This document shows, piece after piece, positions 1 through 64,000 of a stretch of 64,000 bases of DNA. A program made the position numbers and the translations under genes. The notes beneath the pieces were generated by a model, which was not told the DNA's origin, did not search any database, and saw only the letters and a program-made list of their open reading frames with translations. Position 1 is the first letter of the stretch. The number at the start of each line of letters is the position of its first letter. Source of the stretch: Pelagibacteraceae bacterium AG-426-I15 (GTDB lineage Bacteria; Pseudomonadota; Alphaproteobacteria; Pelagibacterales; Pelagibacteraceae); assembly GCA_003213135.1 (NCBI GenBank), contig QCNT01000002.1:62001-126000 (forward strand), in the 5' to 3' direction.

Positions 1-757
1 AAATGAAGTACTGAGTGCTACCTCCATTGATATTGTTATATCTAATGTCAAAAACTCTTAAATTGTTTTTTTTTGCCATATTAATAATTATTTTTGAAGA
101 TAAATAAGTTAAGTGTTCATGACATATAGCATCGAACATATTATATTTTATCATGGATAGTATATCAGCAAACTCTACAAGAAAAATTCCATCTTTATGA
201 AGCACTTTTTCTATTTCAGATAAAAATTTATTTGGATTTTTTAAATCATAAAATACAGCTAGCGCAGTAATGATTTTGAATTTTTTTTTTGTTATTTTTA
301 AAATTTTATTTTTCTCAAAAAAAGATGAAACTTTGAAATTTATTGACCTATAATTATTTTTATATTTTTTAATTAGTGGATCAACGCCAAATGTAAAATA
401 TTTTTTTTTATAATAATTTAATAAAGTACCATCGTTACTGGCTATATCCATAACGTAATCCCCTGATTTAATATTTGCTTTTTTTTCCAAAATTTTTGTT
501 ATTTTTTTTACATGTTCTTTCATTGTTTGGTTAATACCGGTTCTATACCCATAATCTGGCCCATAAAGATATTTGAGATCATAATTATGTTTTAATTGAA
601 CTAATTTACACTTCTTACAAATTATTACATCTAAGGGAGTTTTTTTAATTTCAATCTTTTTGTTTTTAGCAAACTTACCTGTGAAAGAAATTTTTCCTAA
701 AGAAAAAAGGTTGATTAAATTAGGAGATTTACAGTTTCTGCAATTTTTTGTTTTCAT
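1..757 (-). CDS. Class I SAM-dependent C-methyltransferase (partial, 3' end outside window)
   Basis: Translating the minus strand from the ATG at 757 gives 252 residues that run off the left edge. The N-terminus has a zinc-ribbon-like domain (CRNC near residue 6, CKKC near residue 50). A SAM-binding motif (DIASNDGTLL) and the sequence CHEHLTYLS follow, then NGGSTQYF at the edge. This is the layout of sugar C-methyltransferases of the TylC3/NovU type, which methylate keto-deoxysugars. The complete gene at 52384 belongs to the same family. The surface-polysaccharide neighbours fit a role in modifying a glycan sugar. The exact substrate cannot be read from the sequence. Confidence 0.8.
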   Translation of the reverse strand, partial: MKTKNCRNCKSPNLINLFSLGKISFTGKFAKNKKIEIKKTPLDVIICKKCKLVQLKHNYDLKYLYGPDYGYRTGINQTMKEHVKKITKILEKKANIKSGDYVMDIASNDGTLLNYYKKKYFTFGVDPLIKKYKNNYRSINFKVSSFFEKNKILKITKKKFKIITALAVFYDLKNPNKFLSEIEKVLHKDGIFLVEFADILSMIKYNMFDAICHEHLTYLSSKIIINMAKKNNLRVFDIRYNNINGGSTQYFI

Positions 758-828
758 CTTTATAAAAAATGATAGGTCAAATGTATAAGGAAATCAAAAC
801 TTGTTTAAAGCTAAATTTTAAATTGACT

Positions 829-857
829 TTGACCTAGATTCCTGGGTTTGGTATAAC
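829..857 (+). promoter_or_regulatory. Promoter of tRNA-Met
   Basis: TTGACC at 829-834 and TATAAC at 852-857 are separated by 17 nt, a near-consensus sigma-70 arrangement. The predicted start of transcription lies about 8 nt before the tRNA at 873. It probably also serves the glycosyltransferase gene 20 nt after the tRNA. Confidence 0.6.
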
Positions 858-872
858 TTATTTAAAGATTAA

Positions 873-949
873 GGCGGGGTAGCTCAGTTGGTTAGAGCAC
901 AGGACTCATAAGCCTGGGGTCGGTGGTTCGAATCCACTCCCCGCTACCA
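873..949 (+). tRNA. tRNA-Met (CAT anticodon)
   Basis: A full cloverleaf is readable: a 7-bp acceptor stem (GGCGGGG with CCCCGCT, ending in a G-U pair), a D arm, an anticodon loop CTCATAA, a TTCGAAT T loop, discriminator A and an encoded CCA. The GGGGTC variable loop and the paired first position favour elongator rather than initiator tRNA. A CAT anticodon can also belong to tRNA-Ile2 (lysidine-modified), so isoleucine identity cannot be fully excluded. The base pair closing the anticodon loop is an A-G mismatch. Confidence 0.9.
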
Positions 950-969
950 TATTTAAAAAAAGACAAAAT

Positions 970-2082
970 TTGAAAAAACTAAAAAAAATTTTACAAGATT
1001 TATTTAAATACTTTTTTTATAAAATATTTTCACTTATTTATGGAAATATTAAAGGAACTATTAAAAACGGGGAAGATTCGAGAGTTAAAGTTTTATTATC
1101 AATTAAAGAAAAAAAAATAAATTATAAAGTTTTTAAAGTAAAAAACGCAAGGCTTTACACTGACAGAATACACGATATGGCAATAATCTTAGATAATTTA
1201 ATAGTAGATGGTCCATCTTATCAATTGAGACCAATAAATAATGCCGAAGTTGAAGATAATGTTGTTTTTAAAAAGGGCACCCCAAGAATAAAAAAAAAAT
1301 TAAATGGTACAATTTTATCTTTATTAACAGGCGGCGCAGGTAATGATAACTATTTTCATTGGATGTATGATGTTTTGCCAAGAATTGCAATTTGTGATGA
1401 AGTAATCGATGTATCCAAAATAGATTATTTTTTAATTCCAAGTTTAGACAAGAAATATCAAAGAGAAACTTTAGATATATTAAACATACCGAATTCTAAG
1501 CTTCTAACTAGTAAATTTTATAGACACGTTTCTGGAACTGAAATTTTAGCAACTCAGCACCCTTATTGTATTAAAAATGATGCAAGCAAAGAAATTCAGA
1601 ATATACCAATTTGGATTTCACAATGGCTGAGAAAAAAATTTTTAATAGCTTCAACAGGCAAAATTAATACTCCAAAAAAAATTTATATTGACAGATCAGA
1701 TAGTCAGTCAAATGTGAAAAACCTAAGATCAATAATAAACGAAACCGAAGTACAAAATTATTTGAAGAATAAGGGTTTCGAAATAGTATGTTTATCGAAC
1801 TTTTCATTCAAAGACCAAGTTAACATTGTTGGCAATGCAGATACAATTGTAGGTCTTCACGGAGCTGGATTTGCCAATTTTTCTTTTTGTAAGCCAAAAA
1901 CACAAATTCTAGAATTAAAAAGCAGCACTGCAGGTAAAATGTACGAAAATTTAGCCACAAGTAACAATCTTATTTACAAGGTTATTAGTTGTAAGTCAGA
2001 AAAATTCGATCAACAAAATCAATTTGGTCATATCAAAATACCTATAAACGAATTAAATACCGCTATTGAAAGTTTTAATTAA
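970..2082 (+). CDS. Glycosyltransferase family 61 (DUF563) protein
   Basis: The 370-residue protein carries the GT61/DUF563 hallmarks: YFHWMYDVLPR near residues 128-138, and a C-terminal GLHGAGFANFSF segment near residue 295. Such enzymes transfer pentoses or hexoses onto glycans; in bacteria they occur in capsule and O-antigen clusters. The start is a TTG 20 nt after tRNA-Met; the next in-frame ATG is about residue 70, which would remove much of the N-terminus, so TTG is preferred. No Shine-Dalgarno is obvious. The acceptor and donor sugars are unknown. Confidence 0.75.
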   Translation: MKKLKKILQDLFKYFFYKIFSLIYGNIKGTIKNGEDSRVKVLLSIKEKKINYKVFKVKNARLYTDRIHDMAIILDNLIVDGPSYQLRPINNAEVEDNVVFKKGTPRIKKKLNGTILSLLTGGAGNDNYFHWMYDVLPRIAICDEVIDVSKIDYFLIPSLDKKYQRETLDILNIPNSKLLTSKFYRHVSGTEILATQHPYCIKNDASKEIQNIPIWISQWLRKKFLIASTGKINTPKKIYIDRSDSQSNVKNLRSIINETEVQNYLKNKGFEIVCLSNFSFKDQVNIVGNADTIVGLHGAGFANFSFCKPKTQILELKSSTAGKMYENLATSNNLIYKVISCKSEKFDQQNQFGHIKIPINELNTAIESFN

Positions 2083-2083
2083 T

Positions 2084-2905
2084 ATGAAAAATTTACAAAT
2101 GTTCTGCTTAACATTAGAGCCAAATCATCTAAACTTTATAAAGGAATTAAATTATACCCCCGTTGGTTTGGGTGAAAAAAAATTTTCAAAAGATTTTTTA
2201 ACTGACAAAACAGGGGAAAATATTTCAAAAAAAAATAGTAATTATGGTGAATACACATTCCACTATTGGTTATGGAAAAATTATTTAAATCAATTGAATA
2301 GTGAGTGGATTGGCTTTGGACAATACAGAAAATTTTGGACTATTGAAAATCATGAAGGTAAAGATTTAAATATTAACAAAATTAGCCCTATAGTCTTAAA
2401 AAAAATACCTTCAAACTTTGATGATTGTGACGTTATATTGGGCAACCCTTTTTATGTGAACCAAAGAAAAACTTCAAAATTTTTTAAAAAAGGGTTAAGT
2501 TTAATTTTTAAAAATCCCTCGCTTTTATTTAATAAGAATTTAAGAAACCTAAAGTTTCATTTTGACCTTATGCACGGTGAAAATAATCTTAAAAAAGCAA
2601 TAAATCTTTTAGATAAAGAAAATAAATTAGATTTTGAAAATTATATGGAAAACAATTTTTATTTTCACCCACATAATATGTTTATATGTAAATCTAAAAA
2701 ACTCTTAAAAAATTATTACGAAATAATTTTTCCTTGGCTAGAAAAATGTGAAAGTATATTTGGATTTAAAGATCTTAAAGGATATGATTTAACTAGAATT
2801 TATGGTTTTTTAGCAGAAAGATTCTTGTCTTATTGGTTTACAAAAAATGCTAAATACAAAACAATGAATATCACTTTTTATGATATTAATAACGATCTCA
2901 AATAA
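2084..2905 (+). CDS. DUF4422 family putative glycosyltransferase
   Basis: The protein of about 273 residues begins with a segment containing the DTGENISKKN-like pattern, then HYWLWKN (about 60-66) and WIGFGQYRKFW (about 75-86). These are typical of DUF4422, a GT-A-like family found in capsule loci. An upstream TTG at 2066 is in frame and overlaps the previous gene, but the ATG at 2084, one base after the GT61 stop, is the more likely start. The two genes are translationally adjacent and probably act on the same glycan. The gene ends 7 nt from the convergent rfbD-like gene. Confidence 0.7.
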   Translation: MKNLQMFCLTLEPNHLNFIKELNYTPVGLGEKKFSKDFLTDKTGENISKKNSNYGEYTFHYWLWKNYLNQLNSEWIGFGQYRKFWTIENHEGKDLNINKISPIVLKKIPSNFDDCDVILGNPFYVNQRKTSKFFKKGLSLIFKNPSLLFNKNLRNLKFHFDLMHGENNLKKAINLLDKENKLDFENYMENNFYFHPHNMFICKSKKLLKNYYEIIFPWLEKCESIFGFKDLKGYDLTRIYGFLAERFLSYWFTKNAKYKTMNITFYDINNDLK

Positions 2906-2912
2906 GCATTAA

Positions 2913-3626
2913 TTATAAATATTTTTTTAATTTTCTAAGATTCATTGATGAATTTATAGGCATTAAACTTTTTTCTCTTTTTTTTATAAAAATTTTTTTT
3001 ATTTTAGGATTACTTTTTTTAGCAAATGCAAAAACTGATTTTGATGGCCCCCCAACATTTATAACACCTTTAAGATTTATTATTTTTTTGAATATTTTTA
3101 TAAAATCTTCGTGAAAAATAAAGTTTGTAAAAACATTTGCAAAAGCTTTATTATGAACAAAAGGTTTTTCAGTCATACTTGCTCTTATGATTAGACTATT
3201 CTTGTACATTTGAACAGACGACTCACCCCCAAGCTTTGACCAAGCATAATTATTTGAGGGCAGAAGAGAGTCAGTTTCTTTATAGTTTCCTTTTGTACCC
3301 GGGTATACATAGCTTGTTGAAAAATAAATCAATTTAATATTATACATTGAACAGACCTTAACTATGTTCGCAGTTCCAATAATATTAAGTTCAATACTTT
3401 TTGAAATATTCTTTTCGTGAATATTCATTGGTCTTGAAAGACCCGCCAAATGAATAAGACAACGTGGTTTAGTTTTTAAAAGGTATTTTTTTATTGATCC
3501 AATTTTGTTAATGTTAAGCTCTTTTTTTTTAGGAAAAAGCATTTTCGAACCAAACTTCGTTTTTTTTAAAACAGATCCAAATCTACCAGTTCCTCCAGTT
3601 ACAACTATTTTTGTTTTATTTTTCAT
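2913..3626 (-). CDS. rfbD: RmlD-like dTDP-4-dehydrorhamnose reductase / NDP-sugar reductase
   Basis: A short (237 aa) SDR-fold protein with the NAD(P)-binding motif TGGTGRFG (residues 10-17), an FSTSYVY segment (102-108) and a catalytic Y127xxxK131. It is the last gene of a minus-strand unit rfbB-rfbC-this gene, 5 nt from rfbC, so reduction of the 4-keto sugar to dTDP-rhamnose is the natural assignment. It is shorter than typical RmlD (about 290-300 aa), with a reduced C-terminal substrate domain. It may make a different deoxysugar from the RmlC product. Confidence 0.65.
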   Translation of the reverse strand: MKNKTKIVVTGGTGRFGSVLKKTKFGSKMLFPKKKELNINKIGSIKKYLLKTKPRCLIHLAGLSRPMNIHEKNISKSIELNIIGTANIVKVCSMYNIKLIYFSTSYVYPGTKGNYKETDSLLPSNNYAWSKLGGESSVQMYKNSLIIRASMTEKPFVHNKAFANVFTNFIFHEDFIKIFKKIINLKGVINVGGPSKSVFAFAKKSNPKIKKIFIKKREKSLMPINSSMNLRKLKKYL

Positions 3627-3631
3627 ATAAG

Positions 3632-4168
3632 TTAAATTTTTAGATGAATTTTACAAAAATTTTTAAATGTTAAATTTTTTTTATCTTTCCTTGAAACCAA
3701 GGGTTTTTTACTTGGCCAATTTATTTTTAAGTTTTCATCATTCCAAATAATACCCACTTCATTTTTTTTGGATCTATAATTAGAATTTGCATAAACAACA
3801 TAATTTTCCTTGTCCATACCCATAAAACCATGTGCAAAACCTTTTGGGATATAAAGAGATTTTGAATTTTTGTCACTTAGAGTAATGGAAAAATATTTTC
3901 CAAAAGTTTTTGATTTTTTTCTTAAATCTAAAACCACATCAAATATCCTGCCTTTAACCACAGAAACATATTTGGCTTGATTAACTTTTTTTTGGATGTG
4001 CAGACCTCTTATCACATTTTTTTTCGATTTAGACATGCACCAAAAAACTCCGTCAAATCTGTCATTTTTATTTTTTAAAAAAAGTTCCCTAAAAGCTCCC
4101 CTTTTATCTAAATGAGTTTTACCCTCAATAATTTTAAGGCCTTTTATTTTAGTTTTTTTAATTTTCAC
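3632..4168 (-). CDS. rfbC: dTDP-4-dehydrorhamnose 3,5-epimerase (RmlC)
   Basis: This 178-aa cupin matches RmlC. It has RGLHIQ with the catalytic His57, a conserved basic residue near K72, VLDLRKKSKTFG with Asp81, and YIPKGFAHGF near 107-115. It epimerises C3 and C5 of dTDP-4-keto-6-deoxyglucose. Its start codon overlaps the rfbB stop by 4 nt, indicating translational coupling, and rfbD follows 5 nt later. Confidence 0.9.
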   Translation of the reverse strand: MKIKKTKIKGLKIIEGKTHLDKRGAFRELFLKNKNDRFDGVFWCMSKSKKNVIRGLHIQKKVNQAKYVSVVKGRIFDVVLDLRKKSKTFGKYFSITLSDKNSKSLYIPKGFAHGFMGMDKENYVVYANSNYRSKKNEVGIIWNDENLKINWPSKKPLVSRKDKKNLTFKNFCKIHLKI

Positions 4169-5196
4169 AGTTTTAAACCTAGCCTTGTTGTAATATTTTT
4201 TTTTGATATTTTTTTGAAATAACCTATATTATTTTTGTACCAATTGAACGTTTTTTCAAGGCCTTCATTAGTCGAAACTTTATGTCGCCATTTTATTTTT
4301 TTTCTTAATTTATTTGAGTTTAATGCATATCTTAGATCATGACCTGGCCGATCTTTTACAAAGATAATTTTAGCTTTTTTACCGAAATTAATTTTATTTT
4401 TTTTAGCTATTTTAAAAATCTTTTTAATAATATCAATATTTCTTAATTTTACACCTGTACCAATATTATAATTTTCACCACATTTGCCTCTTAAAAAAAT
4501 TTTTAATATTGCCTCACAATTATCTTTTACGTAAATCCATTCTCTAGTATTTTTTCCATTTCCATAAACTGGTAAAGGCCTATTATTCAAGATATTAAAA
4601 ATCATTTTTGGTATAAATTTTTCAGGAAACTGATTAGGGCCATAGTTATTGCATGGATTAGCAATTAAGGTTTTTATGCCGTACGTTCTTCCATATGCCA
4701 TTACAAGCTGATCTGCACTTGCCTTAGAAGCTGAATACGGGGAACTTGGATTATAATTATCCTTTTCACTTGCTAATCTATTTCCGACAATGTCACCATA
4801 AACTTCATCCGTTGAAATTTGTAAAAATCTCATTTTATTTTTAGTATTTTTTTTTAACTTTCTTAAAACTTCTAATAAATTATAAACTCCATTAATATTA
4901 CTTTTGATAAATTTTTCAGCGTTATCAATAGACCTATCGACATGTGTTTCAGCAGCTAAATTTATTATACCTAATGGTCTATATTTTTTAATAATTCTAG
5001 AAATTTTCTGTTTTTGATTAATATCTGTCCTGAAAAAAAAATAGTTTTTGTTCCTTTTAAACTTTTTTACATTATATGGATTCGCCGAGTATTCAGATTT
5101 ATCAATATTTATTACCGAGAAGTTCTTTTTCAACAAAAGGTCTATTAAGTTACTCCCTATAAAACCTGATCCTCCAGTAATTATAATTTTTTTCAT
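4165..5196 (-). CDS. rfbB: dTDP-glucose 4,6-dehydratase (RmlB)
   Basis: The 343-residue extended SDR has the nucleotide motif GGSGFIGSN (8-16), the dehydratase signature STDEVYGD containing T129-D130-E131, and Y154xxxK158 within SPYSASKAS. This matches dTDP-glucose 4,6-dehydratase, the second step of dTDP-rhamnose synthesis. It is first in the minus-strand rfbBC-rfbD unit. The first enzyme (rfbA, glucose-1-phosphate thymidylyltransferase) is not in the window and must be encoded elsewhere if the pathway works. Confidence 0.93.
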   Translation of the reverse strand: MKKIIITGGSGFIGSNLIDLLLKKNFSVINIDKSEYSANPYNVKKFKRNKNYFFFRTDINQKQKISRIIKKYRPLGIINLAAETHVDRSIDNAEKFIKSNINGVYNLLEVLRKLKKNTKNKMRFLQISTDEVYGDIVGNRLASEKDNYNPSSPYSASKASADQLVMAYGRTYGIKTLIANPCNNYGPNQFPEKFIPKMIFNILNNRPLPVYGNGKNTREWIYVKDNCEAILKIFLRGKCGENYNIGTGVKLRNIDIIKKIFKIAKKNKINFGKKAKIIFVKDRPGHDLRYALNSNKLRKKIKWRHKVSTNEGLEKTFNWYKNNIGYFKKISKKNITTRLGLKL

Positions 5197-5277
5197 ATTA
5201 ATTTTACAAACAAGGTATGATCCATTAAGTTAAAACTTTTAGAATAATTAGAGTATAAAATCAATTATGTTTAAATA

Positions 5278-6111
5278 ATGTCAACTAAAGATATAACCAT
5301 AGTAATAACTTCATTTAAAAGTGAAAATAAAATAAGAAATTGCCTAAATTCAATTGATAAACAATACAAGGTAATAAATGTCGAGAATTCAAACAATAAA
5401 GACTATAAAGCTAATATCGAGAAAGAATTTAGCAATGTAGAATGCATTTTGTCTGGCAGCAACTTTGGATATGGAAAAGGCAATAATATTGGTTTAAGAA
5501 AAGTAAAAACTAAATACGCATTAATACTTAACCCGGATGCAGAATTATTTCCAGAAACCCTCAATATCTTTCTAAAAATTGCTAATGAAAAATCAGATTT
5601 TGCTATTATAGGGCCGTCAATTGTTGAAAATAAAAATAAATTAACATTAAACAATGAAACAAAAACAGCTAAGGCTGTAAAAGGTTTTGCAATGTTTTTA
5701 AATTTGTCAAAATTTAATAACATTGGATTTTTTGATGAAAACTTTTTCTTTTTTCTTGAGGAAATAGATTTGTGCAATAGAGTGATCGAGCAAAACAAAA
5801 AAATTTATTATTGTCCTAAAATACCAGTTTATCATGAAGGTGGAAGGTCCCACGATGTTTCGTATAATTATCAAATGGAACTTTCAAGAAATTGGCATTG
5901 GATGTGGTCTAGTTTTTATTTTAATAAAAAGTATAGGGGATTTTTAATTTCTTTAATTGACGCTTTTCCAAAACTTTTCTCTTCAATATTTAAGTTTTTA
6001 ATTTTCTCCATAATAAAAAATAAAGATAAAAAAGAAATATATTACCAAAGATTTTCAGGACTAATAAACGCAATCATGGGTAAAAATTCGTGGTATAGAC
6101 CAAAAGTTTGA
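5278..6111 (+). CDS. Glycosyltransferase family 2 (rhamnosyltransferase-like)
   Basis: This 277-aa protein begins with a GT-A fold (DITIVITSFKSENKI). It carries the NPDAELF metal-binding region near residues 84-91 and EEIDLCNR near 160, then YHEGGRSHD. The pattern resembles WbbL-type rhamnosyltransferases that use dTDP-rhamnose, which fits its position divergent from rfbBCD across an 81-nt spacer. A TATAAA at 5254-5259 may be its -10 element. The C-terminus has hydrophobic stretches that may associate with the membrane. Donor identity is inferred. Confidence 0.75.
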   Translation: MSTKDITIVITSFKSENKIRNCLNSIDKQYKVINVENSNNKDYKANIEKEFSNVECILSGSNFGYGKGNNIGLRKVKTKYALILNPDAELFPETLNIFLKIANEKSDFAIIGPSIVENKNKLTLNNETKTAKAVKGFAMFLNLSKFNNIGFFDENFFFFLEEIDLCNRVIEQNKKIYYCPKIPVYHEGGRSHDVSYNYQMELSRNWHWMWSSFYFNKKYRGFLISLIDAFPKLFSSIFKFLIFSIIKNKDKKEIYYQRFSGLINAIMGKNSWYRPKV

Positions 6112-6156
6112 TTATTTATTGATTTGAACAATTTTTAAATATAATGATTATTTTCA

Positions 6157-7167
6157 ATGAAAAAAAGTAAAGTTTTAGTTACAGGCGCTGCAGGGTTTTT
6201 AGGTTCCCACTTAGCAGAAAAATTAGCAGAGAACGGCGATGTCGTAGTCGGAGTTGATAATATGATGGGCGGTTATTCTGATAACGTCCCAAAAAATATT
6301 AAATTTCACAAAGTAGATTGCTGCGATTTAAATAAAATGAAAGAGATTATGAAAGGGATAGAAGTAGTGTATCACTGCGCAGCAACTGCACATGAAGGTC
6401 TTTCAGTTTTTTCACCTTACGAAATTGGAAAAAATAATTATCTAGCATCAGTCTCAGTTTTTTCATCAGCAATTTCAAATAAAGTTAAAAGAATAATTTT
6501 TTGCTCATCTATGGCAAGATATGGATCTCAAAAATATCCATTTACTGAAGATATGTCACCAAATCCTGTTGACCCTTATGCAATTTCAAAAGTTGCGGCA
6601 GAACAAACTTTAATAAATCTTTGTGAATTAAATAATATTGAATGGGTTATTGCAGTGCCACATAATATAATCGGCCCAAAGCAAAAATATGACGATCCCT
6701 TTAGAAACGTAGTTTCTATAATGTTAAACAGGATGTTACAAAATAAAGCTCCGATTATTTACGGAGATGGAATGCAAAAAAGATGTTTTTCATATATAGA
6801 CGACTGTTTGTCATGTTTAATACCAATGAAAGATCAAAAAAATTTAAATAAACAAGTAATAAATATCGGACCAGATGAGGAATTTGTAACGATAAATAAA
6901 GTTGCTGAAATATGTTCTAATATAACTGGTAGTAATCTAAAACCTATTTACAAACCTGATAGACCAAAGGAGGTAAAGCACGCAAGTTGTTCAGCAGATA
7001 AAGCAAGAAAACTATTAAATTATAAAACAACAGTAGACTTAAATACTGGTATAACCAGAACTTTTGAATATATAAAAGCAAGAGGACCCAAACCTTTTGA
7101 CTACTATATAAATGTAGAAATTTTAAACGAACTTACACCCTCAACTTGGATAAAAAAAGAAATTTAA
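6157..7167 (+). CDS. NAD-dependent epimerase/dehydratase of nucleotide sugars
   Basis: The extended SDR (336 aa) shows GAAGFLGSH (10-18), a CSSMARYG segment and Y141xxxK145. It also has a nucleotide-sugar C-terminal region including IYGDGMQKRCFSYIDDC. It is similar to UDP-glucose 4-epimerase/UDP-glucuronate decarboxylase relatives but is not the GalE at 59110. A TATAAT at 6140-6145 lies just upstream of the ATG. The gene follows the GT2 gene by 45 nt. The reaction cannot be fixed; 4-epimerisation of a UDP- or GDP-sugar is a reasonable guess. Confidence 0.7.
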   Translation: MKKSKVLVTGAAGFLGSHLAEKLAENGDVVVGVDNMMGGYSDNVPKNIKFHKVDCCDLNKMKEIMKGIEVVYHCAATAHEGLSVFSPYEIGKNNYLASVSVFSSAISNKVKRIIFCSSMARYGSQKYPFTEDMSPNPVDPYAISKVAAEQTLINLCELNNIEWVIAVPHNIIGPKQKYDDPFRNVVSIMLNRMLQNKAPIIYGDGMQKRCFSYIDDCLSCLIPMKDQKNLNKQVINIGPDEEFVTINKVAEICSNITGSNLKPIYKPDRPKEVKHASCSADKARKLLNYKTTVDLNTGITRTFEYIKARGPKPFDYYINVEILNELTPSTWIKKEI

Positions 7168-7168
7168 T

Positions 7169-7696
7169 TTAGTGTCCAGGAAAATCTATTAGACTTTCTG
7201 TGAAATAAGATTTATTTTTTAGTTTTTGATCTCCACCTAAATCAAATAAATTTATTATAAAAATAAAACCCGCAACTTTTCCACCAGATATTTCTACTAA
7301 TTTAGCGCCTGCCTCAGCTGTTCCTCCTGTGGCGATCAAGTCGTCAATAATTAAAATACTTTCGTTTTTACTAATCGAATCTTTATGAATTTCAATTGTT
7401 GCTTTTCCATACTCAAGCTCAAAATCCACAGAATATTTTTCAGCCGGCAATTTATTTTTTTTTCTCATCATAATAAGAGGTTTTTTCAACTTATAAGAGA
7501 CTGCTGACGCAAAAACAAATCCTCGTGATTCAATTGCGGAAATTTTATCAAATTCAATTTTTTTGGATATTTCCACAATTTTGTCTACACTGAAATTAAA
7601 AGCTTTAGGGTCTTTAATTAATGTGGTTATATCTCTAAATAAAATACCTTTTTTAGGGTAATCAGGAATTGATCTAATGTATTTTTTTAAATCCAT
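7169..7696 (-). CDS. apt: Adenine phosphoribosyltransferase
   Basis: A 175-aa type I phosphoribosyltransferase. It has the conserved APRT start RSIPDYPKKGILFRDIT, ESRGF near residues 56-60, and the PRPP loop IIDDLIATGGT (116-126). It converts adenine plus PRPP to AMP in the cytosol. It is divergent from mtnP across 43 nt. Adenine is a product of MtnP, so the two proteins fit a single salvage route. The 3' end lies 1 nt from the convergent epimerase gene. Confidence 0.95.
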   Translation of the reverse strand: MDLKKYIRSIPDYPKKGILFRDITTLIKDPKAFNFSVDKIVEISKKIEFDKISAIESRGFVFASAVSYKLKKPLIMMRKKNKLPAEKYSVDFELEYGKATIEIHKDSISKNESILIIDDLIATGGTAEAGAKLVEISGGKVAGFIFIINLFDLGGDQKLKNKSYFTESLIDFPGH

Positions 7697-7739
7697 ATTT
7701 TACTTCATTATTTAGCAAAAAAAGATTAAGAATTAAATA

Positions 7740-8639
7740 ATGAAAAATGCTAAATTTGGGATAAATAGAAAAATTGGAATAATTGGGGGTAGCGGCCTTT
7801 ACAAAATAGAGGGTTTTGAAAAAACCAAATGGAAAAAAGTCAAAACATCTTGGGGCGATCCTTCCGACGATATAATGACAGCAAAATTTTATGGGGTGGA
7901 CGTTTATTTTATCCCCAGACATGCTAGAGGACACAAAATTAATCCAACTAATATAAATTATAGAGCAAATATAGATGCAATGAAACAATTAGGAGTTACA
8001 GATATAATCTCTGTTTCTGCAGTCGGCTCTTTAAAAGGAGAATTGAGTCCTGGAACATTTGTTATAGTTGACCAGTTTATTGACAGAACCTTCTCAAGAA
8101 TAAAAACTTTTTTTGACGAAGATATAGTTGCCCATGTATCTATGGCTGAACCCACGAGTAAATGTTTAAGAGATTGCAGTGAAGCAGCATTAAAAAAATT
8201 AAAAATCAATTATCAAATGGGCGGAACATATGTTGTGATGGAAGGACCCCAATTTTCAACTTTTGCGGAGTCAAATTTGTATAGATCATGGAAGGCTGAT
8301 GTGATTGGAATGACAAATATGCCTGAAGCTAAATTAGCGAGAGAAGCCGAAATTAGATATTGTACTGTTGCAATGGTAACAGACTATGATTGTTGGCACT
8401 CAGATCACCAAGAGGTAGATGTTGCAATGGTAATCAAAACTTTAAAAGAAAATGCAATTAATGCTCAAAATATGGTCAAAGAGATTATTAAAACCTTTAA
8501 ATATTTTTCTACTGAAACAGATCCTGCAAATAATTGTTTAGATATTTCAATAATTACAGATCCTAAATTGAGGACAAAAAAAACAAAAGAAAAACTAAAA
8601 TTTATTGCCGGAAGAGTCTTTAAAAAAAATGAAGATTAA
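7740..8639 (+). CDS. mtnP: S-methyl-5'-thioadenosine phosphorylase
   Basis: This 299-residue PNP-family protein has GIIGGSG (13-19), PRHARGHKINP (59-69), EGPQFSTFAES and the VTDYDCW segment near 213-218. The Asp in that segment distinguishes adenosine-type MTA phosphorylases from guanosine/inosine phosphorylases. It phosphorolyses methylthioadenosine (and probably 5'-deoxyadenosine) to adenine and the corresponding ribose-1-phosphate. It is the first gene of a tight four-gene unit with mtnA, a class II aldolase and speDE. The product is the substrate of the next gene. Confidence 0.95.
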   Translation: MKNAKFGINRKIGIIGGSGLYKIEGFEKTKWKKVKTSWGDPSDDIMTAKFYGVDVYFIPRHARGHKINPTNINYRANIDAMKQLGVTDIISVSAVGSLKGELSPGTFVIVDQFIDRTFSRIKTFFDEDIVAHVSMAEPTSKCLRDCSEAALKKLKINYQMGGTYVVMEGPQFSTFAESNLYRSWKADVIGMTNMPEAKLAREAEIRYCTVAMVTDYDCWHSDHQEVDVAMVIKTLKENAINAQNMVKEIIKTFKYFSTETDPANNCLDISIITDPKLRTKKTKEKLKFIAGRVFKKNED

Positions 8640-9699
8640 CGGAAAAGAATTTAGAACAATATGGTTTGAAAATAATATTGTAAAAATAATTGATCAAACA
8701 AAACTTCCGCACCAATTCATCACTAAAGATTTAAAAACAGTTGATGACACAATAGAAGCAATTAAAACAATGCAGGTTAGAGGAGCGCCACTAATAGGGG
8801 CTACAGCAGCATATGGATTAGTACTATCTATAATTGAAAAAAATGATCAATCATTTTTGAAAAAAGCCAGCGAAGATTTAATTAAATCAAGACCCACTGC
8901 TATTAACTTAAAATGGGCAGTAGACAGAATGATGAAAAAATTATCAGGAGTAAATACTAATGAGATTTTGAAATTAGCAATTAATGAGGCAGAGGCTATT
9001 TGTGATGAAGATGTAGATTTTTGTAAAAAAATTGGTTTGAACGGGCTCAAAATAATTGAAGAAATTTATAATGCGAAAAGAGATACAGTAAACATTTTAA
9101 CTCACTGTAATGCTGGTTGGCTTGCCACGATTGATTGGGGAACAGCAACATCACCTATTTATCACGCTCATCAAAAAGGAATTAAAGTTCATGTTTGGGT
9201 AGATGAAACTAGGCCCAGGAACCAAGGAGCTAATTTAACATCATACGAGTTAAACGAAGAAGGTATATCGAATACAATTATTGCCGATAATACAGGAGGT
9301 ATTTTAATGCAAAGAGGTGAGGTAGATATGTGTATTACTGGAACAGACAGAACTCTTTCAACTGGAGATGTCGCAAATAAAATCGGAACATACCTTAAAG
9401 CTTTAGCGGCCTATGACAACAAAGTCCCTTTCTATGTAGCTTTGCCTAGTTCAACAATTGATTGGAATTTAAAAAAATTTAAAGATATTCCTATAGAGGA
9501 AAGAAATTCAGAAGAATTATCACATATAGAAGGTTTAGATAAAAATAACAAAATAACAAAAGTTTTAATTTATCCAAAAAAAAGCAAAGCTTTGAATTTG
9601 GCATTTGATATAACACCAGCCAAATATGTAACGGGACTTATAACTGAAAAAGGCATCTGCGAAGCTTCAGAAGAAGGTTTGAAAAAACTATTTAGATGA
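8629..9699 (+). CDS. mtnA: S-methyl-5-thioribose-1-phosphate isomerase
   Basis: Starting at the ATG at 8629, the protein has 356 residues. In that numbering the catalytic Cys160 (THCNAG) and Asp240 (TGTD) fall exactly where Bacillus MtnA has them. RGAP (51-54) and NQGANLTSYEL are also present. It isomerises 5-methylthioribose-1-phosphate to 5-methylthioribulose-1-phosphate. An in-frame TTG at 8605 lies further inside mtnP, so the ATG with an 11-nt overlap is preferred. The close relative eIF2B lacks the catalytic pair, so the assignment is firm. Confidence 0.95.
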   Translation: MKINGKEFRTIWFENNIVKIIDQTKLPHQFITKDLKTVDDTIEAIKTMQVRGAPLIGATAAYGLVLSIIEKNDQSFLKKASEDLIKSRPTAINLKWAVDRMMKKLSGVNTNEILKLAINEAEAICDEDVDFCKKIGLNGLKIIEEIYNAKRDTVNILTHCNAGWLATIDWGTATSPIYHAHQKGIKVHVWVDETRPRNQGANLTSYELNEEGISNTIIADNTGGILMQRGEVDMCITGTDRTLSTGDVANKIGTYLKALAAYDNKVPFYVALPSSTIDWNLKKFKDIPIEERNSEELSHIEGLDKNNKITKVLIYPKKSKALNLAFDITPAKYVTGLITEKGICEASEEGLKKLFR

Positions 9700-10340
9700 A
9701 AAAATTAAGAACACAAATTATAAAATACGCAAAAAAATTAAATATAACTAATTTATCCACTTTAAGATCGGGTAACGTTTCTGTGAGAGTCAAAGAAAAA
9801 AACACAAATGGTTTCTACATTACTCCCTCTGGAGTCAAATATTCTTCCTTAAAACCTAAAGATATTATTTTCGTCTCTCTCAAGGGGGTATTTGATAAAA
9901 AAAAAGGCAAACCGTCTTCTGAGTGGCGATTCCACCAAGATATTTATGTTAATAAAAAAGACGCGAAAGCTATAGTTCATGCACATTCTACGTGTGCTAC
10001 AGCTGTATCTACTCATCAAAAAGCTATTCCAGCTTTTCACTATATGATCGGAGTTGCAGGTGGAGAGGACATAAAATGCGCCAAATACGCCACTTTTGGT
10101 ACAAGAAAATTATCCAAAAATATTTTATTAGCCCTTAAAAATAGATCCGCTTGTTTGATATCAAACCACGGTCAAATAGCATTTGGAAAAAATTTAGAAA
10201 ACACTTTTGAACTTGCGCAGGAGGTTGAAAATATTTGCCATCAGTACATAAATGCAATAAGAATAGGAATACCTAAGATTCTTTCAAAAAAAGAAATGAA
10301 AATTGTCTTAGGAAAAATGAAAAATTATAAAAAAGGATAG
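9696..10340 (+). CDS. Class II aldolase, probable 5-(methylthio)ribulose-1-phosphate aldolase
   Basis: This 214-aa class II aldolase/adducin domain has Glu76 (SSEWRFH), His95 and His97 (HAHS) and His158 (SNHGQ). All four align with E. coli fuculose-phosphate aldolase E73, H92, H94 and H155 with a constant offset of 3. It follows mtnA with a 4-nt overlap. The expected reaction is cleavage of methylthioribulose-1-phosphate (or 5-deoxyribulose-1-phosphate) to DHAP and an aldehyde. The related dehydratase MtnB is the alternative, but the aldolase-type catalytic Glu and the absence of mtnW/X/C/D argue against it. Confidence 0.75.
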   Translation: MKKLRTQIIKYAKKLNITNLSTLRSGNVSVRVKEKNTNGFYITPSGVKYSSLKPKDIIFVSLKGVFDKKKGKPSSEWRFHQDIYVNKKDAKAIVHAHSTCATAVSTHQKAIPAFHYMIGVAGGEDIKCAKYATFGTRKLSKNILLALKNRSACLISNHGQIAFGKNLENTFELAQEVENICHQYINAIRIGIPKILSKKEMKIVLGKMKNYKKG

Positions 10341-10346
10341 TTTTTT

Positions 10347-11387
10347 ATGAAAAAAGTTGGCGAACACGTTACAATAGACTTTCTAGGCGTAAAAAAGGAG
10401 TATCCCCCTAATTTTTACAACAAAGTAATACATAAGATTGCAAAAAGAGCCAAAATAGAAGTTCTCAATATTTCGGAAAAAATATTTAAACCGCAGGGAT
10501 ATACTTGCTTAGCTCTTCTAGCCGAAAGTCATATGAGTTTTCATACTTTTCCAGAAAGAGGCATAATTAGTTTTGATTTCTTTACTTGTGGAAAAATCTC
10601 CCCAACATCAGCTTTAGAAGTTTTAAAAAATGAAATTAAACATCAAAGAGCAGTAGTTAGAAGTTTTGATAGAAGCAATAAAGGGATGTACGAGGATATA
10701 TACAGTACACCAGGACACAAAAAATATTACGTGGTAGACGATGTGCTGGAAAATTTTGTATCAAAAGTTGGTCAACATATCGAAATAGTAAAATTAGAAG
10801 AATTTGGAAACTCACTTTTTATAGATAGCGAATTACAGGTAGCAGAAAAGGATGAAAAAAAATATAGCAGTCAGTTTGTAAACTCTGCACTTAATTTATC
10901 CAAAGAAAATTCCAGTGCAGCAATAATTGGTGGCGGTGATGGTGGAGTGGCGAGAGAACTTTCATCGAAAGGATTTGATTTGATCGATTGGTATGAATTA
11001 GATCCCGAAGTAGTAAAAGTTTGTCAAAAGCATTTACCTAAAGTTTTTGGAGATCTAAAAGCAAATAATAAAGTAAAAACTTACTGGGGAGATGCTTTCG
11101 AAAGCATCAAGAAAGTTAAAGACTCAAGATATGATAAAATTTTTGTTGACTTAAATGATGATGATTTCTGTATAAATTTGGCAGCAAAAAATATGAAAAG
11201 TTTAAAAAGAATTCTTAAACCCGGAGGAGTTATAACTGCCCAAGTTGGTTGTTTATCGAAAAAACCAAAACAAGTTAAAAGTTGGGTGGAATTACTTCAA
11301 AGCAACTTTGGAAATGCTGAGTTGTCAGAAGTATTTATCCCTAGTTTTGATTGCAGATGGAATTTTGCCTCTTCATCTCACAAATAG
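10347..11387 (+). CDS. speDE: Fused S-adenosylmethionine decarboxylase - spermidine synthase (SpeD-SpeE)
   Basis: One 346-residue frame holds two enzymes. Residues 1 to about 120 are a class 1B AdoMet decarboxylase: the self-cleavage site Glu60-Ser61 precedes His66 and Cys81, matching Ser63, His68 and Cys83 of the Thermotoga enzyme. Residues about 125-346 are an aminopropyltransferase with the N-terminal beta region, GGGDGG (195-200), ELDPEVV (217-223), GDA (248-250) and an Asp-rich DLNDDD (268-273). Together they decarboxylate AdoMet and transfer the aminopropyl group to putrescine, releasing MTA. It lies 6 nt after the aldolase gene. Self-processing would release the SpeD beta chain. Confidence 0.9.
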   Translation: MKKVGEHVTIDFLGVKKEYPPNFYNKVIHKIAKRAKIEVLNISEKIFKPQGYTCLALLAESHMSFHTFPERGIISFDFFTCGKISPTSALEVLKNEIKHQRAVVRSFDRSNKGMYEDIYSTPGHKKYYVVDDVLENFVSKVGQHIEIVKLEEFGNSLFIDSELQVAEKDEKKYSSQFVNSALNLSKENSSAAIIGGGDGGVARELSSKGFDLIDWYELDPEVVKVCQKHLPKVFGDLKANNKVKTYWGDAFESIKKVKDSRYDKIFVDLNDDDFCINLAAKNMKSLKRILKPGGVITAQVGCLSKKPKQVKSWVELLQSNFGNAELSEVFIPSFDCRWNFASSSHK

Positions 11388-11407
11388 TCTCATTTAATTA
11401 AGCTTTT

Positions 11408-11413
11408 TATAAT
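11408..11413 (+). promoter_or_regulatory. Candidate -10 element of the amino-acid binding protein gene
   Basis: A perfect TATAAT lies 41 nt upstream of the ATG at 11455. No convincing -35 is visible at the expected distance. It sits in the 67-nt gap after speDE, so the ABC genes can be expressed separately from the mtn-spe unit. Confidence 0.45.
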
Positions 11414-11444
11414 CTAAAAAATATGGAATAATATCTTCATAATT

Positions 11445-11452
11445 AGGAGGGG
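11445..11452 (+). promoter_or_regulatory. Strong Shine-Dalgarno of the binding protein gene
   Basis: AGGAGGGG ends 2 nt before the ATG at 11455. Most genes in this window have little or no Shine-Dalgarno, so this perfect match stands out and fits very high expression of a periplasmic binding protein. Confidence 0.7.
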
Positions 11453-11454
11453 AT

Positions 11455-12282
11455 ATGAAGGGAATTAAAAAATTAATTCTATCAATATTTGCATCTTTGT
11501 TTTTGATTTCGTCAAACACTTATGCAGATAATATTAAAATTGCCACTGAAGGAGCTTATCCTCCGTGGAACTCAAAGACATCTGATGGAAAGTTAATTGG
11601 TTTTGAAGTGGATCTTGCTAATATATTATGTGGTTACATGAAAAAACACACTTGTACCATTGTTGAACAAGATTGGGATGGAATGATCCCAGCTTTAAAA
11701 GCAAAAAAATATGATGCTATAATGGCAGGAATGTCTATTACCGATGAGAGGAAAAAAGTTATAACTTTTTCTCAAGGTTATGCAGATGAGGTAGCATCTT
11801 TCGCCGTTATGTCAGGATCAAACTTAGAAGGAATAAAAACTCCTGTAGCTATAAATCTTTCAAAAGGAAGCAATAGCGCAACCCTTAATACTTTAAAAAA
11901 AGCTTTGGCCGGAAAAACTGTTGGAGTTCAAACTGCAACAATTCACCAAAATTTTTTAGAGTCAGGTAAGGTTGGAAAAGTTAACGTTAGAACTTACAAA
12001 ACCCAGGATGAGGTTAATCTAGATTTAGCCGCAGGAAGAATAGATGCGGCTTTAGCTGCTGCTGTGGCTTTCACAGACTATTCTAAAAAATCTGGAAAGA
12101 ATGTAGTTTTAGTTGGACCAACCTTTGCAGGCGGTGAGTTTGGTAATGGAGTAGGTGTCGGTATAAGACAAGAAGACACTGGACTCGTTAAAGATTTTAA
12201 CAAAGCTATAAATAAAGCAAGAAGATCTGGAAAACTAAGTGAACTTGCTACCATTTGGTTTGGCTTTGATGCATCTATGTAA
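11455..12282 (+). CDS. Periplasmic basic-amino-acid/opine-type ABC substrate-binding protein
   Basis: A 275-aa secreted protein with a signal peptide of about 24 residues (positive start, hydrophobic core, NTYA end). The mature part is a type II binding fold: IKIATEGAYPPWN, GFEVDLANILC, WDGMIPALKAKKYDAIM and GMSITDERKK. It resembles the lysine/arginine/ornithine and octopine/nopaline binding proteins, with the LDLAAGRIDA and GGEFG segments of the latter. Basic amino acid uptake would feed polyamine synthesis made by the upstream genes. The ligand is inferred from family resemblance only. Confidence 0.85.
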   Translation: MKGIKKLILSIFASLFLISSNTYADNIKIATEGAYPPWNSKTSDGKLIGFEVDLANILCGYMKKHTCTIVEQDWDGMIPALKAKKYDAIMAGMSITDERKKVITFSQGYADEVASFAVMSGSNLEGIKTPVAINLSKGSNSATLNTLKKALAGKTVGVQTATIHQNFLESGKVGKVNVRTYKTQDEVNLDLAAGRIDAALAAAVAFTDYSKKSGKNVVLVGPTFAGGEFGNGVGVGIRQEDTGLVKDFNKAINKARRSGKLSELATIWFGFDASM

Positions 12283-12295
12283 TAAATAATTATTT

Positions 12296-12319
12296 AGGCG
12301 GTTGGTAAATCAACCGCCT
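12296..12319 (+). terminator. GC-rich hairpin between binding-protein and permease genes
   Basis: A 9-bp perfect stem (AGGCGGTTG / CAACCGCCT) with a 6-nt loop starts 14 nt after the stop of the binding protein gene. It is the most GC-rich inverted repeat found between genes in the window. The following TTATAAAA is only a weak U tract, so it is either a partial terminator or a 3' stabiliser that keeps binding-protein mRNA in excess over permease mRNA. Confidence 0.7.
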
Positions 12320-12325
12320 TATAAA

Positions 12326-13018
12326 ATGGAACTTCTAAAATTTGGAGATAGCGGTTGGGGAGACGAACTCTTTTTTGCAACTTTAATGACATTAGCAGTT
12401 GCTATAACCGCAATGTTAATCGGTTTTTTATTTGCTCTTATCTTTACACCATTAAAAATTTCAAAGAATAAAACTTTAAACTTCATATCAAATTTTTACA
12501 CAACAGTTATGAGGGGAGTTCCTGAATTGTTAGTTATTTATCTTTTTTTCTTCGGAGGAACAGCTGCCGTAATGTATGTCGCAAAGATTTTTGGATATGA
12601 CGGCTATATTGAAATAAATGCTTTCGTTACAGGAGCTTTTTCAATTGGTATAATTTCCGGAGCATATTCTACAGAAGTTTTTAGAGGTGCTTACTTATCG
12701 ATTAAACGTGGTCAGTTTGAAGCCAGTAAAGTTTTAGGTTTAAAAACCAATGTATCTTTTTTTAAAGTAATCTTTCCACAAATGTTAAGATTAGCAATAC
12801 CCAACATAACAAATGTTTGGCAAATTACTCTGAAGGATACCGCTTTAATTTCCGTAACAGGATTAGTTGAGATAATGAGACAATCTTACATTGCAGCAGG
12901 TTCTACAAGAGATCCTTTGCTATTTTATTCAGTTGCTGCTGTTTTGTATTTATTTTTAACTTTTTTTAGTATGAAGATTTTAAACAAATTAGAAGTTTAT
13001 TATCGGAGGGGGTATTAG
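12326..13018 (+). CDS. Amino acid ABC transporter permease (HisQ/OccQ type)
   Basis: Using the ATG at 12326, the inner-membrane protein has 230 residues with about five hydrophobic segments and the ATPase-docking EAA loop (EASKVLGL...FPQMLRLAIPN, about 135-165). An in-frame GTG-type start at 12302 would place the first codons inside the hairpin stem and is unlikely. It pairs with the permease that starts on the last base of its stop codon. No ATPase gene follows. Confidence 0.85.
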   Translation: MELLKFGDSGWGDELFFATLMTLAVAITAMLIGFLFALIFTPLKISKNKTLNFISNFYTTVMRGVPELLVIYLFFFGGTAAVMYVAKIFGYDGYIEINAFVTGAFSIGIISGAYSTEVFRGAYLSIKRGQFEASKVLGLKTNVSFFKVIFPQMLRLAIPNITNVWQITLKDTALISVTGLVEIMRQSYIAAGSTRDPLLFYSVAAVLYLFLTFFSMKILNKLEVYYRRGY

Positions 13019-13695
13019 TGGACTTTGACTTAATGACTTCTAGTTTTCCAAAGTTACTAAGCGCAACCTTGGTCACACTTAAATTAGTTTCGGCTTCACT
13101 TTTATTTGGAATTTTTTTAGGAACTTTATTTGCAATTTTAAGAACGGGGAAAAATAAGTTTCTAAAAGCTTTTTCTTATTACTACTCATATATTTTTAGA
13201 GGAACACCAATGCTAGTTCAACTTTTTATAATTTACTTTGGACTCGCACAAATTGAATATTTAAGATCTAGTTTTCTCTGGGTTGTTTTAAAAGAACCTT
13301 ACTGGTGCGCTATAATTGCTTTTGCCCTAAATACTGGAGCTTATACCTCTGAGATTTTTAGATCAGCTTTTGAAACAATAGACAAAGGTATTATCGAGGC
13401 CGGTAAGAGCTTAGGCATACCAAATAGTAAAATTTTTTATAAAATTAAACTTCCTATTGTATTAAGACAGTCTTTACCGGCTTACGGAAATGAGATGATA
13501 CTTATGTTGAAGGGTACTTCGTTAGCTAGTACGGTAACATTGATGGACTTAACAGGTGTAGCAAAATTTATTATATCTACAACCTACAAACCTGTAGAAA
13601 TCTTTATTGTAGCAGGCAGCATATATTTATTAATCACCTTCGTTATACATAATATTATTAAGTTTTTAGAAAAAAAGTATAGTTTTAATAACTAA
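13018..13695 (+). CDS. Amino acid ABC transporter permease (HisM/OccM type)
   Basis: This 225-aa inner-membrane permease begins with a GTG that overlaps the previous stop by one base. It has about five transmembrane segments and an EAA loop (EAGKSLGI...LPIVLRQSLPA). It forms the heterodimeric channel with the preceding permease. The 3' end overlaps the convergent DUF6165 gene by 11 nt. The cognate ATPase must be encoded elsewhere. Confidence 0.85.
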   Translation: MDFDLMTSSFPKLLSATLVTLKLVSASLLFGIFLGTLFAILRTGKNKFLKAFSYYYSYIFRGTPMLVQLFIIYFGLAQIEYLRSSFLWVVLKEPYWCAIIAFALNTGAYTSEIFRSAFETIDKGIIEAGKSLGIPNSKIFYKIKLPIVLRQSLPAYGNEMILMLKGTSLASTVTLMDLTGVAKFIISTTYKPVEIFIVAGSIYLLITFVIHNIIKFLEKKYSFNN

Positions 13696-14080
13696 CATAG
13701 TCTTTGACTTCTTGAATTATAGAGTTTGTATGAACATTTATTTGACGTTTAATTTTGGATCTCTCGTCGTTCTTAAAGTGTATGGCTCTAGAGACTTTTA
13801 TAAATTCTTCTCCAAAATCTTTACCTTTTTCATACTTTCTTTTTAAATCTTCGGCTTCCCAAAGATCAGTATTTATATCTGTCAAATCCTGAACTAAATT
13901 TTTTAAAAATGAATCGATCTTATCTAATTTATTTTTTTTCAAGGTTTCGTTTAATGACTTAAGCTCTGTTTTAACATGAATAAGTTTTTCTTTATCTTTA
14001 ATCTTACTCTTTTTGATTTCTAAAATACTTATCTTGTCAAATAGTTCACCAGCAGAAACTTCAATATAAATTTTATTCAT
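13685..14080 (-). CDS. DUF6165 family protein
   Basis: Beginning at the ATG at 14080, this soluble protein of about 131 residues has the N-terminal pattern IYIEVSAGELFDKISILEIK. A long charged helical region likely to be coiled coil follows (about 20-90), then an Arg-rich section. The family is uncharacterised and often lies beside glycosyltransferase genes, as here with the divergent GT9. An in-frame TTG at 14101 would add seven residues. Function unknown. Confidence 0.65.
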   Translation of the reverse strand: MNKIYIEVSAGELFDKISILEIKKSKIKDKEKLIHVKTELKSLNETLKKNKLDKIDSFLKNLVQDLTDINTDLWEAEDLKRKYEKGKDFGEEFIKVSRAIHFKNDERSKIKRQINVHTNSIIQEVKDYVSY

Positions 14081-14144
14081 TTTATGCCATTTTTTAGACA
14101 AATCACTTTACTATTTAAAAAATATATGCAGTTAAATTAAATCA

Positions 14145-15080
14145 ATGTCAAATATATTGATTATTAAACATGGTTCGCTTGGAGATTTAATTCAAGCAAA
14201 TGGCGCAATAAAGGATATAAAAAAAAATTTTCCTAGCGATAAAGTCCTTCTATTAACAACACCAGCTTATTCTAATTTTATGTCCAGATGCCCATATATT
14301 GATGGAGTTTTAATAGACAAAAGATTGCCTAGATGGAATGTTTTTTATCTTTATAAATTAAAAAAAATGTTGGAAAGATTTAATTTTGAAAAAGTTTTTG
14401 ATTTGCAAAATTCATCAAGAACAAAATTCTACAAACGTTTTATTTTAGATAAAAATATTATTTGGTCCAACAGTAAATCTTTTTCTACTAAAGAAGAAGT
14501 TTTAAGTGAAAAAAATATGCCTGTTCTTGATAGAATGGAAAAGCAGTTAATGAAAGCCGGTATAGAAAAAACTACATTTACTAAAAAACCAGATTTGAGT
14601 TGGGCTATTAAAAACATTGAAAGCATAATTAACCAAAACTTTGAGGGAAAATACATTCTCATTTTTCCTTTTTGCTCACCCAAGTTAACAAAAAAAAAAT
14701 GGCCATACTTTGCTGATTTATTAAAATTAATGAGTGATAAATATGGTTTAAAATATAATTTTGTTATTGCACCTGGACCCAATGAAATTAAAGAAGCAAA
14801 AAAATTTAAAGCTAATATAATTTTAAACAAAGGTAATTCGGTAGACATAATAGAGTTAATAAGTTTAATAAAAAATTCTAGTTATGTGGTTTCAAATGAT
14901 ACTGGTCCCGCACATATATGTACACATTTAAATGTTAAAGGTTTAGTTTTATTTGGTAGCCATACTACCCCTGAAAAAGTTAGTATCGAATCTGAAAATT
15001 TTAAATCTATAAAAGTGGATAATTTAAAAAATCTTAAAGCCAGCGAAGTCTTCGAAAGAATTAAAGAAGATTTAATTTAA
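14145..15080 (+). CDS. Glycosyltransferase family 9 (heptosyltransferase-like)
   Basis: The 311-aa protein matches ADP-heptose:LPS heptosyltransferases in fold. The N-terminus is NILIIKHGSLGDLIQANGAI, a KKWPYFADLL motif lies mid-protein, and VSNDTGPAHICTHL with LFGSHTTPEK is near residue 247-285. Such enzymes act on the cytoplasmic side of the inner membrane to extend LPS core. No heptose biosynthesis genes are seen here, so the donor may be another sugar. It lies divergent to DUF6165 and overlaps the convergent GT4 gene by 9 nt. Confidence 0.8.
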   Translation: MSNILIIKHGSLGDLIQANGAIKDIKKNFPSDKVLLLTTPAYSNFMSRCPYIDGVLIDKRLPRWNVFYLYKLKKMLERFNFEKVFDLQNSSRTKFYKRFILDKNIIWSNSKSFSTKEEVLSEKNMPVLDRMEKQLMKAGIEKTTFTKKPDLSWAIKNIESIINQNFEGKYILIFPFCSPKLTKKKWPYFADLLKLMSDKYGLKYNFVIAPGPNEIKEAKKFKANIILNKGNSVDIIELISLIKNSSYVVSNDTGPAHICTHLNVKGLVLFGSHTTPEKVSIESENFKSIKVDNLKNLKASEVFERIKEDLI

Positions 15081-16166
15081 AGCTAGATATTTTTTAACAA
15101 TTTTATTCCAATTAAAATTTTTAGAAAAAGTTAAAGCGTTTTTACCAAATTCCTTATAATTATCGTTTTCAAAAAATTTTAAAATACTTTGATAAATAGA
15201 ATCTATATCATTGCCATCACATATGAGACCTGTTTTTTTATGATCAATAGCATCATTTGCTCCGCCATCTTTACCTCCAATAGATCCTACTCCATAACTA
15301 GCAGCTTCTACGAAAGATATACCGAAACCCTCGACAGATTTTTTTACAATTATTGAAGGCATTAAAAATAAATTAGAGTTTTTAATCAATGCTATTTTTA
15401 AACTTTGATTTGCTTTATTTAAAAAAACAACATGATTCTCAATTTTTAATTCCTTTGAAAGATCAATTAATCTTTGTTTTTCTTCACCATCACCAATAGT
15501 AACATATTTTATTTTAGGAAATTTTTCCTTAAGATTTCTAATACACATTAATATATTTTGATGGTTTTTTCTTTTGTCTAATCTTGCAACAGTTATTATT
15601 TTAGGAAAAGAATTGTTTAAAATATTTTGAGCCTCTACCTGAAACTCTTTGCTTATTTCTACAGCATCATCACAACCAGGATGAATAATACGAATTTTTT
15701 TTTCTGGAATACCAATTGAAATTGCCAAATCTTTAGTGAATCTTGAATTAGCTATTACAAACTTAATCTTTTCTATTGATCTAAGCGTTCTCTTATTAAG
15801 ATTTGTACCTCTAGCATGATTTATTTCTTTTGAATGAATCAAACAAAATGTTGGGAAATTTCTAATCATTTCTGTGTTTACTTTTTCGACACTTTTCCAA
15901 TGATCAAAAAATATTGATCTAACATTTTTATTTTCTTTTATAAATTCAATTATACGATTCGCTTTTCTATATTTTCTAAATAATTTAATTCCACCAAATC
16001 TTTCAATTTCAGCTTTTGAATGTTTATCAAATAATTCGCAGTTTTCAGAATTATCCGCAAAAACCTTCACTGGTCCATGATTAACCAAGGCGTTTGCTAA
16101 ACCACCCATTAAATTTTGCATACCACCTACTTCAGGTGGAAATGTTCTAGTTGATATAATAAACAT
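15072..16166 (-). CDS. Glycosyltransferase family 4
   Basis: A 364-aa GT-B glycosyltransferase. It starts with RTFPPEVGGMQNLMGGLANAL, has an inter-domain segment IITVARLDKRKNHQN, and carries the donor-site EGFGISFVEAASYG motif near residues 278-291. It probably builds LPS or another surface glycan with the GT9 on the opposite strand. Its start overlaps the stop of the redoxin gene by one base, so the two are co-transcribed although functionally unrelated. Confidence 0.85.
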   Translation of the reverse strand: MFIISTRTFPPEVGGMQNLMGGLANALVNHGPVKVFADNSENCELFDKHSKAEIERFGGIKLFRKYRKANRIIEFIKENKNVRSIFFDHWKSVEKVNTEMIRNFPTFCLIHSKEINHARGTNLNKRTLRSIEKIKFVIANSRFTKDLAISIGIPEKKIRIIHPGCDDAVEISKEFQVEAQNILNNSFPKIITVARLDKRKNHQNILMCIRNLKEKFPKIKYVTIGDGEEKQRLIDLSKELKIENHVVFLNKANQSLKIALIKNSNLFLMPSIIVKKSVEGFGISFVEAASYGVGSIGGKDGGANDAIDHKKTGLICDGNDIDSIYQSILKFFENDNYKEFGKNALTFSKNFNWNKIVKKYLALN

Positions 16167-16720
16167 TATTCAAACCACTTGATGTTACAGCCCATGCTTG
16201 GTGTTTGATTTTGTGGGCCTTTTCCATTTTTCGCAACATCTTTCATTGCTAATAGTAAATCACTTTCCCCAGTAGTAATTGGCTTCAAATTTTTTAACTC
16301 TCTAATTCTACCCCTATATTGAAGTTCAAGTTTATTGTTATACCCAAAAAAATCTGGAGTACATACCGCTCCGTATTTTTTAGCAACCTCTTGGGTTTCA
16401 TCAATTAAATAAGGAAATTGAAATTTATTGATTTTTGAAAATTCTAACATTTTTTCAAAAGAGTCATCGGGATATTTTTTTGTATCATTTGACATTATAG
16501 CTATCGTTTCGATCCCAATAGATTTTAAAGAAATTGAGTCATTAACAATATTTTTAATAACAGCTTTAACATAAGGACAATGATTACAAATAAAAGTAAT
16601 CAAAGTACCATTTTGACCAGTACAATCTTCAAAATTATATATTTTATTATCAACACCCTTAAGTTTAAATGGGTGAGCCTTATCACCAAAATTACAAATT
16701 GGAGTTTTTGTTAGAACCAT
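16166..16720 (-). CDS. Thioredoxin-fold redoxin (AhpC/TSA-like)
   Basis: The 184-aa cytosolic protein has a thioredoxin fold with CNHCPYV (about residues 45-51) in the active-site position, followed by a TPDFFGY segment containing the cis-Pro. The C-terminus TPSMGCNIKW is characteristic of a bacterial family of small thiol proteins. The spacing CxxC suggests disulphide exchange or peroxide reduction. The precise partner is unknown. Confidence 0.75.
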   Translation of the reverse strand: MVLTKTPICNFGDKAHPFKLKGVDNKIYNFEDCTGQNGTLITFICNHCPYVKAVIKNIVNDSISLKSIGIETIAIMSNDTKKYPDDSFEKMLEFSKINKFQFPYLIDETQEVAKKYGAVCTPDFFGYNNKLELQYRGRIRELKNLKPITTGESDLLLAMKDVAKNGKGPQNQTPSMGCNIKWFE

Positions 16721-16740
16721 AATATAATATAATTATAATA

Positions 16741-17244
16741 ATGATTTATGATTTCAACAATATAAGTCCAAAGTTAGACAAAGATAGTTGGTTTGCACCA
16801 AATTCAGTTTTAATTGGAGATGTAACACTTAAGAAAGATGCAAACATTTGGTTTAATGCAACTCTAAGAGGAGATGTAGAGCCAATAATAATTGGAGAAG
16901 GATCCAATATTCAAGATGGTAGCGTAGTTCACACAGACCCAGGGTGTCCGGCAACAATAGGAAAAAATGTTACCGTGGGACATTTAGTGATGTTACACGG
17001 TTGTGTGATTGAAGATGATTGTTTAGTTGGAATTGGAAGTACAATTTTAAATAAAGCTAAAATTGGAAGATATTCAATCATAGGAGCAAATGCCTTAGTA
17101 ACAGAAAATAAAATTATACCTGAAAGATCATTAGTTCTTGGCAGTCCCGGAAAAGTAGTAAGACAAGTAACTGATGAAGAAATTAAACACATAAAAGAAA
17201 ACGCACAACATTATGTGGAAAATTATAAAAAATATAAGAGATAG
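16741..17244 (+). CDS. Gamma-carbonic anhydrase family hexapeptide protein
   Basis: This 167-aa left-handed beta-helix protein has hexapeptide repeats and histidines at zinc-ligand positions (VVHTDPG, VTVGHLVMLHGC). GSPGKVVRQ near the C-terminus is typical of the YrdA/PaaY group. These are often annotated as gamma-carbonic anhydrases, but activity varies. The gene is divergent from the redoxin gene across only 20 nt. Confidence 0.85.
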   Translation: MIYDFNNISPKLDKDSWFAPNSVLIGDVTLKKDANIWFNATLRGDVEPIIIGEGSNIQDGSVVHTDPGCPATIGKNVTVGHLVMLHGCVIEDDCLVGIGSTILNKAKIGRYSIIGANALVTENKIIPERSLVLGSPGKVVRQVTDEEIKHIKENAQHYVENYKKYKR

Positions 17245-17249
17245 TTTTA

Positions 17250-17858
17250 TTAAGGAACTAACCAAGTAAATTTTTTGGAACCATTAAAATCAATAAATGC
17301 TCTTCTATGACCTTTAGCTGCTAAATAAAGCCATTCTATACTTTTAATTTTGCATTTAATTACACAAAAATTTTTATAACCTGCTTCGCTTTCTTCTTTA
17401 GTGAAATCAAAATTATTAAATTTGTCATCTAATCCTGAAGTTGGTTTATCAGATTCTGTTCCTGGACCATTAGTAACCAAATAGCATTTTCGACTAATAT
17501 GACCAGTTTTTTTCCAAGACTCTTTAGTTACATCGTTGTCATAATTTACTTCGCACTCAGTTTTAACTCTCAACTGTATTTTTTCTTCTTTACCATAAAA
17601 TAATATTGAACATTTTGGATTTTTTTTAATTTTTTGAATTTTTGATGATCTTATATCACTATGGTACTGAATAAGATTATTTTTTTGATCTGCTTTTCTT
17701 ATAACGACAACTCTTCCATCAAGATCTTTATCGTTACCACAAATAAATACAGGAGTTCTAAACTCTGAAGATCTATCTTTGACAGCATTAGTCAAAAGAC
17801 TCCAAATTTTTTTTTCTATTTCTTTTGAATTTTCGTAGTAGCTAACTGCTTCTGACAC
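17250..17858 (-). CDS. Pyridoxamine 5'-phosphate oxidase-like FMN-binding protein
   Basis: The 202-aa protein has the split-barrel layout of PNPOx relatives. It has DGRVVVIRKAD and YHSDIRSSKIQKIKKNPKCSILFY in the FMN-binding half, and WLYLAAKGHRRAFIDF near the C-terminus. It is closer to the general 'pyridoxamine 5'-phosphate oxidase family' than to PdxH, whose substrate residues are not clearly present. It lies 3 nt downstream of the reductase gene at 17862 and is probably co-transcribed. Confidence 0.7.
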   Translation of the reverse strand: MSEAVSYYENSKEIEKKIWSLLTNAVKDRSSEFRTPVFICGNDKDLDGRVVVIRKADQKNNLIQYHSDIRSSKIQKIKKNPKCSILFYGKEEKIQLRVKTECEVNYDNDVTKESWKKTGHISRKCYLVTNGPGTESDKPTSGLDDKFNNFDFTKEESEAGYKNFCVIKCKIKSIEWLYLAAKGHRRAFIDFNGSKKFTWLVP

Positions 17859-17861
17859 AAT

Positions 17862-18728
17862 TTATTTTCTAAATCTTTTAATTAAGCTTGAAGTATCCCA
17901 TCTCTGACCACCCATTTTTTGAATTTCAGCATAATACTCATCAATTATTTTTGTAATAGGTAGTGGTGAATTATTTTTCTTTGCTTCATCCATAGCAATT
18001 TTTAAATCTTTTCTCATCCAATCCACAGCAAAACCATAATCAAATTTATCTTCGATCATTGTTTTATGTCTATTTTCCATTTGCCAAGATTGGGCAGCTC
18101 CCTTTGATATAACTTCAATTACATCTATCATATTTAATCCAGCATTCACTCCAAAGTTAATGGCTTCTGATAGACCTTGAACAACCCCAGCAATACAAAT
18201 TTGATTTACCATTTTAGTTAATTGCCCACTACCAGACGGTCCAAGTAATTTTATTTTCTTACTGTAACAATCAATTATAGGTTCGGCTTTTTTGTATGGT
18301 TCAGGATCGCCTCCAACCATTACTGTCAAAGTTCCACCCTCGGCCCCAGCTTGACCACCAGAAATAGGAGCATCTAAAAAATAAAATTCTTTTGCTTTAG
18401 CTTCTTTGTATAATTCTCTTGCAATATTTGCCGAAGCTGTAGTGTTGTCTATATATATAGAACCTTTTTTTGCAGATTTAAATAAACCTTTTTCTCCCAG
18501 AGTAACTTCTTTAAGATCATTATCATTCCCAACGCAGGTAAAAATAAAATCGCTATCTTTAGCAGCATCCATCGGTGTATCTGCCAATTTACCTTTGTTT
18601 TCTTTTATCCATTTTTCAGCCTTTGTTTTTGTTCGATTATAAACAGTTACATCGTGACCAGCTTTTGATATATAACCAGCCATGGGATAACCCATTACAC
18701 CCAAACCAATGAAAGAAATTTTTCTCAT
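17862..18728 (-). CDS. 3-hydroxyisobutyrate dehydrogenase / tartronate semialdehyde reductase family
   Basis: This 288-aa beta-hydroxyacid dehydrogenase has the NAD(P) motif FIGLGVMGYPMAGYI (about 5-19) and the substrate signature DAPISGGQAGAEGGTLTVMVGG. The catalytic lysine lies in GSGQLTKMVNQ. Candidates are 2-hydroxy-3-oxopropionate reductase (GarR/GlxR) and 3-hydroxyisobutyrate dehydrogenase (MmsB); the sequence alone does not separate them. Its ATG lies 2 nt from that of the divergent MFS gene. Confidence 0.85.
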   Translation of the reverse strand: MRKISFIGLGVMGYPMAGYISKAGHDVTVYNRTKTKAEKWIKENKGKLADTPMDAAKDSDFIFTCVGNDNDLKEVTLGEKGLFKSAKKGSIYIDNTTASANIARELYKEAKAKEFYFLDAPISGGQAGAEGGTLTVMVGGDPEPYKKAEPIIDCYSKKIKLLGPSGSGQLTKMVNQICIAGVVQGLSEAINFGVNAGLNMIDVIEVISKGAAQSWQMENRHKTMIEDKFDYGFAVDWMRKDLKIAMDEAKKNNSPLPITKIIDEYYAEIQKMGGQRWDTSSLIKRFRK

Positions 18729-18730
18729 AA

Positions 18731-19960
18731 ATGATTAACCTTAGTTTAAATAAAAAAGTTTTATTATTCGGAATTATATTTACATTTTTTTCAAGTTTTG
18801 GACAGAGTTTTTTTCTTGGATTATTCAACCCGAGTATCAGAGAAGAATTAAATATTACACATGGACAATTTGGCTCAATTTATGCAGCAGCTACAATTTG
18901 TTCTAGTTTAGTGCTTATATGGTTTGGAAAAAAAATAGATGAAATAAAAATATTCAACTATTCACTAATAGTGATAAGTTTTTTGTTTTTTTCTTCTTTA
19001 TTTTTTTCATTCATAAATAGTATTTATTTACTTATTATAGCAATATTTTTAATGAGATTCTCCGGGCAAGGTTTAATGTCACACACTTCATCAACAACAA
19101 TTTCGCGGTATTTTAACAGAAGAAGAGGAAAGGCACTTAGTGGAATTTGGTTTGGTTTATCTTCTGCAGAATTTTTTTTACCGATATTAATAATATTTTT
19201 ACTTTCGATTTTTTCCTGGAGAACAATTTGGCAATTTATTTCAATTATAATACTTATTATATTGCCAATCATAGTTTTTTATACAATTAAAAATCTTGAT
19301 ATCGAGTCGAGAGAAAAAAATATTCTAGATAATGATGAAAAAAAATTTAGAGATATTAGAAACTGGAAAAGGTCAGAAGTTCTAAAAGATTTTAAGTTTT
19401 ATATAATTTCACTAAATATGTTGGCGATGCCATGGATTGTAACGGGTGTTTTCATATATCAATCTTTCATAGCAGATTCTAAACTTTGGGGCCCTTATGT
19501 CATTCCACAATCTTTTATGATTTATTCTATTACATCTATTTTAACACTTATTGCTTCAGGTTTTTTAGTTGATAAATTTACCAGCAGAAAATTGATACCT
19601 TTCATGAATATGCCGTTACTATTTGGACTCATAGTGTTATATTTTTATGATTTATCATATTCAGCCTATTTATTTTTTGCTTTCATGGGTGTTTCAAATG
19701 GTTTAGCCAATGTTTTAGGATCCTCTACTTGGGCAGAAATTTATGGGGTAAGATACTTAGGAGCTATTAAAGCCTTAACAACAGCACTTATGGTTTTCTC
19801 AACCGCTTTTGGCACAGCTTTATTTGGCGTATTAATTGACAAAAGTTATACAATTGAACACATTGCTTTGATAAGCATTATCTACATAAGCCTATCTTTA
19901 TTCTTTTTGTTGGCAATTATGAGATCGGTTGAACCAGTAAATTTAACAAAAAAAACTTGA
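18731..19960 (+). CDS. MFS transporter
   Basis: This 409-aa protein has roughly 12 hydrophobic segments. An RYFNRRRGKALSG loop after the fourth segment is the MFS motif A-like region, seen often in monocarboxylate/oxalate-type members. The start lies right beside the divergent reductase start, so its promoter must overlap the neighbour's coding sequence. The context suggests carriage of a small organic acid handled by the reductase, which is a guess. Confidence 0.85.
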   Translation: MINLSLNKKVLLFGIIFTFFSSFGQSFFLGLFNPSIREELNITHGQFGSIYAAATICSSLVLIWFGKKIDEIKIFNYSLIVISFLFFSSLFFSFINSIYLLIIAIFLMRFSGQGLMSHTSSTTISRYFNRRRGKALSGIWFGLSSAEFFLPILIIFLLSIFSWRTIWQFISIIILIILPIIVFYTIKNLDIESREKNILDNDEKKFRDIRNWKRSEVLKDFKFYIISLNMLAMPWIVTGVFIYQSFIADSKLWGPYVIPQSFMIYSITSILTLIASGFLVDKFTSRKLIPFMNMPLLFGLIVLYFYDLSYSAYLFFAFMGVSNGLANVLGSSTWAEIYGVRYLGAIKALTTALMVFSTAFGTALFGVLIDKSYTIEHIALISIIYISLSLFFLLAIMRSVEPVNLTKKT

Positions 19961-19999
19961 TTTTATCTTTAGTTTTCATTAATTATTGCAAATCTTATT

Positions 20000-20452
20000 A
20001 TGGCACGTATCACAGTAGAAGATTGTTTGGATAAAGTTGATAATCAGTACGATTTAGTTCTCCTTGCAAAAGAGAGAACTTCACAATTAAATTCAGGTTC
20101 AGAAATGTTAGTAAAAGAAGATAATGATAAAAACACAGTCATAGCTTTGAGAGAAATAGCTGAGGGCAAGGTGGCCACAAGTGATTTAAAAACTAACGCT
20201 ATTTTGAGATTAAGAAAGGAACCCGATGAAGTTGTGGGAGAAGAGGAGCAGGAAGAAATTACTGATGATGGTTTTGAAACACAATATAAGGGAGAGGTTT
20301 CAAAAAGTGGTGTCGCTATTTTACCTTCGAAAAGAGCAAGAAAAACTCCTATTCCGACAGCAGCACCATTGGAAAAAAAGGATACAATTGAGAACGAGGA
20401 AAACAAAGACCAACCTCTTAAACTAACCGAAGAAGTCGAAGAAAAAAAATAA
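20000..20452 (+). CDS. rpoZ: RNA polymerase omega subunit
   Basis: The 150-aa protein begins [30 protein letters not shown] and contains [11 protein letters not shown], the conserved omega core (about 1-60). A long acidic/Lys-rich tail (about 75-150) without clear structure follows. Omega assists assembly of beta-prime and, where present, binds ppGpp. In many alphaproteobacteria rpoZ is next to the ppGpp synthetase gene; here dusA follows directly and no relA/spoT is near. Confidence 0.92.
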
Positions 20453-21445
20453 TTGAAAATTAATAGAAAAATTTGTGTTGCTCCTATGATGGATTGTACG
20501 GATCGACACGAAAGATACTTTTTAAGATTATTAAGTAAACACGCTATGCTTTATACGGAGATGGTTGCAACAAAATCAGCTATTCATGGCGACAGAAAAA
20601 AAATTTTAAGTTTTAATAAAGTTGAGAAACCATTAGCACTTCAAGTTGGAGGTTCGGACAAAAACGAACTATCTGAAGTATGCAAAATAGCAGAAGATAT
20701 GGATTATGACGAAATAAACTTGAATCTAGGCTGCCCCAGTAAAAAAGTTCAAAAAAATAAATTTGGAGCCTGCCTTATTAAGGAACCAGATTTAGTAGCT
20801 GAATGTATAAATAAAATGGTAAATTCTTGTAAAATTCCTGTAACAGCAAAAACAAGAATTGGTTTTGATGAGGTTGAAAATTTTGAATATTTAAATACTT
20901 TTGTAAAAAAAATTTCTAAGGCTGGGTGTAAAACAATAATTCTGCACGCAAGAAAAGCCATTCTTAAAGGTTTAACGCCAAAAGAAAATTTAAAAATTCC
21001 CAAATTAAATTATCCTATGGTACACAAAATAAAAAAAAATAATGAAGATTTAGAAATCATAATAAATGGGGGTATTACAAAACTTGAAGAAATTAAAGAA
21101 CACCTGAAGATTTGTGACGGTGTAATGATAGGTAGAGCTATATATCAAAACCCCTATTTTTTAGCCGAAATAGAAAAAGAAATATTTAATAATAAGGATG
21201 TTCCAACAAGATCAAAGATTACAGAAAAATTAATTTTATACGTTAAAGAAGAGGTTAAAAAAGGTACAAGAGTAAATCAAATCATGAGACATACAGTCGG
21301 TTTGTATCATGGACAACACGGGGCAAATAAATGGAAAAGATATTTGAGCGATAATATGATGGCTAGAGATTCTGATTTCCAGAAAGTAAATCATATAATA
21401 GAAATTGCCCAAAATAATGAAAAAGCCAATCAAATCTCTTCATGA
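20453..21445 (+). CDS. dusA: tRNA-dihydrouridine synthase A
   Basis: A 330-aa FMN-dependent TIM-barrel enzyme with CVAPMMDCTDRHERYFLR at the start, LGCPSKKVQKNKFGACL including the catalytic Cys (near residue 90), ILHARKA, INGGI and MIGRAIYQNPYFL. It reduces uridines at D-loop positions 20/20a. The TTG start comes immediately after the rpoZ stop and the next ATG is inside the flavin domain, so TTG is accepted. It overlaps the next gene by 4 nt. Confidence 0.92.
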   Translation: MKINRKICVAPMMDCTDRHERYFLRLLSKHAMLYTEMVATKSAIHGDRKKILSFNKVEKPLALQVGGSDKNELSEVCKIAEDMDYDEINLNLGCPSKKVQKNKFGACLIKEPDLVAECINKMVNSCKIPVTAKTRIGFDEVENFEYLNTFVKKISKAGCKTIILHARKAILKGLTPKENLKIPKLNYPMVHKIKKNNEDLEIIINGGITKLEEIKEHLKICDGVMIGRAIYQNPYFLAEIEKEIFNNKDVPTRSKITEKLILYVKEEVKKGTRVNQIMRHTVGLYHGQHGANKWKRYLSDNMMARDSDFQKVNHIIEIAQNNEKANQISS

Positions 21446-22272
21446 TCGAAACCTTTGGCGCAAATCAACTAATATTTTTTTTATTAATAATGGGAGTAAC
21501 AGCATTGTTTGCGGGTTTCTTTGCAGGTTTTTTTGGTATTGGAGGAGGCATAATTACTGTTCCATGTCTTTTTTACATATTTGGAACAGTAGGTATTGAT
21601 CCATCTTTCATTATGCATTTAGCCGTGGGAACTTCATTTGCAATAATTATACCCACAGCAATAATGTCAGTTTTTACTCACTACAAACACAAAGCTGTAG
21701 ATTTTAGTATAATAAGAACTTACGGAATATTTGTTGTTCTTGGAGTTATATTCGGAAGTTTTTTTGCAGCCGCTATGAACACCAAGTCTTTAATACTTTT
21801 CTTTAGTTTGGTAATCTATCTTCTAGCTTTAAATTTGATTTTTTTGAAAGATAAGACAAAAATTAAATTAAAATTTACATTATTACAGAGAACAATTTTG
21901 GGTTTTATTGTTGGTTTTGTATCCTCATTAATGGGAATAGGTGGAGCTATTATGAATGTACCTATGTTAAAGTTTGTAGGTTTTTCAATAAACAAAGCCA
22001 TTGGTAGCGCTGCATCAATTGGTTTCTTAATATCTATATTTGGATGTTTGGGATTTTTACTTTCAGGTATTATTATAAAAACTAATATTCCCCTTAGTAT
22101 AGGATTTGTAAATATTCCCGCTTTTTTAGTTTTTATACCTATTACAATTTTAATGGCAAAGTTAGGAGCTACATTAGTACACAAAATTAAGAGAGAACTA
22201 ATATCAAAATTATTTGGTTTTTTCCTACTAATTATTGCTAGCAGATTTTTATACGATTATTTTAACTTTTAA
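21442..22272 (+). CDS. TauE/SafE family sulfite/sulfonate exporter
   Basis: This 276-aa membrane protein has about eight hydrophobic segments and two related halves, each with a Gly-rich repeat: FGIGGGIITVPCLFYI near residue 33 and LMGIGGAIMNVPML near 167. This internal duplication is typical of the TauE/SafE family, which moves sulfite, sulfonates or other organosulfur anions. It overlaps dusA by 4 nt and its convergent neighbour by 4 nt. The substrate is unknown. Confidence 0.85.
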   Translation: MIETFGANQLIFFLLIMGVTALFAGFFAGFFGIGGGIITVPCLFYIFGTVGIDPSFIMHLAVGTSFAIIIPTAIMSVFTHYKHKAVDFSIIRTYGIFVVLGVIFGSFFAAAMNTKSLILFFSLVIYLLALNLIFLKDKTKIKLKFTLLQRTILGFIVGFVSSLMGIGGAIMNVPMLKFVGFSINKAIGSAASIGFLISIFGCLGFLLSGIIIKTNIPLSIGFVNIPAFLVFIPITILMAKLGATLVHKIKRELISKLFGFFLLIIASRFLYDYFNF

Positions 22273-23711
22273 ATTTTTTGATCGTATTTGCCAATCTTCC
22301 CTGTTTTTTTTAGAAGTCCATCAATGAAATCAAATATTTTCTTCTTTCTGGTATTGGACTCTGTGCTCTCAGCCACAACTACTAATGAAGGTTTATTTGA
22401 AGAGGCTCTAATTAATCCCCAAGAACCATCTTCTAAAGAAAATCTTATTCCATTAACTGTTAAAACATCCGTAATTAATTGATTATCGATTTTAATACCT
22501 TCTTTTTTTAATTTTTGAACTTTATCAATCATTTCATCGACCACTTTGTATTTTTCCTCATCTTTACAAAAAGGAGCCATTGTTGGTGTTTGGTAAGTAG
22601 TCGGCAATTCTTTTATTAAGTCACTCATTTTTTTGTTTTGATTTATTAAAAGGTGACAAACTTGTAAGGCTGAATTAATACCATCATCATATCCATAACC
22701 ATAAGGTTTATTAAAAAAGAAATGCCCACTCTTTTCAAAACCCGCAAGAGCTTTTTCAATATTTACTTTCCTTTTTATATGTGAATGACCTGTTTTCCAG
22801 TAAATAGTTTTACATTGATTATTCAAAAGTATTTCATCGTTTAAAAATAAGCCTGTAGATTTTACATCTACAATAAATTTAGATCCTTTGTGTTTAACCG
22901 CAAGATTTCTAGCTATCAATAATCCTACCTTATCTGAAAATATCTCGTTTCCTTTATCATCAATAATACCACATCTGTCTCCATCGCCATCAAAACCAAA
23001 ACCAACATCTGCATTGTTATCTTTTACGCATTTAGCTATTGCATACAACATTTTCAGATCTTCGGGATTTGGATTGTATTTAGGAAAAGACCAATCTAAT
23101 TCACAATCTAACTCGACAACTTCACAACCTATACCTTTTAAAATTTCAGGCGCAAAAACACCCGCAGTTCCATTTCCGCAAGCTACAACCGCTTTAATTT
23201 TTTTATTAATTTTATTTTTTTTAATTAAATCCTTAATATAAACCTGCTTAAAATCTTTAATATTTTTACTTACCCCTTTTCCTTGAATAAATTTTTTATT
23301 TAACGTTATTTTTTTTAATTCTGACATTTCTTCCGGGGCATGTGTTAGACCTCTTTTGATACCCATCTTTACTCCTGTCCAACCATTTTCATTATGACTT
23401 GCTGTAACCATTGCTATTGCATCTGAGTTTAAATTAAATTGTGCAAAATAAACCATTGGAGATAGCGACAAACCCACATCCTCAACATTACATCCAGTTG
23501 AGATTAATCCTTCCGTTAAAGCTTTTTTAATTCTTTCACTATACGATCTGTAATCATGACCCACGATAATTCTTGGATTGATTTTTTTTGTGTGATTTAT
23601 TATCTGACTACCCAAACCCTTACCCAAACTAACTATTCCTTCAATGTCGATCTCCCTTTCAAAGATCCACCTTGCATCATACTCTCTAAAACCGTTGGGA
23701 TTAATTTCCAT
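22269..23711 (-). CDS. Phosphomannomutase/phosphoglucomutase
   Basis: The 480-aa alpha-D-phosphohexomutase shows the phosphoserine loop TASHNENG with Ser105 and the metal-binding GFDGDGDRCGI near 230-240. It also has a sugar-ring loop GFEKSGHFF and a C-terminal phosphate-binding region (RASSNKPSL). It interconverts hexose-6- and hexose-1-phosphates and supplies precursors for the nucleotide sugars used by the surface-glycan genes. The family cannot be resolved between mannose and glucose preference. Confidence 0.88.
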   Translation of the reverse strand: MEINPNGFREYDARWIFEREIDIEGIVSLGKGLGSQIINHTKKINPRIIVGHDYRSYSERIKKALTEGLISTGCNVEDVGLSLSPMVYFAQFNLNSDAIAMVTASHNENGWTGVKMGIKRGLTHAPEEMSELKKITLNKKFIQGKGVSKNIKDFKQVYIKDLIKKNKINKKIKAVVACGNGTAGVFAPEILKGIGCEVVELDCELDWSFPKYNPNPEDLKMLYAIAKCVKDNNADVGFGFDGDGDRCGIIDDKGNEIFSDKVGLLIARNLAVKHKGSKFIVDVKSTGLFLNDEILLNNQCKTIYWKTGHSHIKRKVNIEKALAGFEKSGHFFFNKPYGYGYDDGINSALQVCHLLINQNKKMSDLIKELPTTYQTPTMAPFCKDEEKYKVVDEMIDKVQKLKKEGIKIDNQLITDVLTVNGIRFSLEDGSWGLIRASSNKPSLVVVAESTESNTRKKKIFDFIDGLLKKTGKIGKYDQKI

Positions 23712-23849
23712 TAATTATAAATACTAAAGAATTTAGCTATTTGTTATTAAATGTTTATAAATAAAACTTTTTACTTGCAAAATAACTTTAATGTTCCTAT
23801 AATGTTCTATTGATTTTAGACTTATATGGTATATTAATATAAATGTAAC

Positions 23850-23864
23850 ACAACATATAGTTGT
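23850..23864. promoter_or_regulatory. Short dyad upstream of nrdA (possible operator)
   Basis: ACAAC-ATATA-GTTGT is a perfect 5-bp inverted repeat 33 nt before the nrdA start. It resembles half of the NrdR box (consensus ACACWATATATWGTGT) but is one base out of register. It lies downstream of TTGATT/TATTAA promoter-like hexamers (23810 and 23832). The 185-nt spacer 23712-23896 has no other feature I could support. Confidence 0.3.
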
Positions 23865-23896
23865 TATGATCTAAAAGTCAGTAAATTAGGGTAATT

Positions 23897-25846
23897 ATGA
23901 ATAAAAACGTATCTTTGGCAATAAAAAAGGCTGTCTCAAATTTAGATAAGATTGAAAACAAAGGGTTGAAAGACCTTAACAATAATAAACCAGATTTATT
24001 TTCTTTAAACCACCAAACTGAACTATTTCAAAACGATAAAGGCATTACATTAAAAATTGACAGATCTAGAGATAAAAAATTAACTGATTTTGGTAGAGCA
24101 ACCTTGAGCGATAGGTATTTGGGTCAAAACGAGTCATTTCAGGATTTATTTGCAAGAGTTGCCAGCACCTATGCTGACAACAATCTTCACGCTCAAAGAC
24201 TATATAACTATATAAGCAATCTTTGGTTTATGCCGGCTACACCAGTTTTATCTAACGGTGGCACAGAAAGAGGTTTGCCTATCTCGTGTTTTTTAAACGA
24301 AGCCGGAGATAGTCTTGAAGGCATTCTAGGATTATGGAGCGAAAATGTTTGGTTAGCTGCTAGAGGAGGAGGTATAGGAAGTTACTGGGGCAACTTAAGA
24401 TCAATTGGAGAAAAAATTGGAAAAGTTGGAAAGACATCAGGTATTATACCATTTATAAAAGTTATGGATTCACTAACTCTTGCAATAAGTCAGGGCTCTT
24501 TAAGAAGAGGTTCGGCCGCTTGCTATCTTCCAATCGATCATCCCGAAATTGAAGAATTTATTGAAATGAGGAGACCAACTGGTGGAGATACTAACAGGAG
24601 ATCTTTAAATTTACATCACGGTGTTTTAGTTTCAGATGCATTTATGAGAGCTGTTGAAACCGACGACCAGTGGGCTTTAAGAAGTCCTAAAGACAGGTCA
24701 ATTCAAGGAACTCTTTCAGCTAGAAATTTATGGATAAGACTTCTTACTGCGAGGGTAGAAACCGGTGAACCTTATATTGTTTATATTGATACTGTTAATC
24801 GTCAAATTCCACAACATCACAAATTAGCAGGTTTAACAGTAAAAACATCAAACTTGTGTAGCGAGATCACACTTCCAACTGGAAAAGATAGAGAAGGTAA
24901 TGAGAGAACAGCGGTTTGTTGTTTGTCGTCTTTAAATATTGAAAAATACGATGAATGGAAAGATGATAAAAATTTTGTGGAAGATGTAATGAGATTTTTA
25001 GACAACGTTCTTGAGGATTTCATTAATAAAGCACCTGAAAGCTTTGCAAATGCAAAATATGCAGCTGCTAGAGAAAGAAGTGTTGGTTTGGGAGTTATGG
25101 GATTACACTCATTTTTTCAACAAAAAAATATTCCATTTGGTTCAGTGATGAGCAAAGTTTGGAATAAGAAAATATTTTCTAATATACAAAAAAAAGTAGA
25201 CAAAGCCTCAAAAGATCTTGCAGAGCAAAGGGGGGCTTGTCCAGATGCAGAAGAATTTGGAATAAAAGAGAGATTTTCTAACAAAACAGCTATTGCTCCG
25301 ACAGCATCAATTTCGATTATTTGCGGAGGTGCATCTCCAGGTATAGAACCAATAGCAGCAAACAGCTATACCCACAAAACTTTATCAGGGTCTTATAACG
25401 TAAGAAACAAATATCTGGTAAAGGTTTTGGAAAAATATGAAAAAAATACAGATGAAATTTGGTCTAGTATTACCACAAACCAGGGCTCAGTTTCACATTT
25501 AGATTTTCTGACCAGCGAAGAAAAAGAAACATTCAAAACTGCTTTTGAAATTGATCAAAGATGGATTGTTGAGTTAGGCGCAGATAGAACTCCTCATATT
25601 TCCCAAGCACAATCGGTTAACGTTTTTGTGCCAGCAGACGTGCATAAAAAGGACCTTCATCAGTTACATTTTCAAGCGTGGAAAAAAGGTCTAAAAAGCC
25701 TTTATTATTGCAGGTCTAAATCAATTCAAAGGGCTGAAAATATTAATTCAGGTTCATCAACAGATGTGACAAAGAATGTTTATTCTAATAAAAAAGAATC
25801 TAGTAATGATGAAGGTAAATATGAGGAGTGTTTATCATGTCAGTAA
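23897..25846 (+). CDS. nrdA: Class I ribonucleoside-diphosphate reductase alpha subunit
   Basis: This 649-aa subunit reduces ribonucleotides to deoxyribonucleotides. The redox cysteine pair lies in SCFLN and AVCCLSS, the radical-site NLCSEI (Cys and Glu as in E. coli C439/E441) is present, and a shuttle pair CxxC ends the protein (CLSCQ). It is about 100 residues shorter than E. coli NrdA, and no N-terminal ATP-cone sequence is recognisable, so allosteric activity control is probably missing. It overlaps nrdB by 10 nt. Confidence 0.93.
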   Translation: MNKNVSLAIKKAVSNLDKIENKGLKDLNNNKPDLFSLNHQTELFQNDKGITLKIDRSRDKKLTDFGRATLSDRYLGQNESFQDLFARVASTYADNNLHAQRLYNYISNLWFMPATPVLSNGGTERGLPISCFLNEAGDSLEGILGLWSENVWLAARGGGIGSYWGNLRSIGEKIGKVGKTSGIIPFIKVMDSLTLAISQGSLRRGSAACYLPIDHPEIEEFIEMRRPTGGDTNRRSLNLHHGVLVSDAFMRAVETDDQWALRSPKDRSIQGTLSARNLWIRLLTARVETGEPYIVYIDTVNRQIPQHHKLAGLTVKTSNLCSEITLPTGKDREGNERTAVCCLSSLNIEKYDEWKDDKNFVEDVMRFLDNVLEDFINKAPESFANAKYAAARERSVGLGVMGLHSFFQQKNIPFGSVMSKVWNKKIFSNIQKKVDKASKDLAEQRGACPDAEEFGIKERFSNKTAIAPTASISIICGGASPGIEPIAANSYTHKTLSGSYNVRNKYLVKVLEKYEKNTDEIWSSITTNQGSVSHLDFLTSEEKETFKTAFEIDQRWIVELGADRTPHISQAQSVNVFVPADVHKKDLHQLHFQAWKKGLKSLYYCRSKSIQRAENINSGSSTDVTKNVYSNKKESSNDEGKYEECLSCQ

Positions 25847-26838
25847 TTAAATTAAATAAAGATAAAGAAGTTTTTAAAGGAGGTTTGTTAGTAGAAAACC
25901 CAGTTTATAAGCCTTTCAGATATCCGTGGTGCTATGATGCATGGTTAACCCAACAGAGAATTCATTGGTTGCCAGAGGAAGTCCCGCTAGGTGATGATGT
26001 AAGAGATTGGCAAAAAAACTTATCACAAGGTGAAAAAAACCTTTTAACACAAATTTTTAGATTTTTTACTCAAGCTGATGTTGAAGTAAACAATTGTTAT
26101 TTAAGACATTACACAACTGTTTTCAAACCCACAGAAGTTCTAATGATGATGACAGCTTTTGCTGCAATGGAGACAGTGCATATAGCGGCTTATTCTCATT
26201 TGCTTGACACGATAGGAATGCCAGAGTCCGAGTACTCAGCATTCATGAAATATAAAGAGATGAAAGATAAATATGACTATATGCAAGGATTTAATGTTAA
26301 TTCAAAAGCAGACATAGCTAAAACAGTAGCTGTATTTAGCGCTTTTACGGAAGGACTTCAACTTTTCGCGAGTTTTGCAATTCTTCTTAATTTTCCAAGA
26401 CACAATAAGATGAAAGGTATGGGTCAAATAGTTACCTGGTCAGTTCGAGACGAAACTCTTCATTGTAATTCTATGATCAGATTGTTTAAAGCTTTTATCA
26501 AAGAAAATCCAGAAATCTGGACTGATAAACTAAAGAATGAACTTTATGATGCCTGCAAAACAATTATAGCTCACGAAGATTCATTTATTGATCTGGCTTT
26601 TCAAATGGGACCAATTGAAGGTCTAACTGCTGATCAAGTTAAAAAATATATTAGATGGATAGGTGACAGAAGACTAATCCAACTTGGTTTAGAGCCAATT
26701 TACAAAATCGAAAAAAACCCACTTACCTGGTTAGATACAATGCTTAACGCTGTCGAACATATGAACTTTTTTGAAGGTAGAGCTACAGAATATTCTAAAG
26801 CATCTACCAAAGGTTCTTGGGCTGAAGCTTTTTCTTAA
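25837..26838 (+). CDS. nrdB: Class I ribonucleoside-diphosphate reductase beta subunit
   Basis: From the ATG at 25837, which has AGGAG 8 nt upstream, the protein has 333 residues. The di-metal ligands and radical tyrosine are readable: METVHIAAY gives Glu-x2-His-x3-Tyr, FTEGL gives a later Glu, and RDETLH gives Glu-x2-His. It builds the tyrosyl radical that starts reduction in NrdA. An in-frame GTG at 25828 overlaps the Shine-Dalgarno and is rejected. Presence of the radical Tyr points to a class Ia-like cofactor. Confidence 0.93.
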   Translation: MSVIKLNKDKEVFKGGLLVENPVYKPFRYPWCYDAWLTQQRIHWLPEEVPLGDDVRDWQKNLSQGEKNLLTQIFRFFTQADVEVNNCYLRHYTTVFKPTEVLMMMTAFAAMETVHIAAYSHLLDTIGMPESEYSAFMKYKEMKDKYDYMQGFNVNSKADIAKTVAVFSAFTEGLQLFASFAILLNFPRHNKMKGMGQIVTWSVRDETLHCNSMIRLFKAFIKENPEIWTDKLKNELYDACKTIIAHEDSFIDLAFQMGPIEGLTADQVKKYIRWIGDRRLIQLGLEPIYKIEKNPLTWLDTMLNAVEHMNFFEGRATEYSKASTKGSWAEAFS

Positions 26839-26839
26839 A

Positions 26840-26862
26840 ATTATCTAATATTTAAAGATAAT
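26840..26862. repeat. AT-rich inverted repeat between nrdB and prpC
   Basis: ATTATCT and AGATAAT form a perfect 7-bp stem around a 9-nt loop at a convergent junction whose genes are only 2 nt apart. It could end transcription weakly in both directions, but neither side has a clear U tract. Confidence 0.35.
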
Positions 26863-27965
26863 ACTTCTCTGTGCTCACTACCTTTATACTTTGATAAAGG
26901 CCTAATTAGCTTGTTAGCAGCATGTTGTTCAATAATGTGAGCCGACCATCCTGTTATTCTTGCCATTACAAAAACCGGAGTAAAAAAATCAGTATCAATA
27001 CCCATCAAATGATAAGTTGGACCACAAGGATAATCTACATTTGGGTGTATATTTTTTCGTTCGAGCATAATTTTTTCAAGAGTTTGATATATTTTTGGAT
27101 AATTGCTATTTTTTTTTAGCTCCGCAACTTTTAAAAAATATTTTTTCATAGTGGGAACCCTGGAGTCTCCGCTTCTATAGACTCGGTGTCCAAAACCCAT
27201 TACAACTTTTTTTTTATCCAGAGCATTGTTTATCCATGACTCAGCTTTATCCGGCTTTTTAATTTTTTCAAACATATACATTACTGCTTCATTAGCACCA
27301 CCATGAAGTGGACCTTTTAAGCTCGCTATTGCTCCGGTAATCGCACCATGCATATCTGAGAGACTACTAGTAATTGTTCTTGCAGTGAAGGTTGAAACAT
27401 TAAAACTATGTTCTGCGTAAAGGATCATTGAAACATCGAAAGCTTTAACAATTTCTTTATTTGGGACTTTTCCAAACATCATATGAAAAAAATTTTCTGA
27501 ATAAGACAATTTTTTATTTGGCGGTATAAATTTCTTGCCTTTTCTTGCTCTAAAATATGCCGCGACCGCTGTGGGAGTTTGGGCAAAAATTCTCATTGCT
27601 TTTCTCATATTAGCTTTTGGTGAATTATCCCTGACGTCTTTATCTTCCAAACCCATTAAACTTACAGCAGTTCTTACGGCATCCATAGGGTGGGCCTTTT
27701 TTGGCATATTTTTAATATCATTTAAAATTTGCTTTGAAAGTTTACGATTACTTCTTTCAACTTTAATAAAATTTTGCAACTCTTTGGATTTTGGTAATTC
27801 ACCATTTAAAACTAAATAAGCCACCTCTTCAAAAGAACATTTCTCGCAAAGGTCTTGAACTTTATAACCTCTATATGTAAGAGAGTTTATTTCAGGCATA
27901 ACTTGAGAAATGGTAGTTTCATCTACAACTATTCCCATCAGGCCTTTTTTAATATCATCAGTCAT
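26841..27965 (-). CDS. prpC: 2-methylcitrate synthase / citrate synthase
   Basis: The 374-aa citrate synthase fold has catalytic segments AEHSFNVSTFTAR, GPLHGGANEAV and GFGHRVYRSGDSR (His and Asp of the condensation site). Because it overlaps prpB by one base on the same strand, condensation of propionyl-CoA with oxaloacetate is the likely reaction. Many such enzymes also accept acetyl-CoA. No prpD or acnD is adjacent. Confidence 0.88.
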   Translation of the reverse strand: MTDDIKKGLMGIVVDETTISQVMPEINSLTYRGYKVQDLCEKCSFEEVAYLVLNGELPKSKELQNFIKVERSNRKLSKQILNDIKNMPKKAHPMDAVRTAVSLMGLEDKDVRDNSPKANMRKAMRIFAQTPTAVAAYFRARKGKKFIPPNKKLSYSENFFHMMFGKVPNKEIVKAFDVSMILYAEHSFNVSTFTARTITSSLSDMHGAITGAIASLKGPLHGGANEAVMYMFEKIKKPDKAESWINNALDKKKVVMGFGHRVYRSGDSRVPTMKKYFLKVAELKKNSNYPKIYQTLEKIMLERKNIHPNVDYPCGPTYHLMGIDTDFFTPVFVMARITGWSAHIIEQHAANKLIRPLSKYKGSEHREVLSLNIR

Positions 27966-28861
27966 TATTCATGTCCTTCAGTTTTAAAATCAGTTATTTT
28001 TTTATCAGGTGTATTGTATTTTTCATAATCCACTAATTCATAAAGTCTCTTACGAGTTTGCATTTTATCTATAATATTATTTTGATGTCCATCTTTATAA
28101 ATTGATTTTAAACCATCCTCCACACTTTTCATCGCTAACCTCTGTGTTGTTACCGGATAAATAACAATGTTATATCCTAAGTTTTTTAACTCCTGAGCCG
28201 TTAGAAGCTTCGATTTACCAAATTCTGTCATATTAGCTAAAAGATAGCCTTTTGAATTTTTTCTTACACTTTCAAATTCTTTTTCATCTTTCATTGACTC
28301 AGGAAAAATTATATCTGCACCAGCAGATTCGTAGGCCTTTATTCTTTCAAGTGTTTTTTCAAGCCCTTCCACAAGATTTGCGTCTGTTCTAACTGTTATT
28401 AAAAAATTTTTATCTTTTCTTGATGAAACAGATAACTTAATTTTATTTATCATTTCTTTTGTGGATATAAGTTCTTTGTTGTCTAAATGCCCGCATCTTT
28501 TTTCAGGTATTTGATCTTCAATATGACATCCTGCTAATCCCATTTTTTCAAAAGTTTCTACAGTTTTTTTGCAATCTGAGAAACCAGTATCAGCATCAAC
28601 TATGGACGGCAGGTCAGTAACTTGTGCAATTTGATTTGCTCGATAGCTTACATGTTTAAGTGTAGTTAAACCAATATCTGGAATTCCAAGATCATTAGAC
28701 ATTACACCTCCAGAAATATAAACACCATCAAAACCAACTTCTGCGATTAATTTAGCGCATAATGGATTGTAGGCACCAGGAAATCTAAGTAATTTTTTTT
28801 CTTTAAGACTTTTTACTAAATCTTTTCTTTTTTCACTGGCATTTTTTTTTGTGAAATGCAT
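27965..28861 (-). CDS. prpB: 2-methylisocitrate lyase
   Basis: A 298-aa member of the isocitrate lyase/PEP mutase superfamily with SIVDADTGFSD and the lyase loop KRCGH near residues 121-125, which carries the catalytic Cys. It splits 2-methylisocitrate to pyruvate and succinate. The short length and motif order match PrpB rather than isocitrate lyase AceA (over 420 aa). It is the first gene of prpBC. Confidence 0.9.
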   Translation of the reverse strand: MHFTKKNASEKRKDLVKSLKEKKLLRFPGAYNPLCAKLIAEVGFDGVYISGGVMSNDLGIPDIGLTTLKHVSYRANQIAQVTDLPSIVDADTGFSDCKKTVETFEKMGLAGCHIEDQIPEKRCGHLDNKELISTKEMINKIKLSVSSRKDKNFLITVRTDANLVEGLEKTLERIKAYESAGADIIFPESMKDEKEFESVRKNSKGYLLANMTEFGKSKLLTAQELKNLGYNIVIYPVTTQRLAMKSVEDGLKSIYKDGHQNNIIDKMQTRKRLYELVDYEKYNTPDKKITDFKTEGHE

Positions 28862-28907
28862 TTTAATATATTAATAAACAATAAACAGAAAATCAAAATG
28901 TATTTAA

Positions 28908-29792
28908 TTAATCTACATTCAAAAATTTAAAATTTCTAATACTATTAGCAATTTCCTTTTTCTGCTCCGGTGTATAAAATCTTCCTCCACTTTTCCAACT
29001 ATCTATAGGTGATAATTTAACAAAATTATTTGAAAATTTTTTATTAACAAAAAAGGCATTTGTACCAGAACTTTCAACAGCAACTAAGTCAAAACCTTTT
29101 TTTTCTAACAAGTTATTTAATGCCAACAAAGACGCGCCATAATACCCCTCTTCAGAATACACATGGTTAGCGTTATAAGGCACAGTTTTTTTAATATCTT
29201 TACCCAACCAATGATTGTACTCACAACAAATTACTTTTACTTTATTCAAGTCTAAAGATTTTAATATCCAATAGTCATTTCCATCAATATCTAACGAAAA
29301 GAAATCAATTTGGGAGTCGTCCGAATAGTTAATAATTTTGTTTATGTTATCTTTAGTTACTTTACAATTTTGAATTATAACTTTTGAATTTGCAAAATAA
29401 TGTTTAATAAGCTGGCTAAGCACAAGACACTCAATTTTATTATATTCAATTAACTTACCATTCCATCCTTTTTTTATTAAATTTAGACTATTAAATTCGT
29501 AAAAGTCGAAACCAATTTCAATAAATTTTTTATTATTTGGAATTTTACTAAACAAATAATCAATTATTCCATCCTCGTTATTTTGAGAAGTAATTTTGTA
29601 CTCATATTTATTTATATCATCTAATTTTTCTGAAAAAGTTTGTAATGACTTTTTTTTGTTTATTTCTCGCTTAAATTTTTTAGAGGCTCTATAAAATAGT
29701 ATTTTAGGATAAAGAGTATTAGGAAATATTTTTTTTGATAACGCTAACAATACTTTTGTAATTAAGTTCTTTGAATTTTCAACTCTAATCAT
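28908..29792 (-). CDS. FkbM-like methyltransferase-fold protein
   Basis: This 294-aa protein contains SQNNEDGIIDYLFSKI followed by FIEIGFDFYEFNSLNLIKKGWNG, an acidic segment DFFSLDIDGNDYWI and a long C-terminal half. This is the pattern of FkbM-type SAM-dependent O-methyltransferase relatives used on surface glycans. The glycine-rich SAM loop is degenerate (IGFDFYEFNS). It stands between prpB and a lysE-type gene, away from the polysaccharide regions. Function uncertain. Confidence 0.55.
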   Translation of the reverse strand: MIRVENSKNLITKVLLALSKKIFPNTLYPKILFYRASKKFKREINKKKSLQTFSEKLDDINKYEYKITSQNNEDGIIDYLFSKIPNNKKFIEIGFDFYEFNSLNLIKKGWNGKLIEYNKIECLVLSQLIKHYFANSKVIIQNCKVTKDNINKIINYSDDSQIDFFSLDIDGNDYWILKSLDLNKVKVICCEYNHWLGKDIKKTVPYNANHVYSEEGYYGASLLALNNLLEKKGFDLVAVESSGTNAFFVNKKFSNNFVKLSPIDSWKSGGRFYTPEQKKEIANSIRNFKFLNVD

Positions 29793-29850
29793 TTAATTTT
29801 TTTAAATACCACTTAGTTTATATATTAAAGCAAAAATATAAAATCAAAGA

Positions 29851-30453
29851 CTATTTTAATAAAACAACTATTGCAGTTAAAACTAACAAAATTGCTAAAA
29901 TAACTTCAGTAATTTTTTTTGCTTTATTGTTTCTTACAAATATTCTTAAGCTGTTTCCAAAAATAGCCCAAATACATATTGAGGGGAAACAAACTATGGC
30001 CGCAGTAATAACAAGAAAAAATGTTGCTACAATAAAATTTTCCTCTGTAGGAAAAAAACCTGATGCTACAGTAATTGCAACAGTCCAGGCTTTTGGGTTA
30101 ATAAATTGAAACAATGAAGCTTCATAAAATTTTAAAGGTCTTCCGCCTGTATCTTTTTCAACTAAACTAAAAGACCCTATTATTTTCCATCCAAGATATA
30201 ATAAATATATTGAGCATAAAATTTTCATATAAAATTGTAATTGAGGAAAGATTAAAAAAAGATTTCCTAGACCGTAACAAACTAATCCTATTTGAAAAAT
30301 GTGTCCTAGAGGAATTCCAATTAAGTGTGGAAGAGTTTTTACAAAACCAAATTTTAACCCGGAAGCAGTTAACATAGCGTTGTTTGGCCCCGGAGTTGCA
30401 AACATTATAAAATAATAAGTTACTAGAGCCGAAAATAATTGAAGATCTATCAT
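29851..30453 (-). CDS. LysE/RhtB family amino acid exporter
   Basis: This 200-aa inner-membrane protein has about six hydrophobic segments and the family signature ATPGPNNAMLTASG near residues 19-32. INPKAWTVAI lies mid-protein. It exports a small amino acid or related metabolite. It overlaps the gph start by 4 nt, so the two form one unit. The substrate cannot be told. Confidence 0.85.
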   Translation of the reverse strand: MIDLQLFSALVTYYFIMFATPGPNNAMLTASGLKFGFVKTLPHLIGIPLGHIFQIGLVCYGLGNLFLIFPQLQFYMKILCSIYLLYLGWKIIGSFSLVEKDTGGRPLKFYEASLFQFINPKAWTVAITVASGFFPTEENFIVATFFLVITAAIVCFPSICIWAIFGNSLRIFVRNNKAKKITEVILAILLVLTAIVVLLK

Positions 30454-31112
30454 AAATAATCTTTGATAATCTTTTCAAAATTTGAGAAGTCTTTAATTAA
30501 AGTTTTATGAGGTATTTCATTGGTATTTTTTTCTGTATACCCTTCTTCAACAAGAATAAAAGGAATTCTAGCACTATGTGCTGATAGTGAGTCCACCTCA
30601 CTATCTCCAACCATAATGCTTTTATTTAAATCTCCTCCAATAATTTCTATAACATTTGTTAAATGGCGGGGATCCGGTTTGTTAAATTCAAAAGTATCGC
30701 ATCCAGCTACATATTCGAAGTATTGAAATAAATTAATTTTTTTTAGTAAATCAATTGCTAACCTTTCTTGTTTGTTCGTACATACTCCCATTAAAATTTG
30801 TTTTGATTTTGCCCAATTAAGAAAATCAATAACACCCTTTATCGGTTTACTCGCTTTATCGATATTTTTTGCATAGTAATCAATAAATTCTTTAACCATT
30901 TCTTTTTTTAATTTTTCATCTTTAATTTCGTCCCTAAAAGTTCTTTGCATCATTATCCAAGCGCCTCTACCAGCTATGTTTTTAATATCTTCCAATTTCT
31001 TTTGGGGATATCCAAATTTTTTCATTACATGGTTATGTGCCCCCATTAAATCTGGAGCTGTATCAACCAACGTTCCGTCTAAATCAAATAAAATAGTTAA
31101 TTTTTGAGTCAT
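30450..31112 (-). CDS. gph: Phosphoglycolate phosphatase (HAD superfamily)
   Basis: A 220-aa HAD phosphatase with motif I DLDGTLVDTAPDLM (residues 10-23), a small cap domain, motif II VCTN, Lys in FNKPDPRHL and motif IV MVGDSEVDS. It matches alphaproteobacterial Gph, whose gene commonly lies divergent to glmU-glmS as here. It clears 2-phosphoglycolate made in DNA repair; related HAD phosphatases act on other sugar phosphates. Confidence 0.85.
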   Translation of the reverse strand: MTQKLTILFDLDGTLVDTAPDLMGAHNHVMKKFGYPQKKLEDIKNIAGRGAWIMMQRTFRDEIKDEKLKKEMVKEFIDYYAKNIDKASKPIKGVIDFLNWAKSKQILMGVCTNKQERLAIDLLKKINLFQYFEYVAGCDTFEFNKPDPRHLTNVIEIIGGDLNKSIMVGDSEVDSLSAHSARIPFILVEEGYTEKNTNEIPHKTLIKDFSNFEKIIKDYL

Positions 31113-31184
31113 TTTTTATAAGTATTATAAAGAAATATTTTGTGACTTATTACAATCATAATTCTAATGTAAAGAGAAATTTTT

Positions 31185-31826
31185 ATGAAGACAAATTCAA
31201 AATTTAAAAAAATTGATGCTTATAAAGCCAAACAAGAGAGTTTAAGAAAAAAAGCTATAAACTCTGGTGTTAACTTAATCGCTCCTGAGACTATATTTTT
31301 ATCTAAGGATACAAAATTTGGAAAGAATGTAACCGTTAACCCATATGTGGTAATTGGTAAGCAAGTTAAGATCGGTAACAACGTTGAAATTTTATCATTT
31401 AGCCACATAGAGGGAGCCAAGATAGGTAATAAAGTTACAATTGGACCGTACGCGAGAATAAGGCCCGGAACACATTTGATGACCGGTGTTAAGGTTGGAA
31501 ATTTTGTGGAAACCAAAAAGTCTAAAATAAACTCTAACTCAAAAATAAATCATCTATCTTATATTGGTGATACGAAAATTGGAAAAAACTCAAATATTGG
31601 AGCCGGAACTATCACTTGTAACTATGATGGTGTTAAAAAAAATAAAACAATAATTGCAGACAATGTTTTTATTGGTTCCAATACATCTCTTGTAGCTCCA
31701 GTGAAAATCAATAAAAAATCTATAGTTGGAGCAGGGTCAGTAATTACTAGAGAAGTTAAAGAGAATTCCTTAGCTCTTGAAAGGTCAGAGCAAGAAGAAA
31801 TAGAAAACTATAAGAGAAAAAAATAA
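31185..31826 (+). CDS. glmU: Stand-alone acetyltransferase domain of GlmU (left-handed beta-helix)
   Basis: This 213-aa hexapeptide-repeat protein matches only the C-terminal half of GlmU. It has RPGTHL, then NHLSYIGDTKIGKNSNIGAGTITCNYDG, which carries the acetyltransferase His/Tyr/Asn residues, and FIGSNTSLVAPV. The N-terminal uridylyltransferase half (about 230 residues with a GXGTRMXS loop) is absent; the sequence upstream is an intergenic region and divergent gph. It precedes glmS with a 1-nt overlap. It can acetylate glucosamine-1-phosphate; UDP-GlcNAc formation needs another enzyme. Confidence 0.8.
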   Translation: MKTNSKFKKIDAYKAKQESLRKKAINSGVNLIAPETIFLSKDTKFGKNVTVNPYVVIGKQVKIGNNVEILSFSHIEGAKIGNKVTIGPYARIRPGTHLMTGVKVGNFVETKKSKINSNSKINHLSYIGDTKIGKNSNIGAGTITCNYDGVKKNKTIIADNVFIGSNTSLVAPVKINKKSIVGAGSVITREVKENSLALERSEQEEIENYKRKK

Positions 31827-33643
31827 TGTGTGGGATTATAGGTATAGCTAGCAACAAGTCAGTATCGATTAATATAATTAATGCTTTAAAAAAACTAGAG
31901 TACAGAGGTTACGACTCTGCTGGTCTGGCCACCATCACAAAAGGAGAAATTAATGAAAAAAAATGTCCTGGTAGGGTTGAAAAACTAGAAAAAATTTTAT
32001 TTCAAAATCCAAGTGAAGGAAAACTGGGTATAGGTCATGTTAGGTGGGCAACACATGGTGTACCCAACAAAGTAAACGCCCATCCTCATTCGAGTGAAAT
32101 AGTTTCTGTTGTGCACAATGGTATTATTGAAAATTCAGATGAATTAAAAAAAAAATTAGAAATCTCAGGGCAAATTTTTAAATCTCAAACCGATACTGAA
32201 GTTATTACAATTTTGCTCACTGAAAAACTAAAAAAATTGGATCCACTAAACGCTGTTTTCGAAACTTTAGATATGCTCAAAGGAAGTTTTGCCTTAGGAA
32301 TCATATTTAAAAATTTTCAAGATTTTGTAATAGGAGCAAGAAGAGGCAGTCCTCTTGCTGTTGGATACTCAAATAACGAAAACTATCTTGGTTCGGACTC
32401 ATATGCTCTGAAATCAATGACTAATAAAATATCATATTTAGATGATGGGGATGTGTGTCTCTTATCCAAAGACCAAATAAAATTTTACAATTCTAAAAAA
32501 GAAAAAATTAATAAAGAGATTTTTACTCTATCAGATGACAAATCATCTGTAAGCAAAGGAAATTATAAAAATTTTATGATAAAAGAAATTTTTGAACAGC
32601 CCATATCAATTAAAACTTGCTTAAAAGAATACATTGATAAAATAAGAGAAGAAATTAATTTTTATAATCTTCCAATTAATCCTAAAGATATCGAAAAGAT
32701 AGTTCTAATAGGTTGTGGAACAGCATATCACTCGTGTTTAGTAGCAAAATATTGGTTAGAAGAACTTACATCTTTAACTATAGAAACAGATATAGCTTCA
32801 GAATTTAGATACCGGAAAGTTAGATTCGATAAAAAGGCCTTGTATATATTTGTGTCTCAATCAGGAGAAACAGCAGACACATATGCAGCTTTAGACATTT
32901 GTAAAAAACAAAATGTTAAAACATGTTCAATTATAAATGTTGTTGAAAGTTCTATAGCCAGACATTCCGATTGTGTTTTACCAATTCATGCTGGACCAGA
33001 AATAGGTGTTGCATCAACAAAAGCATTCTTGGGACAAATGTTGGTTCTATATCTTCTTTCTCTTAAAATTTCAGAATCAAGAAAAGACATAGATCAAATT
33101 CAATATAAAAGAAAAATAATTGATCTGAAAAAATTACCATCATTAATAACCGAGACTTTAAAAGAAGAGGAAAAAATACAATTAATTGCAAAAGATATTT
33201 ACACATCCAAAGGCTCTATGTTCTTAGGTAGAGGATCATCTTTTCCAATAGCTTTAGAAGGAGCTTTAAAACTAAAAGAACTCTCATATTTGCATGCGGA
33301 AGGTTATCCAGCTGGGGAAATGAAACACGGACCTTTAGCTTTGATAGAGGATGGTTTGCCAGTTGTTGTTATTGCACCAAAAGATAAATATTTTGAGAAG
33401 ACCATATCAAATATGCAAGAAGTTATAGCAAGAGGTGGAAAAATTTTATTAATTACTAATTCAGTTGGTCAGGTGATAAGTGAAAACGTAAGATTTCAAA
33501 TTGATTTACCAGAGTCTGATTTATCACTCACTCCTTTTCTATTTTCTGTCCCTTTGCAGCTACTTTCTTATCATGTAGCGTTATTTAAAAAATGCGATAT
33601 AGATAAGCCTAGAAACTTAGCTAAATCCGTAACAGTTGAATAA
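31826..33643 (+). CDS. glmS: Glutamine--fructose-6-phosphate aminotransferase (isomerizing)
   Basis: The 605-aa protein begins with MCGIIGIAS, so Cys2 is the glutaminase nucleophile. The N-terminal domain has RWATHG and NGIIEN. Two SIS domains follow (SQSGETADT near residue 345; GRGSSFPIALEGALKLKE near 475), and the C-terminus ends LAKSVTVE. It makes glucosamine-6-phosphate for peptidoglycan and LPS. It is coupled to the GlmU acetyltransferase gene. No ribozyme-like leader is visible. Confidence 0.96.
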   Translation: MCGIIGIASNKSVSINIINALKKLEYRGYDSAGLATITKGEINEKKCPGRVEKLEKILFQNPSEGKLGIGHVRWATHGVPNKVNAHPHSSEIVSVVHNGIIENSDELKKKLEISGQIFKSQTDTEVITILLTEKLKKLDPLNAVFETLDMLKGSFALGIIFKNFQDFVIGARRGSPLAVGYSNNENYLGSDSYALKSMTNKISYLDDGDVCLLSKDQIKFYNSKKEKINKEIFTLSDDKSSVSKGNYKNFMIKEIFEQPISIKTCLKEYIDKIREEINFYNLPINPKDIEKIVLIGCGTAYHSCLVAKYWLEELTSLTIETDIASEFRYRKVRFDKKALYIFVSQSGETADTYAALDICKKQNVKTCSIINVVESSIARHSDCVLPIHAGPEIGVASTKAFLGQMLVLYLLSLKISESRKDIDQIQYKRKIIDLKKLPSLITETLKEEEKIQLIAKDIYTSKGSMFLGRGSSFPIALEGALKLKELSYLHAEGYPAGEMKHGPLALIEDGLPVVVIAPKDKYFEKTISNMQEVIARGGKILLITNSVGQVISENVRFQIDLPESDLSLTPFLFSVPLQLLSYHVALFKKCDIDKPRNLAKSVTVE

Positions 33644-33662
33644 AGACACATAATAATATAAA
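33636..33662 (+). promoter_or_regulatory. Candidate promoter of aroG within the glmS tail
   Basis: TTGAAT (33636-33641) and TATAAA (33657-33662) have a 15-nt spacer, shorter than ideal, overlapping the glmS stop. Transcription would start about 13 nt before the aroG ATG at 33682. Confidence 0.3.
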
Positions 33663-33681
33663 TAACCATCAAGAGTTGAAT

Positions 33682-35058
33682 ATGAAAAAATGGACTTTAA
33701 ATAGTTGGAAAAAATTTCCAGCAAAACATATGCCAAAATATCCAGATCAAAAAGAACTTGATCTGGTTTTAGGTAAAGTTAAAAAATATCCACCGTTGGT
33801 TTTTGCAGGTGAAACGCGTTCACTAAAAAAATCATTAGCTAGCGTAGTTGAAGGTAAGGCTTTTTTATTACAAGGTGGTGATTGTGCAGAGAGTTTTGCG
33901 GAGTTTCATCCGGATAATATAAGAGATACTTTCAAAGTGCTATTACAAATGTCTCTAGTTTTAACCGCATCAGCTTCAGTACCGGTAATTAAAGTTGGTA
34001 GAATTGCTGGACAATTTTCAAAACCTAGAAGCGCACCAACCGAAAAAAAAGATGGAAAAGAATTACCAAGTTATTTAGGTGACAATATTAATGGTATGGA
34101 ATTTACTGAGAAAGCTAGAATTCCCGATGCAAAAAGATTATTTAGAGCTTATTCTCAATCTGCTTCAACATTAAATTTATTAAGAGCATTTTCACAGGGA
34201 GGTTTTGCCGATCTTAGACAAGTACATTTATGGAACTTGGGATTTATAAAAGAAAAAACTAAAGGAAAGTATAAAGAGATTGAGGACAAAATAAGCGACG
34301 CATTAGCTTTTATGGAGGCTTGCGGCATTAACTCAGATAATAATAGAAGATTAAGAACAGTAAATATTCACACTTCTCATGAGGCTTTACTGTTACCTTT
34401 TGAAGAAGCAATGACAAGAGTAGATTCAACGACTGGTGAGTACCATGATACTTCAGCACACTTTGTGTGGATAGGCGACAGGACAAGACAGCCTGACGGT
34501 GCCCATGTTGAATTTTGTAGAGGTATAAAAAACCCTATAGGTTTAAAATGCGGACCCACTTTAAAACCTGATGAACTAGTCAAGCTTTGCAATATTCTTA
34601 ACCCTGAAAATGAACCTGGTAGAATTACATTAATTTCAAGGTTCGGTGCTAACAATGTTGAAAAATTTTTACCAAAATTAATTAAGGCAGTAAAAAAAGA
34701 GGGTATAAAGGTGGTCTGGTCTTGTGATCCGATGCATGGAAATACGATTAAAGCTGCAACAGGTTTTAAAACTAGAACATTCGATAGTGTTGTGAAAGAA
34801 GTCAAAAACTTTTTTGGCGTGAGTCAAGCCGAAGGAACTTATGCTGGTGGTTTACACATAGAGATGACTGGCCAAGACGTTACAGAATGTACTGGAGGAG
34901 CACAAAAAATATCTGAGAAGGATTTGTCTAATAGATATAGAACTCATTGTGACCCAAGACTAAATGCTGATCAGGCTTTAGAGTTAGCTTTCTTAATTTC
35001 AGAAGAAATTAAGAAAAATTCAAAAATTTCAAATAAAATTATTCAAGCCGCGTCTTAA
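33682..35058 (+). CDS. aroG: Class II 3-deoxy-7-phosphoheptulonate (DAHP) synthase
   Basis: From the ATG at 33682, the protein has 458 residues and the class II (plant-type) DAHP synthase order: LQGGDCAESF near residue 69, KVGRIAGQFSKPRS, GDRTRQPDGAHVEF, GLKCGPTLKPDEL and WSCDPMHGNT. It condenses PEP and erythrose-4-phosphate in the first step of aromatic amino acid synthesis. An upstream in-frame TTG at 33676 is less likely. A perfect hairpin straddles the stop codon. Confidence 0.94.
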   Translation: MKKWTLNSWKKFPAKHMPKYPDQKELDLVLGKVKKYPPLVFAGETRSLKKSLASVVEGKAFLLQGGDCAESFAEFHPDNIRDTFKVLLQMSLVLTASASVPVIKVGRIAGQFSKPRSAPTEKKDGKELPSYLGDNINGMEFTEKARIPDAKRLFRAYSQSASTLNLLRAFSQGGFADLRQVHLWNLGFIKEKTKGKYKEIEDKISDALAFMEACGINSDNNRRLRTVNIHTSHEALLLPFEEAMTRVDSTTGEYHDTSAHFVWIGDRTRQPDGAHVEFCRGIKNPIGLKCGPTLKPDELVKLCNILNPENEPGRITLISRFGANNVEKFLPKLIKAVKKEGIKVVWSCDPMHGNTIKAATGFKTRTFDSVVKEVKNFFGVSQAEGTYAGGLHIEMTGQDVTECTGGAQKISEKDLSNRYRTHCDPRLNADQALELAFLISEEIKKNSKISNKIIQAAS

Positions 35059-35080
35059 TAATTATTGTAATTATTAAGAC
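35052..35080. terminator. Perfect 13-bp inverted repeat at the aroG stop
   Basis: GTCTTAATAATTA / TAATTATTAAGAC flank a 3-nt loop (TTG), with the aroG stop codon inside the left arm. No U tract follows, so it is more likely a 3'-end protecting structure or an incomplete terminator than a classical intrinsic terminator. The nadE ATG is 31 nt downstream. Confidence 0.6.
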
Positions 35081-35110
35081 CTGACCTTAAAAGAGAGGTA
35101 GGTATTAATT

Positions 35111-35851
35111 ATGGAAGCAAAAAAAAGAGCAGAAATCATAACAAAATGGATTGACGATTATTGTGTTAAATCGTCATTTAATCCAAAATCTTTAGTCGTA
35201 GGAATTTCTGGAGGTATAGACTCTTCCGTTGTTAGCGCTTTATGTGCAAAAACTGGAAGAAAAACAATTGTATTAACAATGCCAATCAAACAAATTAAGT
35301 CTCAAAACGATCTAAGTTTAATTCATGCCAAGTGGTTAAAAGAAAAATATAACAACATAGAACATCACTTAATAGACATGGATAAAATTTTTGAATCTTT
35401 CTCTGAAGTGTTAAGTAATTTTAATAACGAGCATGGTTATGCTAATTCGAGGGCAAGACTAAGAATGGCTTCTTTATATCAGGTTGCTGCAGCTAATTCA
35501 GGATTGGTTGTGGGAACAGGAAATAAAGTGGAAGATTTTGGTGTGGGTTTTTATACCAAATATGGAGACGGCGGAGTAGACATTTCTCCAATTGCTGATT
35601 GTACAAAAACTCATGTATGGGAACTTGGAAAATATCTGGGTGTGTCTGAAAAAATTATAAACTCAGAGCCAACAGATGGACTATGGAATGATGGTAGAAA
35701 CGATGTGCAACAACTTGGTATGACCTATAAAGAACTTGAAAATGCAATGAAAGATAAAAACGACCAAAATTATAAAAAATATTTAGAGATTAGAAAAAAA
35801 AATTTACACAAAATGAACCCAATACCGGTATGCACATTTAATGAAGAATAA
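35111..35851 (+). CDS. nadE: NAD synthase, ammonia-dependent
   Basis: This 246-aa protein has the ATP-pyrophosphatase loop SGGIDSS (33-39), GTGNKVEDFGVGFYTKYGDGGVDISPI near residues 137-160 and no N-terminal glutaminase domain. It therefore converts deamido-NAD to NAD using ammonia. The last step of NAD synthesis precedes nadK, which lies at 50488. It has a reasonable Shine-Dalgarno (GAGAGGT). It overlaps cysS by 11 nt. Confidence 0.93.
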   Translation: MEAKKRAEIITKWIDDYCVKSSFNPKSLVVGISGGIDSSVVSALCAKTGRKTIVLTMPIKQIKSQNDLSLIHAKWLKEKYNNIEHHLIDMDKIFESFSEVLSNFNNEHGYANSRARLRMASLYQVAAANSGLVVGTGNKVEDFGVGFYTKYGDGGVDISPIADCTKTHVWELGKYLGVSEKIINSEPTDGLWNDGRNDVQQLGMTYKELENAMKDKNDQNYKKYLEIRKKNLHKMNPIPVCTFNEE

Positions 35852-37202
35852 TCAAATTAATCTATTTAACACTTTAACAGGAAAGAAAGAGAATTTTATC
35901 CCAATTAATCAAAAAAAGATTGGAATGTATGTTTGTGGACCCACGGTTTATGATTTTCCACATATAGGAAATGCTAGGCCGCTAGTTGCATTTGATGTTT
36001 TATACAGAGTTTTGATAAAAATTTTTGGAAAAAAAAATATAACTTATGTGAGAAACATAACCGATATAGATGATAAAATTATAGAAAGTTCAAAAAATAA
36101 AAAAATATCTATTAAAGAACTTACATCAAAAATTACAAAAAGTTTTCATGATGATTGTAAATATTTAAATTGTTTAAAACCAAGTTTTGAACCTAAAGCC
36201 ACAGAACATATCAAAGGTATGATTTCTATGACTGAAAATTTATTGAAAAACAATCATGCTTATGAAAAAGATAAACATGTATATTTTTCCATAAATTCTT
36301 TTCAAAATTATGGAAAGTTATCAAAAAAAAATCCAGACGAATTAGTTGCCGGAGCTAGAGTAGAGGTTTCAAAATCAAAAAAACATCCACTCGATTTTGT
36401 TCTTTGGAAACCATCTTCAAATGAAGATCCTGGCTGGACTTCTCCATGGGGCAGAGGAAGACCTGGTTGGCATTTAGAATGTTCGGTTATGAGTGAAAAA
36501 TTTCTTGGAAAAAATTTTGATATTCATGGAGGAGGATTAGATCTAATTTTTCCTCATCATGAAAATGAAATTGCGCAATCATGTTGTGCAAACAATGCAG
36601 AAAAATTTGCAAACTATTGGTTACATAATGGATACGTTACCTTTAATAAGGAAAAAATGTCAAAATCTTTAGGAAATATTATAACTATTGAAAAGATGAG
36701 AAAATCAATTAATGGACAGGTTATTAGACTTGCTTTGTTAAGCTCACACTACAAACAGCCACTAGATTGGAATGAAAATTTAATTAAAGAAAGTAAAAAC
36801 ACTCTTGATAAATGGTATACTCAGTTTGAAAATATTAATGAAGATGTTTTAAACGAAGATTTGTTAGAACCACTTTTGGAAGACATAAACACTCCAGGCT
36901 ATATAGCAAAACTTCATTTACTTTATGACAAGGCATCTAAAGGAGACAGTTCTTCAAAAAAACTTTTTCTAGCTGGATGTAAACTTATAGGGTTACTAGA
37001 GGAAGATCGAGAAACATGGAACAAATTTAAAAAATCAACATCAATGATTGATGAGAAGACTATTCAAAACAAAATAAAAGATAGAGATGAAGCAAGAAAA
37101 AAAGGAGATTATAAATTAGCCGATAATATTAGAAAAGAACTTGAAAGCAGTGGAGTAATTATTGAGGACAAAGGGGACAAAACATTTTGGAAATACAAAT
37201 GA
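35841..37202 (+). CDS. cysS: Cysteinyl-tRNA synthetase
   Basis: The 453-aa class I synthetase has the HIGH motif as PHIGNARP (40-47), zinc ligands beginning with Cys32, then WHLECSVMS, HGGGLDLIFPHHENEIAQS and the KMSKS loop (near 271-275). These are hallmark CysRS features. It is coupled at both ends: 11-nt overlap with nadE, and a 4-nt ATGA overlap with cimA. Confidence 0.97.
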   Translation: MKNNQINLFNTLTGKKENFIPINQKKIGMYVCGPTVYDFPHIGNARPLVAFDVLYRVLIKIFGKKNITYVRNITDIDDKIIESSKNKKISIKELTSKITKSFHDDCKYLNCLKPSFEPKATEHIKGMISMTENLLKNNHAYEKDKHVYFSINSFQNYGKLSKKNPDELVAGARVEVSKSKKHPLDFVLWKPSSNEDPGWTSPWGRGRPGWHLECSVMSEKFLGKNFDIHGGGLDLIFPHHENEIAQSCCANNAEKFANYWLHNGYVTFNKEKMSKSLGNIITIEKMRKSINGQVIRLALLSSHYKQPLDWNENLIKESKNTLDKWYTQFENINEDVLNEDLLEPLLEDINTPGYIAKLHLLYDKASKGDSSSKKLFLAGCKLIGLLEEDRETWNKFKKSTSMIDEKTIQNKIKDRDEARKKGDYKLADNIRKELESSGVIIEDKGDKTFWKYK

Positions 37203-38800
37203 GCAAAGAAAAAATATATATTTTTGATACTACATTAAGAGATGGGGCTCAAACAGAGGGTGTTTATTTTTCTATTGATGATAAAAATAAAATTGCGAAA
37301 GCGTTAGCGGATCTTGGTGTTGATTACCTAGAAGGCGGATGGCCCGGAGCTAATACCTTAGATACTACTTTTTTTAACAAACCTCCTAAGTTAGGAAAAA
37401 CTACTCTCACAGCTTTTGGCATGACCAAAAAAAGCGGTAGAAGTGCCCAAAACGATCCTGGATTATCTTCAATTTTAAATTCAAATACTTCAGCAGTTTG
37501 TTTAGTAGGAAAATCCTGGGATTTCCATGTTGACAAAGCCTTGGGTATTACCAAAAAAGAAAATCTAGATAATATCAAAGAGTCAGCAAAGCTATTTATT
37601 AACAAAAAAAAAGAATTCATGTTTGATGCTGAACATTTTTTTGATGGATATAAAAATAACCCTCAGTACGCTTTGAGTTGTTTAAAAGCTGCATACGATG
37701 AAGGCGCAAGATGGATTGTTCTTTGCGATACGAATGGAGGAACACTACCTAATGAAGTTGGGGAAATTGTTTCAAAAGTAGCAAAAATAATTCCTGGAAA
37801 AAATCTTGGTATACATGCACATAATGATACTGAAAATGCCGTAGCCAACTCTTTGACAGCTGTATTATCTGGCGTACGCCAGGTTCAAGGAACAATTAAC
37901 GGTTTGGGAGAAAGATGCGGTAATGCAAACTTAATGTCCGTAATTCCCTCACTTGTTTTAAAGGAGTCTTTTTCTAAAAAATTTGAAATAGGTATTTCTT
38001 CAAATAAAATGAAAACTTTAACAGAATGTTCTAGATTATTGGACGAAATATTAAATAGAAAATCTAACAGACACTCCGCTTATGTAGGAGCCTCAGCTTT
38101 TGCGCATAAAGGAGGTCTTCATGTGTCAGCAGTTACAAAAGATCCAAAAACTTACGAACATATAAATCCAAATCAAGTTGGAAATTTTAGAAATATTGTA
38201 GTTTCTGATCAATCAGGAAAATCCAATATTATGTCCAGGTTAGAAAAGTATGGAATAAAAATTGATAAGAATGATCCAAAAGTTCAAAGCCTGCTTAACG
38301 AAGTTAAAGATAGAGAGTTTGCAGGTTATTCCTATGATGGAGCAGACGCATCATTTGAATTGTTGGCAAGACGTCTATTGGGTGAAATACCTAAGTATTT
38401 AACCATTTCTAAATACGATGTTTCTGTAAAAAGAGACTCAAAAGATAAAATAAATTCTTATGCAAAAGCACACATAGAAGTTGATGGAAAAGAAATTATT
38501 TGTGAAGGATCTGGTAATGGACCAGTGAATGCATTAGACAATGCTATTAGATCAAATGTTGACAGGGTTGGGAAATATTCAAAATATTTAAAAGATTTGA
38601 AACTGGTTGATTACAAGGTAAGAATTTTAAACACCGGAACAAATGCAACAACTCGTGTTTCGATTGAAAGTACAGATAAAGATGGAAAAAATTGGTTCAC
38701 GATAGGCGTATCTCCAAATATAATAGACGCATCTTTTAAAGCTTTAATAGATAGCCTTGATTATAAACTATACAAAGAAAAAGCCCCAGCAAATGACTAA
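37199..38800 (+). CDS. cimA: (R)-citramalate synthase
   Basis: From the ATG at 37199, the protein has 533 residues. The DRE-TIM barrel begins FDTTLRDGAQTEGVYFS, contains EGGWPGAN, HAHNDTENAVANSL and GLGERCGNA (metal and catalytic residues), and a C-terminal regulatory domain of the LeuA type follows. The EGGWPGAN and TEGVYFS variants are typical of CimA-type proteins rather than isopropylmalate or homocitrate synthases. It makes citramalate from pyruvate and acetyl-CoA, a threonine-independent route to isoleucine. Confidence 0.88.
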   Translation: MSKEKIYIFDTTLRDGAQTEGVYFSIDDKNKIAKALADLGVDYLEGGWPGANTLDTTFFNKPPKLGKTTLTAFGMTKKSGRSAQNDPGLSSILNSNTSAVCLVGKSWDFHVDKALGITKKENLDNIKESAKLFINKKKEFMFDAEHFFDGYKNNPQYALSCLKAAYDEGARWIVLCDTNGGTLPNEVGEIVSKVAKIIPGKNLGIHAHNDTENAVANSLTAVLSGVRQVQGTINGLGERCGNANLMSVIPSLVLKESFSKKFEIGISSNKMKTLTECSRLLDEILNRKSNRHSAYVGASAFAHKGGLHVSAVTKDPKTYEHINPNQVGNFRNIVVSDQSGKSNIMSRLEKYGIKIDKNDPKVQSLLNEVKDREFAGYSYDGADASFELLARRLLGEIPKYLTISKYDVSVKRDSKDKINSYAKAHIEVDGKEIICEGSGNGPVNALDNAIRSNVDRVGKYSKYLKDLKLVDYKVRILNTGTNATTRVSIESTDKDGKNWFTIGVSPNIIDASFKALIDSLDYKLYKEKAPAND

Positions 38801-39497
38801 TAGAATTGGTTTTCTTCTTGTAAAACCTCAGTTACCAGAAAATATAGGTTTTTGTGCTAGAGGCCTAAAAAACTTTGGTTTTAAAAATTTGGATTTGGTA
38901 AATCCAAAAGAATCATGGCCAAATAAAAAAGCGATTGCAACATCAGTAGGAGCTAAAGATATTCTTAAAAATACAAAAGTCTATACCAATATTAAAGAAG
39001 CAATTAATAAGTATGATATTGTTTATGCTTCTTCAGCGAGAAGGAGAGATATAAACAAAAAACATCTTTCCTTTAACCAATTTATTAAAAGTTTAAAAAA
39101 AAATAAAAAAAAAAAAATTGGAATTATATTTGGACCAGAAGCATCAGGTTTGTCAAATGAGGACATAGCATACTCGAACTATATCTTTAAAATTCCCGTA
39201 AATAAAAAATTTGAGTCTATTAATCTTTCTCATAGTGTAATTTTAATTTGTTATGAGATATTTAAAATTGTAAAAGTGAGTTATTTTAAAAAAGATAAGA
39301 AACTAGAAGATATTGTAAGCAAGGAAAAACTTAATGTATTTACAGATTTTGTTGAAAATCGATTGGAAAAAAAAGGTTTTTTTTCTCCTAATGAAAAAAG
39401 AAAAACAATGTTAATAAATTTAAGAAATATTTTTGGAAGAATTCAATTGAGCAACAAAGAATTAAGGATATTATCCAGTATTTTTAGTAGAATATAA
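38793..39497 (+). CDS. trmJ: tRNA 2'-O-methyltransferase, TrmJ-like SPOUT family
   Basis: Starting at the ATG at 38793, the 234-aa SPOUT protein has [22 protein letters not shown] at the N-terminus, [17 protein letters not shown] (about 109-125) and [15 protein letters not shown], the knot motifs of TrmJ/TrmL-type enzymes. TrmJ methylates the ribose of residue 32 in certain tRNAs. An upstream in-frame ATG at 38757 would start inside cimA and is unlikely. The segment before the SAM-binding motif is coded by a 9-A and a 13-A run. It overlaps cimA by 8 nt. Confidence 0.85.
39095..39117 (+). repeat. Long poly-A tract (A9-T-A13) inside trmJ
   Basis: Two A runs separated by one T code for the Lys/Asn-rich segment just before the SAM-binding knot. 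The reading frame is intact here. The 13-A run is among the longest homopolymers in the window and is prone to slippage or sequencing error. Confidence 0.85.
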
Positions 39498-39503
39498 GAG
39501 TAA

Positions 39504-39531
39504 TTGACAAATATATTAGAAGGATTATAAA
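39504..39531 (+). promoter_or_regulatory. Promoter of rpsD
   Basis: A perfect TTGACA (39504-39509) and TATAAA (39526-39531) with a 16-nt spacer lie immediately upstream of rpsD. Transcription starting about 7 nt after the -10 element leaves only 3-5 nt before the ATG at 39542, so the mRNA should be nearly leaderless. No Shine-Dalgarno is present (CGTTTTTTT). Confidence 0.65.
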
Positions 39532-39541
39532 CGTTTTTTTT

Positions 39542-40159
39542 ATGACAAAAAGAATAAGAGCAAAGCATAAAGTAGACAGAAGATTAAAAGTAAATCTTTG
39601 GGGCAAACCAAAGAGTCCATTTAACACTCGTAATTATCCTCCTGGTCAGCATGGCCAAAGCAAAAAAGGTAAGCCAACAGATTATGGAATACAGCTTAAT
39701 GCAAAACAAAAATTAAAAGCTTATTATGGCAATATTAATGAGAGACAATTTAGAAATATTTATCGAAAAGCAATTAAAAAGAGGGGAGATTCAACTGAAA
39801 ACTTAGTCAGTTTATTAGAAACAAGGTTAGATACTATAATTTACAGATCTAAGTTTGCCCCAACTGTTTTTGCTGCTCGTCAACTAATTAACCATGGACA
39901 TTTTAGAGTAAACAAAAAAAAAGTTAATGTATCTAGTTACAGAGTAAAAGAAGAAGACTTAATTGAGATAAAAGACAAATCTAAATCATTAACTATAATT
40001 GAGGTATGTTTGAATAGTAAAGAGAGAGATGTTCCTGAATACATTCAGATTGACAGCAAAAATAAAACTACAAAGTTGGTTCGTGTGCCAAAATTTTCAG
40101 AAATACCATATCCGACAGTTATGGAACCCAAACTAGTTATCGAGTACTACTCAAGATAA
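39542..40159 (+). CDS. rpsD: 30S ribosomal protein S4
   Basis: The 205-aa protein has the conserved N-terminal [20 protein letters not shown] region, [20 protein letters not shown] and an S4 RNA-binding domain with [45 protein letters not shown]. It nucleates assembly of the small subunit. It lies next to the grxD-bolA-pur unit, an order common in alphaproteobacteria. It overlaps the convergent grxD end by 9 nt. Confidence 0.97.
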
Positions 40160-40474
40160 AAGAGATTTGTCTTGTAATAATTTTTTTAGCTCACCTTTTT
40201 CGAACATTTCTTTAACTATATCGCAACCACCAACAAATTCACCTTTAACATATAATTGAGGTATTGTAGGCCAATCAGTGAAATCTTTTATTCCTTGTCT
40301 AAATTCATCACTCTGCAAAACATTAATGCCCTCAAATTTAACATTTAAATGTTTTAAAATATTTGTCACAGCCATTGAAAAGCCGCATTGAGGAGCTTCG
40401 GGCGTACCCTTCATAAAAAGCACAATATCATTTGTATCCAGGATACCTTTAATTTTTTTATTTATCTCATCCAT
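40151..40474 (-). CDS. grxD: Monothiol glutaredoxin, Grx4 type
   Basis: From the ATG at 40474, the protein has 107 residues with the CGFS active site at residues 30-33 after KGTPEAPQ. It also has [23 protein letters not shown] with the glutathione-binding cis-Pro and GG. Such proteins carry Fe-S clusters with BolA partners; the bolA gene overlaps it by 8 nt. An in-frame start at 40504 would extend into bolA and is less likely. Its 3' end overlaps rpsD. Confidence 0.92.
40152..40187 (+). terminator. Intrinsic terminator of rpsD, inside the grxD coding end
   Basis: CAAGATAAA and TTTGTCTTG form a 9-bp stem with one wobble pair around AGAGA; seven Ts follow after TAATAA. It overlaps the rpsD stop (40157-40159) and the last grxD codons on the other strand, so one stretch serves as protein code and transcript end. 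Confidence 0.65.
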
Positions 40475-40703
40475 TTTTTTCCTCTGTCGTAAGAGCAAGC
40501 GCATGAAGTTCGTTTCCCATCTTACCTTTTAATGCCTTATAAACCAATTTATGTTGCTCAACTTTAGATTTCCCATTAAAAATTTTAGAAATTATTTTTG
40601 CAGAATAATGGTTACTATCGCCAGCCGTATCTACTAGTTCAAGAGTTGCATCAGGAAAAGCACTCATGATCATATTTGAAATTTCATTTTTAGTTAATGC
40701 CAT
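40467..40703 (-). CDS. bolA: BolA family protein
   Basis: A 78-aa protein with the BolA fold, [56 protein letters not shown] in short segments: a conserved acidic-rich start, the conserved His in HKLVY (about residue 53) and the Cys/His ligand region. It pairs with the Grx4 encoded next. The Grx4-BolA complex handles Fe-S clusters and iron sensing. It overlaps purL by 14 nt and grxD by 8 nt. Confidence 0.88.
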
Positions 40704-42882
40704 TATATTTTTTATACCATTGATTGTTATAAAAATGAAGATCTTTTATTTTTAAATTAAGTACTTTTTCTATTTCAAATGTGTCATTTTGTACTTCAGC
40801 AACATGATCAAAAAAAACATTATTTTTTTTTAAAATATTTTCAACTTTGCTTTTATTATTTGGAGAAATCTCAATTAAATATCTGCCTTGATCTTCTCCA
40901 AAGAAATATTCAATATGATTCGTAAGCTTCTTTGGTTTAAAAATCTTTAAACCCAATCCAGAAAACATCGACATTTCAGCTAAAGAGACAAGAATACCGC
41001 CAGATGAAATATCATGAGCGGATTGAACAAGATTATCTTTTATTAATTTTAAAACTGCCAAACCATTATTTTTCTCATTTGTAAGATTTATTTCAGGAGG
41101 TGGACCATCAAAAATTGAAAAATTTTCTTGTAAAAAAGCACTTTGATCTAGATGACCAATTGTTTTTCCAATAATTAATATAAGATTTCCAGTTTTTTTT
41201 GTATTTATATCAATAACTTTTTTTAAGTTTTCTATAACTCCTACTCCACCAATAACAGGTGTTGGATATATACTTTTAGAGTTAGTTTCATTATAAAAAG
41301 ACACATTTCCTGATACAATTGGATAATTTAAAAATTCACATGCTTCTTTTATTCCCTCCAAGCATTCAACAAACTCTCCCATAACTTCCTTCTTTTCCGG
41401 ATTCCCAAAATTTAAACAATTGGTAATAGCCAAAGGTTTGGCGCCGACAGAAATTAAATTTCTCCAATTTTCGCATACGATTTGTTTGCCGCCTACCTTA
41501 GGATCGGCTTTACAATAATTTGCCGAGGAGTCAACAGATACAGCTATTGCTTTATCTTTTTTATGAATTCTTATAACGGCAGAGTCTCCACCAGATTTTT
41601 GTATAGTGTCACACATTACAATTTGATCATATTGATCTGTAATCCAGTTTTTATTTGAGTGATTTGGTGAAGAAAGTATTTTTATTAGAGCATCTTCTAT
41701 TTTAATTTTTTTTAAATCTTTTACTTTAACCTTATTTTTAATTGGTTTAGATTTAGACCAACTTCTATCATAAACTGGTGCTTTATCCGCCAATGCCTTA
41801 ATTGGAATATCAGCAACTTTTTTATTATCGTAATTCAATATTAATCTATTAGTATCTGTTGTTTTGCCAATTACAACAAAGTCAAGGTCCCACTTATCAA
41901 ATATTTTTTTTGCTTCTTTTTCTTTATCATCTTCTAGAATTAACAACATTCTTTCCTGACTTTCAGACAACATCATTTCATACGGTGTCATATTTTTTTC
42001 TCTACAAGGTACTTTGTTTAGATCTAACTCTATTCCCAGTTTGCCTTTAGAAGCCATTTCAACACTCGAAGATGTAAGTCCTGCAGCACCCATGTCCTGA
42101 ATTGATATTATTGAATTATCTTTCATTAATTCAAGGCATGCTTCTAAAAGTAATTTTTCAGTAAAAGGATCCCCAACTTGAACTGTTGGTTTTTTTTCAT
42201 CAGAATTTTCGTCAAATTCTGCTGAAGCCATAGTTGCTCCATGTATACCATCTCTTCCTGTTTTTGAACCAACGTAAACAACCGACTTGTTTATTCCTTT
42301 GGCTTTAGAATAAAATATTTTATTTTTATTTGCATGACCTATTGCCATTGCATTTACTAAAATATTTTCATTATAAGTACTATTAAATTTAATTTCTCCT
42401 CCAACAGTAGGTATGCCAACAGAATTACCGTAACCACCTATACCTGAAACAACACCATTTAATAAATTTTGAGTTTTACTATTTTCAGGTGAACCAAAAT
42501 GAATGGAGTTCATTAAAGCTATTGGCCTTGCCCCCATAGTGAAGACATCTCTCAATATTCCACCCACTCCAGTAGCTGCACCCTGATATGGTTCGATAAA
42601 AGATGGGTGATTATGACTTTCTATTTTAAAAACTATGGCATCATCGTCCCCGATATCAATAACACCCGCATTTTCACCTGGCCCCTGAATTACAATTTCA
42701 TTTTTAGTAGGTAGTTTTTTCAAATGTATTCTTGAGGATTTGTAGGAACAGTGTTCATTCCACATTGCAGAAAAAATACCAAGCTCTAATAAATTTGATT
42801 CTCTTCCTAGCAGATCTTTTATTTTTTTATATTCCTCGAGTTTTAATCCGTGTAGTTTTATTTGATCGTTTGTTACAGACAT
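40690..42882 (-). CDS. purL: Phosphoribosylformylglycinamidine synthase, large subunit (small-PurL type)
   Basis: The 730-aa protein carries two ATP-grasp-like AIRS-type repeats with [44 protein letters not shown] and [14 protein letters not shown] in the first. [18 protein letters not shown] is in the second. This is the short Bacillus-type PurL that needs separate PurQ and PurS, both present 2 nt and further upstream. It makes FGAM from FGAR, glutamine and ATP. It is last in the pur unit before bolA. Confidence 0.97.
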
Positions 42883-42883
42883 T

Positions 42884-43561
42884 TTAATTAATTAAGCTTA
42901 AAAATAAAGGCAGACCATCTTCACTAGAAAGTAATTTGTCGGACATTCTTTCAGGATGAGGCATCATACCTAAAATATTTTTATTATTATTAAATATTCC
43001 AGCTATATTGTTTATGGAACCGTTTGGATTTGAATTACTATCTATTTCGCCTTTTTCATTACAATATTTTATTGGTATCAAATCATTATCTTCCAACTCT
43101 TTTAAATGTTCTTTATTTGTAAAATAATTGCCTTCATTGTGAGCTATATTCAATTTTAATACTTCTTCAGATTGATATTTGTTAAAGAATTTATTTTTAT
43201 TAGAAATAACTTTCACAAAAATATCTTTCGAAATAAATTTTAAACCTGAATTTCTTAATAAAGCACCTTTTAAGAGACCGCACTCAATCAAAATTTGAAA
43301 ACCGTTACATATACCTAAAACTAATGCTCCCTTTTTCCCTGCATCAACTACTTCTGATAGAATATTTGATTTTGCGGCTATTGCTCCTGATCTTAGATAA
43401 TCACCGTAAGAAAATCCACCAGGTAAAACAATTAAATCTGATTTTGGAAGTTCCGTTTCTTTATGCCAGACCATAGAATTTTTAAATTGTAACTTTTCTA
43501 ATGCTATAGCAATATCTCTGTCACAATTTGATCCCGGAAAAACTATAACTGATGATTTCAT
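42884..43561 (-). CDS. purQ: FGAM synthase glutaminase subunit
   Basis: The 225-aa class I glutamine amidotransferase has [18 protein letters not shown] (46-62), the nucleophile Cys85 in GICNGFQ and the His-Glu pair in MMPHPER near the C-terminus. It supplies ammonia to PurL. It overlaps purS by 4 nt and precedes purL by 1-2 nt. Confidence 0.96.
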
Positions 43562-43800
43562 CCTGCTTTTTTAATTTTAAAATCTTCTATAATTTGATTT
43601 ACCAAAAGTTTTTCACACATTTCTTTTACCTGATCGATAGCTTTTGAGGAGTCTTTTTCATCTACATCTATCTCAAAATACTTTCCTTGTCTTACTTGAG
43701 TTAAATTTTTAATTCCTATGTTTTTAAGGGTCTGACTTACCACCTTACCCTGGGGATCAAGCACATCTTTTTTCAAGGTGACTGTAACTTCAAATTTCAA
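43558..43800 (-). CDS. purS: FGAM synthase PurS subunit
   Basis: This 80-aa protein starts KFEVTVTLKKDVLDPQGKVV and has the PurS fold signature GIKNLTQVRQGKYFEIDV. It bridges PurL and PurQ. It lies between purC (1-nt gap) and purQ (4-nt overlap). Confidence 0.94.
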   Translation of the reverse strand: MKFEVTVTLKKDVLDPQGKVVSQTLKNIGIKNLTQVRQGKYFEIDVDEKDSSKAIDQVKEMCEKLLVNQIIEDFKIKKAG

Positions 43801-43801
43801 T

Positions 43802-44587
43802 TTATTTTTTTTTAATACTAATTGAGGTTGGTTTTTTAAAATTTACTTCACTTATATTAGTTGTTTCTGGCATAATGCCCAATCTCCTCGCAACTTCCTG
43901 ATAAGCTTGAATAATATTTCCAAGATCCTTTCTGAAACGATCTTTGTCTAGTTTTCTCTCGCTTTTAACGTCCCACAGTCTACAAGTGTCAGGGCTTATT
44001 TCGTCTGCCAAAATAACTTCTTTTTTATCATTTTCCCACAATCTTCCAAACTCCAATTTAAAATCAACCAACTTAATTCCAACACCCCTAAACATTCCAG
44101 ACATAAAATCATTAATTCTAAAAGTTGTTTCTTCAATTTTTGAAAGTTCATCTATAGTTGCCCAATTAAATGCAAGAATATGTTCTTTGGCAACCAGAGG
44201 ATCTCCCAACTCATCATTTTTATAAGAGTACTCTAATAAGGGTTTGTCCAATATGGTCCCATCAGCTATTCCCAATCTTTTTGTTAGTGATCCTGTCGCT
44301 ATATTTCTTATAATAACTTCGATAGGTATAATCTCAACTAGCTTAACAAGTTGTTCTCGCATGTTTAATCTTTTTACTAAGTGAGTTTTAATACCCGCTT
44401 GATTTAAATTTTGTAAAATGTGCTCAGAGATACGATTATTCAAAACACCTTTGCCTTCAACATTTGCTTTTTTTTGATTGTTGAAAGCAGTCGCATCATC
44501 TTTAAAATGCTGTATAGCTAAACCTTTTTCCTTAGTTTCGTAAAGAATTTTAGCTTTCCCTTCGTAAAGTTTTTTTCCTTTATTCAT
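43802..44587 (-). CDS. purC: SAICAR synthetase
   Basis: A 261-aa enzyme with [44 protein letters not shown] and [14 protein letters not shown], characteristic of PurC. It joins CAIR and aspartate. It is coupled to purB upstream by a 4-nt overlap. Confidence 0.96.
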
Positions 44588-45879
44588 TTTTTCAAAACTC
44601 TTTTAAAAATTACATCAATTTTTCTTGTGTGATAACTAAAATCAAATAATTTTTTTAAAATATTAACAGGTATTTTGTCCTTGATTATCTGATCTTTTGA
44701 TAAACTTTCGTAAAAAGAGGTGTTTTTCTCAAGAGAACTAATTGCACATTTTTGAACAACTCTGTAAGCCTTATCTCTTTTCATTCCTTTTGATGTGAGT
44801 TCTAACAATACCCTTTGTGAAAAAAATATTCCTTTTGTTAAATTTAAGTTTTTTATCATATTATTTTTATTAACTTTCATTGACTTGATAACGCCATCTA
44901 ATCTATTCAACGCAAAATCTATTGTGACAGTTGCGTCAGGACCAATATTTCTTTCAACACTAGAATGTGAAATATCCCTTTCGTGCCAAAGGGCAACATT
45001 TTCTAAAGCAGGAATTACAGTAGCTCTAACTAATCTTGCTAAACCCGTTAAATTCTCAGTAAGAACAGGATTTTTTTTATGAGGCATCGCGGAAGAACCC
45101 ATTTGTTTTTTTTTAAAAAATTCTTCAACCTCCGATACTTCAGTTCGTTGCAAATGTCTTATTTCTATTGATAATCTTTCGATCGAGCTTGCAATAATTC
45201 CCAAAACAGAAAAAAAGTAAGCATGTCTATCTCTTGGAATAATTTGTGTTGATACTGGCTCTACATCTAAATTTAATTTTTTAGCAACATAGCTTTCTAC
45301 TCTCGGGTCTATATTTGCAAAAGTTCCAACAGCACCAGATATTGCACATGTCGATATTTCTTTAATTGCTTTTTTAAGTCTTGAATGACTTCTAGAAAAC
45401 TCTTCATAATAAGTTAACATTTTTAATCCAAATGTTATCGGTTCTGCGTGTATCCCATGACTTCTACCTATACACAAAGTATATTTATGTTTTAAAGATT
45501 GTTTTTTTAATGATTTTAATAAATTTTCTAAATCTTTTAAAATTATTAACCCAGATTGTTTTAATTGAATATTAAAGCATGTATCTAAAACATCTGATGA
45601 AGTCATGCCTTTGTGCAAAAAACTTCCTTCTTTTCCAACTTTTTCAGTAATTGAAGTTAAAAAAGCTATTACATCATGTCTAACTTTTCCTTCCAGAGCA
45701 TTAATTCTTACAACATTTATTTTTGATTTAGATTTGACTTTATTAACAACACCTTTTGGAATTATTTTATATTTTTCCATGGCCTCTGCAGCCGCCAACT
45801 CTATTTTAAGCCAAAGGTTATACCTATTTTTATCAAGCCAAATTTCTTTTACTTCTTTTCTAGAATATCGCTCTATCAT
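44584..45879 (-). CDS. purB: Adenylosuccinate lyase
   Basis: The 431-aa fumarase/aspartase-fold enzyme has [11 protein letters not shown] at the N-terminus and the signature [11 protein letters not shown] mid-protein. It also has [16 protein letters not shown] with catalytic residues. It acts twice in purine synthesis, removing fumarate from SAICAR and adenylosuccinate. First of the purBCSQL genes here on the minus strand; only map and sfsA lie upstream of it. Confidence 0.95.
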
Positions 45880-45881
45880 TT

Positions 45882-46655
45882 TTATTTTTGTGGAGGAAAA
45901 TTTAATCCTTTTTTGGAAAGGGTAAATATTTCGTATCCATCTTTTTTTATACCAACTGTGTGTTCAAATTGTGCAGAAAGTAATTTATCTTTAGTAACTG
46001 CAGTCCATCCATCTTTAAGAACACTTGTTTCAAATTTGCCTTCATTTATCATAGGTTCAATTGTAAAAATCATTCCAGACTTTAATTTATTCCCCGTACC
46101 AGGCTCTCCATAATGTAATATATTTGGCTCTTCATGAAAATTTTTTCCTAAGCCATGCCCACAAAAATCTCTTACTACTGAAAAACCTTTTTTTTCAACA
46201 TATTTTTGAATTGTTGAGCCTATATCACCAACAGTAACTCCGTCCTTTAAAATCTTTATAGCTTCCATCATAGCTTCATATGTTGTTTTAGTTAAATTTT
46301 TAGATTTCACCGAAACATCTCCAACATAAAACATTCTGCTAGTATCGCCATGCCAACCATTTTTTAGCACAGTCACATCAACGTTGACTATGTCGCCCTC
46401 CTTTAAAATTTTGTTACCGGGAATTCCATGACAGACTATATGATTTACTGAGGTACAACATGATTTGGGAAACCCTCTATAAAATAATGGAGCAGAGAAT
46501 GCGCCCGAGTCATTTATAAATTCAAAGCATAATTTATCAATCTTTTCTGTTTTGACCCCAGGTTTTATTATTTTATTAACTTCATCTAAGGCTGAAGCAG
46601 CTATAGATCCAGCGTTACGGGTTCCTTCAAAAGCTTCATTAATATTATTATTCAT
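45882..46655 (-). CDS. map: Methionine aminopeptidase, type I
   Basis: The 257-aa pita-bread enzyme has FPKSCCTSVNHIVCHGIPG, then metal ligands in NVDVTVLKNGWHGDTSRMF (two Asp), GHGLGKNFHEEPNI (His) and EPMIN (Glu), with a final Glu near FEHTVGI. It removes N-terminal methionine. It follows sfsA with an 8-nt overlap. Confidence 0.96.
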   Translation of the reverse strand: MNNNINEAFEGTRNAGSIAASALDEVNKIIKPGVKTEKIDKLCFEFINDSGAFSAPLFYRGFPKSCCTSVNHIVCHGIPGNKILKEGDIVNVDVTVLKNGWHGDTSRMFYVGDVSVKSKNLTKTTYEAMMEAIKILKDGVTVGDIGSTIQKYVEKKGFSVVRDFCGHGLGKNFHEEPNILHYGEPGTGNKLKSGMIFTIEPMINEGKFETSVLKDGWTAVTKDKLLSAQFEHTVGIKKDGYEIFTLSKKGLNFPPQK

Positions 46656-47355
46656 TTACTAAAATTTTAATCCTTTTTCTTATTCTTATTCCTTTGTTAG
46701 AAAATTTACAATCATAACAGAGAATATTTACTTTTTTACTTATAGCTTGTTTAAATGCTTTAAAATAATCAGGGTCAATATCTGAAGCTATACTAAAAGT
46801 ATTACAATTCTCTATTTGAACTAGAAAAATCAGATAGCTTTCATAACCTTGTTCTTTAGCTAACATTAAGTCTTGAAGATGTTTTTTTCCACGTATAGTA
46901 ACAGCATCAGGAAATTCAGCGAACCCCTTTCTCCTGCTAAGAGAAACACTTTTGACCTCTAAATATGCTTTTTTATTATTTTTTAAATTTCCTAAATAAA
47001 AATCAAACCTGGTGTTTTTACCAAATTTTTTTTCAGCTTTTACGATACTAAACTCTGCAAGTTCATCAATTAGCTTTTTGTTTAAAGACTCCTGAATTAC
47101 CTTATTTGTAATATGCGTATTTACACAATGCTTCACTTTATCTACCTCGATTATTTGAAGGGTATACTTTAACTTCCTTTTTTCATTTTTGGATTTTGTA
47201 AACCAAACTTGATTTCCCGGTTTTAATAAATTAAGCATAGATCCTGAATTTGGACAATGAGCTGTGATAATTTTATTTTTTAATTTAATATCAACAAAAA
47301 ATCTCTTATATCTTTTTATTAAAACACCTGGTATTAATTCGTCCTCAAAATCCAT
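46648..47355 (-). CDS. sfsA: SfsA family DNA/RNA-binding nuclease
   Basis: The 235-aa protein has LIPGVLIKRYKRFFVDIKL, TAHCPNSGSMLNLLKPG, RFDFYLG and YLEVKSVSLSR (EVK nuclease-type segment) with FPDAVTIRGKKHLQDL. All match SfsA. It is divergent from the CinA-like gene over 20 nt. Confidence 0.93.
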   Translation of the reverse strand: MDFEDELIPGVLIKRYKRFFVDIKLKNKIITAHCPNSGSMLNLLKPGNQVWFTKSKNEKRKLKYTLQIIEVDKVKHCVNTHITNKVIQESLNKKLIDELAEFSIVKAEKKFGKNTRFDFYLGNLKNNKKAYLEVKSVSLSRRKGFAEFPDAVTIRGKKHLQDLMLAKEQGYESYLIFLVQIENCNTFSIASDIDPDYFKAFKQAISKKVNILCYDCKFSNKGIRIRKRIKILVNE

Positions 47356-47375
47356 TTTTTAAATATTATCAAATT

Positions 47376-48134
47376 ATGGTAAAAAAAAATAAAAAAATAA
47401 CATGCGCAATCTTAATTATCGGAAATGAAATTTTATCCGGCAGAACAAAAGACCAAAATGTTTCTTTTTTAGCCTCTTGGTTGAATTCAAATTTAGGTAT
47501 TAAAGTAAGTGAAGTAAGGATTGTTCCAGATAATGAAAAGGAAATAATTAAAAGCACTCAAACATTAAGTAAAAAATTTACCTATGTTTTAACAACCGGA
47601 GGAATAGGGCCAACACATGATGATATAACTGCAAAGTCAATATCAAAAGCTTTTAATAAAAAATACACATTTAATATTGAGGCATTAAATATATTAAAAA
47701 AATATTATGGAAACGAATTTAATGATCCAAGAAAAAAAATGGCAAAAATGCCAACAGGTTCAAAATTGATTTATAATCCCTCAAGCGCTGCGCCAGGTTT
47801 TATAATTAAAAATGTAATCTGTCTTCCAGGCGTACCTTTGATATTGAAGTCAATGATACATAATTTAAAAAAATATTTAAAACCCGGGGCTAAAATATTT
47901 AGTACTTCTATAAATTGTCAGACAGTTGAAAGTAAAATTGCCAGAGATTTAGATTTGCTACAAAAAAAATTCAAAAAATTTGTTGAAATAGGTAGTTACC
48001 CATTCTTCAGACAAGGAAAAATAGGCGTTTCGATCGTAGTAAGATCAATAAAAAAAAGGAATTTACAATCTTGCCACAAAAATATTATTAAAGTTATAAA
48101 AGATAAAAAAATAAAAATTGTAAGGAGCTCATAG
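47376..48134 (+). CDS. CinA/MoaB-fold molybdopterin-binding domain protein
   Basis: The 252-aa protein consists of one MoCF-like domain (AILIIGNEILSGRTKDQNVSFLA, LTTGGIGPTHDDITAKSISKAF) plus a downstream region with LPGVPLILKSM. The C-terminal nicotinamide-mononucleotide amidase of full-length CinA is missing. Similar single-domain proteins are annotated as molybdopterin-binding or as CinA-like pyrophosphatases. Its stop shares one base with the next gene's GTG start. Confidence 0.8.
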   Translation: MVKKNKKITCAILIIGNEILSGRTKDQNVSFLASWLNSNLGIKVSEVRIVPDNEKEIIKSTQTLSKKFTYVLTTGGIGPTHDDITAKSISKAFNKKYTFNIEALNILKKYYGNEFNDPRKKMAKMPTGSKLIYNPSSAAPGFIIKNVICLPGVPLILKSMIHNLKKYLKPGAKIFSTSINCQTVESKIARDLDLLQKKFKKFVEIGSYPFFRQGKIGVSIVVRSIKKRNLQSCHKNIIKVIKDKKIKIVRSS

Positions 48135-48559
48135 TGTTGTATTTTGCATTTGGAAGCAATCTTCATCATAAACAAATGAAGAGAAGATGTAAGAACTCAA
48201 AATATATTGGCTGTTACAGCCTAAAGGGATACAAACTTGTTTTTAGGAACTATTATTTTGGAGGCGGGGTAGCGGATATTCAAAAGAAAAAAAATAGCTT
48301 TGTTCTTGGAGCTATTTATAAAATTTCAAAAAGTGACGAGAAAAAATTAGATGAATATGAAAATTATCCAACAACCTATATTAAGAAATATTTTAAACTT
48401 TTTGGAAAAAAAGTTATGTTTTACTATATGCCAAAAAAAACTAAGTTAGTTTCACCAAGCAAACGTTATATAAATATTATTATTCAGGGTTACAAAGACT
48501 GTGGATACCGAAACACATTCATAGTTATTTCAAAAGGAAAAAAAATTAGAATAAAATGA
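48134..48559 (+). CDS. Gamma-glutamylcyclotransferase-like protein
   Basis: The 141-aa protein has the GGCT/AIG2 fold with LYFAFGSNLHHKQM at the start, GVADIQKKKN and KLDEYENYP containing the catalytic-type Glu. It can cyclise gamma-glutamyl groups. The GTG start overlaps the preceding stop by one base and has AAGGAG at 48122-48127. It is translationally linked on both sides. Confidence 0.75.
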   Translation: MLYFAFGSNLHHKQMKRRCKNSKYIGCYSLKGYKLVFRNYYFGGGVADIQKKKNSFVLGAIYKISKSDEKKLDEYENYPTTYIKKYFKLFGKKVMFYYMPKKTKLVSPSKRYINIIIQGYKDCGYRNTFIVISKGKKIRIK

Positions 48560-49452
48560 AAATTTTTGATTGCTTCATGTTCTATGATGAAGAAATGATA
48601 TTGGATTTTCGTTTAAATTATTTGAGCGATTATGTAGAAAAATTTATAATAGTTGAAAGTTGTTTTACACATAGCGGAAAAAAAAGAGACTTAGTATTTG
48701 ATTTTAAAAAATACGGCAAATTTAAAGATAAAATTTCATATATTATTTTAGATGAGGAACCAAAAGATTTATTCAAATTAGACAATAGTGACAATTTTGA
48801 CAAAAAAAATTCTAAGTATATTTTAAACGCATTAAAAAGAGAAAATTTCCAAAGAAACTATATTACCAAGGGCCTTAAGTATGCCGAACCAGAAGATTTA
48901 ATAATTATTTCTGACGTGGATGAAATACCCAATTTAGAGGATAATAATTTAAAAAATTTCAAAGAAAAAATAATACTATTTAATCAAAAGTTTTTTTATT
49001 ACAAATTTAATTTAAAGTTAAATTCTTTTAATTGGTATGGTAGTAAGGCTTGCAAAAAATCTAACTTGATATCTCCACAATGGTTAAGAAATATTAAAAG
49101 TAAAAAATATCCATTTTGGAGAATAGATACTCTATTTTCAAAAACTAAATATAAAAATATATCTTTAATAAAAAATGGTGGTTGGCATTTTTCAAACATG
49201 AAAAGTGCTGAAGCAATTGATAAAAAAATGTCTACATATTTACATCATAGAGAATATGACCTCAAACCTCTTGGTACAAAAAAAATTGAAGAGATTATGA
49301 AAAATAGAAAGGCGATATATAATTTAAGAGCAGATATGAAATCTGATAAATTTGACAATACCCAAAAATTAATTATTGCTGAAATGAGCGAATTACCAGT
49401 TTATATTCAAAAAAATTTAGAGAAATACAAAGATTGGATAGAGATAAAATAA
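48556..49452 (+). CDS. Glycosyltransferase family 17 protein
   Basis: This 298-aa protein starts KIFDCFMFYDEEMILDFRLNYLSDYVEKFIIVES and has ENFQRNYITKGLK and DLIIISDVDEIPN with the DVD metal-binding site (about 117-123). GGWHFSNM follows near residue 210. It matches the GT17 (N-acetylglucosaminyltransferase III-like) family found in bacterial surface loci. Its start overlaps the preceding stop by 4 nt. Confidence 0.75.
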   Translation: MKIFDCFMFYDEEMILDFRLNYLSDYVEKFIIVESCFTHSGKKRDLVFDFKKYGKFKDKISYIILDEEPKDLFKLDNSDNFDKKNSKYILNALKRENFQRNYITKGLKYAEPEDLIIISDVDEIPNLEDNNLKNFKEKIILFNQKFFYYKFNLKLNSFNWYGSKACKKSNLISPQWLRNIKSKKYPFWRIDTLFSKTKYKNISLIKNGGWHFSNMKSAEAIDKKMSTYLHHREYDLKPLGTKKIEEIMKNRKAIYNLRADMKSDKFDNTQKLIIAEMSELPVYIQKNLEKYKDWIEIK

Positions 49453-49454
49453 CA

Positions 49455-50369
49455 ATGAAATCAAATGCAATAGTTACTCTTGCTGACTCAAATTATTTTG
49501 AATTGTTAATAGAATTAATAAATTCTATCAACAAACATGACAAGACCAATAGTGTCTCTATCTGTGTTTTAGATGCGGGTTTAACAGAAAAACAAAGTGA
49601 AATTATAAAAACCAAAGTTTACTCTATTAAGAAAGCAAAATGGGATATTGAAGTTTCAAAATTTAAAATTGCAGGCAAAGAGTGGTTAAAAAGCCAAGTA
49701 TCAAGAGCATTTCTTCCAGACTATTTCCCAGAATTTAAAAAATATCTATGGATAGATTGTGATGCTTGGATAAATTCATGGGAAAGCGTTGAACTATATT
49801 TTAAAGCCTGTGAAAATGGAAAACTTGGCATTACTCAATCTGTTGGTTCTGGTTATAGGGTCTTATCAAAAGTTAAATGGGTATTTGGTAAGATAGCTTT
49901 AATTAAATCACAAAATTATAAACATGCAAAAAAATCGGGATTTTCAGAAAAGACTGCGAGAAAAATTGCTTTTTCACCACATATTAATATTGGAGTTTTT
50001 TCACTCGAAAAAGACTCTTCGTGTTGGAAAATTTGGCAAGAAATTTTAAAGAAAGCTTTAAAATCTGGACAAATTTTTGGTTCAGAGGGTCTTGCAATCA
50101 ATATTGCAGTATACGATAAAAATATTGATGTAGAATTTTTACCTGTTAATTGCAATTGGATAGCTAGCAATGTTTTGCCTAAGTATGATATTAAAAATGA
50201 AACTTTTGTTGAACCTTATTTACCACATAATAAAATTGGAATAATGCACCTGGCGGCGGGCTTATGGTCAGGAAAAAAAGATATGAGACTAGATAAAAAC
50301 GTAAAAATTAAAATTAAAACAACAAACGGAAAAGAGATAGACAAAAGCTTAAGATTTGGAATAAACTGA
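49455..50369 (+). CDS. GT8-like glycosyltransferase
   Basis: From the ATG at 49455, 304 residues. The N-terminal fold SNAIVTLADSNYFELLIELINSINKHD and the SRAFLPDYFPEFKKYLWIDCDAWINSWES segment, with DCDA in the DxD position, resemble GT8-type enzymes. Later HINIGVFSLEK and IMHLAAGLW are consistent with this fold. An alternative start 21 nt upstream overlaps the GT17 gene. The donor is unknown. Confidence 0.6.
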   Translation: MKSNAIVTLADSNYFELLIELINSINKHDKTNSVSICVLDAGLTEKQSEIIKTKVYSIKKAKWDIEVSKFKIAGKEWLKSQVSRAFLPDYFPEFKKYLWIDCDAWINSWESVELYFKACENGKLGITQSVGSGYRVLSKVKWVFGKIALIKSQNYKHAKKSGFSEKTARKIAFSPHINIGVFSLEKDSSCWKIWQEILKKALKSGQIFGSEGLAINIAVYDKNIDVEFLPVNCNWIASNVLPKYDIKNETFVEPYLPHNKIGIMHLAAGLWSGKKDMRLDKNVKIKIKTTNGKEIDKSLRFGIN

Positions 50370-50391
50370 TATTTAAGAACATTTGACAGGA

Positions 50392-50476
50392 GCCCTCGTG
50401 GTGAAATGGTAGACACAAAGGACTTAAAATCCTTGCCCGTAAGGGAGTGCCAGTTCGAGTCTGGCCGAGGGCACCA
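50392..50476 (+). tRNA. tRNA-Leu (TAA anticodon)
   Basis: The 85-nt gene has a 7-bp acceptor stem (GCCCTCG / CGAGGGC), an anticodon loop CTTAAAA reading UUA, a long class II variable arm, GTTCGAGTC T loop and encoded CCA. Only 11 nt separate it from nadK. Confidence 0.95.
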
Positions 50477-50487
50477 ACATTTAATTT

Positions 50488-51258
50488 ATGAAAAATTTTC
50501 ATTTTGTTTTTGATAATACCAGTAAATCAAAAAAACTAAAAAAACATATTTCAAAAAGATATAAAAACTTTTCAGTGAAAAAATCTAATGTCATAATTGT
50601 ATGTGGCGGGGATGGATTTATGCTAAAAACAATGAAAAAATATTTTAGATATAACAAACCTTTTTATGGAATCAATTGTGGTTTGATAGGTTTTCTTATG
50701 AATAAATATACTTTTAAAAATTTAAATCAAATTGTGGAAAAATCAAAAATTAATTTAATTAATCCGTTAGAAGTTAAAACCACCACAACAAATAACAAAA
50801 AAAAATCTTTTTTTGCGATAAACGATCTATCTCTTTTTAGACAAAGTAAACAAACAGCTTTTTTAAAATTAAAAGTAAATAATCAAATTTTAATGAAAAA
50901 ACTTATTGGAGACGGAGTGATCGTATCAACACCTGCGGGAAGCACAGCTTATAATTTATCAATAAACGGTCCAATTTTATCTCTAAATTCAAAAAAAATT
51001 GCAATCACGCCAATAAGCCCATTTAGACCTAGAAGATGGAAAGGAAAAACAGTATCAGAAAAGTCAAAAATTTATATTGGCAATATTGATCCTATAAAAA
51101 GGCCCGTTGCAGCTGTTGCTGACAATAACGAAATAAGAAATGTATCAAAAATAAAAGTTTTTATTAACAAAAGAATTAAATTTAAACTATTATTTAACTT
51201 AAAAGAAAGTTTAATAAAAAAAATTAAATCTGAACAAAAAAGAAAATTAAATAATTAA
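50488..51258 (+). CDS. nadK: NAD kinase
   Basis: A 256-aa NAD kinase with the GGDG motif (IIVCGGDGFMLKTM, about residues 33-46), FYGINCGLIGFLMN, and GDGVIVSTPAGSTAYNLSINGPIL. It phosphorylates NAD to NADP. Lacking a Shine-Dalgarno, it begins 11 nt after tRNA-Leu, so it may be translated from a tRNA-processed or leader-short mRNA. Confidence 0.94.
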   Translation: MKNFHFVFDNTSKSKKLKKHISKRYKNFSVKKSNVIIVCGGDGFMLKTMKKYFRYNKPFYGINCGLIGFLMNKYTFKNLNQIVEKSKINLINPLEVKTTTTNNKKKSFFAINDLSLFRQSKQTAFLKLKVNNQILMKKLIGDGVIVSTPAGSTAYNLSINGPILSLNSKKIAITPISPFRPRRWKGKTVSEKSKIYIGNIDPIKRPVAAVADNNEIRNVSKIKVFINKRIKFKLLFNLKESLIKKIKSEQKRKLNN

Positions 51259-51259
51259 A

Positions 51260-52387
51260 ATGAAAAAATATATTGTGCCAGTTAATGAACCAGAACTTTT
51301 AGGAAATGAAAAAAAATATATTTTACGTTGTATAAATACAGGCTTCATTTCATCTGCTGGACCATTTGTTGAAAAATTTGAAAAAAAATTTGCAAAAACT
51401 GTTAGCAGAAAATTTGCTATTTCGGTTGTGAATGGTACTGCGGCATTACAATTGGCTTTTGAAAGTTTAAATCTAAAAAAAGGTGATGAGGTAATTCTTC
51501 CTTCCTTTACAATAATTTCCTGTGTTCTCCCAGTTGTGAGAAGTGGTTTAAAACCAGTTTTAGTAGACAGCGATCCAATAACTTGGAATATGGATTTAGA
51601 TCAAGTTGAAAAAAAAATTACATCCAAAACTAAAGCCATTATCGCACCACATATTTACGGCTTACCCATAGATATGAATAGACTTTTAAAAATTGCAAAA
51701 AAAAATAAATTAAAAATTATAGAAGATGCTGCAGAAGTTTTAGGTTTAAAATATAAAAATAAAATGTGCGGAAGTTTTGGCGATGTTTCCACATTCAGTT
51801 TTTATGCAAACAAACATATAACCACTGGTGAAGGGGGAATGATTGTTACAAATGATAAAAAAATTGCTGAAAAATGTAAAAGTTTAAGAAACATATGCTT
51901 TAACAATAAAAGAAGATTTCTTCACTATGAATTAGGATGGAATTATAGATTTACAAACCTTCAATCTGCAGTTGGATTGGCTCAATTAGAAAAACTTAAC
52001 AAATTTGTAAATAAAAAAAGGTTAATAGGAAATATATATAACAAACATTTATCAAAAATAAATCATTTTCAAACCCCGCTTAAGAAAACAAAATATGCAA
52101 AAAATATATATTGGGTTTACGGAATTGTTCTAAAAAAGAAATCAATTATTAACGCTGAAAGTTTAATGAAAAAACTTAAAAGTTTTGGCATAGAAACAAG
52201 AAATTTTTTCTGGCCACTTCATAAACAGCCAATTTTAAATAAAATGGGTTTATTTAAGAAAGTAAAGCTGCCTGTTTCTGAAAATTTAGCAAAAAACGGC
52301 ATATATCTTCCAACAGGGATTGCCTTAACTTTATCTCAACAAAAATTTGTTATAAACAAAATCAAAAAAATCTTTTTAAAAAAATGA
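51260..52387 (+). CDS. DegT/DnrJ/EryC1/StrS-family sugar aminotransferase
   Basis: The 375-aa PLP enzyme has GTAALQLAFESL, EDAAEVLGLKY and FYANKHITTGEGGM, with the Schiff-base Lys185. This family aminates nucleotide-bound keto sugars. It lies 1 nt after nadK and is overlapped by the next gene. With the adjoining methyltransferase and cupin it may build a modified amino sugar, but the sugar dehydratase that supplies its substrate is not adjacent. Confidence 0.88.
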   Translation: MKKYIVPVNEPELLGNEKKYILRCINTGFISSAGPFVEKFEKKFAKTVSRKFAISVVNGTAALQLAFESLNLKKGDEVILPSFTIISCVLPVVRSGLKPVLVDSDPITWNMDLDQVEKKITSKTKAIIAPHIYGLPIDMNRLLKIAKKNKLKIIEDAAEVLGLKYKNKMCGSFGDVSTFSFYANKHITTGEGGMIVTNDKKIAEKCKSLRNICFNNKRRFLHYELGWNYRFTNLQSAVGLAQLEKLNKFVNKKRLIGNIYNKHLSKINHFQTPLKKTKYAKNIYWVYGIVLKKKSIINAESLMKKLKSFGIETRNFFWPLHKQPILNKMGLFKKVKLPVSENLAKNGIYLPTGIALTLSQQKFVINKIKKIFLKK

Positions 52388-53622
52388 TATTAAAAAAATG
52401 TAGATTATGTAAAAGCAAAAGGATGTTTAAATTTTTAGATTTAGGATTTCATCCCCCATCCGATCAATTTAAAAATAAATTACATTTAGACACCCCTACA
52501 ACCTATTATCCGCTAAAAGTTTTTAGTTGTAAAAGTTGTGGTTTTAAACAGTTAAATTATGTGGTTGAGCCAGAGGTTCTTTACCAAGACAATTATCCTT
52601 ACGAGTCATCAATAACAAAAGCCGGAAAAAAACATTGGTACGAATTTGCCGAGACAGTTTTTAACGATTACAAACTTAAAAAAAAAGATTTAGCCGTAGA
52701 TATAGGAAGTAATACCGGAGTATTACTAAGCGGTTTTAAAAAAAAAAAGTGTAGGGTTATTGGTATAGATCCTGCCAACAATATATGCAAGATTGCAAGA
52801 AAAAGAGGCATTCCAACCATCAATAGTTTTTTTAATTCAAAAGCAGTCAATACAGTTTTGAGAAAATCTGGTAAAGCTAAAGTAATTACCGGAACAAATG
52901 TGTTTGCTCATATTAATGATTTAGATTCTTTTATGAGAAATATCAAAAAACTACTGGATAATGACGAAGGTATATTCGTAATTGAAGCACCTCATTTTTT
53001 GCATCTCGTAAAAAGTTTGGAGTACGATACTATTTATCACGAACATCTCTCATATATAACTGTATTACCATTAATCAAATTTTTTAAGAAATTTAATTTT
53101 GAAATCATTAATATTTTGCAAAAAGATATACACGGAGGTTCAATCAGAATTTTTATTTCAAAAGCAGGAAACTTTAAAGTTGATAAAAATGTCAAAAAAA
53201 TTTGTAATTTAGAAAAGAAGGAAAAATTAAATTCAAAGAAAATTTTGACCAAGTTTGAAAAAAGAGTTATCGAAAATAGGTTAAATTTAGTTTCGTTACT
53301 TACAAAACTAAAAAAATCTAACAAAAAAATTATAGCTTTGAGTGCTCCAGCTAAAGGAATGACACTTCTAAATTATTCTAAATTAGATTGTGATTATTTG
53401 GAATATGCAACTGAAAAGTCCTCAATTAAGCAAGGCCTTTATACTCCAGGTGTGAACTTACCAGTTTTTAGTGATGATAAAATTTTAAAAACAAAACCTG
53501 ATTATGCATTGTTACTAGCCTGGAATTTTTCAAAAGAGATAATTAAAAATAATAATAAATATTTACAAAAAGGTGGAAAATTTATAATACCAATTCCAAA
53601 AGTTAAAATAGTTAAAAAATAA
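52384..53622 (+). CDS. SAM-dependent sugar C-methyltransferase family protein
   Basis: The 412-aa protein has three parts: a zinc-binding N-terminus (CRLCKSKRM, CKSCGF), a SAM fold (VDIGSNTGVLLSG, about 100-112; TIYHEHLSY near 216-224) and a C-terminal domain with LSAPAKGMTLLNY. This is the C-methyltransferase family (TylC3/NovU-like), the same as the gene at 1-757. It overlaps the aminotransferase by 4 nt, suggesting the two modify the same sugar. Confidence 0.82.
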   Translation: MILKKCRLCKSKRMFKFLDLGFHPPSDQFKNKLHLDTPTTYYPLKVFSCKSCGFKQLNYVVEPEVLYQDNYPYESSITKAGKKHWYEFAETVFNDYKLKKKDLAVDIGSNTGVLLSGFKKKKCRVIGIDPANNICKIARKRGIPTINSFFNSKAVNTVLRKSGKAKVITGTNVFAHINDLDSFMRNIKKLLDNDEGIFVIEAPHFLHLVKSLEYDTIYHEHLSYITVLPLIKFFKKFNFEIINILQKDIHGGSIRIFISKAGNFKVDKNVKKICNLEKKEKLNSKKILTKFEKRVIENRLNLVSLLTKLKKSNKKIIALSAPAKGMTLLNYSKLDCDYLEYATEKSSIKQGLYTPGVNLPVFSDDKILKTKPDYALLLAWNFSKEIIKNNNKYLQKGGKFIIPIPKVKIVKK

Positions 53623-53623
53623 A

Positions 53624-53998
53624 ATGAAAAAAATAAAAACAAAGATAAGTTTTAAAGATAAAAGAGGTTACATAATGGATCTTCTAGAAAAAAAAGAAAT
53701 TAACGCAATTACTTTGATTACTCAAAAAAAGGGCCAAGTCAGAGGCAATCATTATCACAAAAAAACTATTCAATGGAATTATCTATTAAAAGGAAAAATA
53801 GAACTTTTTGCCAAACAAAAAAATAAAAAAATTAAAAAAATAACTCTTTCTGAAGGAGATTTGGTGGTTACGCAAAAAAATGAGTCGCATGCAATTAGAG
53901 CAAAAAAAGACTCGAAGTTTCTTGTTTTTACCCAAGGCCCAAGAGGAGGTAAAGAATACGAAAACGACACTTTCAGACTCAAAAAACCACTTATTTAA
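53624..53998 (+). CDS. Cupin-domain protein of polysaccharide loci
   Basis: This 124-aa single cupin has KKGQVRGNHYHKKTIQWNYLLKGKIELF with histidines of the metal site and an ESHAIRAKKDSKFLVFTQGPR segment. It resembles the C-terminal cupin of CapF-like proteins and FdtA-type ketoisomerases. It probably isomerises or binds a nucleotide sugar made with the preceding two genes. It overlaps the convergent membrane glycosyltransferase gene by 8 nt. Confidence 0.6.
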   Translation: MKKIKTKISFKDKRGYIMDLLEKKEINAITLITQKKGQVRGNHYHKKTIQWNYLLKGKIELFAKQKNKKIKKITLSEGDLVVTQKNESHAIRAKKDSKFLVFTQGPRGGKEYENDTFRLKKPLI

Positions 53999-55562
53999 TT
54001 TTTCTAATAGTTGATAAAATTGACCCACCTCTTTTTACAACGCTTAAGTTTTTTCCATCATACTTGTCAAAACAATTTGTTAATTTATTATTATTCTTTA
54101 TTACTCTATTGGTCATAATTATTAGATCTGCATCTTTTTCATTAACAAATTTAAAGTTTTTATAACCAATTTTATATGAAATTTTTTTAGCGATGTGAGG
54201 ACTGACGCCACAGGTGCCAATTAAATATTTTTTATTTTTTGAAACTTTTGAATATTTAATTAGTTCATTTAAAGAAGTTCCCCAATAATCATTTTCAAAT
54301 TTTTGATATCTTTCAGATTTTTTTCCGTTCAAAATATTCAAATAAGTGTATTGATATGGTGTAATTTGAATAAAATTAAAAATGAAATAAATTGCTGCCA
54401 AAGATAAAGAAATATTAATTATTTTCGAAACTTTATTTTTGTATAAATAATAAATTACTAGAGAGGGAATAATTAAAAAATAAGGTAAAGTCCAAAGAAA
54501 TAATCTCATGCCATCGTAGATTGGGTAGGGCACAAATAATAAAATCAAATTTGGAAAAATTATCAAAGAAAATACAAAAATTATTTTATAATTGAATTCA
54601 TTAAAACTTTTTATAAAAAAAATTTTATTTTTAAATAAATAAATAATAAATAAAATATATAAGATCAGAATATATTCTGGAGATTTTAAAATAAAATTAA
54701 TAATAATATAATTTTTAGGAACTTTATCTGAGTCATAATAAATCCCATTAATTAAGTTATGAGGCCAACCAGTCCAATATGTTTCGGAAAAAGTGGCAAA
54801 TAAAAATTTAAAAGGCAATACAAAAATATTAGGATAGGTGTCAATCCAAAAAATAACAAGTAAGATATAAAATAATACAAAACAAATAGCGGTGTCGAAT
54901 AGAAACTTTGCAATATTAAATTTTTTAACAGAAATTTTTTTAAAATAAAAAATATCTAAAATTATAAAAATAAATATTGGCAATAAGGACCCGAGAAAAA
55001 CTAATTGGATACCCGACCCAACAGAGGCTAATAATGCAATTAATATCAAATAATTTCTAGCTTCCGTTTTGTTATGTTGATTTTTAATATATCTAAAAAT
55101 AAAAAAACTTATCCAAACATGACACAAGGCTAAAATTGTATCCTTACTATTTATTCCCATGTGTCCAAAAAAAATAGGATAAAAAAACATAATAATAAAT
55201 ATAATTTTTCCCACATGTTTGTTAAAAACTTCTGAAACAAATTTGCTTATTCCATAAATGGTCAGTAATGAAAAAAATAAATTTATAATGTGAGTTGCTT
55301 CAATTTCATATTTTAAAGGAACAGCTTTTGTTAACAAATAAAGTGTTGAAAAATATAAAGTTGAATAATTTTCTCTATAAATAAAATCTTCTTTGATTTG
55401 ACCGAATGATAATAAATAGTTTAAAGTTATTTTCCCATGAATTAGCATTGCTTTTTCATCCCAAGCTTCACCAATAGTTAAGGCACAGTAGGTAGCAAAG
55501 AGGAATAGTGCAAAAATTAAATATCTTTGTTTTTTTTCAATGTTATCGAAAATTTTTTTCAA
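53991..55562 (-). CDS. Membrane glycosyltransferase (GT-C fold, GT39/ArnT-like)
   Basis: The 523-aa protein has about 10-12 hydrophobic segments. A GT-C acidic pair is seen early (GEAWDEKAML, about residues 31-40) in the first periplasmic loop, and a soluble C-terminal stretch follows (about 430-523). Enzymes of this type use undecaprenyl-phosphate sugars on the periplasmic side. It has a 4-nt overlap with the small ORF upstream of it. Confidence 0.7.
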   Translation of the reverse strand: MKKIFDNIEKKQRYLIFALFLFATYCALTIGEAWDEKAMLIHGKITLNYLLSFGQIKEDFIYRENYSTLYFSTLYLLTKAVPLKYEIEATHIINLFFSLLTIYGISKFVSEVFNKHVGKIIFIIMFFYPIFFGHMGINSKDTILALCHVWISFFIFRYIKNQHNKTEARNYLILIALLASVGSGIQLVFLGSLLPIFIFIILDIFYFKKISVKKFNIAKFLFDTAICFVLFYILLVIFWIDTYPNIFVLPFKFLFATFSETYWTGWPHNLINGIYYDSDKVPKNYIIINFILKSPEYILILYILFIIYLFKNKIFFIKSFNEFNYKIIFVFSLIIFPNLILLFVPYPIYDGMRLFLWTLPYFLIIPSLVIYYLYKNKVSKIINISLSLAAIYFIFNFIQITPYQYTYLNILNGKKSERYQKFENDYWGTSLNELIKYSKVSKNKKYLIGTCGVSPHIAKKISYKIGYKNFKFVNEKDADLIIMTNRVIKNNNKLTNCFDKYDGKNLSVVKRGGSILSTIRKIK

Positions 55563-55864
55563 TTTGGTTTAGCTTGCTGAATTTCATTTTTAACTTTTAT
55601 GAAAAATTTGTATAAAAGTTCTGCATCTTTTTGATCTAAAAGACGATCTTTTTCTAAACCTTTAGTTATTTCTGATCTAATTTTATTCTTAAATTGGTCT
55701 CTTTCCTCTTTATCATTTAATGAAATAATTTTATCAATTTTTTCTAATCTTTCACCAACAATTAAATTAAACGACATGTTAATTACAATTATTAGGGCAA
55801 GCGTAATTGCAAATAGTTTTATAAAAAAAGTTTTTAGACTGGGTTTATTTTTATTACGACTCAT
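55559..55864 (-). CDS. Small membrane-anchored protein of unknown function
   Basis: The 101-aa protein has a basic N-terminus, one hydrophobic segment (about 13-35) and a charged helical C-terminus that probably lies in the periplasm. It overlaps the membrane glycosyltransferase gene by 4 nt, so the two are co-translated. No family recognised. Confidence 0.55.
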   Translation of the reverse strand: MSRNKNKPSLKTFFIKLFAITLALIIVINMSFNLIVGERLEKIDKIISLNDKEERDQFKNKIRSEITKGLEKDRLLDQKDAELLYKFFIKVKNEIQQAKPN

Positions 55865-55922
55865 TATTATTATATTAATTAATATTAATTTATACTAAAC
55901 TAAAATTATTAAAAAAACCATT

Positions 55923-56540
55923 ATGTTATTGAGCAATTTATTTAGAATTTTAAATAGTTATAAATTTTCTATATTTAAAATAATATTTTTTGAGATTTTA
56001 TATATAGTGAAAGGATATAAGGGTAATAAATTTAATCTAACAAAAAATGAAACAATGTCAGACAACATCCCTTGTCCTTATTACTTTTTAATGAAAATTA
56101 AAAAAGTATTAAAGCAAAATGGTTTTAAAACATTTTTAGATCTTGGATCTGGATCAGGGAGAACAATCGATTTCTTTAATAAAAATTTTTCAAATTGTGA
56201 ATTTATCGGTGTCGAATATTTGATTAATCAGTGTAATGAGTCAAAGAAAATTTTTGCTAATAATAAAAATATTAAAATTATTCAATCTGATTTTACTAAA
56301 ATAAATTTAACAGATTTAAAGCCTGATTGCTTATATTTAAATAACCCTTTTAGGAATTATAATCAAACAGAGGATTTTTTGAAAAAAATAATAAAATCTT
56401 TTTCCAATGAAAAAAATATTTTATTTATATTTGTTAATTATAATAAAAATATTTTCAAATCATTTAAAAATATTAAACATATAGACAGTTACTACATTAG
56501 CGATATAAAGGGCTATTCAATTTTTGGACTATATGAATAA
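55923..56540 (+). CDS. Class I SAM-dependent methyltransferase
   Basis: The 205-aa protein has the Gly-rich SAM motif FLDLGSGSGRTIDFF (about 75-89), an acidic second-strand region (IGVEYL) and LYLNNPF mid-protein. The N-terminal 45 residues are hydrophobic/basic and may attach it to the membrane. The substrate is unknown; its position within the glycan cluster suggests a sugar or lipid-carrier target. Overlaps the following GT2. Confidence 0.65.
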   Translation: MLLSNLFRILNSYKFSIFKIIFFEILYIVKGYKGNKFNLTKNETMSDNIPCPYYFLMKIKKVLKQNGFKTFLDLGSGSGRTIDFFNKNFSNCEFIGVEYLINQCNESKKIFANNKNIKIIQSDFTKINLTDLKPDCLYLNNPFRNYNQTEDFLKKIIKSFSNEKNILFIFVNYNKNIFKSFKNIKHIDSYYISDIKGYSIFGLYE

Positions 56541-57240
56541 AAAAGTATCAATTATTTTATGTACATATAATGAAGTTGGTTATGTAGAAAATACTATAAA
56601 ATTAATACATGAGACTTTACAAAATGTTGAAATAATTATTGTCGATGATAATTCTAATGATGGAACTATTGAAAAAATAAACTCTTTAAAAAGTAAATTC
56701 AAATTTAATTTAATTGTTAGAAAAAATGAGAGAGGTTTGGCATCAGCACAAAAAAAAGGTTTTGAGGTTTCAACGGGTGATTACGTAGGAACAATCGATA
56801 TTAATAGCCCAGATCAAATTTTAATTTTCCCAAAATTAATACAAAAATTAAATAATGGGCACGATTTAGCATGTCTTTCTCGATATATTGAAGGAGGCGG
56901 TGATAAAAGAATTTTTATTAGATCATTTTCAAGCTGGTTAATAAATTTTGTAGGTAGACTTTTTTTAAGAATTCCTTTTAATGATTTCACAAGTGGGATT
57001 TTTTTAATGAAAAGAGAACATTTAAAAATACTATTTAAAGTGATTTCAGGATATTCAGAGTGGTTTATAGAATTTATATATATTTTGCATAAAAATAATT
57101 TGAAACTTTCAGAGGTCTCATACGTACAGAACAAAGATGCTCATGAAATTGATAGCAAATCTTATCCAAATATATTTATTTTTATCTATCTGGGTGCACA
57201 ATATTTTTTTAGAATATTAATTACATTGTTTAGGAATTAA
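56533..57240 (+). CDS. Glycosyltransferase family 2, dolichol/undecaprenyl-phosphate type
   Basis: From the ATG at 56533, the 235-aa GT2 protein has VSIILCTYNEVGYVENTIKLI, IIVDDNSNDGT (DxD-like) and RKNERGLASAQKKGFEVSTGD. These match polyprenol-phosphate sugar synthases. Such enzymes charge the lipid carrier used by GT-C transferases, one of which (57533) follows a small membrane ORF. It overlaps the methyltransferase gene by 8 nt. Confidence 0.78.
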   Translation: MNKKVSIILCTYNEVGYVENTIKLIHETLQNVEIIIVDDNSNDGTIEKINSLKSKFKFNLIVRKNERGLASAQKKGFEVSTGDYVGTIDINSPDQILIFPKLIQKLNNGHDLACLSRYIEGGGDKRIFIRSFSSWLINFVGRLFLRIPFNDFTSGIFLMKREHLKILFKVISGYSEWFIEFIYILHKNNLKLSEVSYVQNKDAHEIDSKSYPNIFIFIYLGAQYFFRILITLFRN

Positions 57241-57533
57241 TGATTGTATCTATTTTAGCTCTTTTTATTCTATATTATCTTGCCAAGCACATTTCAAATA
57301 AAATTATTTCAATAAAAACAGATAACGAACATGAAAATGAAAATAATTTTTGGATGTTTACCTATGATTTTAAGGTTAAAAAAAAAGAATCAATTTTTGA
57401 CAGAGATAGCGAGGAAGTTATTGCTAATAGAAGAACTAAAAATAATTTAATAGTTCTATTATATCTAACACATGCCGCTCTGTTTATTTACGTAAATTAT
57501 TTTGTGGTAAAATTACTTCTCTTAATTCTTTAA
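57240..57533 (+). CDS. Small two-helix membrane protein
   Basis: This 97-aa protein has a hydrophobic N-terminus (about 1-20), a hydrophilic middle and a hydrophobic C-terminus (about 73-97). Both start and stop codons share one base with the neighbouring genes, so it is translated as part of the GT2-GT-C unit. No family recognised. Confidence 0.55.
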   Translation: MIVSILALFILYYLAKHISNKIISIKTDNEHENENNFWMFTYDFKVKKKESIFDRDSEEVIANRRTKNNLIVLLYLTHAALFIYVNYFVVKLLLLIL

Positions 57534-59104
57534 TGATATCAATAACAAGATATAAAAATTTTTTTTTAATTACTTTACTTTTTTTTTCTTCAGTTTTTTT
57601 TAATCAATATTATGGAAATATTGGTGTTATGCCTATTGATACATTTTTTCCATTTAATTCTGGTTACGACGTTTTAAAGGGTTATTTCCCATTCAAAGAT
57701 TATTGGACAATCACTGGTCCATTTATGGATATAGTACAAGCCCTATTTTTTAAAATTTTTGGTATTTCATGGTTTAGCTATGTTTTACACGCATCAATTT
57801 TTAATTTTATTTTTGTAATTTTCTTTTATCAAATGCTTAGAAAATTTAAATTAAATATAAATTATAGTTTTTTTTACTCTCTCCTACTGTCATTGTTAGC
57901 TTATCCCTCAGCAGGAACCCCATATGTTGATCATCATTCATCATATTTGTCTGCTTTATCAGTTTTTACATTTATTTTAGCCTTAAAAACAAACAATAAA
58001 AACTACTGGTTTTTTTTGCCAATTATATTTGTATTTTCTTTTTTAACCAAACAAACACCTGCTGGATATATTTTAATAATAATTCTGTCTCTTTCTATAA
58101 TATACTTTATTTTTAATTTCGATTTTAAAAAAATTATTTATGGATTCCTTGGATCAATAACTATTCTGATAATTTTTTTATCAATGATGATATTGGGAAA
58201 AATTCCACTTACTAATTTTATTGAGCAATATATTTTATTTCCAATGTCACTAGGAGGTAGCAGACTGGGAGAAGGTTTTCTTTTTCCATTAGAATTTAAT
58301 AGAATTTTTTTGCGTTTTAAATTAATACATTTGGCGAGCATTATTTTATTTGTAGTATTAATAATAAATATAAAAAATAATAAAAGGTATTTAGCTAGTA
58401 ATGAATTTTTAATTATTCTTTCATTAATAAGTTTATCCTTCACTTTAATTGCCCATCAATTAATGACGTTAAATGGGATATATATTTATTTTTTAATTCC
58501 TATTTTATGTGCATTTTCACACATATATTTTATTAAATATTTTAATAAAAAAAAGTTTATCCTTTATTTTCTAATAGCTTTAAGTTCATCATCTGCAATT
58601 TACTATGGCTACAAGTATATTGATAAGAGAGATTTTATGGATCTTAGAGAGGTGAATTTATCAAAAGCAATAGAGGCAAGTTCATTGGATAAAAAACTCG
58701 ATGGTCTTAAATGGATAACACCCAAGTATCCAGAAAATCCAGAGTCTGAAATTTCAAAATTAAAAGAAGTCATAGAGATTATTAAAAATGACGATTCAGA
58801 AAAGGCAATATTTACAGATTATCAATTTATTTCCGTTATACTATCAGTTTATGACAACTCACCTAATAAAGTCTGGAATTCATTTCATGTTTATCCAACA
58901 AAAGGAGACAGCTATTTTGAAAGTTACAAAAAATTTTTTATCAATAATATTAAAAATTCAAAAATTAAAACTATATATTTGGTAAAACCTTTTTTTAGAG
59001 ACGATGATGTTTTAAAAGATATTTTAGAGAAAAATTGTATTAAAAAAATTATATTAAATGATATTTTAGATAAATTTTTAATAAAAGATTGCTCACAAAT
59101 ATAA
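57533..59104 (+). CDS. Membrane glycosyltransferase (GT-C fold, GT39-like)
   Basis: A second 523-aa polytopic protein with about ten hydrophobic segments. A long first loop (PIDTFFPFNSGYDVLKGYFPFKDYW) bears acidic residues. The C-terminal 130 residues are soluble. Same length and general plan as the product of 53991-55562 but not an obvious duplicate. Probably transfers a sugar from a lipid carrier made by the adjoining GT2. Confidence 0.68.
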   Translation: MISITRYKNFFLITLLFFSSVFFNQYYGNIGVMPIDTFFPFNSGYDVLKGYFPFKDYWTITGPFMDIVQALFFKIFGISWFSYVLHASIFNFIFVIFFYQMLRKFKLNINYSFFYSLLLSLLAYPSAGTPYVDHHSSYLSALSVFTFILALKTNNKNYWFFLPIIFVFSFLTKQTPAGYILIIILSLSIIYFIFNFDFKKIIYGFLGSITILIIFLSMMILGKIPLTNFIEQYILFPMSLGGSRLGEGFLFPLEFNRIFLRFKLIHLASIILFVVLIINIKNNKRYLASNEFLIILSLISLSFTLIAHQLMTLNGIYIYFLIPILCAFSHIYFIKYFNKKKFILYFLIALSSSSAIYYGYKYIDKRDFMDLREVNLSKAIEASSLDKKLDGLKWITPKYPENPESEISKLKEVIEIIKNDDSEKAIFTDYQFISVILSVYDNSPNKVWNSFHVYPTKGDSYFESYKKFFINNIKNSKIKTIYLVKPFFRDDDVLKDILEKNCIKKIILNDILDKFLIKDCSQI

Positions 59105-59109
59105 AATAA

Positions 59110-60090
59110 TTAATTATTTATTTTCTTTTCCCATTTTAAGGAAGATTTTATGATTAAATCTAGTTTGTTATATTTGGGTTTCCATTTTATTTTTTTTTTT
59201 ATTTTAGATATGTTGGCTACAACAGAAATAGCATCACCTTGTCGTCTTGGACCAAAAAATATTGACATTTTGTTTTTAAGAATTTTGTTAAAAGACTTGA
59301 TTACCTGCATTACAGAGTAACCCTTGCCATAACCACAATTAAATATTTCTGATTTCCCTTTTTTAAGCAAGTATTCAAGTGATAAAATATGAATATTAGC
59401 CAAATCCATAACGTGAATAAAATCTCTAATAGTTGTTCCATCTTTAGTATTGTAGTTATTTCCATTTACAATTAGTTTTTTACGCTGACCTGTTGCTACT
59501 TCACTGGCAACTTTGATTAAATGACTGGATTTTTTATCTATCAAGCCTGTTCTCATTTTATGATCTGCTCCAGCTACATTGAAATATCTTAGTATTATAC
59601 AATTAATTTTTTTTTGTTTTATTTTTTCAATTAAAAATTTTTCTAGTCTTAATTTTGATTTTGCATATGGATTAGTTGGTTTTTTTGGACTATTTTCGTT
59701 ATATTTAAATTTAGTTTTTTCTCCATAAACAGATGCGGTTGATGAAAAAATTATTGTATTTAAATTATTATCCATACAAGTTTGAAAAAAAGTTTTTGCT
59801 TTAATAAAATTGAATAGATTATATTTTTTTCGTTTCTTAAATGATTCCTCTACCTTAATAAGACCAGCAAAATGCATTACCGCATCAAAGCTATTATTTT
59901 GCAAAAAATTACTAATTTTTTTTTTATTTCCAATATCAGACTTAAAAAATTTTGCTTTTTTAGGTATTAATTTTTTATTTCCAGTTATAAGACTATCAAT
60001 AATTGTAACCTTTAATCCCTTATCCAAAAGTAAGTTCGCAACTTGACTACCTATATAGCCAGCACCTCCTGTTAATAGAATATTTTTCAT
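59110..60090 (-). CDS. galE: UDP-glucose 4-epimerase
   Basis: The 326-aa SDR has GGAGYIGSQ (7-15), HFAGLIKVEES, FSSTASVYG and YAKSK (Tyr-x3-Lys), then RYFNVAGAD, GTTIRDFIHVMDLA and WKPKYN. These are strong GalE signatures. It interconverts UDP-glucose and UDP-galactose, supplying UDP-galactopyranose to the mutase 3 nt upstream on the same strand. Confidence 0.93.
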   Translation of the reverse strand: MKNILLTGGAGYIGSQVANLLLDKGLKVTIIDSLITGNKKLIPKKAKFFKSDIGNKKKISNFLQNNSFDAVMHFAGLIKVEESFKKRKKYNLFNFIKAKTFFQTCMDNNLNTIIFSSTASVYGEKTKFKYNENSPKKPTNPYAKSKLRLEKFLIEKIKQKKINCIILRYFNVAGADHKMRTGLIDKKSSHLIKVASEVATGQRKKLIVNGNNYNTKDGTTIRDFIHVMDLANIHILSLEYLLKKGKSEIFNCGYGKGYSVMQVIKSFNKILKNKMSIFFGPRRQGDAISVVANISKIKKKIKWKPKYNKLDLIIKSSLKWEKKINN

Positions 60091-60093
60091 ATC

Positions 60094-61233
60094 TTATTTA
60101 AATATTTTTTTTATTATATTAAACTTATTTAATGCTGCAGATATAGTCATGTCCATGTCGTAGTAAGCATAGTCCGCAAGTCTTCCGCCAAAAATTATTT
60201 TTTTATTTTTATTTTTTATCAAATAATTCTTATACATAGCGTGTCTTTCTTTATTTTCACTATTATTAATCGGATAATATGGTTCACTATTGTTTACTTT
60301 AGGATACTCTTTAATTATTAAAGTTTTTTTTCCATATTTCCTTTCAGGATGAAGATGCCTTGGCTCATGAATTCTTGTATAATTAAATTTAATTTCAGGA
60401 TAATTAATAACGGATGTTCCCTGGTAATCTTCTGAATTAATTACTTCTTTTTTAAAACCTAACGATCTCCATTCTAATTTTCCAAATTTATTTTTTAGAA
60501 GTTTGTCTAATGGTCCAGTGTAAATTGTTAAATATTTTACTTTAAAATTGTTTTCATACTCATAATTAAAATTGTAAATAACTTCAATCTTTGAACTTTC
60601 AGTGAGTCTCTTAAATATACTGGTATAACCATCAAGCGGTATACCTTGAATAAAAGGGTTTTTATAGTAATCTTCGTTATAATTAAATCTTAGCGGAAGT
60701 CTATTAAATATAGAGGGTGGTAAATTTTTGGGGTCTTTCCCCCATTGTTTAAAAGTGTAATATTTTATAAAAGCTTTGTAAAGTTTTTCACCAATTTGAG
60801 ACAATGCTTTTTCTTCAAAATTATTATAATTATTTTTATAGAATTTTTTTGTTTGCCTTGTAACAAAATCTCTTGCTTGGGAAGGCGAAAAGTTTTTTCC
60901 AAAAAAACTATTAATTGTTTCCAAGTTAATTGGAAGTTGGTATGTTTTTGATTTATATTTTGTTAGAACTTGGTGCCTATAACTATTAAACTTTGTAAAG
61001 TCTTTTAAGTAATCCCATACGGCTTTAATAGAAGTATGAAAAATGTGTGTTCCATACTTATGATATTCAATACCTGTATTTTTATCAACTTCACTATAGC
61101 AATTCCCCCCAATGTGATTTCTCTTTTCTAAAATGATTACCTTTTTTTTTAAAATTGACGATATTCTTTCAGCTATAACACAACCATAAAGTCCAGATCC
61201 AACAATTAAGAAATCAGTTTTAATTTTTTTCAT
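60094..61233 (-). CDS. glf: UDP-galactopyranose mutase
   Basis: The 379-aa flavoenzyme has the FAD-binding motif FLIVGSGLYGCVIAERI (about 7-23), IILEKRNHIGGNCYSE, YGTHIFHT, GRLADYAYYDMD near the C-terminus and INSFFGKNFSP. It converts UDP-Galp to UDP-Galf, the donor for galactofuranose. It is divergent from the glycosyltransferase at 61277 and lies before galE in transcription. Confidence 0.95.
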   Translation of the reverse strand: MKKIKTDFLIVGSGLYGCVIAERISSILKKKVIILEKRNHIGGNCYSEVDKNTGIEYHKYGTHIFHTSIKAVWDYLKDFTKFNSYRHQVLTKYKSKTYQLPINLETINSFFGKNFSPSQARDFVTRQTKKFYKNNYNNFEEKALSQIGEKLYKAFIKYYTFKQWGKDPKNLPPSIFNRLPLRFNYNEDYYKNPFIQGIPLDGYTSIFKRLTESSKIEVIYNFNYEYENNFKVKYLTIYTGPLDKLLKNKFGKLEWRSLGFKKEVINSEDYQGTSVINYPEIKFNYTRIHEPRHLHPERKYGKKTLIIKEYPKVNNSEPYYPINNSENKERHAMYKNYLIKNKNKKIIFGGRLADYAYYDMDMTISAALNKFNIIKKIFK

Positions 61234-61276
61234 TTTTATAAATTATTTTTATACATATTATGATATTAAAATATAG

Positions 61277-62380
61277 ATGGTTTCAAACAATAAAACTATT
61301 CAAGTTAAAGAAAATTGTAAAATCTATATCATGTCTCCAGCCAATGTAGCTACCGGAGGTCCAGAAGCATTGCACCAGTTAGCATTTACTCTTAAAAATT
61401 CCCTAAAATTAAACACATTTATTTATTATATTCCCCAAACAAAACAAAACCCAATTCATGACAATTATAAAATGTATTCCATAAATTTTGTTAAAGAAGT
61501 CGAAGATGACCCAAACAATATTTTAATAGTACCTGAATACTTTGAATTTTTACAAATAGCAAAAAAATTTAATAAAATACAAAAGGCCATATGGTGGCTC
61601 AGTATTGATAATTACTTTGGTTATAGATTTAGAAAAAAAAATTCTAAGTTAATTAGATCAATTATAAAAATACCATTCAACTTTATAAATTTTTTCAATT
61701 TGCTAACTTTTAATTTTTTTGGATTAATTACTATACAAGATTACTTAAAATTTATTTATAAATCATCAAATTTATTTAAGCAAAGGGAACTATCTCAAGG
61801 TAATATCCACTTAGCTCAATCTAAATATGCTTTTAACTTTCTATCTAAAAAAATAATAAATTTAGATATATTGTCAGATTATATAAGAGATGATTTTTTT
61901 GATTCAATAAAGTTTGATAAAGAAAAAAAAGAAAATATAATTACCTACAACCCTCTTAAAAGTAATCAGTATATGAAAAAAATTATAAATAATAACAAAA
62001 AAATTAAATTTATTCCTTTAGTTGGATTAAAAAAAGATGAAATCATAAATATATTAAAAAAATCTAAAATTTATTTTGATATTGGTTCACACCCTGGAAA
62101 AGATAGAATACCTAGAGAGGCAGCTTTGCTTGGAAATTGCATAATTACAAATAAACGTGGAAGTGCATCAAATATAGAAGATATAAATATCCCTAATGAT
62201 TTCAAATTTAATGAAAATTTTTTCAATATCAAAAAAATAACAAAAAAAATAAACTATGTTTTTAATAATTACGAAGCAGAGTCTAAAAAATTTGATCCAT
62301 ATATAAACAAAATTACATTAGAGAAGAAAGTTTTTGAAAACGAGGTAAAAAAAATATTTGGTAAAAAAAATGGTAATTAG
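61277..62380 (+). CDS. Putative glycosyltransferase (GT4-like)
   Basis: The 367-aa protein starts KIYIMSPANVATGGPEALHQLAF and has the donor-domain segment VGLKKDEIINILKKSKIYFDIGSHPGKDRIPREAALLGNCIITNKRGSASN. The GKDRIPREAALLG region sits where GT4 enzymes carry their catalytic Glu. It is probably a galactofuranosyl or other surface glycosyltransferase. It overlaps the following acetyltransferase-like gene by 11 nt. Confidence 0.6.
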   Translation: MVSNNKTIQVKENCKIYIMSPANVATGGPEALHQLAFTLKNSLKLNTFIYYIPQTKQNPIHDNYKMYSINFVKEVEDDPNNILIVPEYFEFLQIAKKFNKIQKAIWWLSIDNYFGYRFRKKNSKLIRSIIKIPFNFINFFNLLTFNFFGLITIQDYLKFIYKSSNLFKQRELSQGNIHLAQSKYAFNFLSKKIINLDILSDYIRDDFFDSIKFDKEKKENIITYNPLKSNQYMKKIINNNKKIKFIPLVGLKKDEIINILKKSKIYFDIGSHPGKDRIPREAALLGNCIITNKRGSASNIEDINIPNDFKFNENFFNIKKITKKINYVFNNYEAESKKFDPYINKITLEKKVFENEVKKIFGKKNGN

Positions 62381-63437
62381 AGAAACTAAAGTACAAGATT
62401 TTTCAAAGATTGATAATTTACAAAAGAAATATAAATTAAGATCTATTAAAAATTATAAAAATAAAATTTTAAAAAATTATAATTCTTATTTAAAAAAATT
62501 TCCAATGGGCTGGGTTATTGAAGACAAAGGTGTTATTAGGGGATTTGTTGCTAATATATTGAAATCTTACAAATATAATAATAAAAAACTTTTATGTGCT
62601 GTAAGTAATTCTTTGGTTGTTGATAAAAACTACAGACAATTCACAATTAACTTAATGAGAAAATTTTTTGGACAGAGAAAAATTGATTTTTTTTTAAATA
62701 CTACACCAAATGAAGCTACATACAAAATTTGGAAAAAAATGGGCTCTAAGGATATTCCTCAGGAGACGATACACAAAAAACTAATTTATGTTTTCAACAC
62801 TAAAAAAACTTTGAATTTTTTTTTTCAACGAAAAAAAATCAAAATTCCAGGTTTAATGGTAAATCTAAGTTCTTTATTACTAAAAAAAAGTTTAATTAAA
62901 AAAATAAATATCAAATTCAATTATAACTATATTTTAAAAAGATCTTTCAAATTAGATAAAAAACTAAAAAATTTTATTACTAATAGGCAAGACAAAAATA
63001 AACTTGAACTAATAAGAAACAATTCTTGGTTTGAGTTAAATTATAATAATAATTTAAAACAAAAATCATTTTTATTTGTAATATACAAACAAAAAAAAAT
63101 AGTTGGTTTTTGTGGTCTTATAGAAAACAATATTGAAAAATTTAATTTAAGAAGACTTTCATTATGTGACATAATAGTTGATAGAAACAATCCTCAAGTT
63201 TATAAATTTTTATTTTTTAAACTGTTTAATATGAGTGAATTAAAGAAATACGATCTAATTGAAATGCAAGGTTTTGCTGATAAATGTTATAAAAATTTAA
63301 AAAAATACTCTCATTTAACTACTAGAATTAAGAATTTTTCATATTTATATAAAAATTCAAAAACTTCAAATAATAAAATTTTTGACAAAAGACCAACTTG
63401 GAAAATTTCTTTAATAGATGGGGATAATTTAATTTAA
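62370..63437 (+). CDS. GNAT-like acetyltransferase-fold protein
   Basis: From the ATG at 62370, about 355 residues. The N-terminal half has a GNAT pattern: IRETKVQDFSKIDNL, GWVIEDKGVIRGFVANI and SLVVDKNYRQFTINLMRKFFG. A second similar region (FLFVIYKQKKIVGFCGLIENN) is near residue 235, so two GNAT units may be present. It may acylate a sugar or peptide amine; target unknown. Confidence 0.5.
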   Translation: MVIRETKVQDFSKIDNLQKKYKLRSIKNYKNKILKNYNSYLKKFPMGWVIEDKGVIRGFVANILKSYKYNNKKLLCAVSNSLVVDKNYRQFTINLMRKFFGQRKIDFFLNTTPNEATYKIWKKMGSKDIPQETIHKKLIYVFNTKKTLNFFFQRKKIKIPGLMVNLSSLLLKKSLIKKINIKFNYNYILKRSFKLDKKLKNFITNRQDKNKLELIRNNSWFELNYNNNLKQKSFLFVIYKQKKIVGFCGLIENNIEKFNLRRLSLCDIIVDRNNPQVYKFLFFKLFNMSELKKYDLIEMQGFADKCYKNLKKYSHLTTRIKNFSYLYKNSKTSNNKIFDKRPTWKISLIDGDNLI

Positions 63438-63443
63438 AAACTT

Positions 63444-64000
63444 ATGTGTGGCATAGTAGGATTTAGTTATCAAAATATTCAAGATCCAAAAAAAAATATC
63501 AGTCAAATGGTTCATCTTTTAAAACATAGAGGACCAGACAAATCTGGAATTTTCTGTACAAAAGGTTTTTGCTCAGGAACATCTAGACTTGCAATAGAAA
63601 ATATCAAAGAAGGTTCACAACCATTTTTTGATAAAAAAAATAAATTAGTTATAAATTTTAACGGAGAAATATTTAATTATAAATCACTTATTAAAAAGTA
63701 TTTCAATAACAACATAAGAACAGAAATTTCACTTTTACTTGAGTTATTTAAAAAAAAGAATGTTAATTTCGTAAATGATTTAGAGGGTCAATTTGCTATA
63801 TCAATTTACGATATTAATGTAAAAAAACTTTATTTATTTAGAGACCGATTTGGTATTAGGCCATTATTCTATACTTTAAAAAATTCAAATTTTGTTTTTT
63901 CTTCCGAGGTTAAAAGTATTTTCTCATTTTTTAAACATACTTTTCAAACATCATTTAGGTCAGTTCTAAACACATCTATGATATGGACAAATTATTCAGA
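63444..64000 (+). CDS. Glutamine-dependent asparagine synthetase-like protein (partial)
   Basis: The 5' 185 codons are visible. The protein begins MCGIVGF with the nucleophile Cys2, has HLLKHRGPDKSG, LVINFNGEIFNYKSL and LFRDRFGIRPLFY, and matches the glutaminase domain of AsnB-type proteins. In polysaccharide loci these often amidate a uronic acid rather than aspartate. The synthetase domain lies outside the window. Confidence 0.8.
   Translation, partial: MCGIVGFSYQNIQDPKKNISQMVHLLKHRGPDKSGIFCTKGFCSGTSRLAIENIKEGSQPFFDKKNKLVINFNGEIFNYKSLIKKYFNNNIRTEISLLLELFKKKNVNFVNDLEGQFAISIYDINVKKLYLFRDRFGIRPLFYTLKNSNFVFSSEVKSIFSFFKHTFQTSFRSVLNTSMIWTNYS

Follow-up and report, generated by a model that had tools for sequence, protein, structure and literature searches.

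The stretch of DNA analyzed here, called the window in what follows, is 64,000 nucleotides long and comes from a SAR11-like genome (976,624 bases in 19 contigs, 88% complete). It carries an open frame of 346 residues, translated without any inner stop, in which an S-adenosylmethionine (AdoMet) decarboxylase half (SpeD) is followed by an aminopropyltransferase half (SpeE). A preliminary description of this DNA had read the single frame as a SpeD-SpeE fusion, and both the translation and the Pfam domains bear this out. The fusion gene (speDE), its domains, and the genes on either side of it are given in Table 1.

Table 1. Genes, domains, and predicted sites at the speDE locus (positions in the window).
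Feature	Position	Strand	Evidence
apt, adenine phosphoribosyltransferase, divergent from mtnP	7169..7696	-	TIGR01090, 202.7 bits (cut-off 185.85)
mtnP, methylthioadenosine phosphorylase	7740..8639	+	TIGR01694, 316.8 bits (cut-off 274.85)
mtnA, methylthioribose-1-phosphate isomerase	8629..9699	+	TIGR00512, 413.9 bits (cut-off 279)
Class II aldolase, fuculose-phosphate aldolase type, predicted Ald2-like (methylthioribulose-1-phosphate aldolase)	9696..10340	+	Substrate predicted
speD-speE fusion gene (speDE)	10347..11387	+	Open frame, 346 aa; Pfam, NCBIfam, alignment
Class 1b AdoMet decarboxylase domain, residues 7-109	10365..10673	+	PF02675, TIGR03330
Predicted self-cleavage codons Glu60-Ser61 (pyruvoyl-forming)	10524..10529	+	Alignment; cleavage predicted from family
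Aminopropyltransferase N-terminal domain, residues 119-167	10701..10847	+	Spermine_synt_N PF17284, 23.0 bits (cut-off 22.1)
Aminopropyltransferase catalytic domain, residues 170-340	10854..11366	+	Spermine_synth PF01564, E 1.7e-24; solved relatives
Polar amino acid ABC transporter, Lys/Arg/Orn-type binding protein and two permeases	11455..13695	+	Pfam, NCBIfam

Upstream of speDE, mtnP and mtnA overlap by 11 bases and mtnA and the aldolase gene by 4, with a gap of 6 bases between the latter and speDE (the mtnA frame was listed from a TTG at 8605 and has an in-frame ATG at 8629). We infer that mtnP, mtnA, the aldolase gene, and speDE are co-transcribed. Control by a riboswitch was set aside, as the Rfam search of the whole window at gathering thresholds returned two tRNAs only. 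On the downstream side, 74 of the best 80 of 582 speDE loci extend for 2.5 kb, and in 21 of these a transporter binding protein is found no more than 300 bases from speDE. By eye, an ATPase gene was not seen among the ORFs adjoining the transporter of the window.

The SpeD half matches the Pfam AdoMet_dc family (PF02675) with an E-value of 4.6e-23 (82.1 bits, cut-off 25) and also passes the Bacillus-type AdoMet decarboxylase model TIGR03330 (88.0 bits, cut-off 75.65). Its nearest solved structure is the AdoMet decarboxylase 1tlu (E 8.9e-12), and Ser61 aligns with a residue that is Ala in the chain of 1tmi; we take both entries to be the Thermotoga maritima enzyme. The SpeE half belongs with the aminopropyltransferases, with Spermine_synth and Spermine_synt_N above their cut-offs, the GGGDGG motif at residues 195-200, and acidic positions further on (Glu217, Asp249, Asp268, and Asp271), which presumably serve in binding decarboxylated AdoMet and the amine. 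The nearest solved structure to this half is the spermidine synthase 1iy9 (E 3e-18), whose Tyr-His-Glu is replaced by Tyr173-Ser-Ser in SpeDE. The spermidine synthase equivalogs are not reached (TIGR00417, 100.5 vs. 249.55 bits; NF002010, 121.3 vs. 260), and being so far under the TIGR00417 cut-off the exact product is not readable from the family name. With both domains in one open frame and SpeD first, the protein has the make-up of the bacterial AdoMet decarboxylase-aminopropyltransferase fusions.

Glu60-Ser61, His66, and Cys81, which we take to be the SpeD cleavage point and the active-site His and Cys, had been described as preserved together with GGGDGG, and all were found in place. For comparison, speDE loci were fetched from named genomes, being the best 80 of 582 and therefore leaning to near relatives, and 30 of their proteins were aligned with that of the window. 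All 31 rows share Glu60, Ser61, His66, Cys81, Asp198 and Gly200 of the GGGDGG motif, Glu217, Asp249, Asp268, and Asp271, which argues that speDE is a gene under constraint and no chance frame.

The SpeD-SpeE fusion of SAR11 is already known, and known to work, because the copies of Ca. Pelagibacter ubique HTCC1062 and Ca. Pelagibacter sp. HTCC7211 have been expressed with both activities (PMC11107197), and it is also discussed in PMC8437039. As in the window copy, these SAR11 proteins have the SpeD half, termed class 1b, before the SpeE half; their activities are shown in print, whereas the window copy is known by sequence and represents a further, unexpressed member of a SAR11 group with two tested members. 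Both were reported to make spermidine in Escherichia coli lacking speD, to make spermine/thermospermine in E. coli lacking speE, and to turn diaminopropane into norspermidine (PMC11107197). By analogy, the product range of the window SpeDE is likely wider than spermidine alone, and to count any other product against the reading, as the preliminary description did, is too strict given what the tested Pelagibacter fusions make. The same paper ascribes a pattern of Asp-Gly-Gly and Glu to bacterial spermine synthases, spermidine synthases not being separable by these motifs; Asp198-Gly-Gly200 and Glu217 of SpeDE fit this pattern.

We are thus confident, on the basis of domains, residues, and gene neighbors, that speDE encodes a bifunctional AdoMet decarboxylase-aminopropyltransferase leading to spermidine and probably to spermine/thermospermine, the methylthioadenosine (MTA) being cleared by the products of the upstream genes. 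The SpeD half would decarboxylate AdoMet, and the SpeE half, joined to the pyruvoyl-bearing alpha chain, would transfer the aminopropyl group to putrescine to give spermidine and probably go on to spermine/thermospermine, with release of MTA. An improbable alternative is that SpeE works mainly in reverse in the cell, breaking down spermidine or norspermidine from seawater, as was proposed for HTCC7211 from metabolite changes upon feeding with either compound; the results for HTCC1062 were less clear, however, according to the same source (PMC8437039). Moreover, the fusion to an AdoMet decarboxylase agrees with the forward direction of SpeE, and the linked MTA-disposal genes support forward aminopropyl transfer in the cell.

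There is little room for a switch of the SpeD half to arginine or ornithine, by which the fusion would make agmatine or putrescine and no decarboxylated AdoMet. Changes of this kind in SpeD have been described from bacteria, archaea, and phages (PMC10407285), but a neofunctionalized arginine or ornithine decarboxylase was set aside here since speDE is the single PF02675 match in the source genome (88% complete) and is fused to a transferase that requires decarboxylated AdoMet, so that the switch would deprive SpeE of its substrate. Besides, AdoMet decarboxylase works in both tested Pelagibacter fusions (PMC11107197), and the genome has other decarboxylases, of the PF02784 family, one of them adjoining AguA/AguB-like genes.

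It is this second family that bears on the supply of putrescine. The preliminary description remarked that no putrescine source is adjacent to speDE, which holds for the neighborhood; in the genome search that it proposed, likely genes did turn up, although on another contig. The source genome has two PF02784 decarboxylases, one of which, at ~137.7 kb of contig C1, stands in a row with deoxyhypusine-synthase-like, AguB-like, and AguA-like genes. The first of these three passes the model of 1,9-bis(guanidino)-5-aza-nonane synthase (NF002699, 578.7 vs. a cut-off of 500), while the AguB-like and AguA-like genes are under the NCBIfam equivalog cut-offs, AguA being above that of Pfam. The decarboxylase of the row is under all NCBIfam cut-offs (best, diaminopimelate decarboxylase, 137.6 vs. 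297.9), and its predicted substrate comes from its neighbors and from a Pelagibacter enzyme, the ornithine decarboxylase homologue of Ca. Pelagibacter ubique, reported to have arginine decarboxylase activity (PMC10407285). At the corresponding site of another genome (G090), AguB-AguA are replaced by an agmatinase (200.1 bits vs. a cut-off of 174.3), and the last putrescine step seems to be swapped between close relatives. Among 10 genomes searched, AguA-type genes were found in six and arginase/agmatinase-family genes in five (both in one, neither in none), and with one or the other in all 10, a route from arginine through agmatine to putrescine is likely in these genomes, judging from gene content. 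Putrescine would then probably derive from arginine via the decarboxylase and the AguA/AguB-like enzymes of the other contig, or from uptake. A search for PotA gave 16 ABC ATPase matches in the genome, the best of them under the TIGR01187 cut-off (293.4 vs. 355.6 bits). The putrescine rows can be seen at 6355-10501 of locus L118 (G000, C1 128000-145000) and at 5983-9095 of locus L119.

As for the processing of the protein, the SpeD half would cut itself between Glu60 and Ser61, the latter becoming the pyruvoyl group. A cut before Ser61 would give a 60-residue beta chain and a 286-residue alpha chain, with masses from sequence of 6.9 and 32.3 kDa. SpeE is C-terminal to Ser61 and so remains on the alpha chain, which would be expected to carry the pyruvoyl group as well, with the two halves still joined and residues 1-60 alone released; the cut-off beta piece is presumably held within the fold. 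In SpeD-SpeD fusions the cleaved chains are visible on gels (PMC10407285). An AlphaFold model of SpeDE, built with 31 sequences, is only fair (mean pLDDT 77.4, pTM 0.59), too coarse to speak for or against the channeling of decarboxylated AdoMet that the preliminary description thought possible. Foldseek ranks human spermine synthase (3c6k) first among the matches of this model, with the whole protein aligned. VIA-align of model residues 5-346 with this enzyme gave a Z of 18.6 and an rmsd of 8.8, the Z being tied with those of spermidine synthases whose match is confined to the SpeE half; the SpeD half was barely tested by VIA-align, with no AdoMet decarboxylase entry among the 50 rows. These matches amount to a common domain order and a loose overall fit, which falls short of proving the same arrangement.

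The order of an N-terminal AdoMet decarboxylase fold and a C-terminal aminopropyltransferase is also that of delta-proteobacterial and Krumholzibacterial AdoMet decarboxylase-spermine synthase fusions and of animal spermine synthase, which derives from a bacterial fusion and lost the decarboxylase activity (PMC12803844), whereas SpeDE retains the residues. That the SpeD half is kept mainly for dimer formation, as with the inactive decarboxylase fold of human spermine synthase, might be argued from this ancestry and from the Foldseek match, but it is most unlikely with the cleavage serine, His66, and Cys81 intact and invariant, and with AdoMet decarboxylase activity present in the tested Pelagibacter fusions (PMC11107197).

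SpeDE is widespread in the order, with matches in 217 of 297 sampled genomes (123 of the 150 that are at least 90% complete) and none in the remaining 80. Most matching genomes have one match each and, among the matches listed, these span residues 1-3 to 343-346 and are mostly 63-69% identical to the window protein, the near-relative group aside; for L062, whose genome bears the title Ca. Pelagibacter ubique, the identity is 66%. Eight of the 217 matches are weaker than ~1e-100 (G118, G132, G145, G171, G265, and G267, plus G080 and G293 at ~1e-4); some of these could be truncated copies or different genes. In the set of the best 80 of 582 loci, 79 are from Pelagibacteraceae or Pelagibacter and one is from an unclassified alphaproteobacterial single cell (L024). 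In the class sample, 121 of 289 genomes gave matches. Among those listed from outside SAR11, the two halves mostly match at two separate places, often same-strand neighbors (e.g., G358, C45 4861-5184 and 5189-5791; G495, C143 2902-3222 and 3315-3899), and long single matches such as that of G418 are few. Green et al. reportedly concluded in 2011 that SpeD-SpeE fusions arose by the merger of adjacent genes, a view with which the neighboring separate matches outside SAR11 agree.

The fusion itself is therefore not new, and the less expected part is its gene setting. A class II aldolase in one of two forms adjoins speDE in all of the best 80 of 582 loci. In 55 of these 80 it is a stand-alone gene 5' of speDE, with 8-16 bases between them including the stop codon, and in 25 it is a 677-residue aldolase/short-chain dehydrogenase, also 5' of speDE and on the opposite strand, at 84-123 bases (family assigned by NF006192 on the L004 copy). 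Both mtnP and mtnA are present in 60, and apt in 59, of the 61 loci in the same set with a full 6 kb upstream; at L043 all three are absent from these 6 kb. Several loci have extra ORFs between mtnP, mtnA, and the aldolase gene. Across the 297 genomes of the order, at an E-value of 1e-40, the stand-alone aldolase was found in 165, the aldolase-dehydrogenase in 42, and the two together in none. At the same threshold, 164 of the 217 speDE genomes have the former, 38 the latter, and 15 neither, an exclusion with a Fisher p of 1.7e-30 that ignores relatedness. Among the genomes of the order with no speDE match, one has the stand-alone aldolase and four the aldolase-dehydrogenase.

The 15 genomes with neither form include G080 and G293, the two with speDE matches of only ~1e-4. 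Five of the 15 were read at the site (L129-L133), and in all of them apt is divergent from a PNP_UDP_1 gene of 174-176 residues lying directly 5' of speDE; mtnP, mtnA, and the aldolase were not seen in these stretches of 6.5-10 kb, so that a dihydroxyacetone phosphate (DHAP) shunt is not visible at the site. Three of the five PNP_UDP_1 genes were compared with NCBIfam, where the best model was NF004168 ("nucleosidase") and the next ones MTA/SAH nucleosidases, all under cut-off. The solved structure nearest to the one gene so compared is an MTA/SAH nucleosidase (E 1e-10).

A tree was computed from 81 SpeDE proteins by a short search, with SH-aLRT as the sole branch support. The window copy groups in it with L002 and L009, both of which have the stand-alone aldolase; these three fall within a starred set of 12, of which the remaining nine are of the aldolase-dehydrogenase type, and the tree requires at least two changes of aldolase type. 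Compared with the window, the mtnA and aldolase of G164 (L135) are 90-91% identical and its speDE only 64%, while L003 has a speDE 91% identical and lacks that stand-alone aldolase. These contrasts point to the border between aldolase and speDE as a site of gene exchange, likely a recombination border judging from these identities.

What the upstream genes would do follows from the fate of MTA, one of which is released per aminopropyl transfer, so the linked MTA genes matter more than the fusion. MtnP and Apt would return the adenine of MTA, MtnA would isomerize the MTA-derived sugar, and the aldolase would probably split the isomerized sugar into DHAP and methylthioacetaldehyde. In Rhodopseudomonas palustris, MtnP, MtnA, and Ald2 convert MTA to DHAP and methylthioacetaldehyde, which is then reduced to methylthioethanol, methanethiol being a possible end product (PMC5893883). 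This DHAP-ethylene/DHAP-methanethiol shunt, reported from Rhodospirillum rubrum and R. palustris, shares with the SAR11 row its MtnP and MtnA, which in the window are above the TIGR01694 and TIGR00512 cut-offs, and its class II aldolase. The SAR11 row differs in being linked to speDE and apt and in having an aldolase of predicted substrate, and other SAR11 genomes differ in having in its place an aldolase fused with a short-chain dehydrogenase, whose activity would fit the reduction of methylthioacetaldehyde.

The solved structure nearest to the window aldolase is L-fuculose-1-phosphate aldolase (1dzx, E 1.8e-48). The aldolase is under all three MtnB models compared (best 69.2 vs. 137.05 bits, NCBIfam), the set of families compared having no Ald2 model. 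Universal methionine salvage (MtnB-MtnD) was provisionally set aside as less likely, the neighboring aldolase being under the MtnB cut-offs and the acireductone dioxygenase family PF03079 giving no match in the source genome (88% complete). The MTA-isoprenoid shunt was rejected, with no RuBisCO-family gene in any of the 10 genomes searched.

The gene content suggests a DHAP-type MTA salvage shunt in SAR11. We lean slightly toward the broader view that speDE of SAR11 is held beside MTA-disposal genes exchanged among three alternatives (mtnP-mtnA with the stand-alone aldolase, mtnP-mtnA with the aldolase-dehydrogenase, or a short nucleosidase-like gene replacing all three), and that the two aldolase forms run the DHAP shunt. 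From the gene order, SAR11 would handle MTA from the site of its making and by several interchangeable ways. SAR11 cells rely on external reduced sulfur. If the shunt is real, polyamine synthesis in a very abundant ocean group releases a methylthio-aldehyde or alcohol, perhaps methanethiol, and a sulfur volatile or alcohol is a measurable prediction. No publication on the linkage of speDE with MTA genes, or on such a shunt in SAR11, was found in the one open-access library searched, most items being judged from title and start of abstract.

Some further genes were observed in passing. At L045 an ORF of 148 residues (3840-4286) between mtnP and mtnA is weakly like 4-oxalocrotonate tautomerases, under cut-off, and a gap of similar size separates mtnP and mtnA in many of the loci ~66% identical in speDE (best 80 of 582). 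At L029 an ORF of 376 residues (4220-5350), with what appears by eye to be a signal peptide and no NCBIfam match, lies between mtnA and the aldolase gene. Elsewhere in the window, positions 48556-63437 are rich in ORFs whose translations, judged by eye, are of sugar-nucleotide, membrane, and glycosyltransferase-like kinds; this stretch probably carries genes for a surface polysaccharide.
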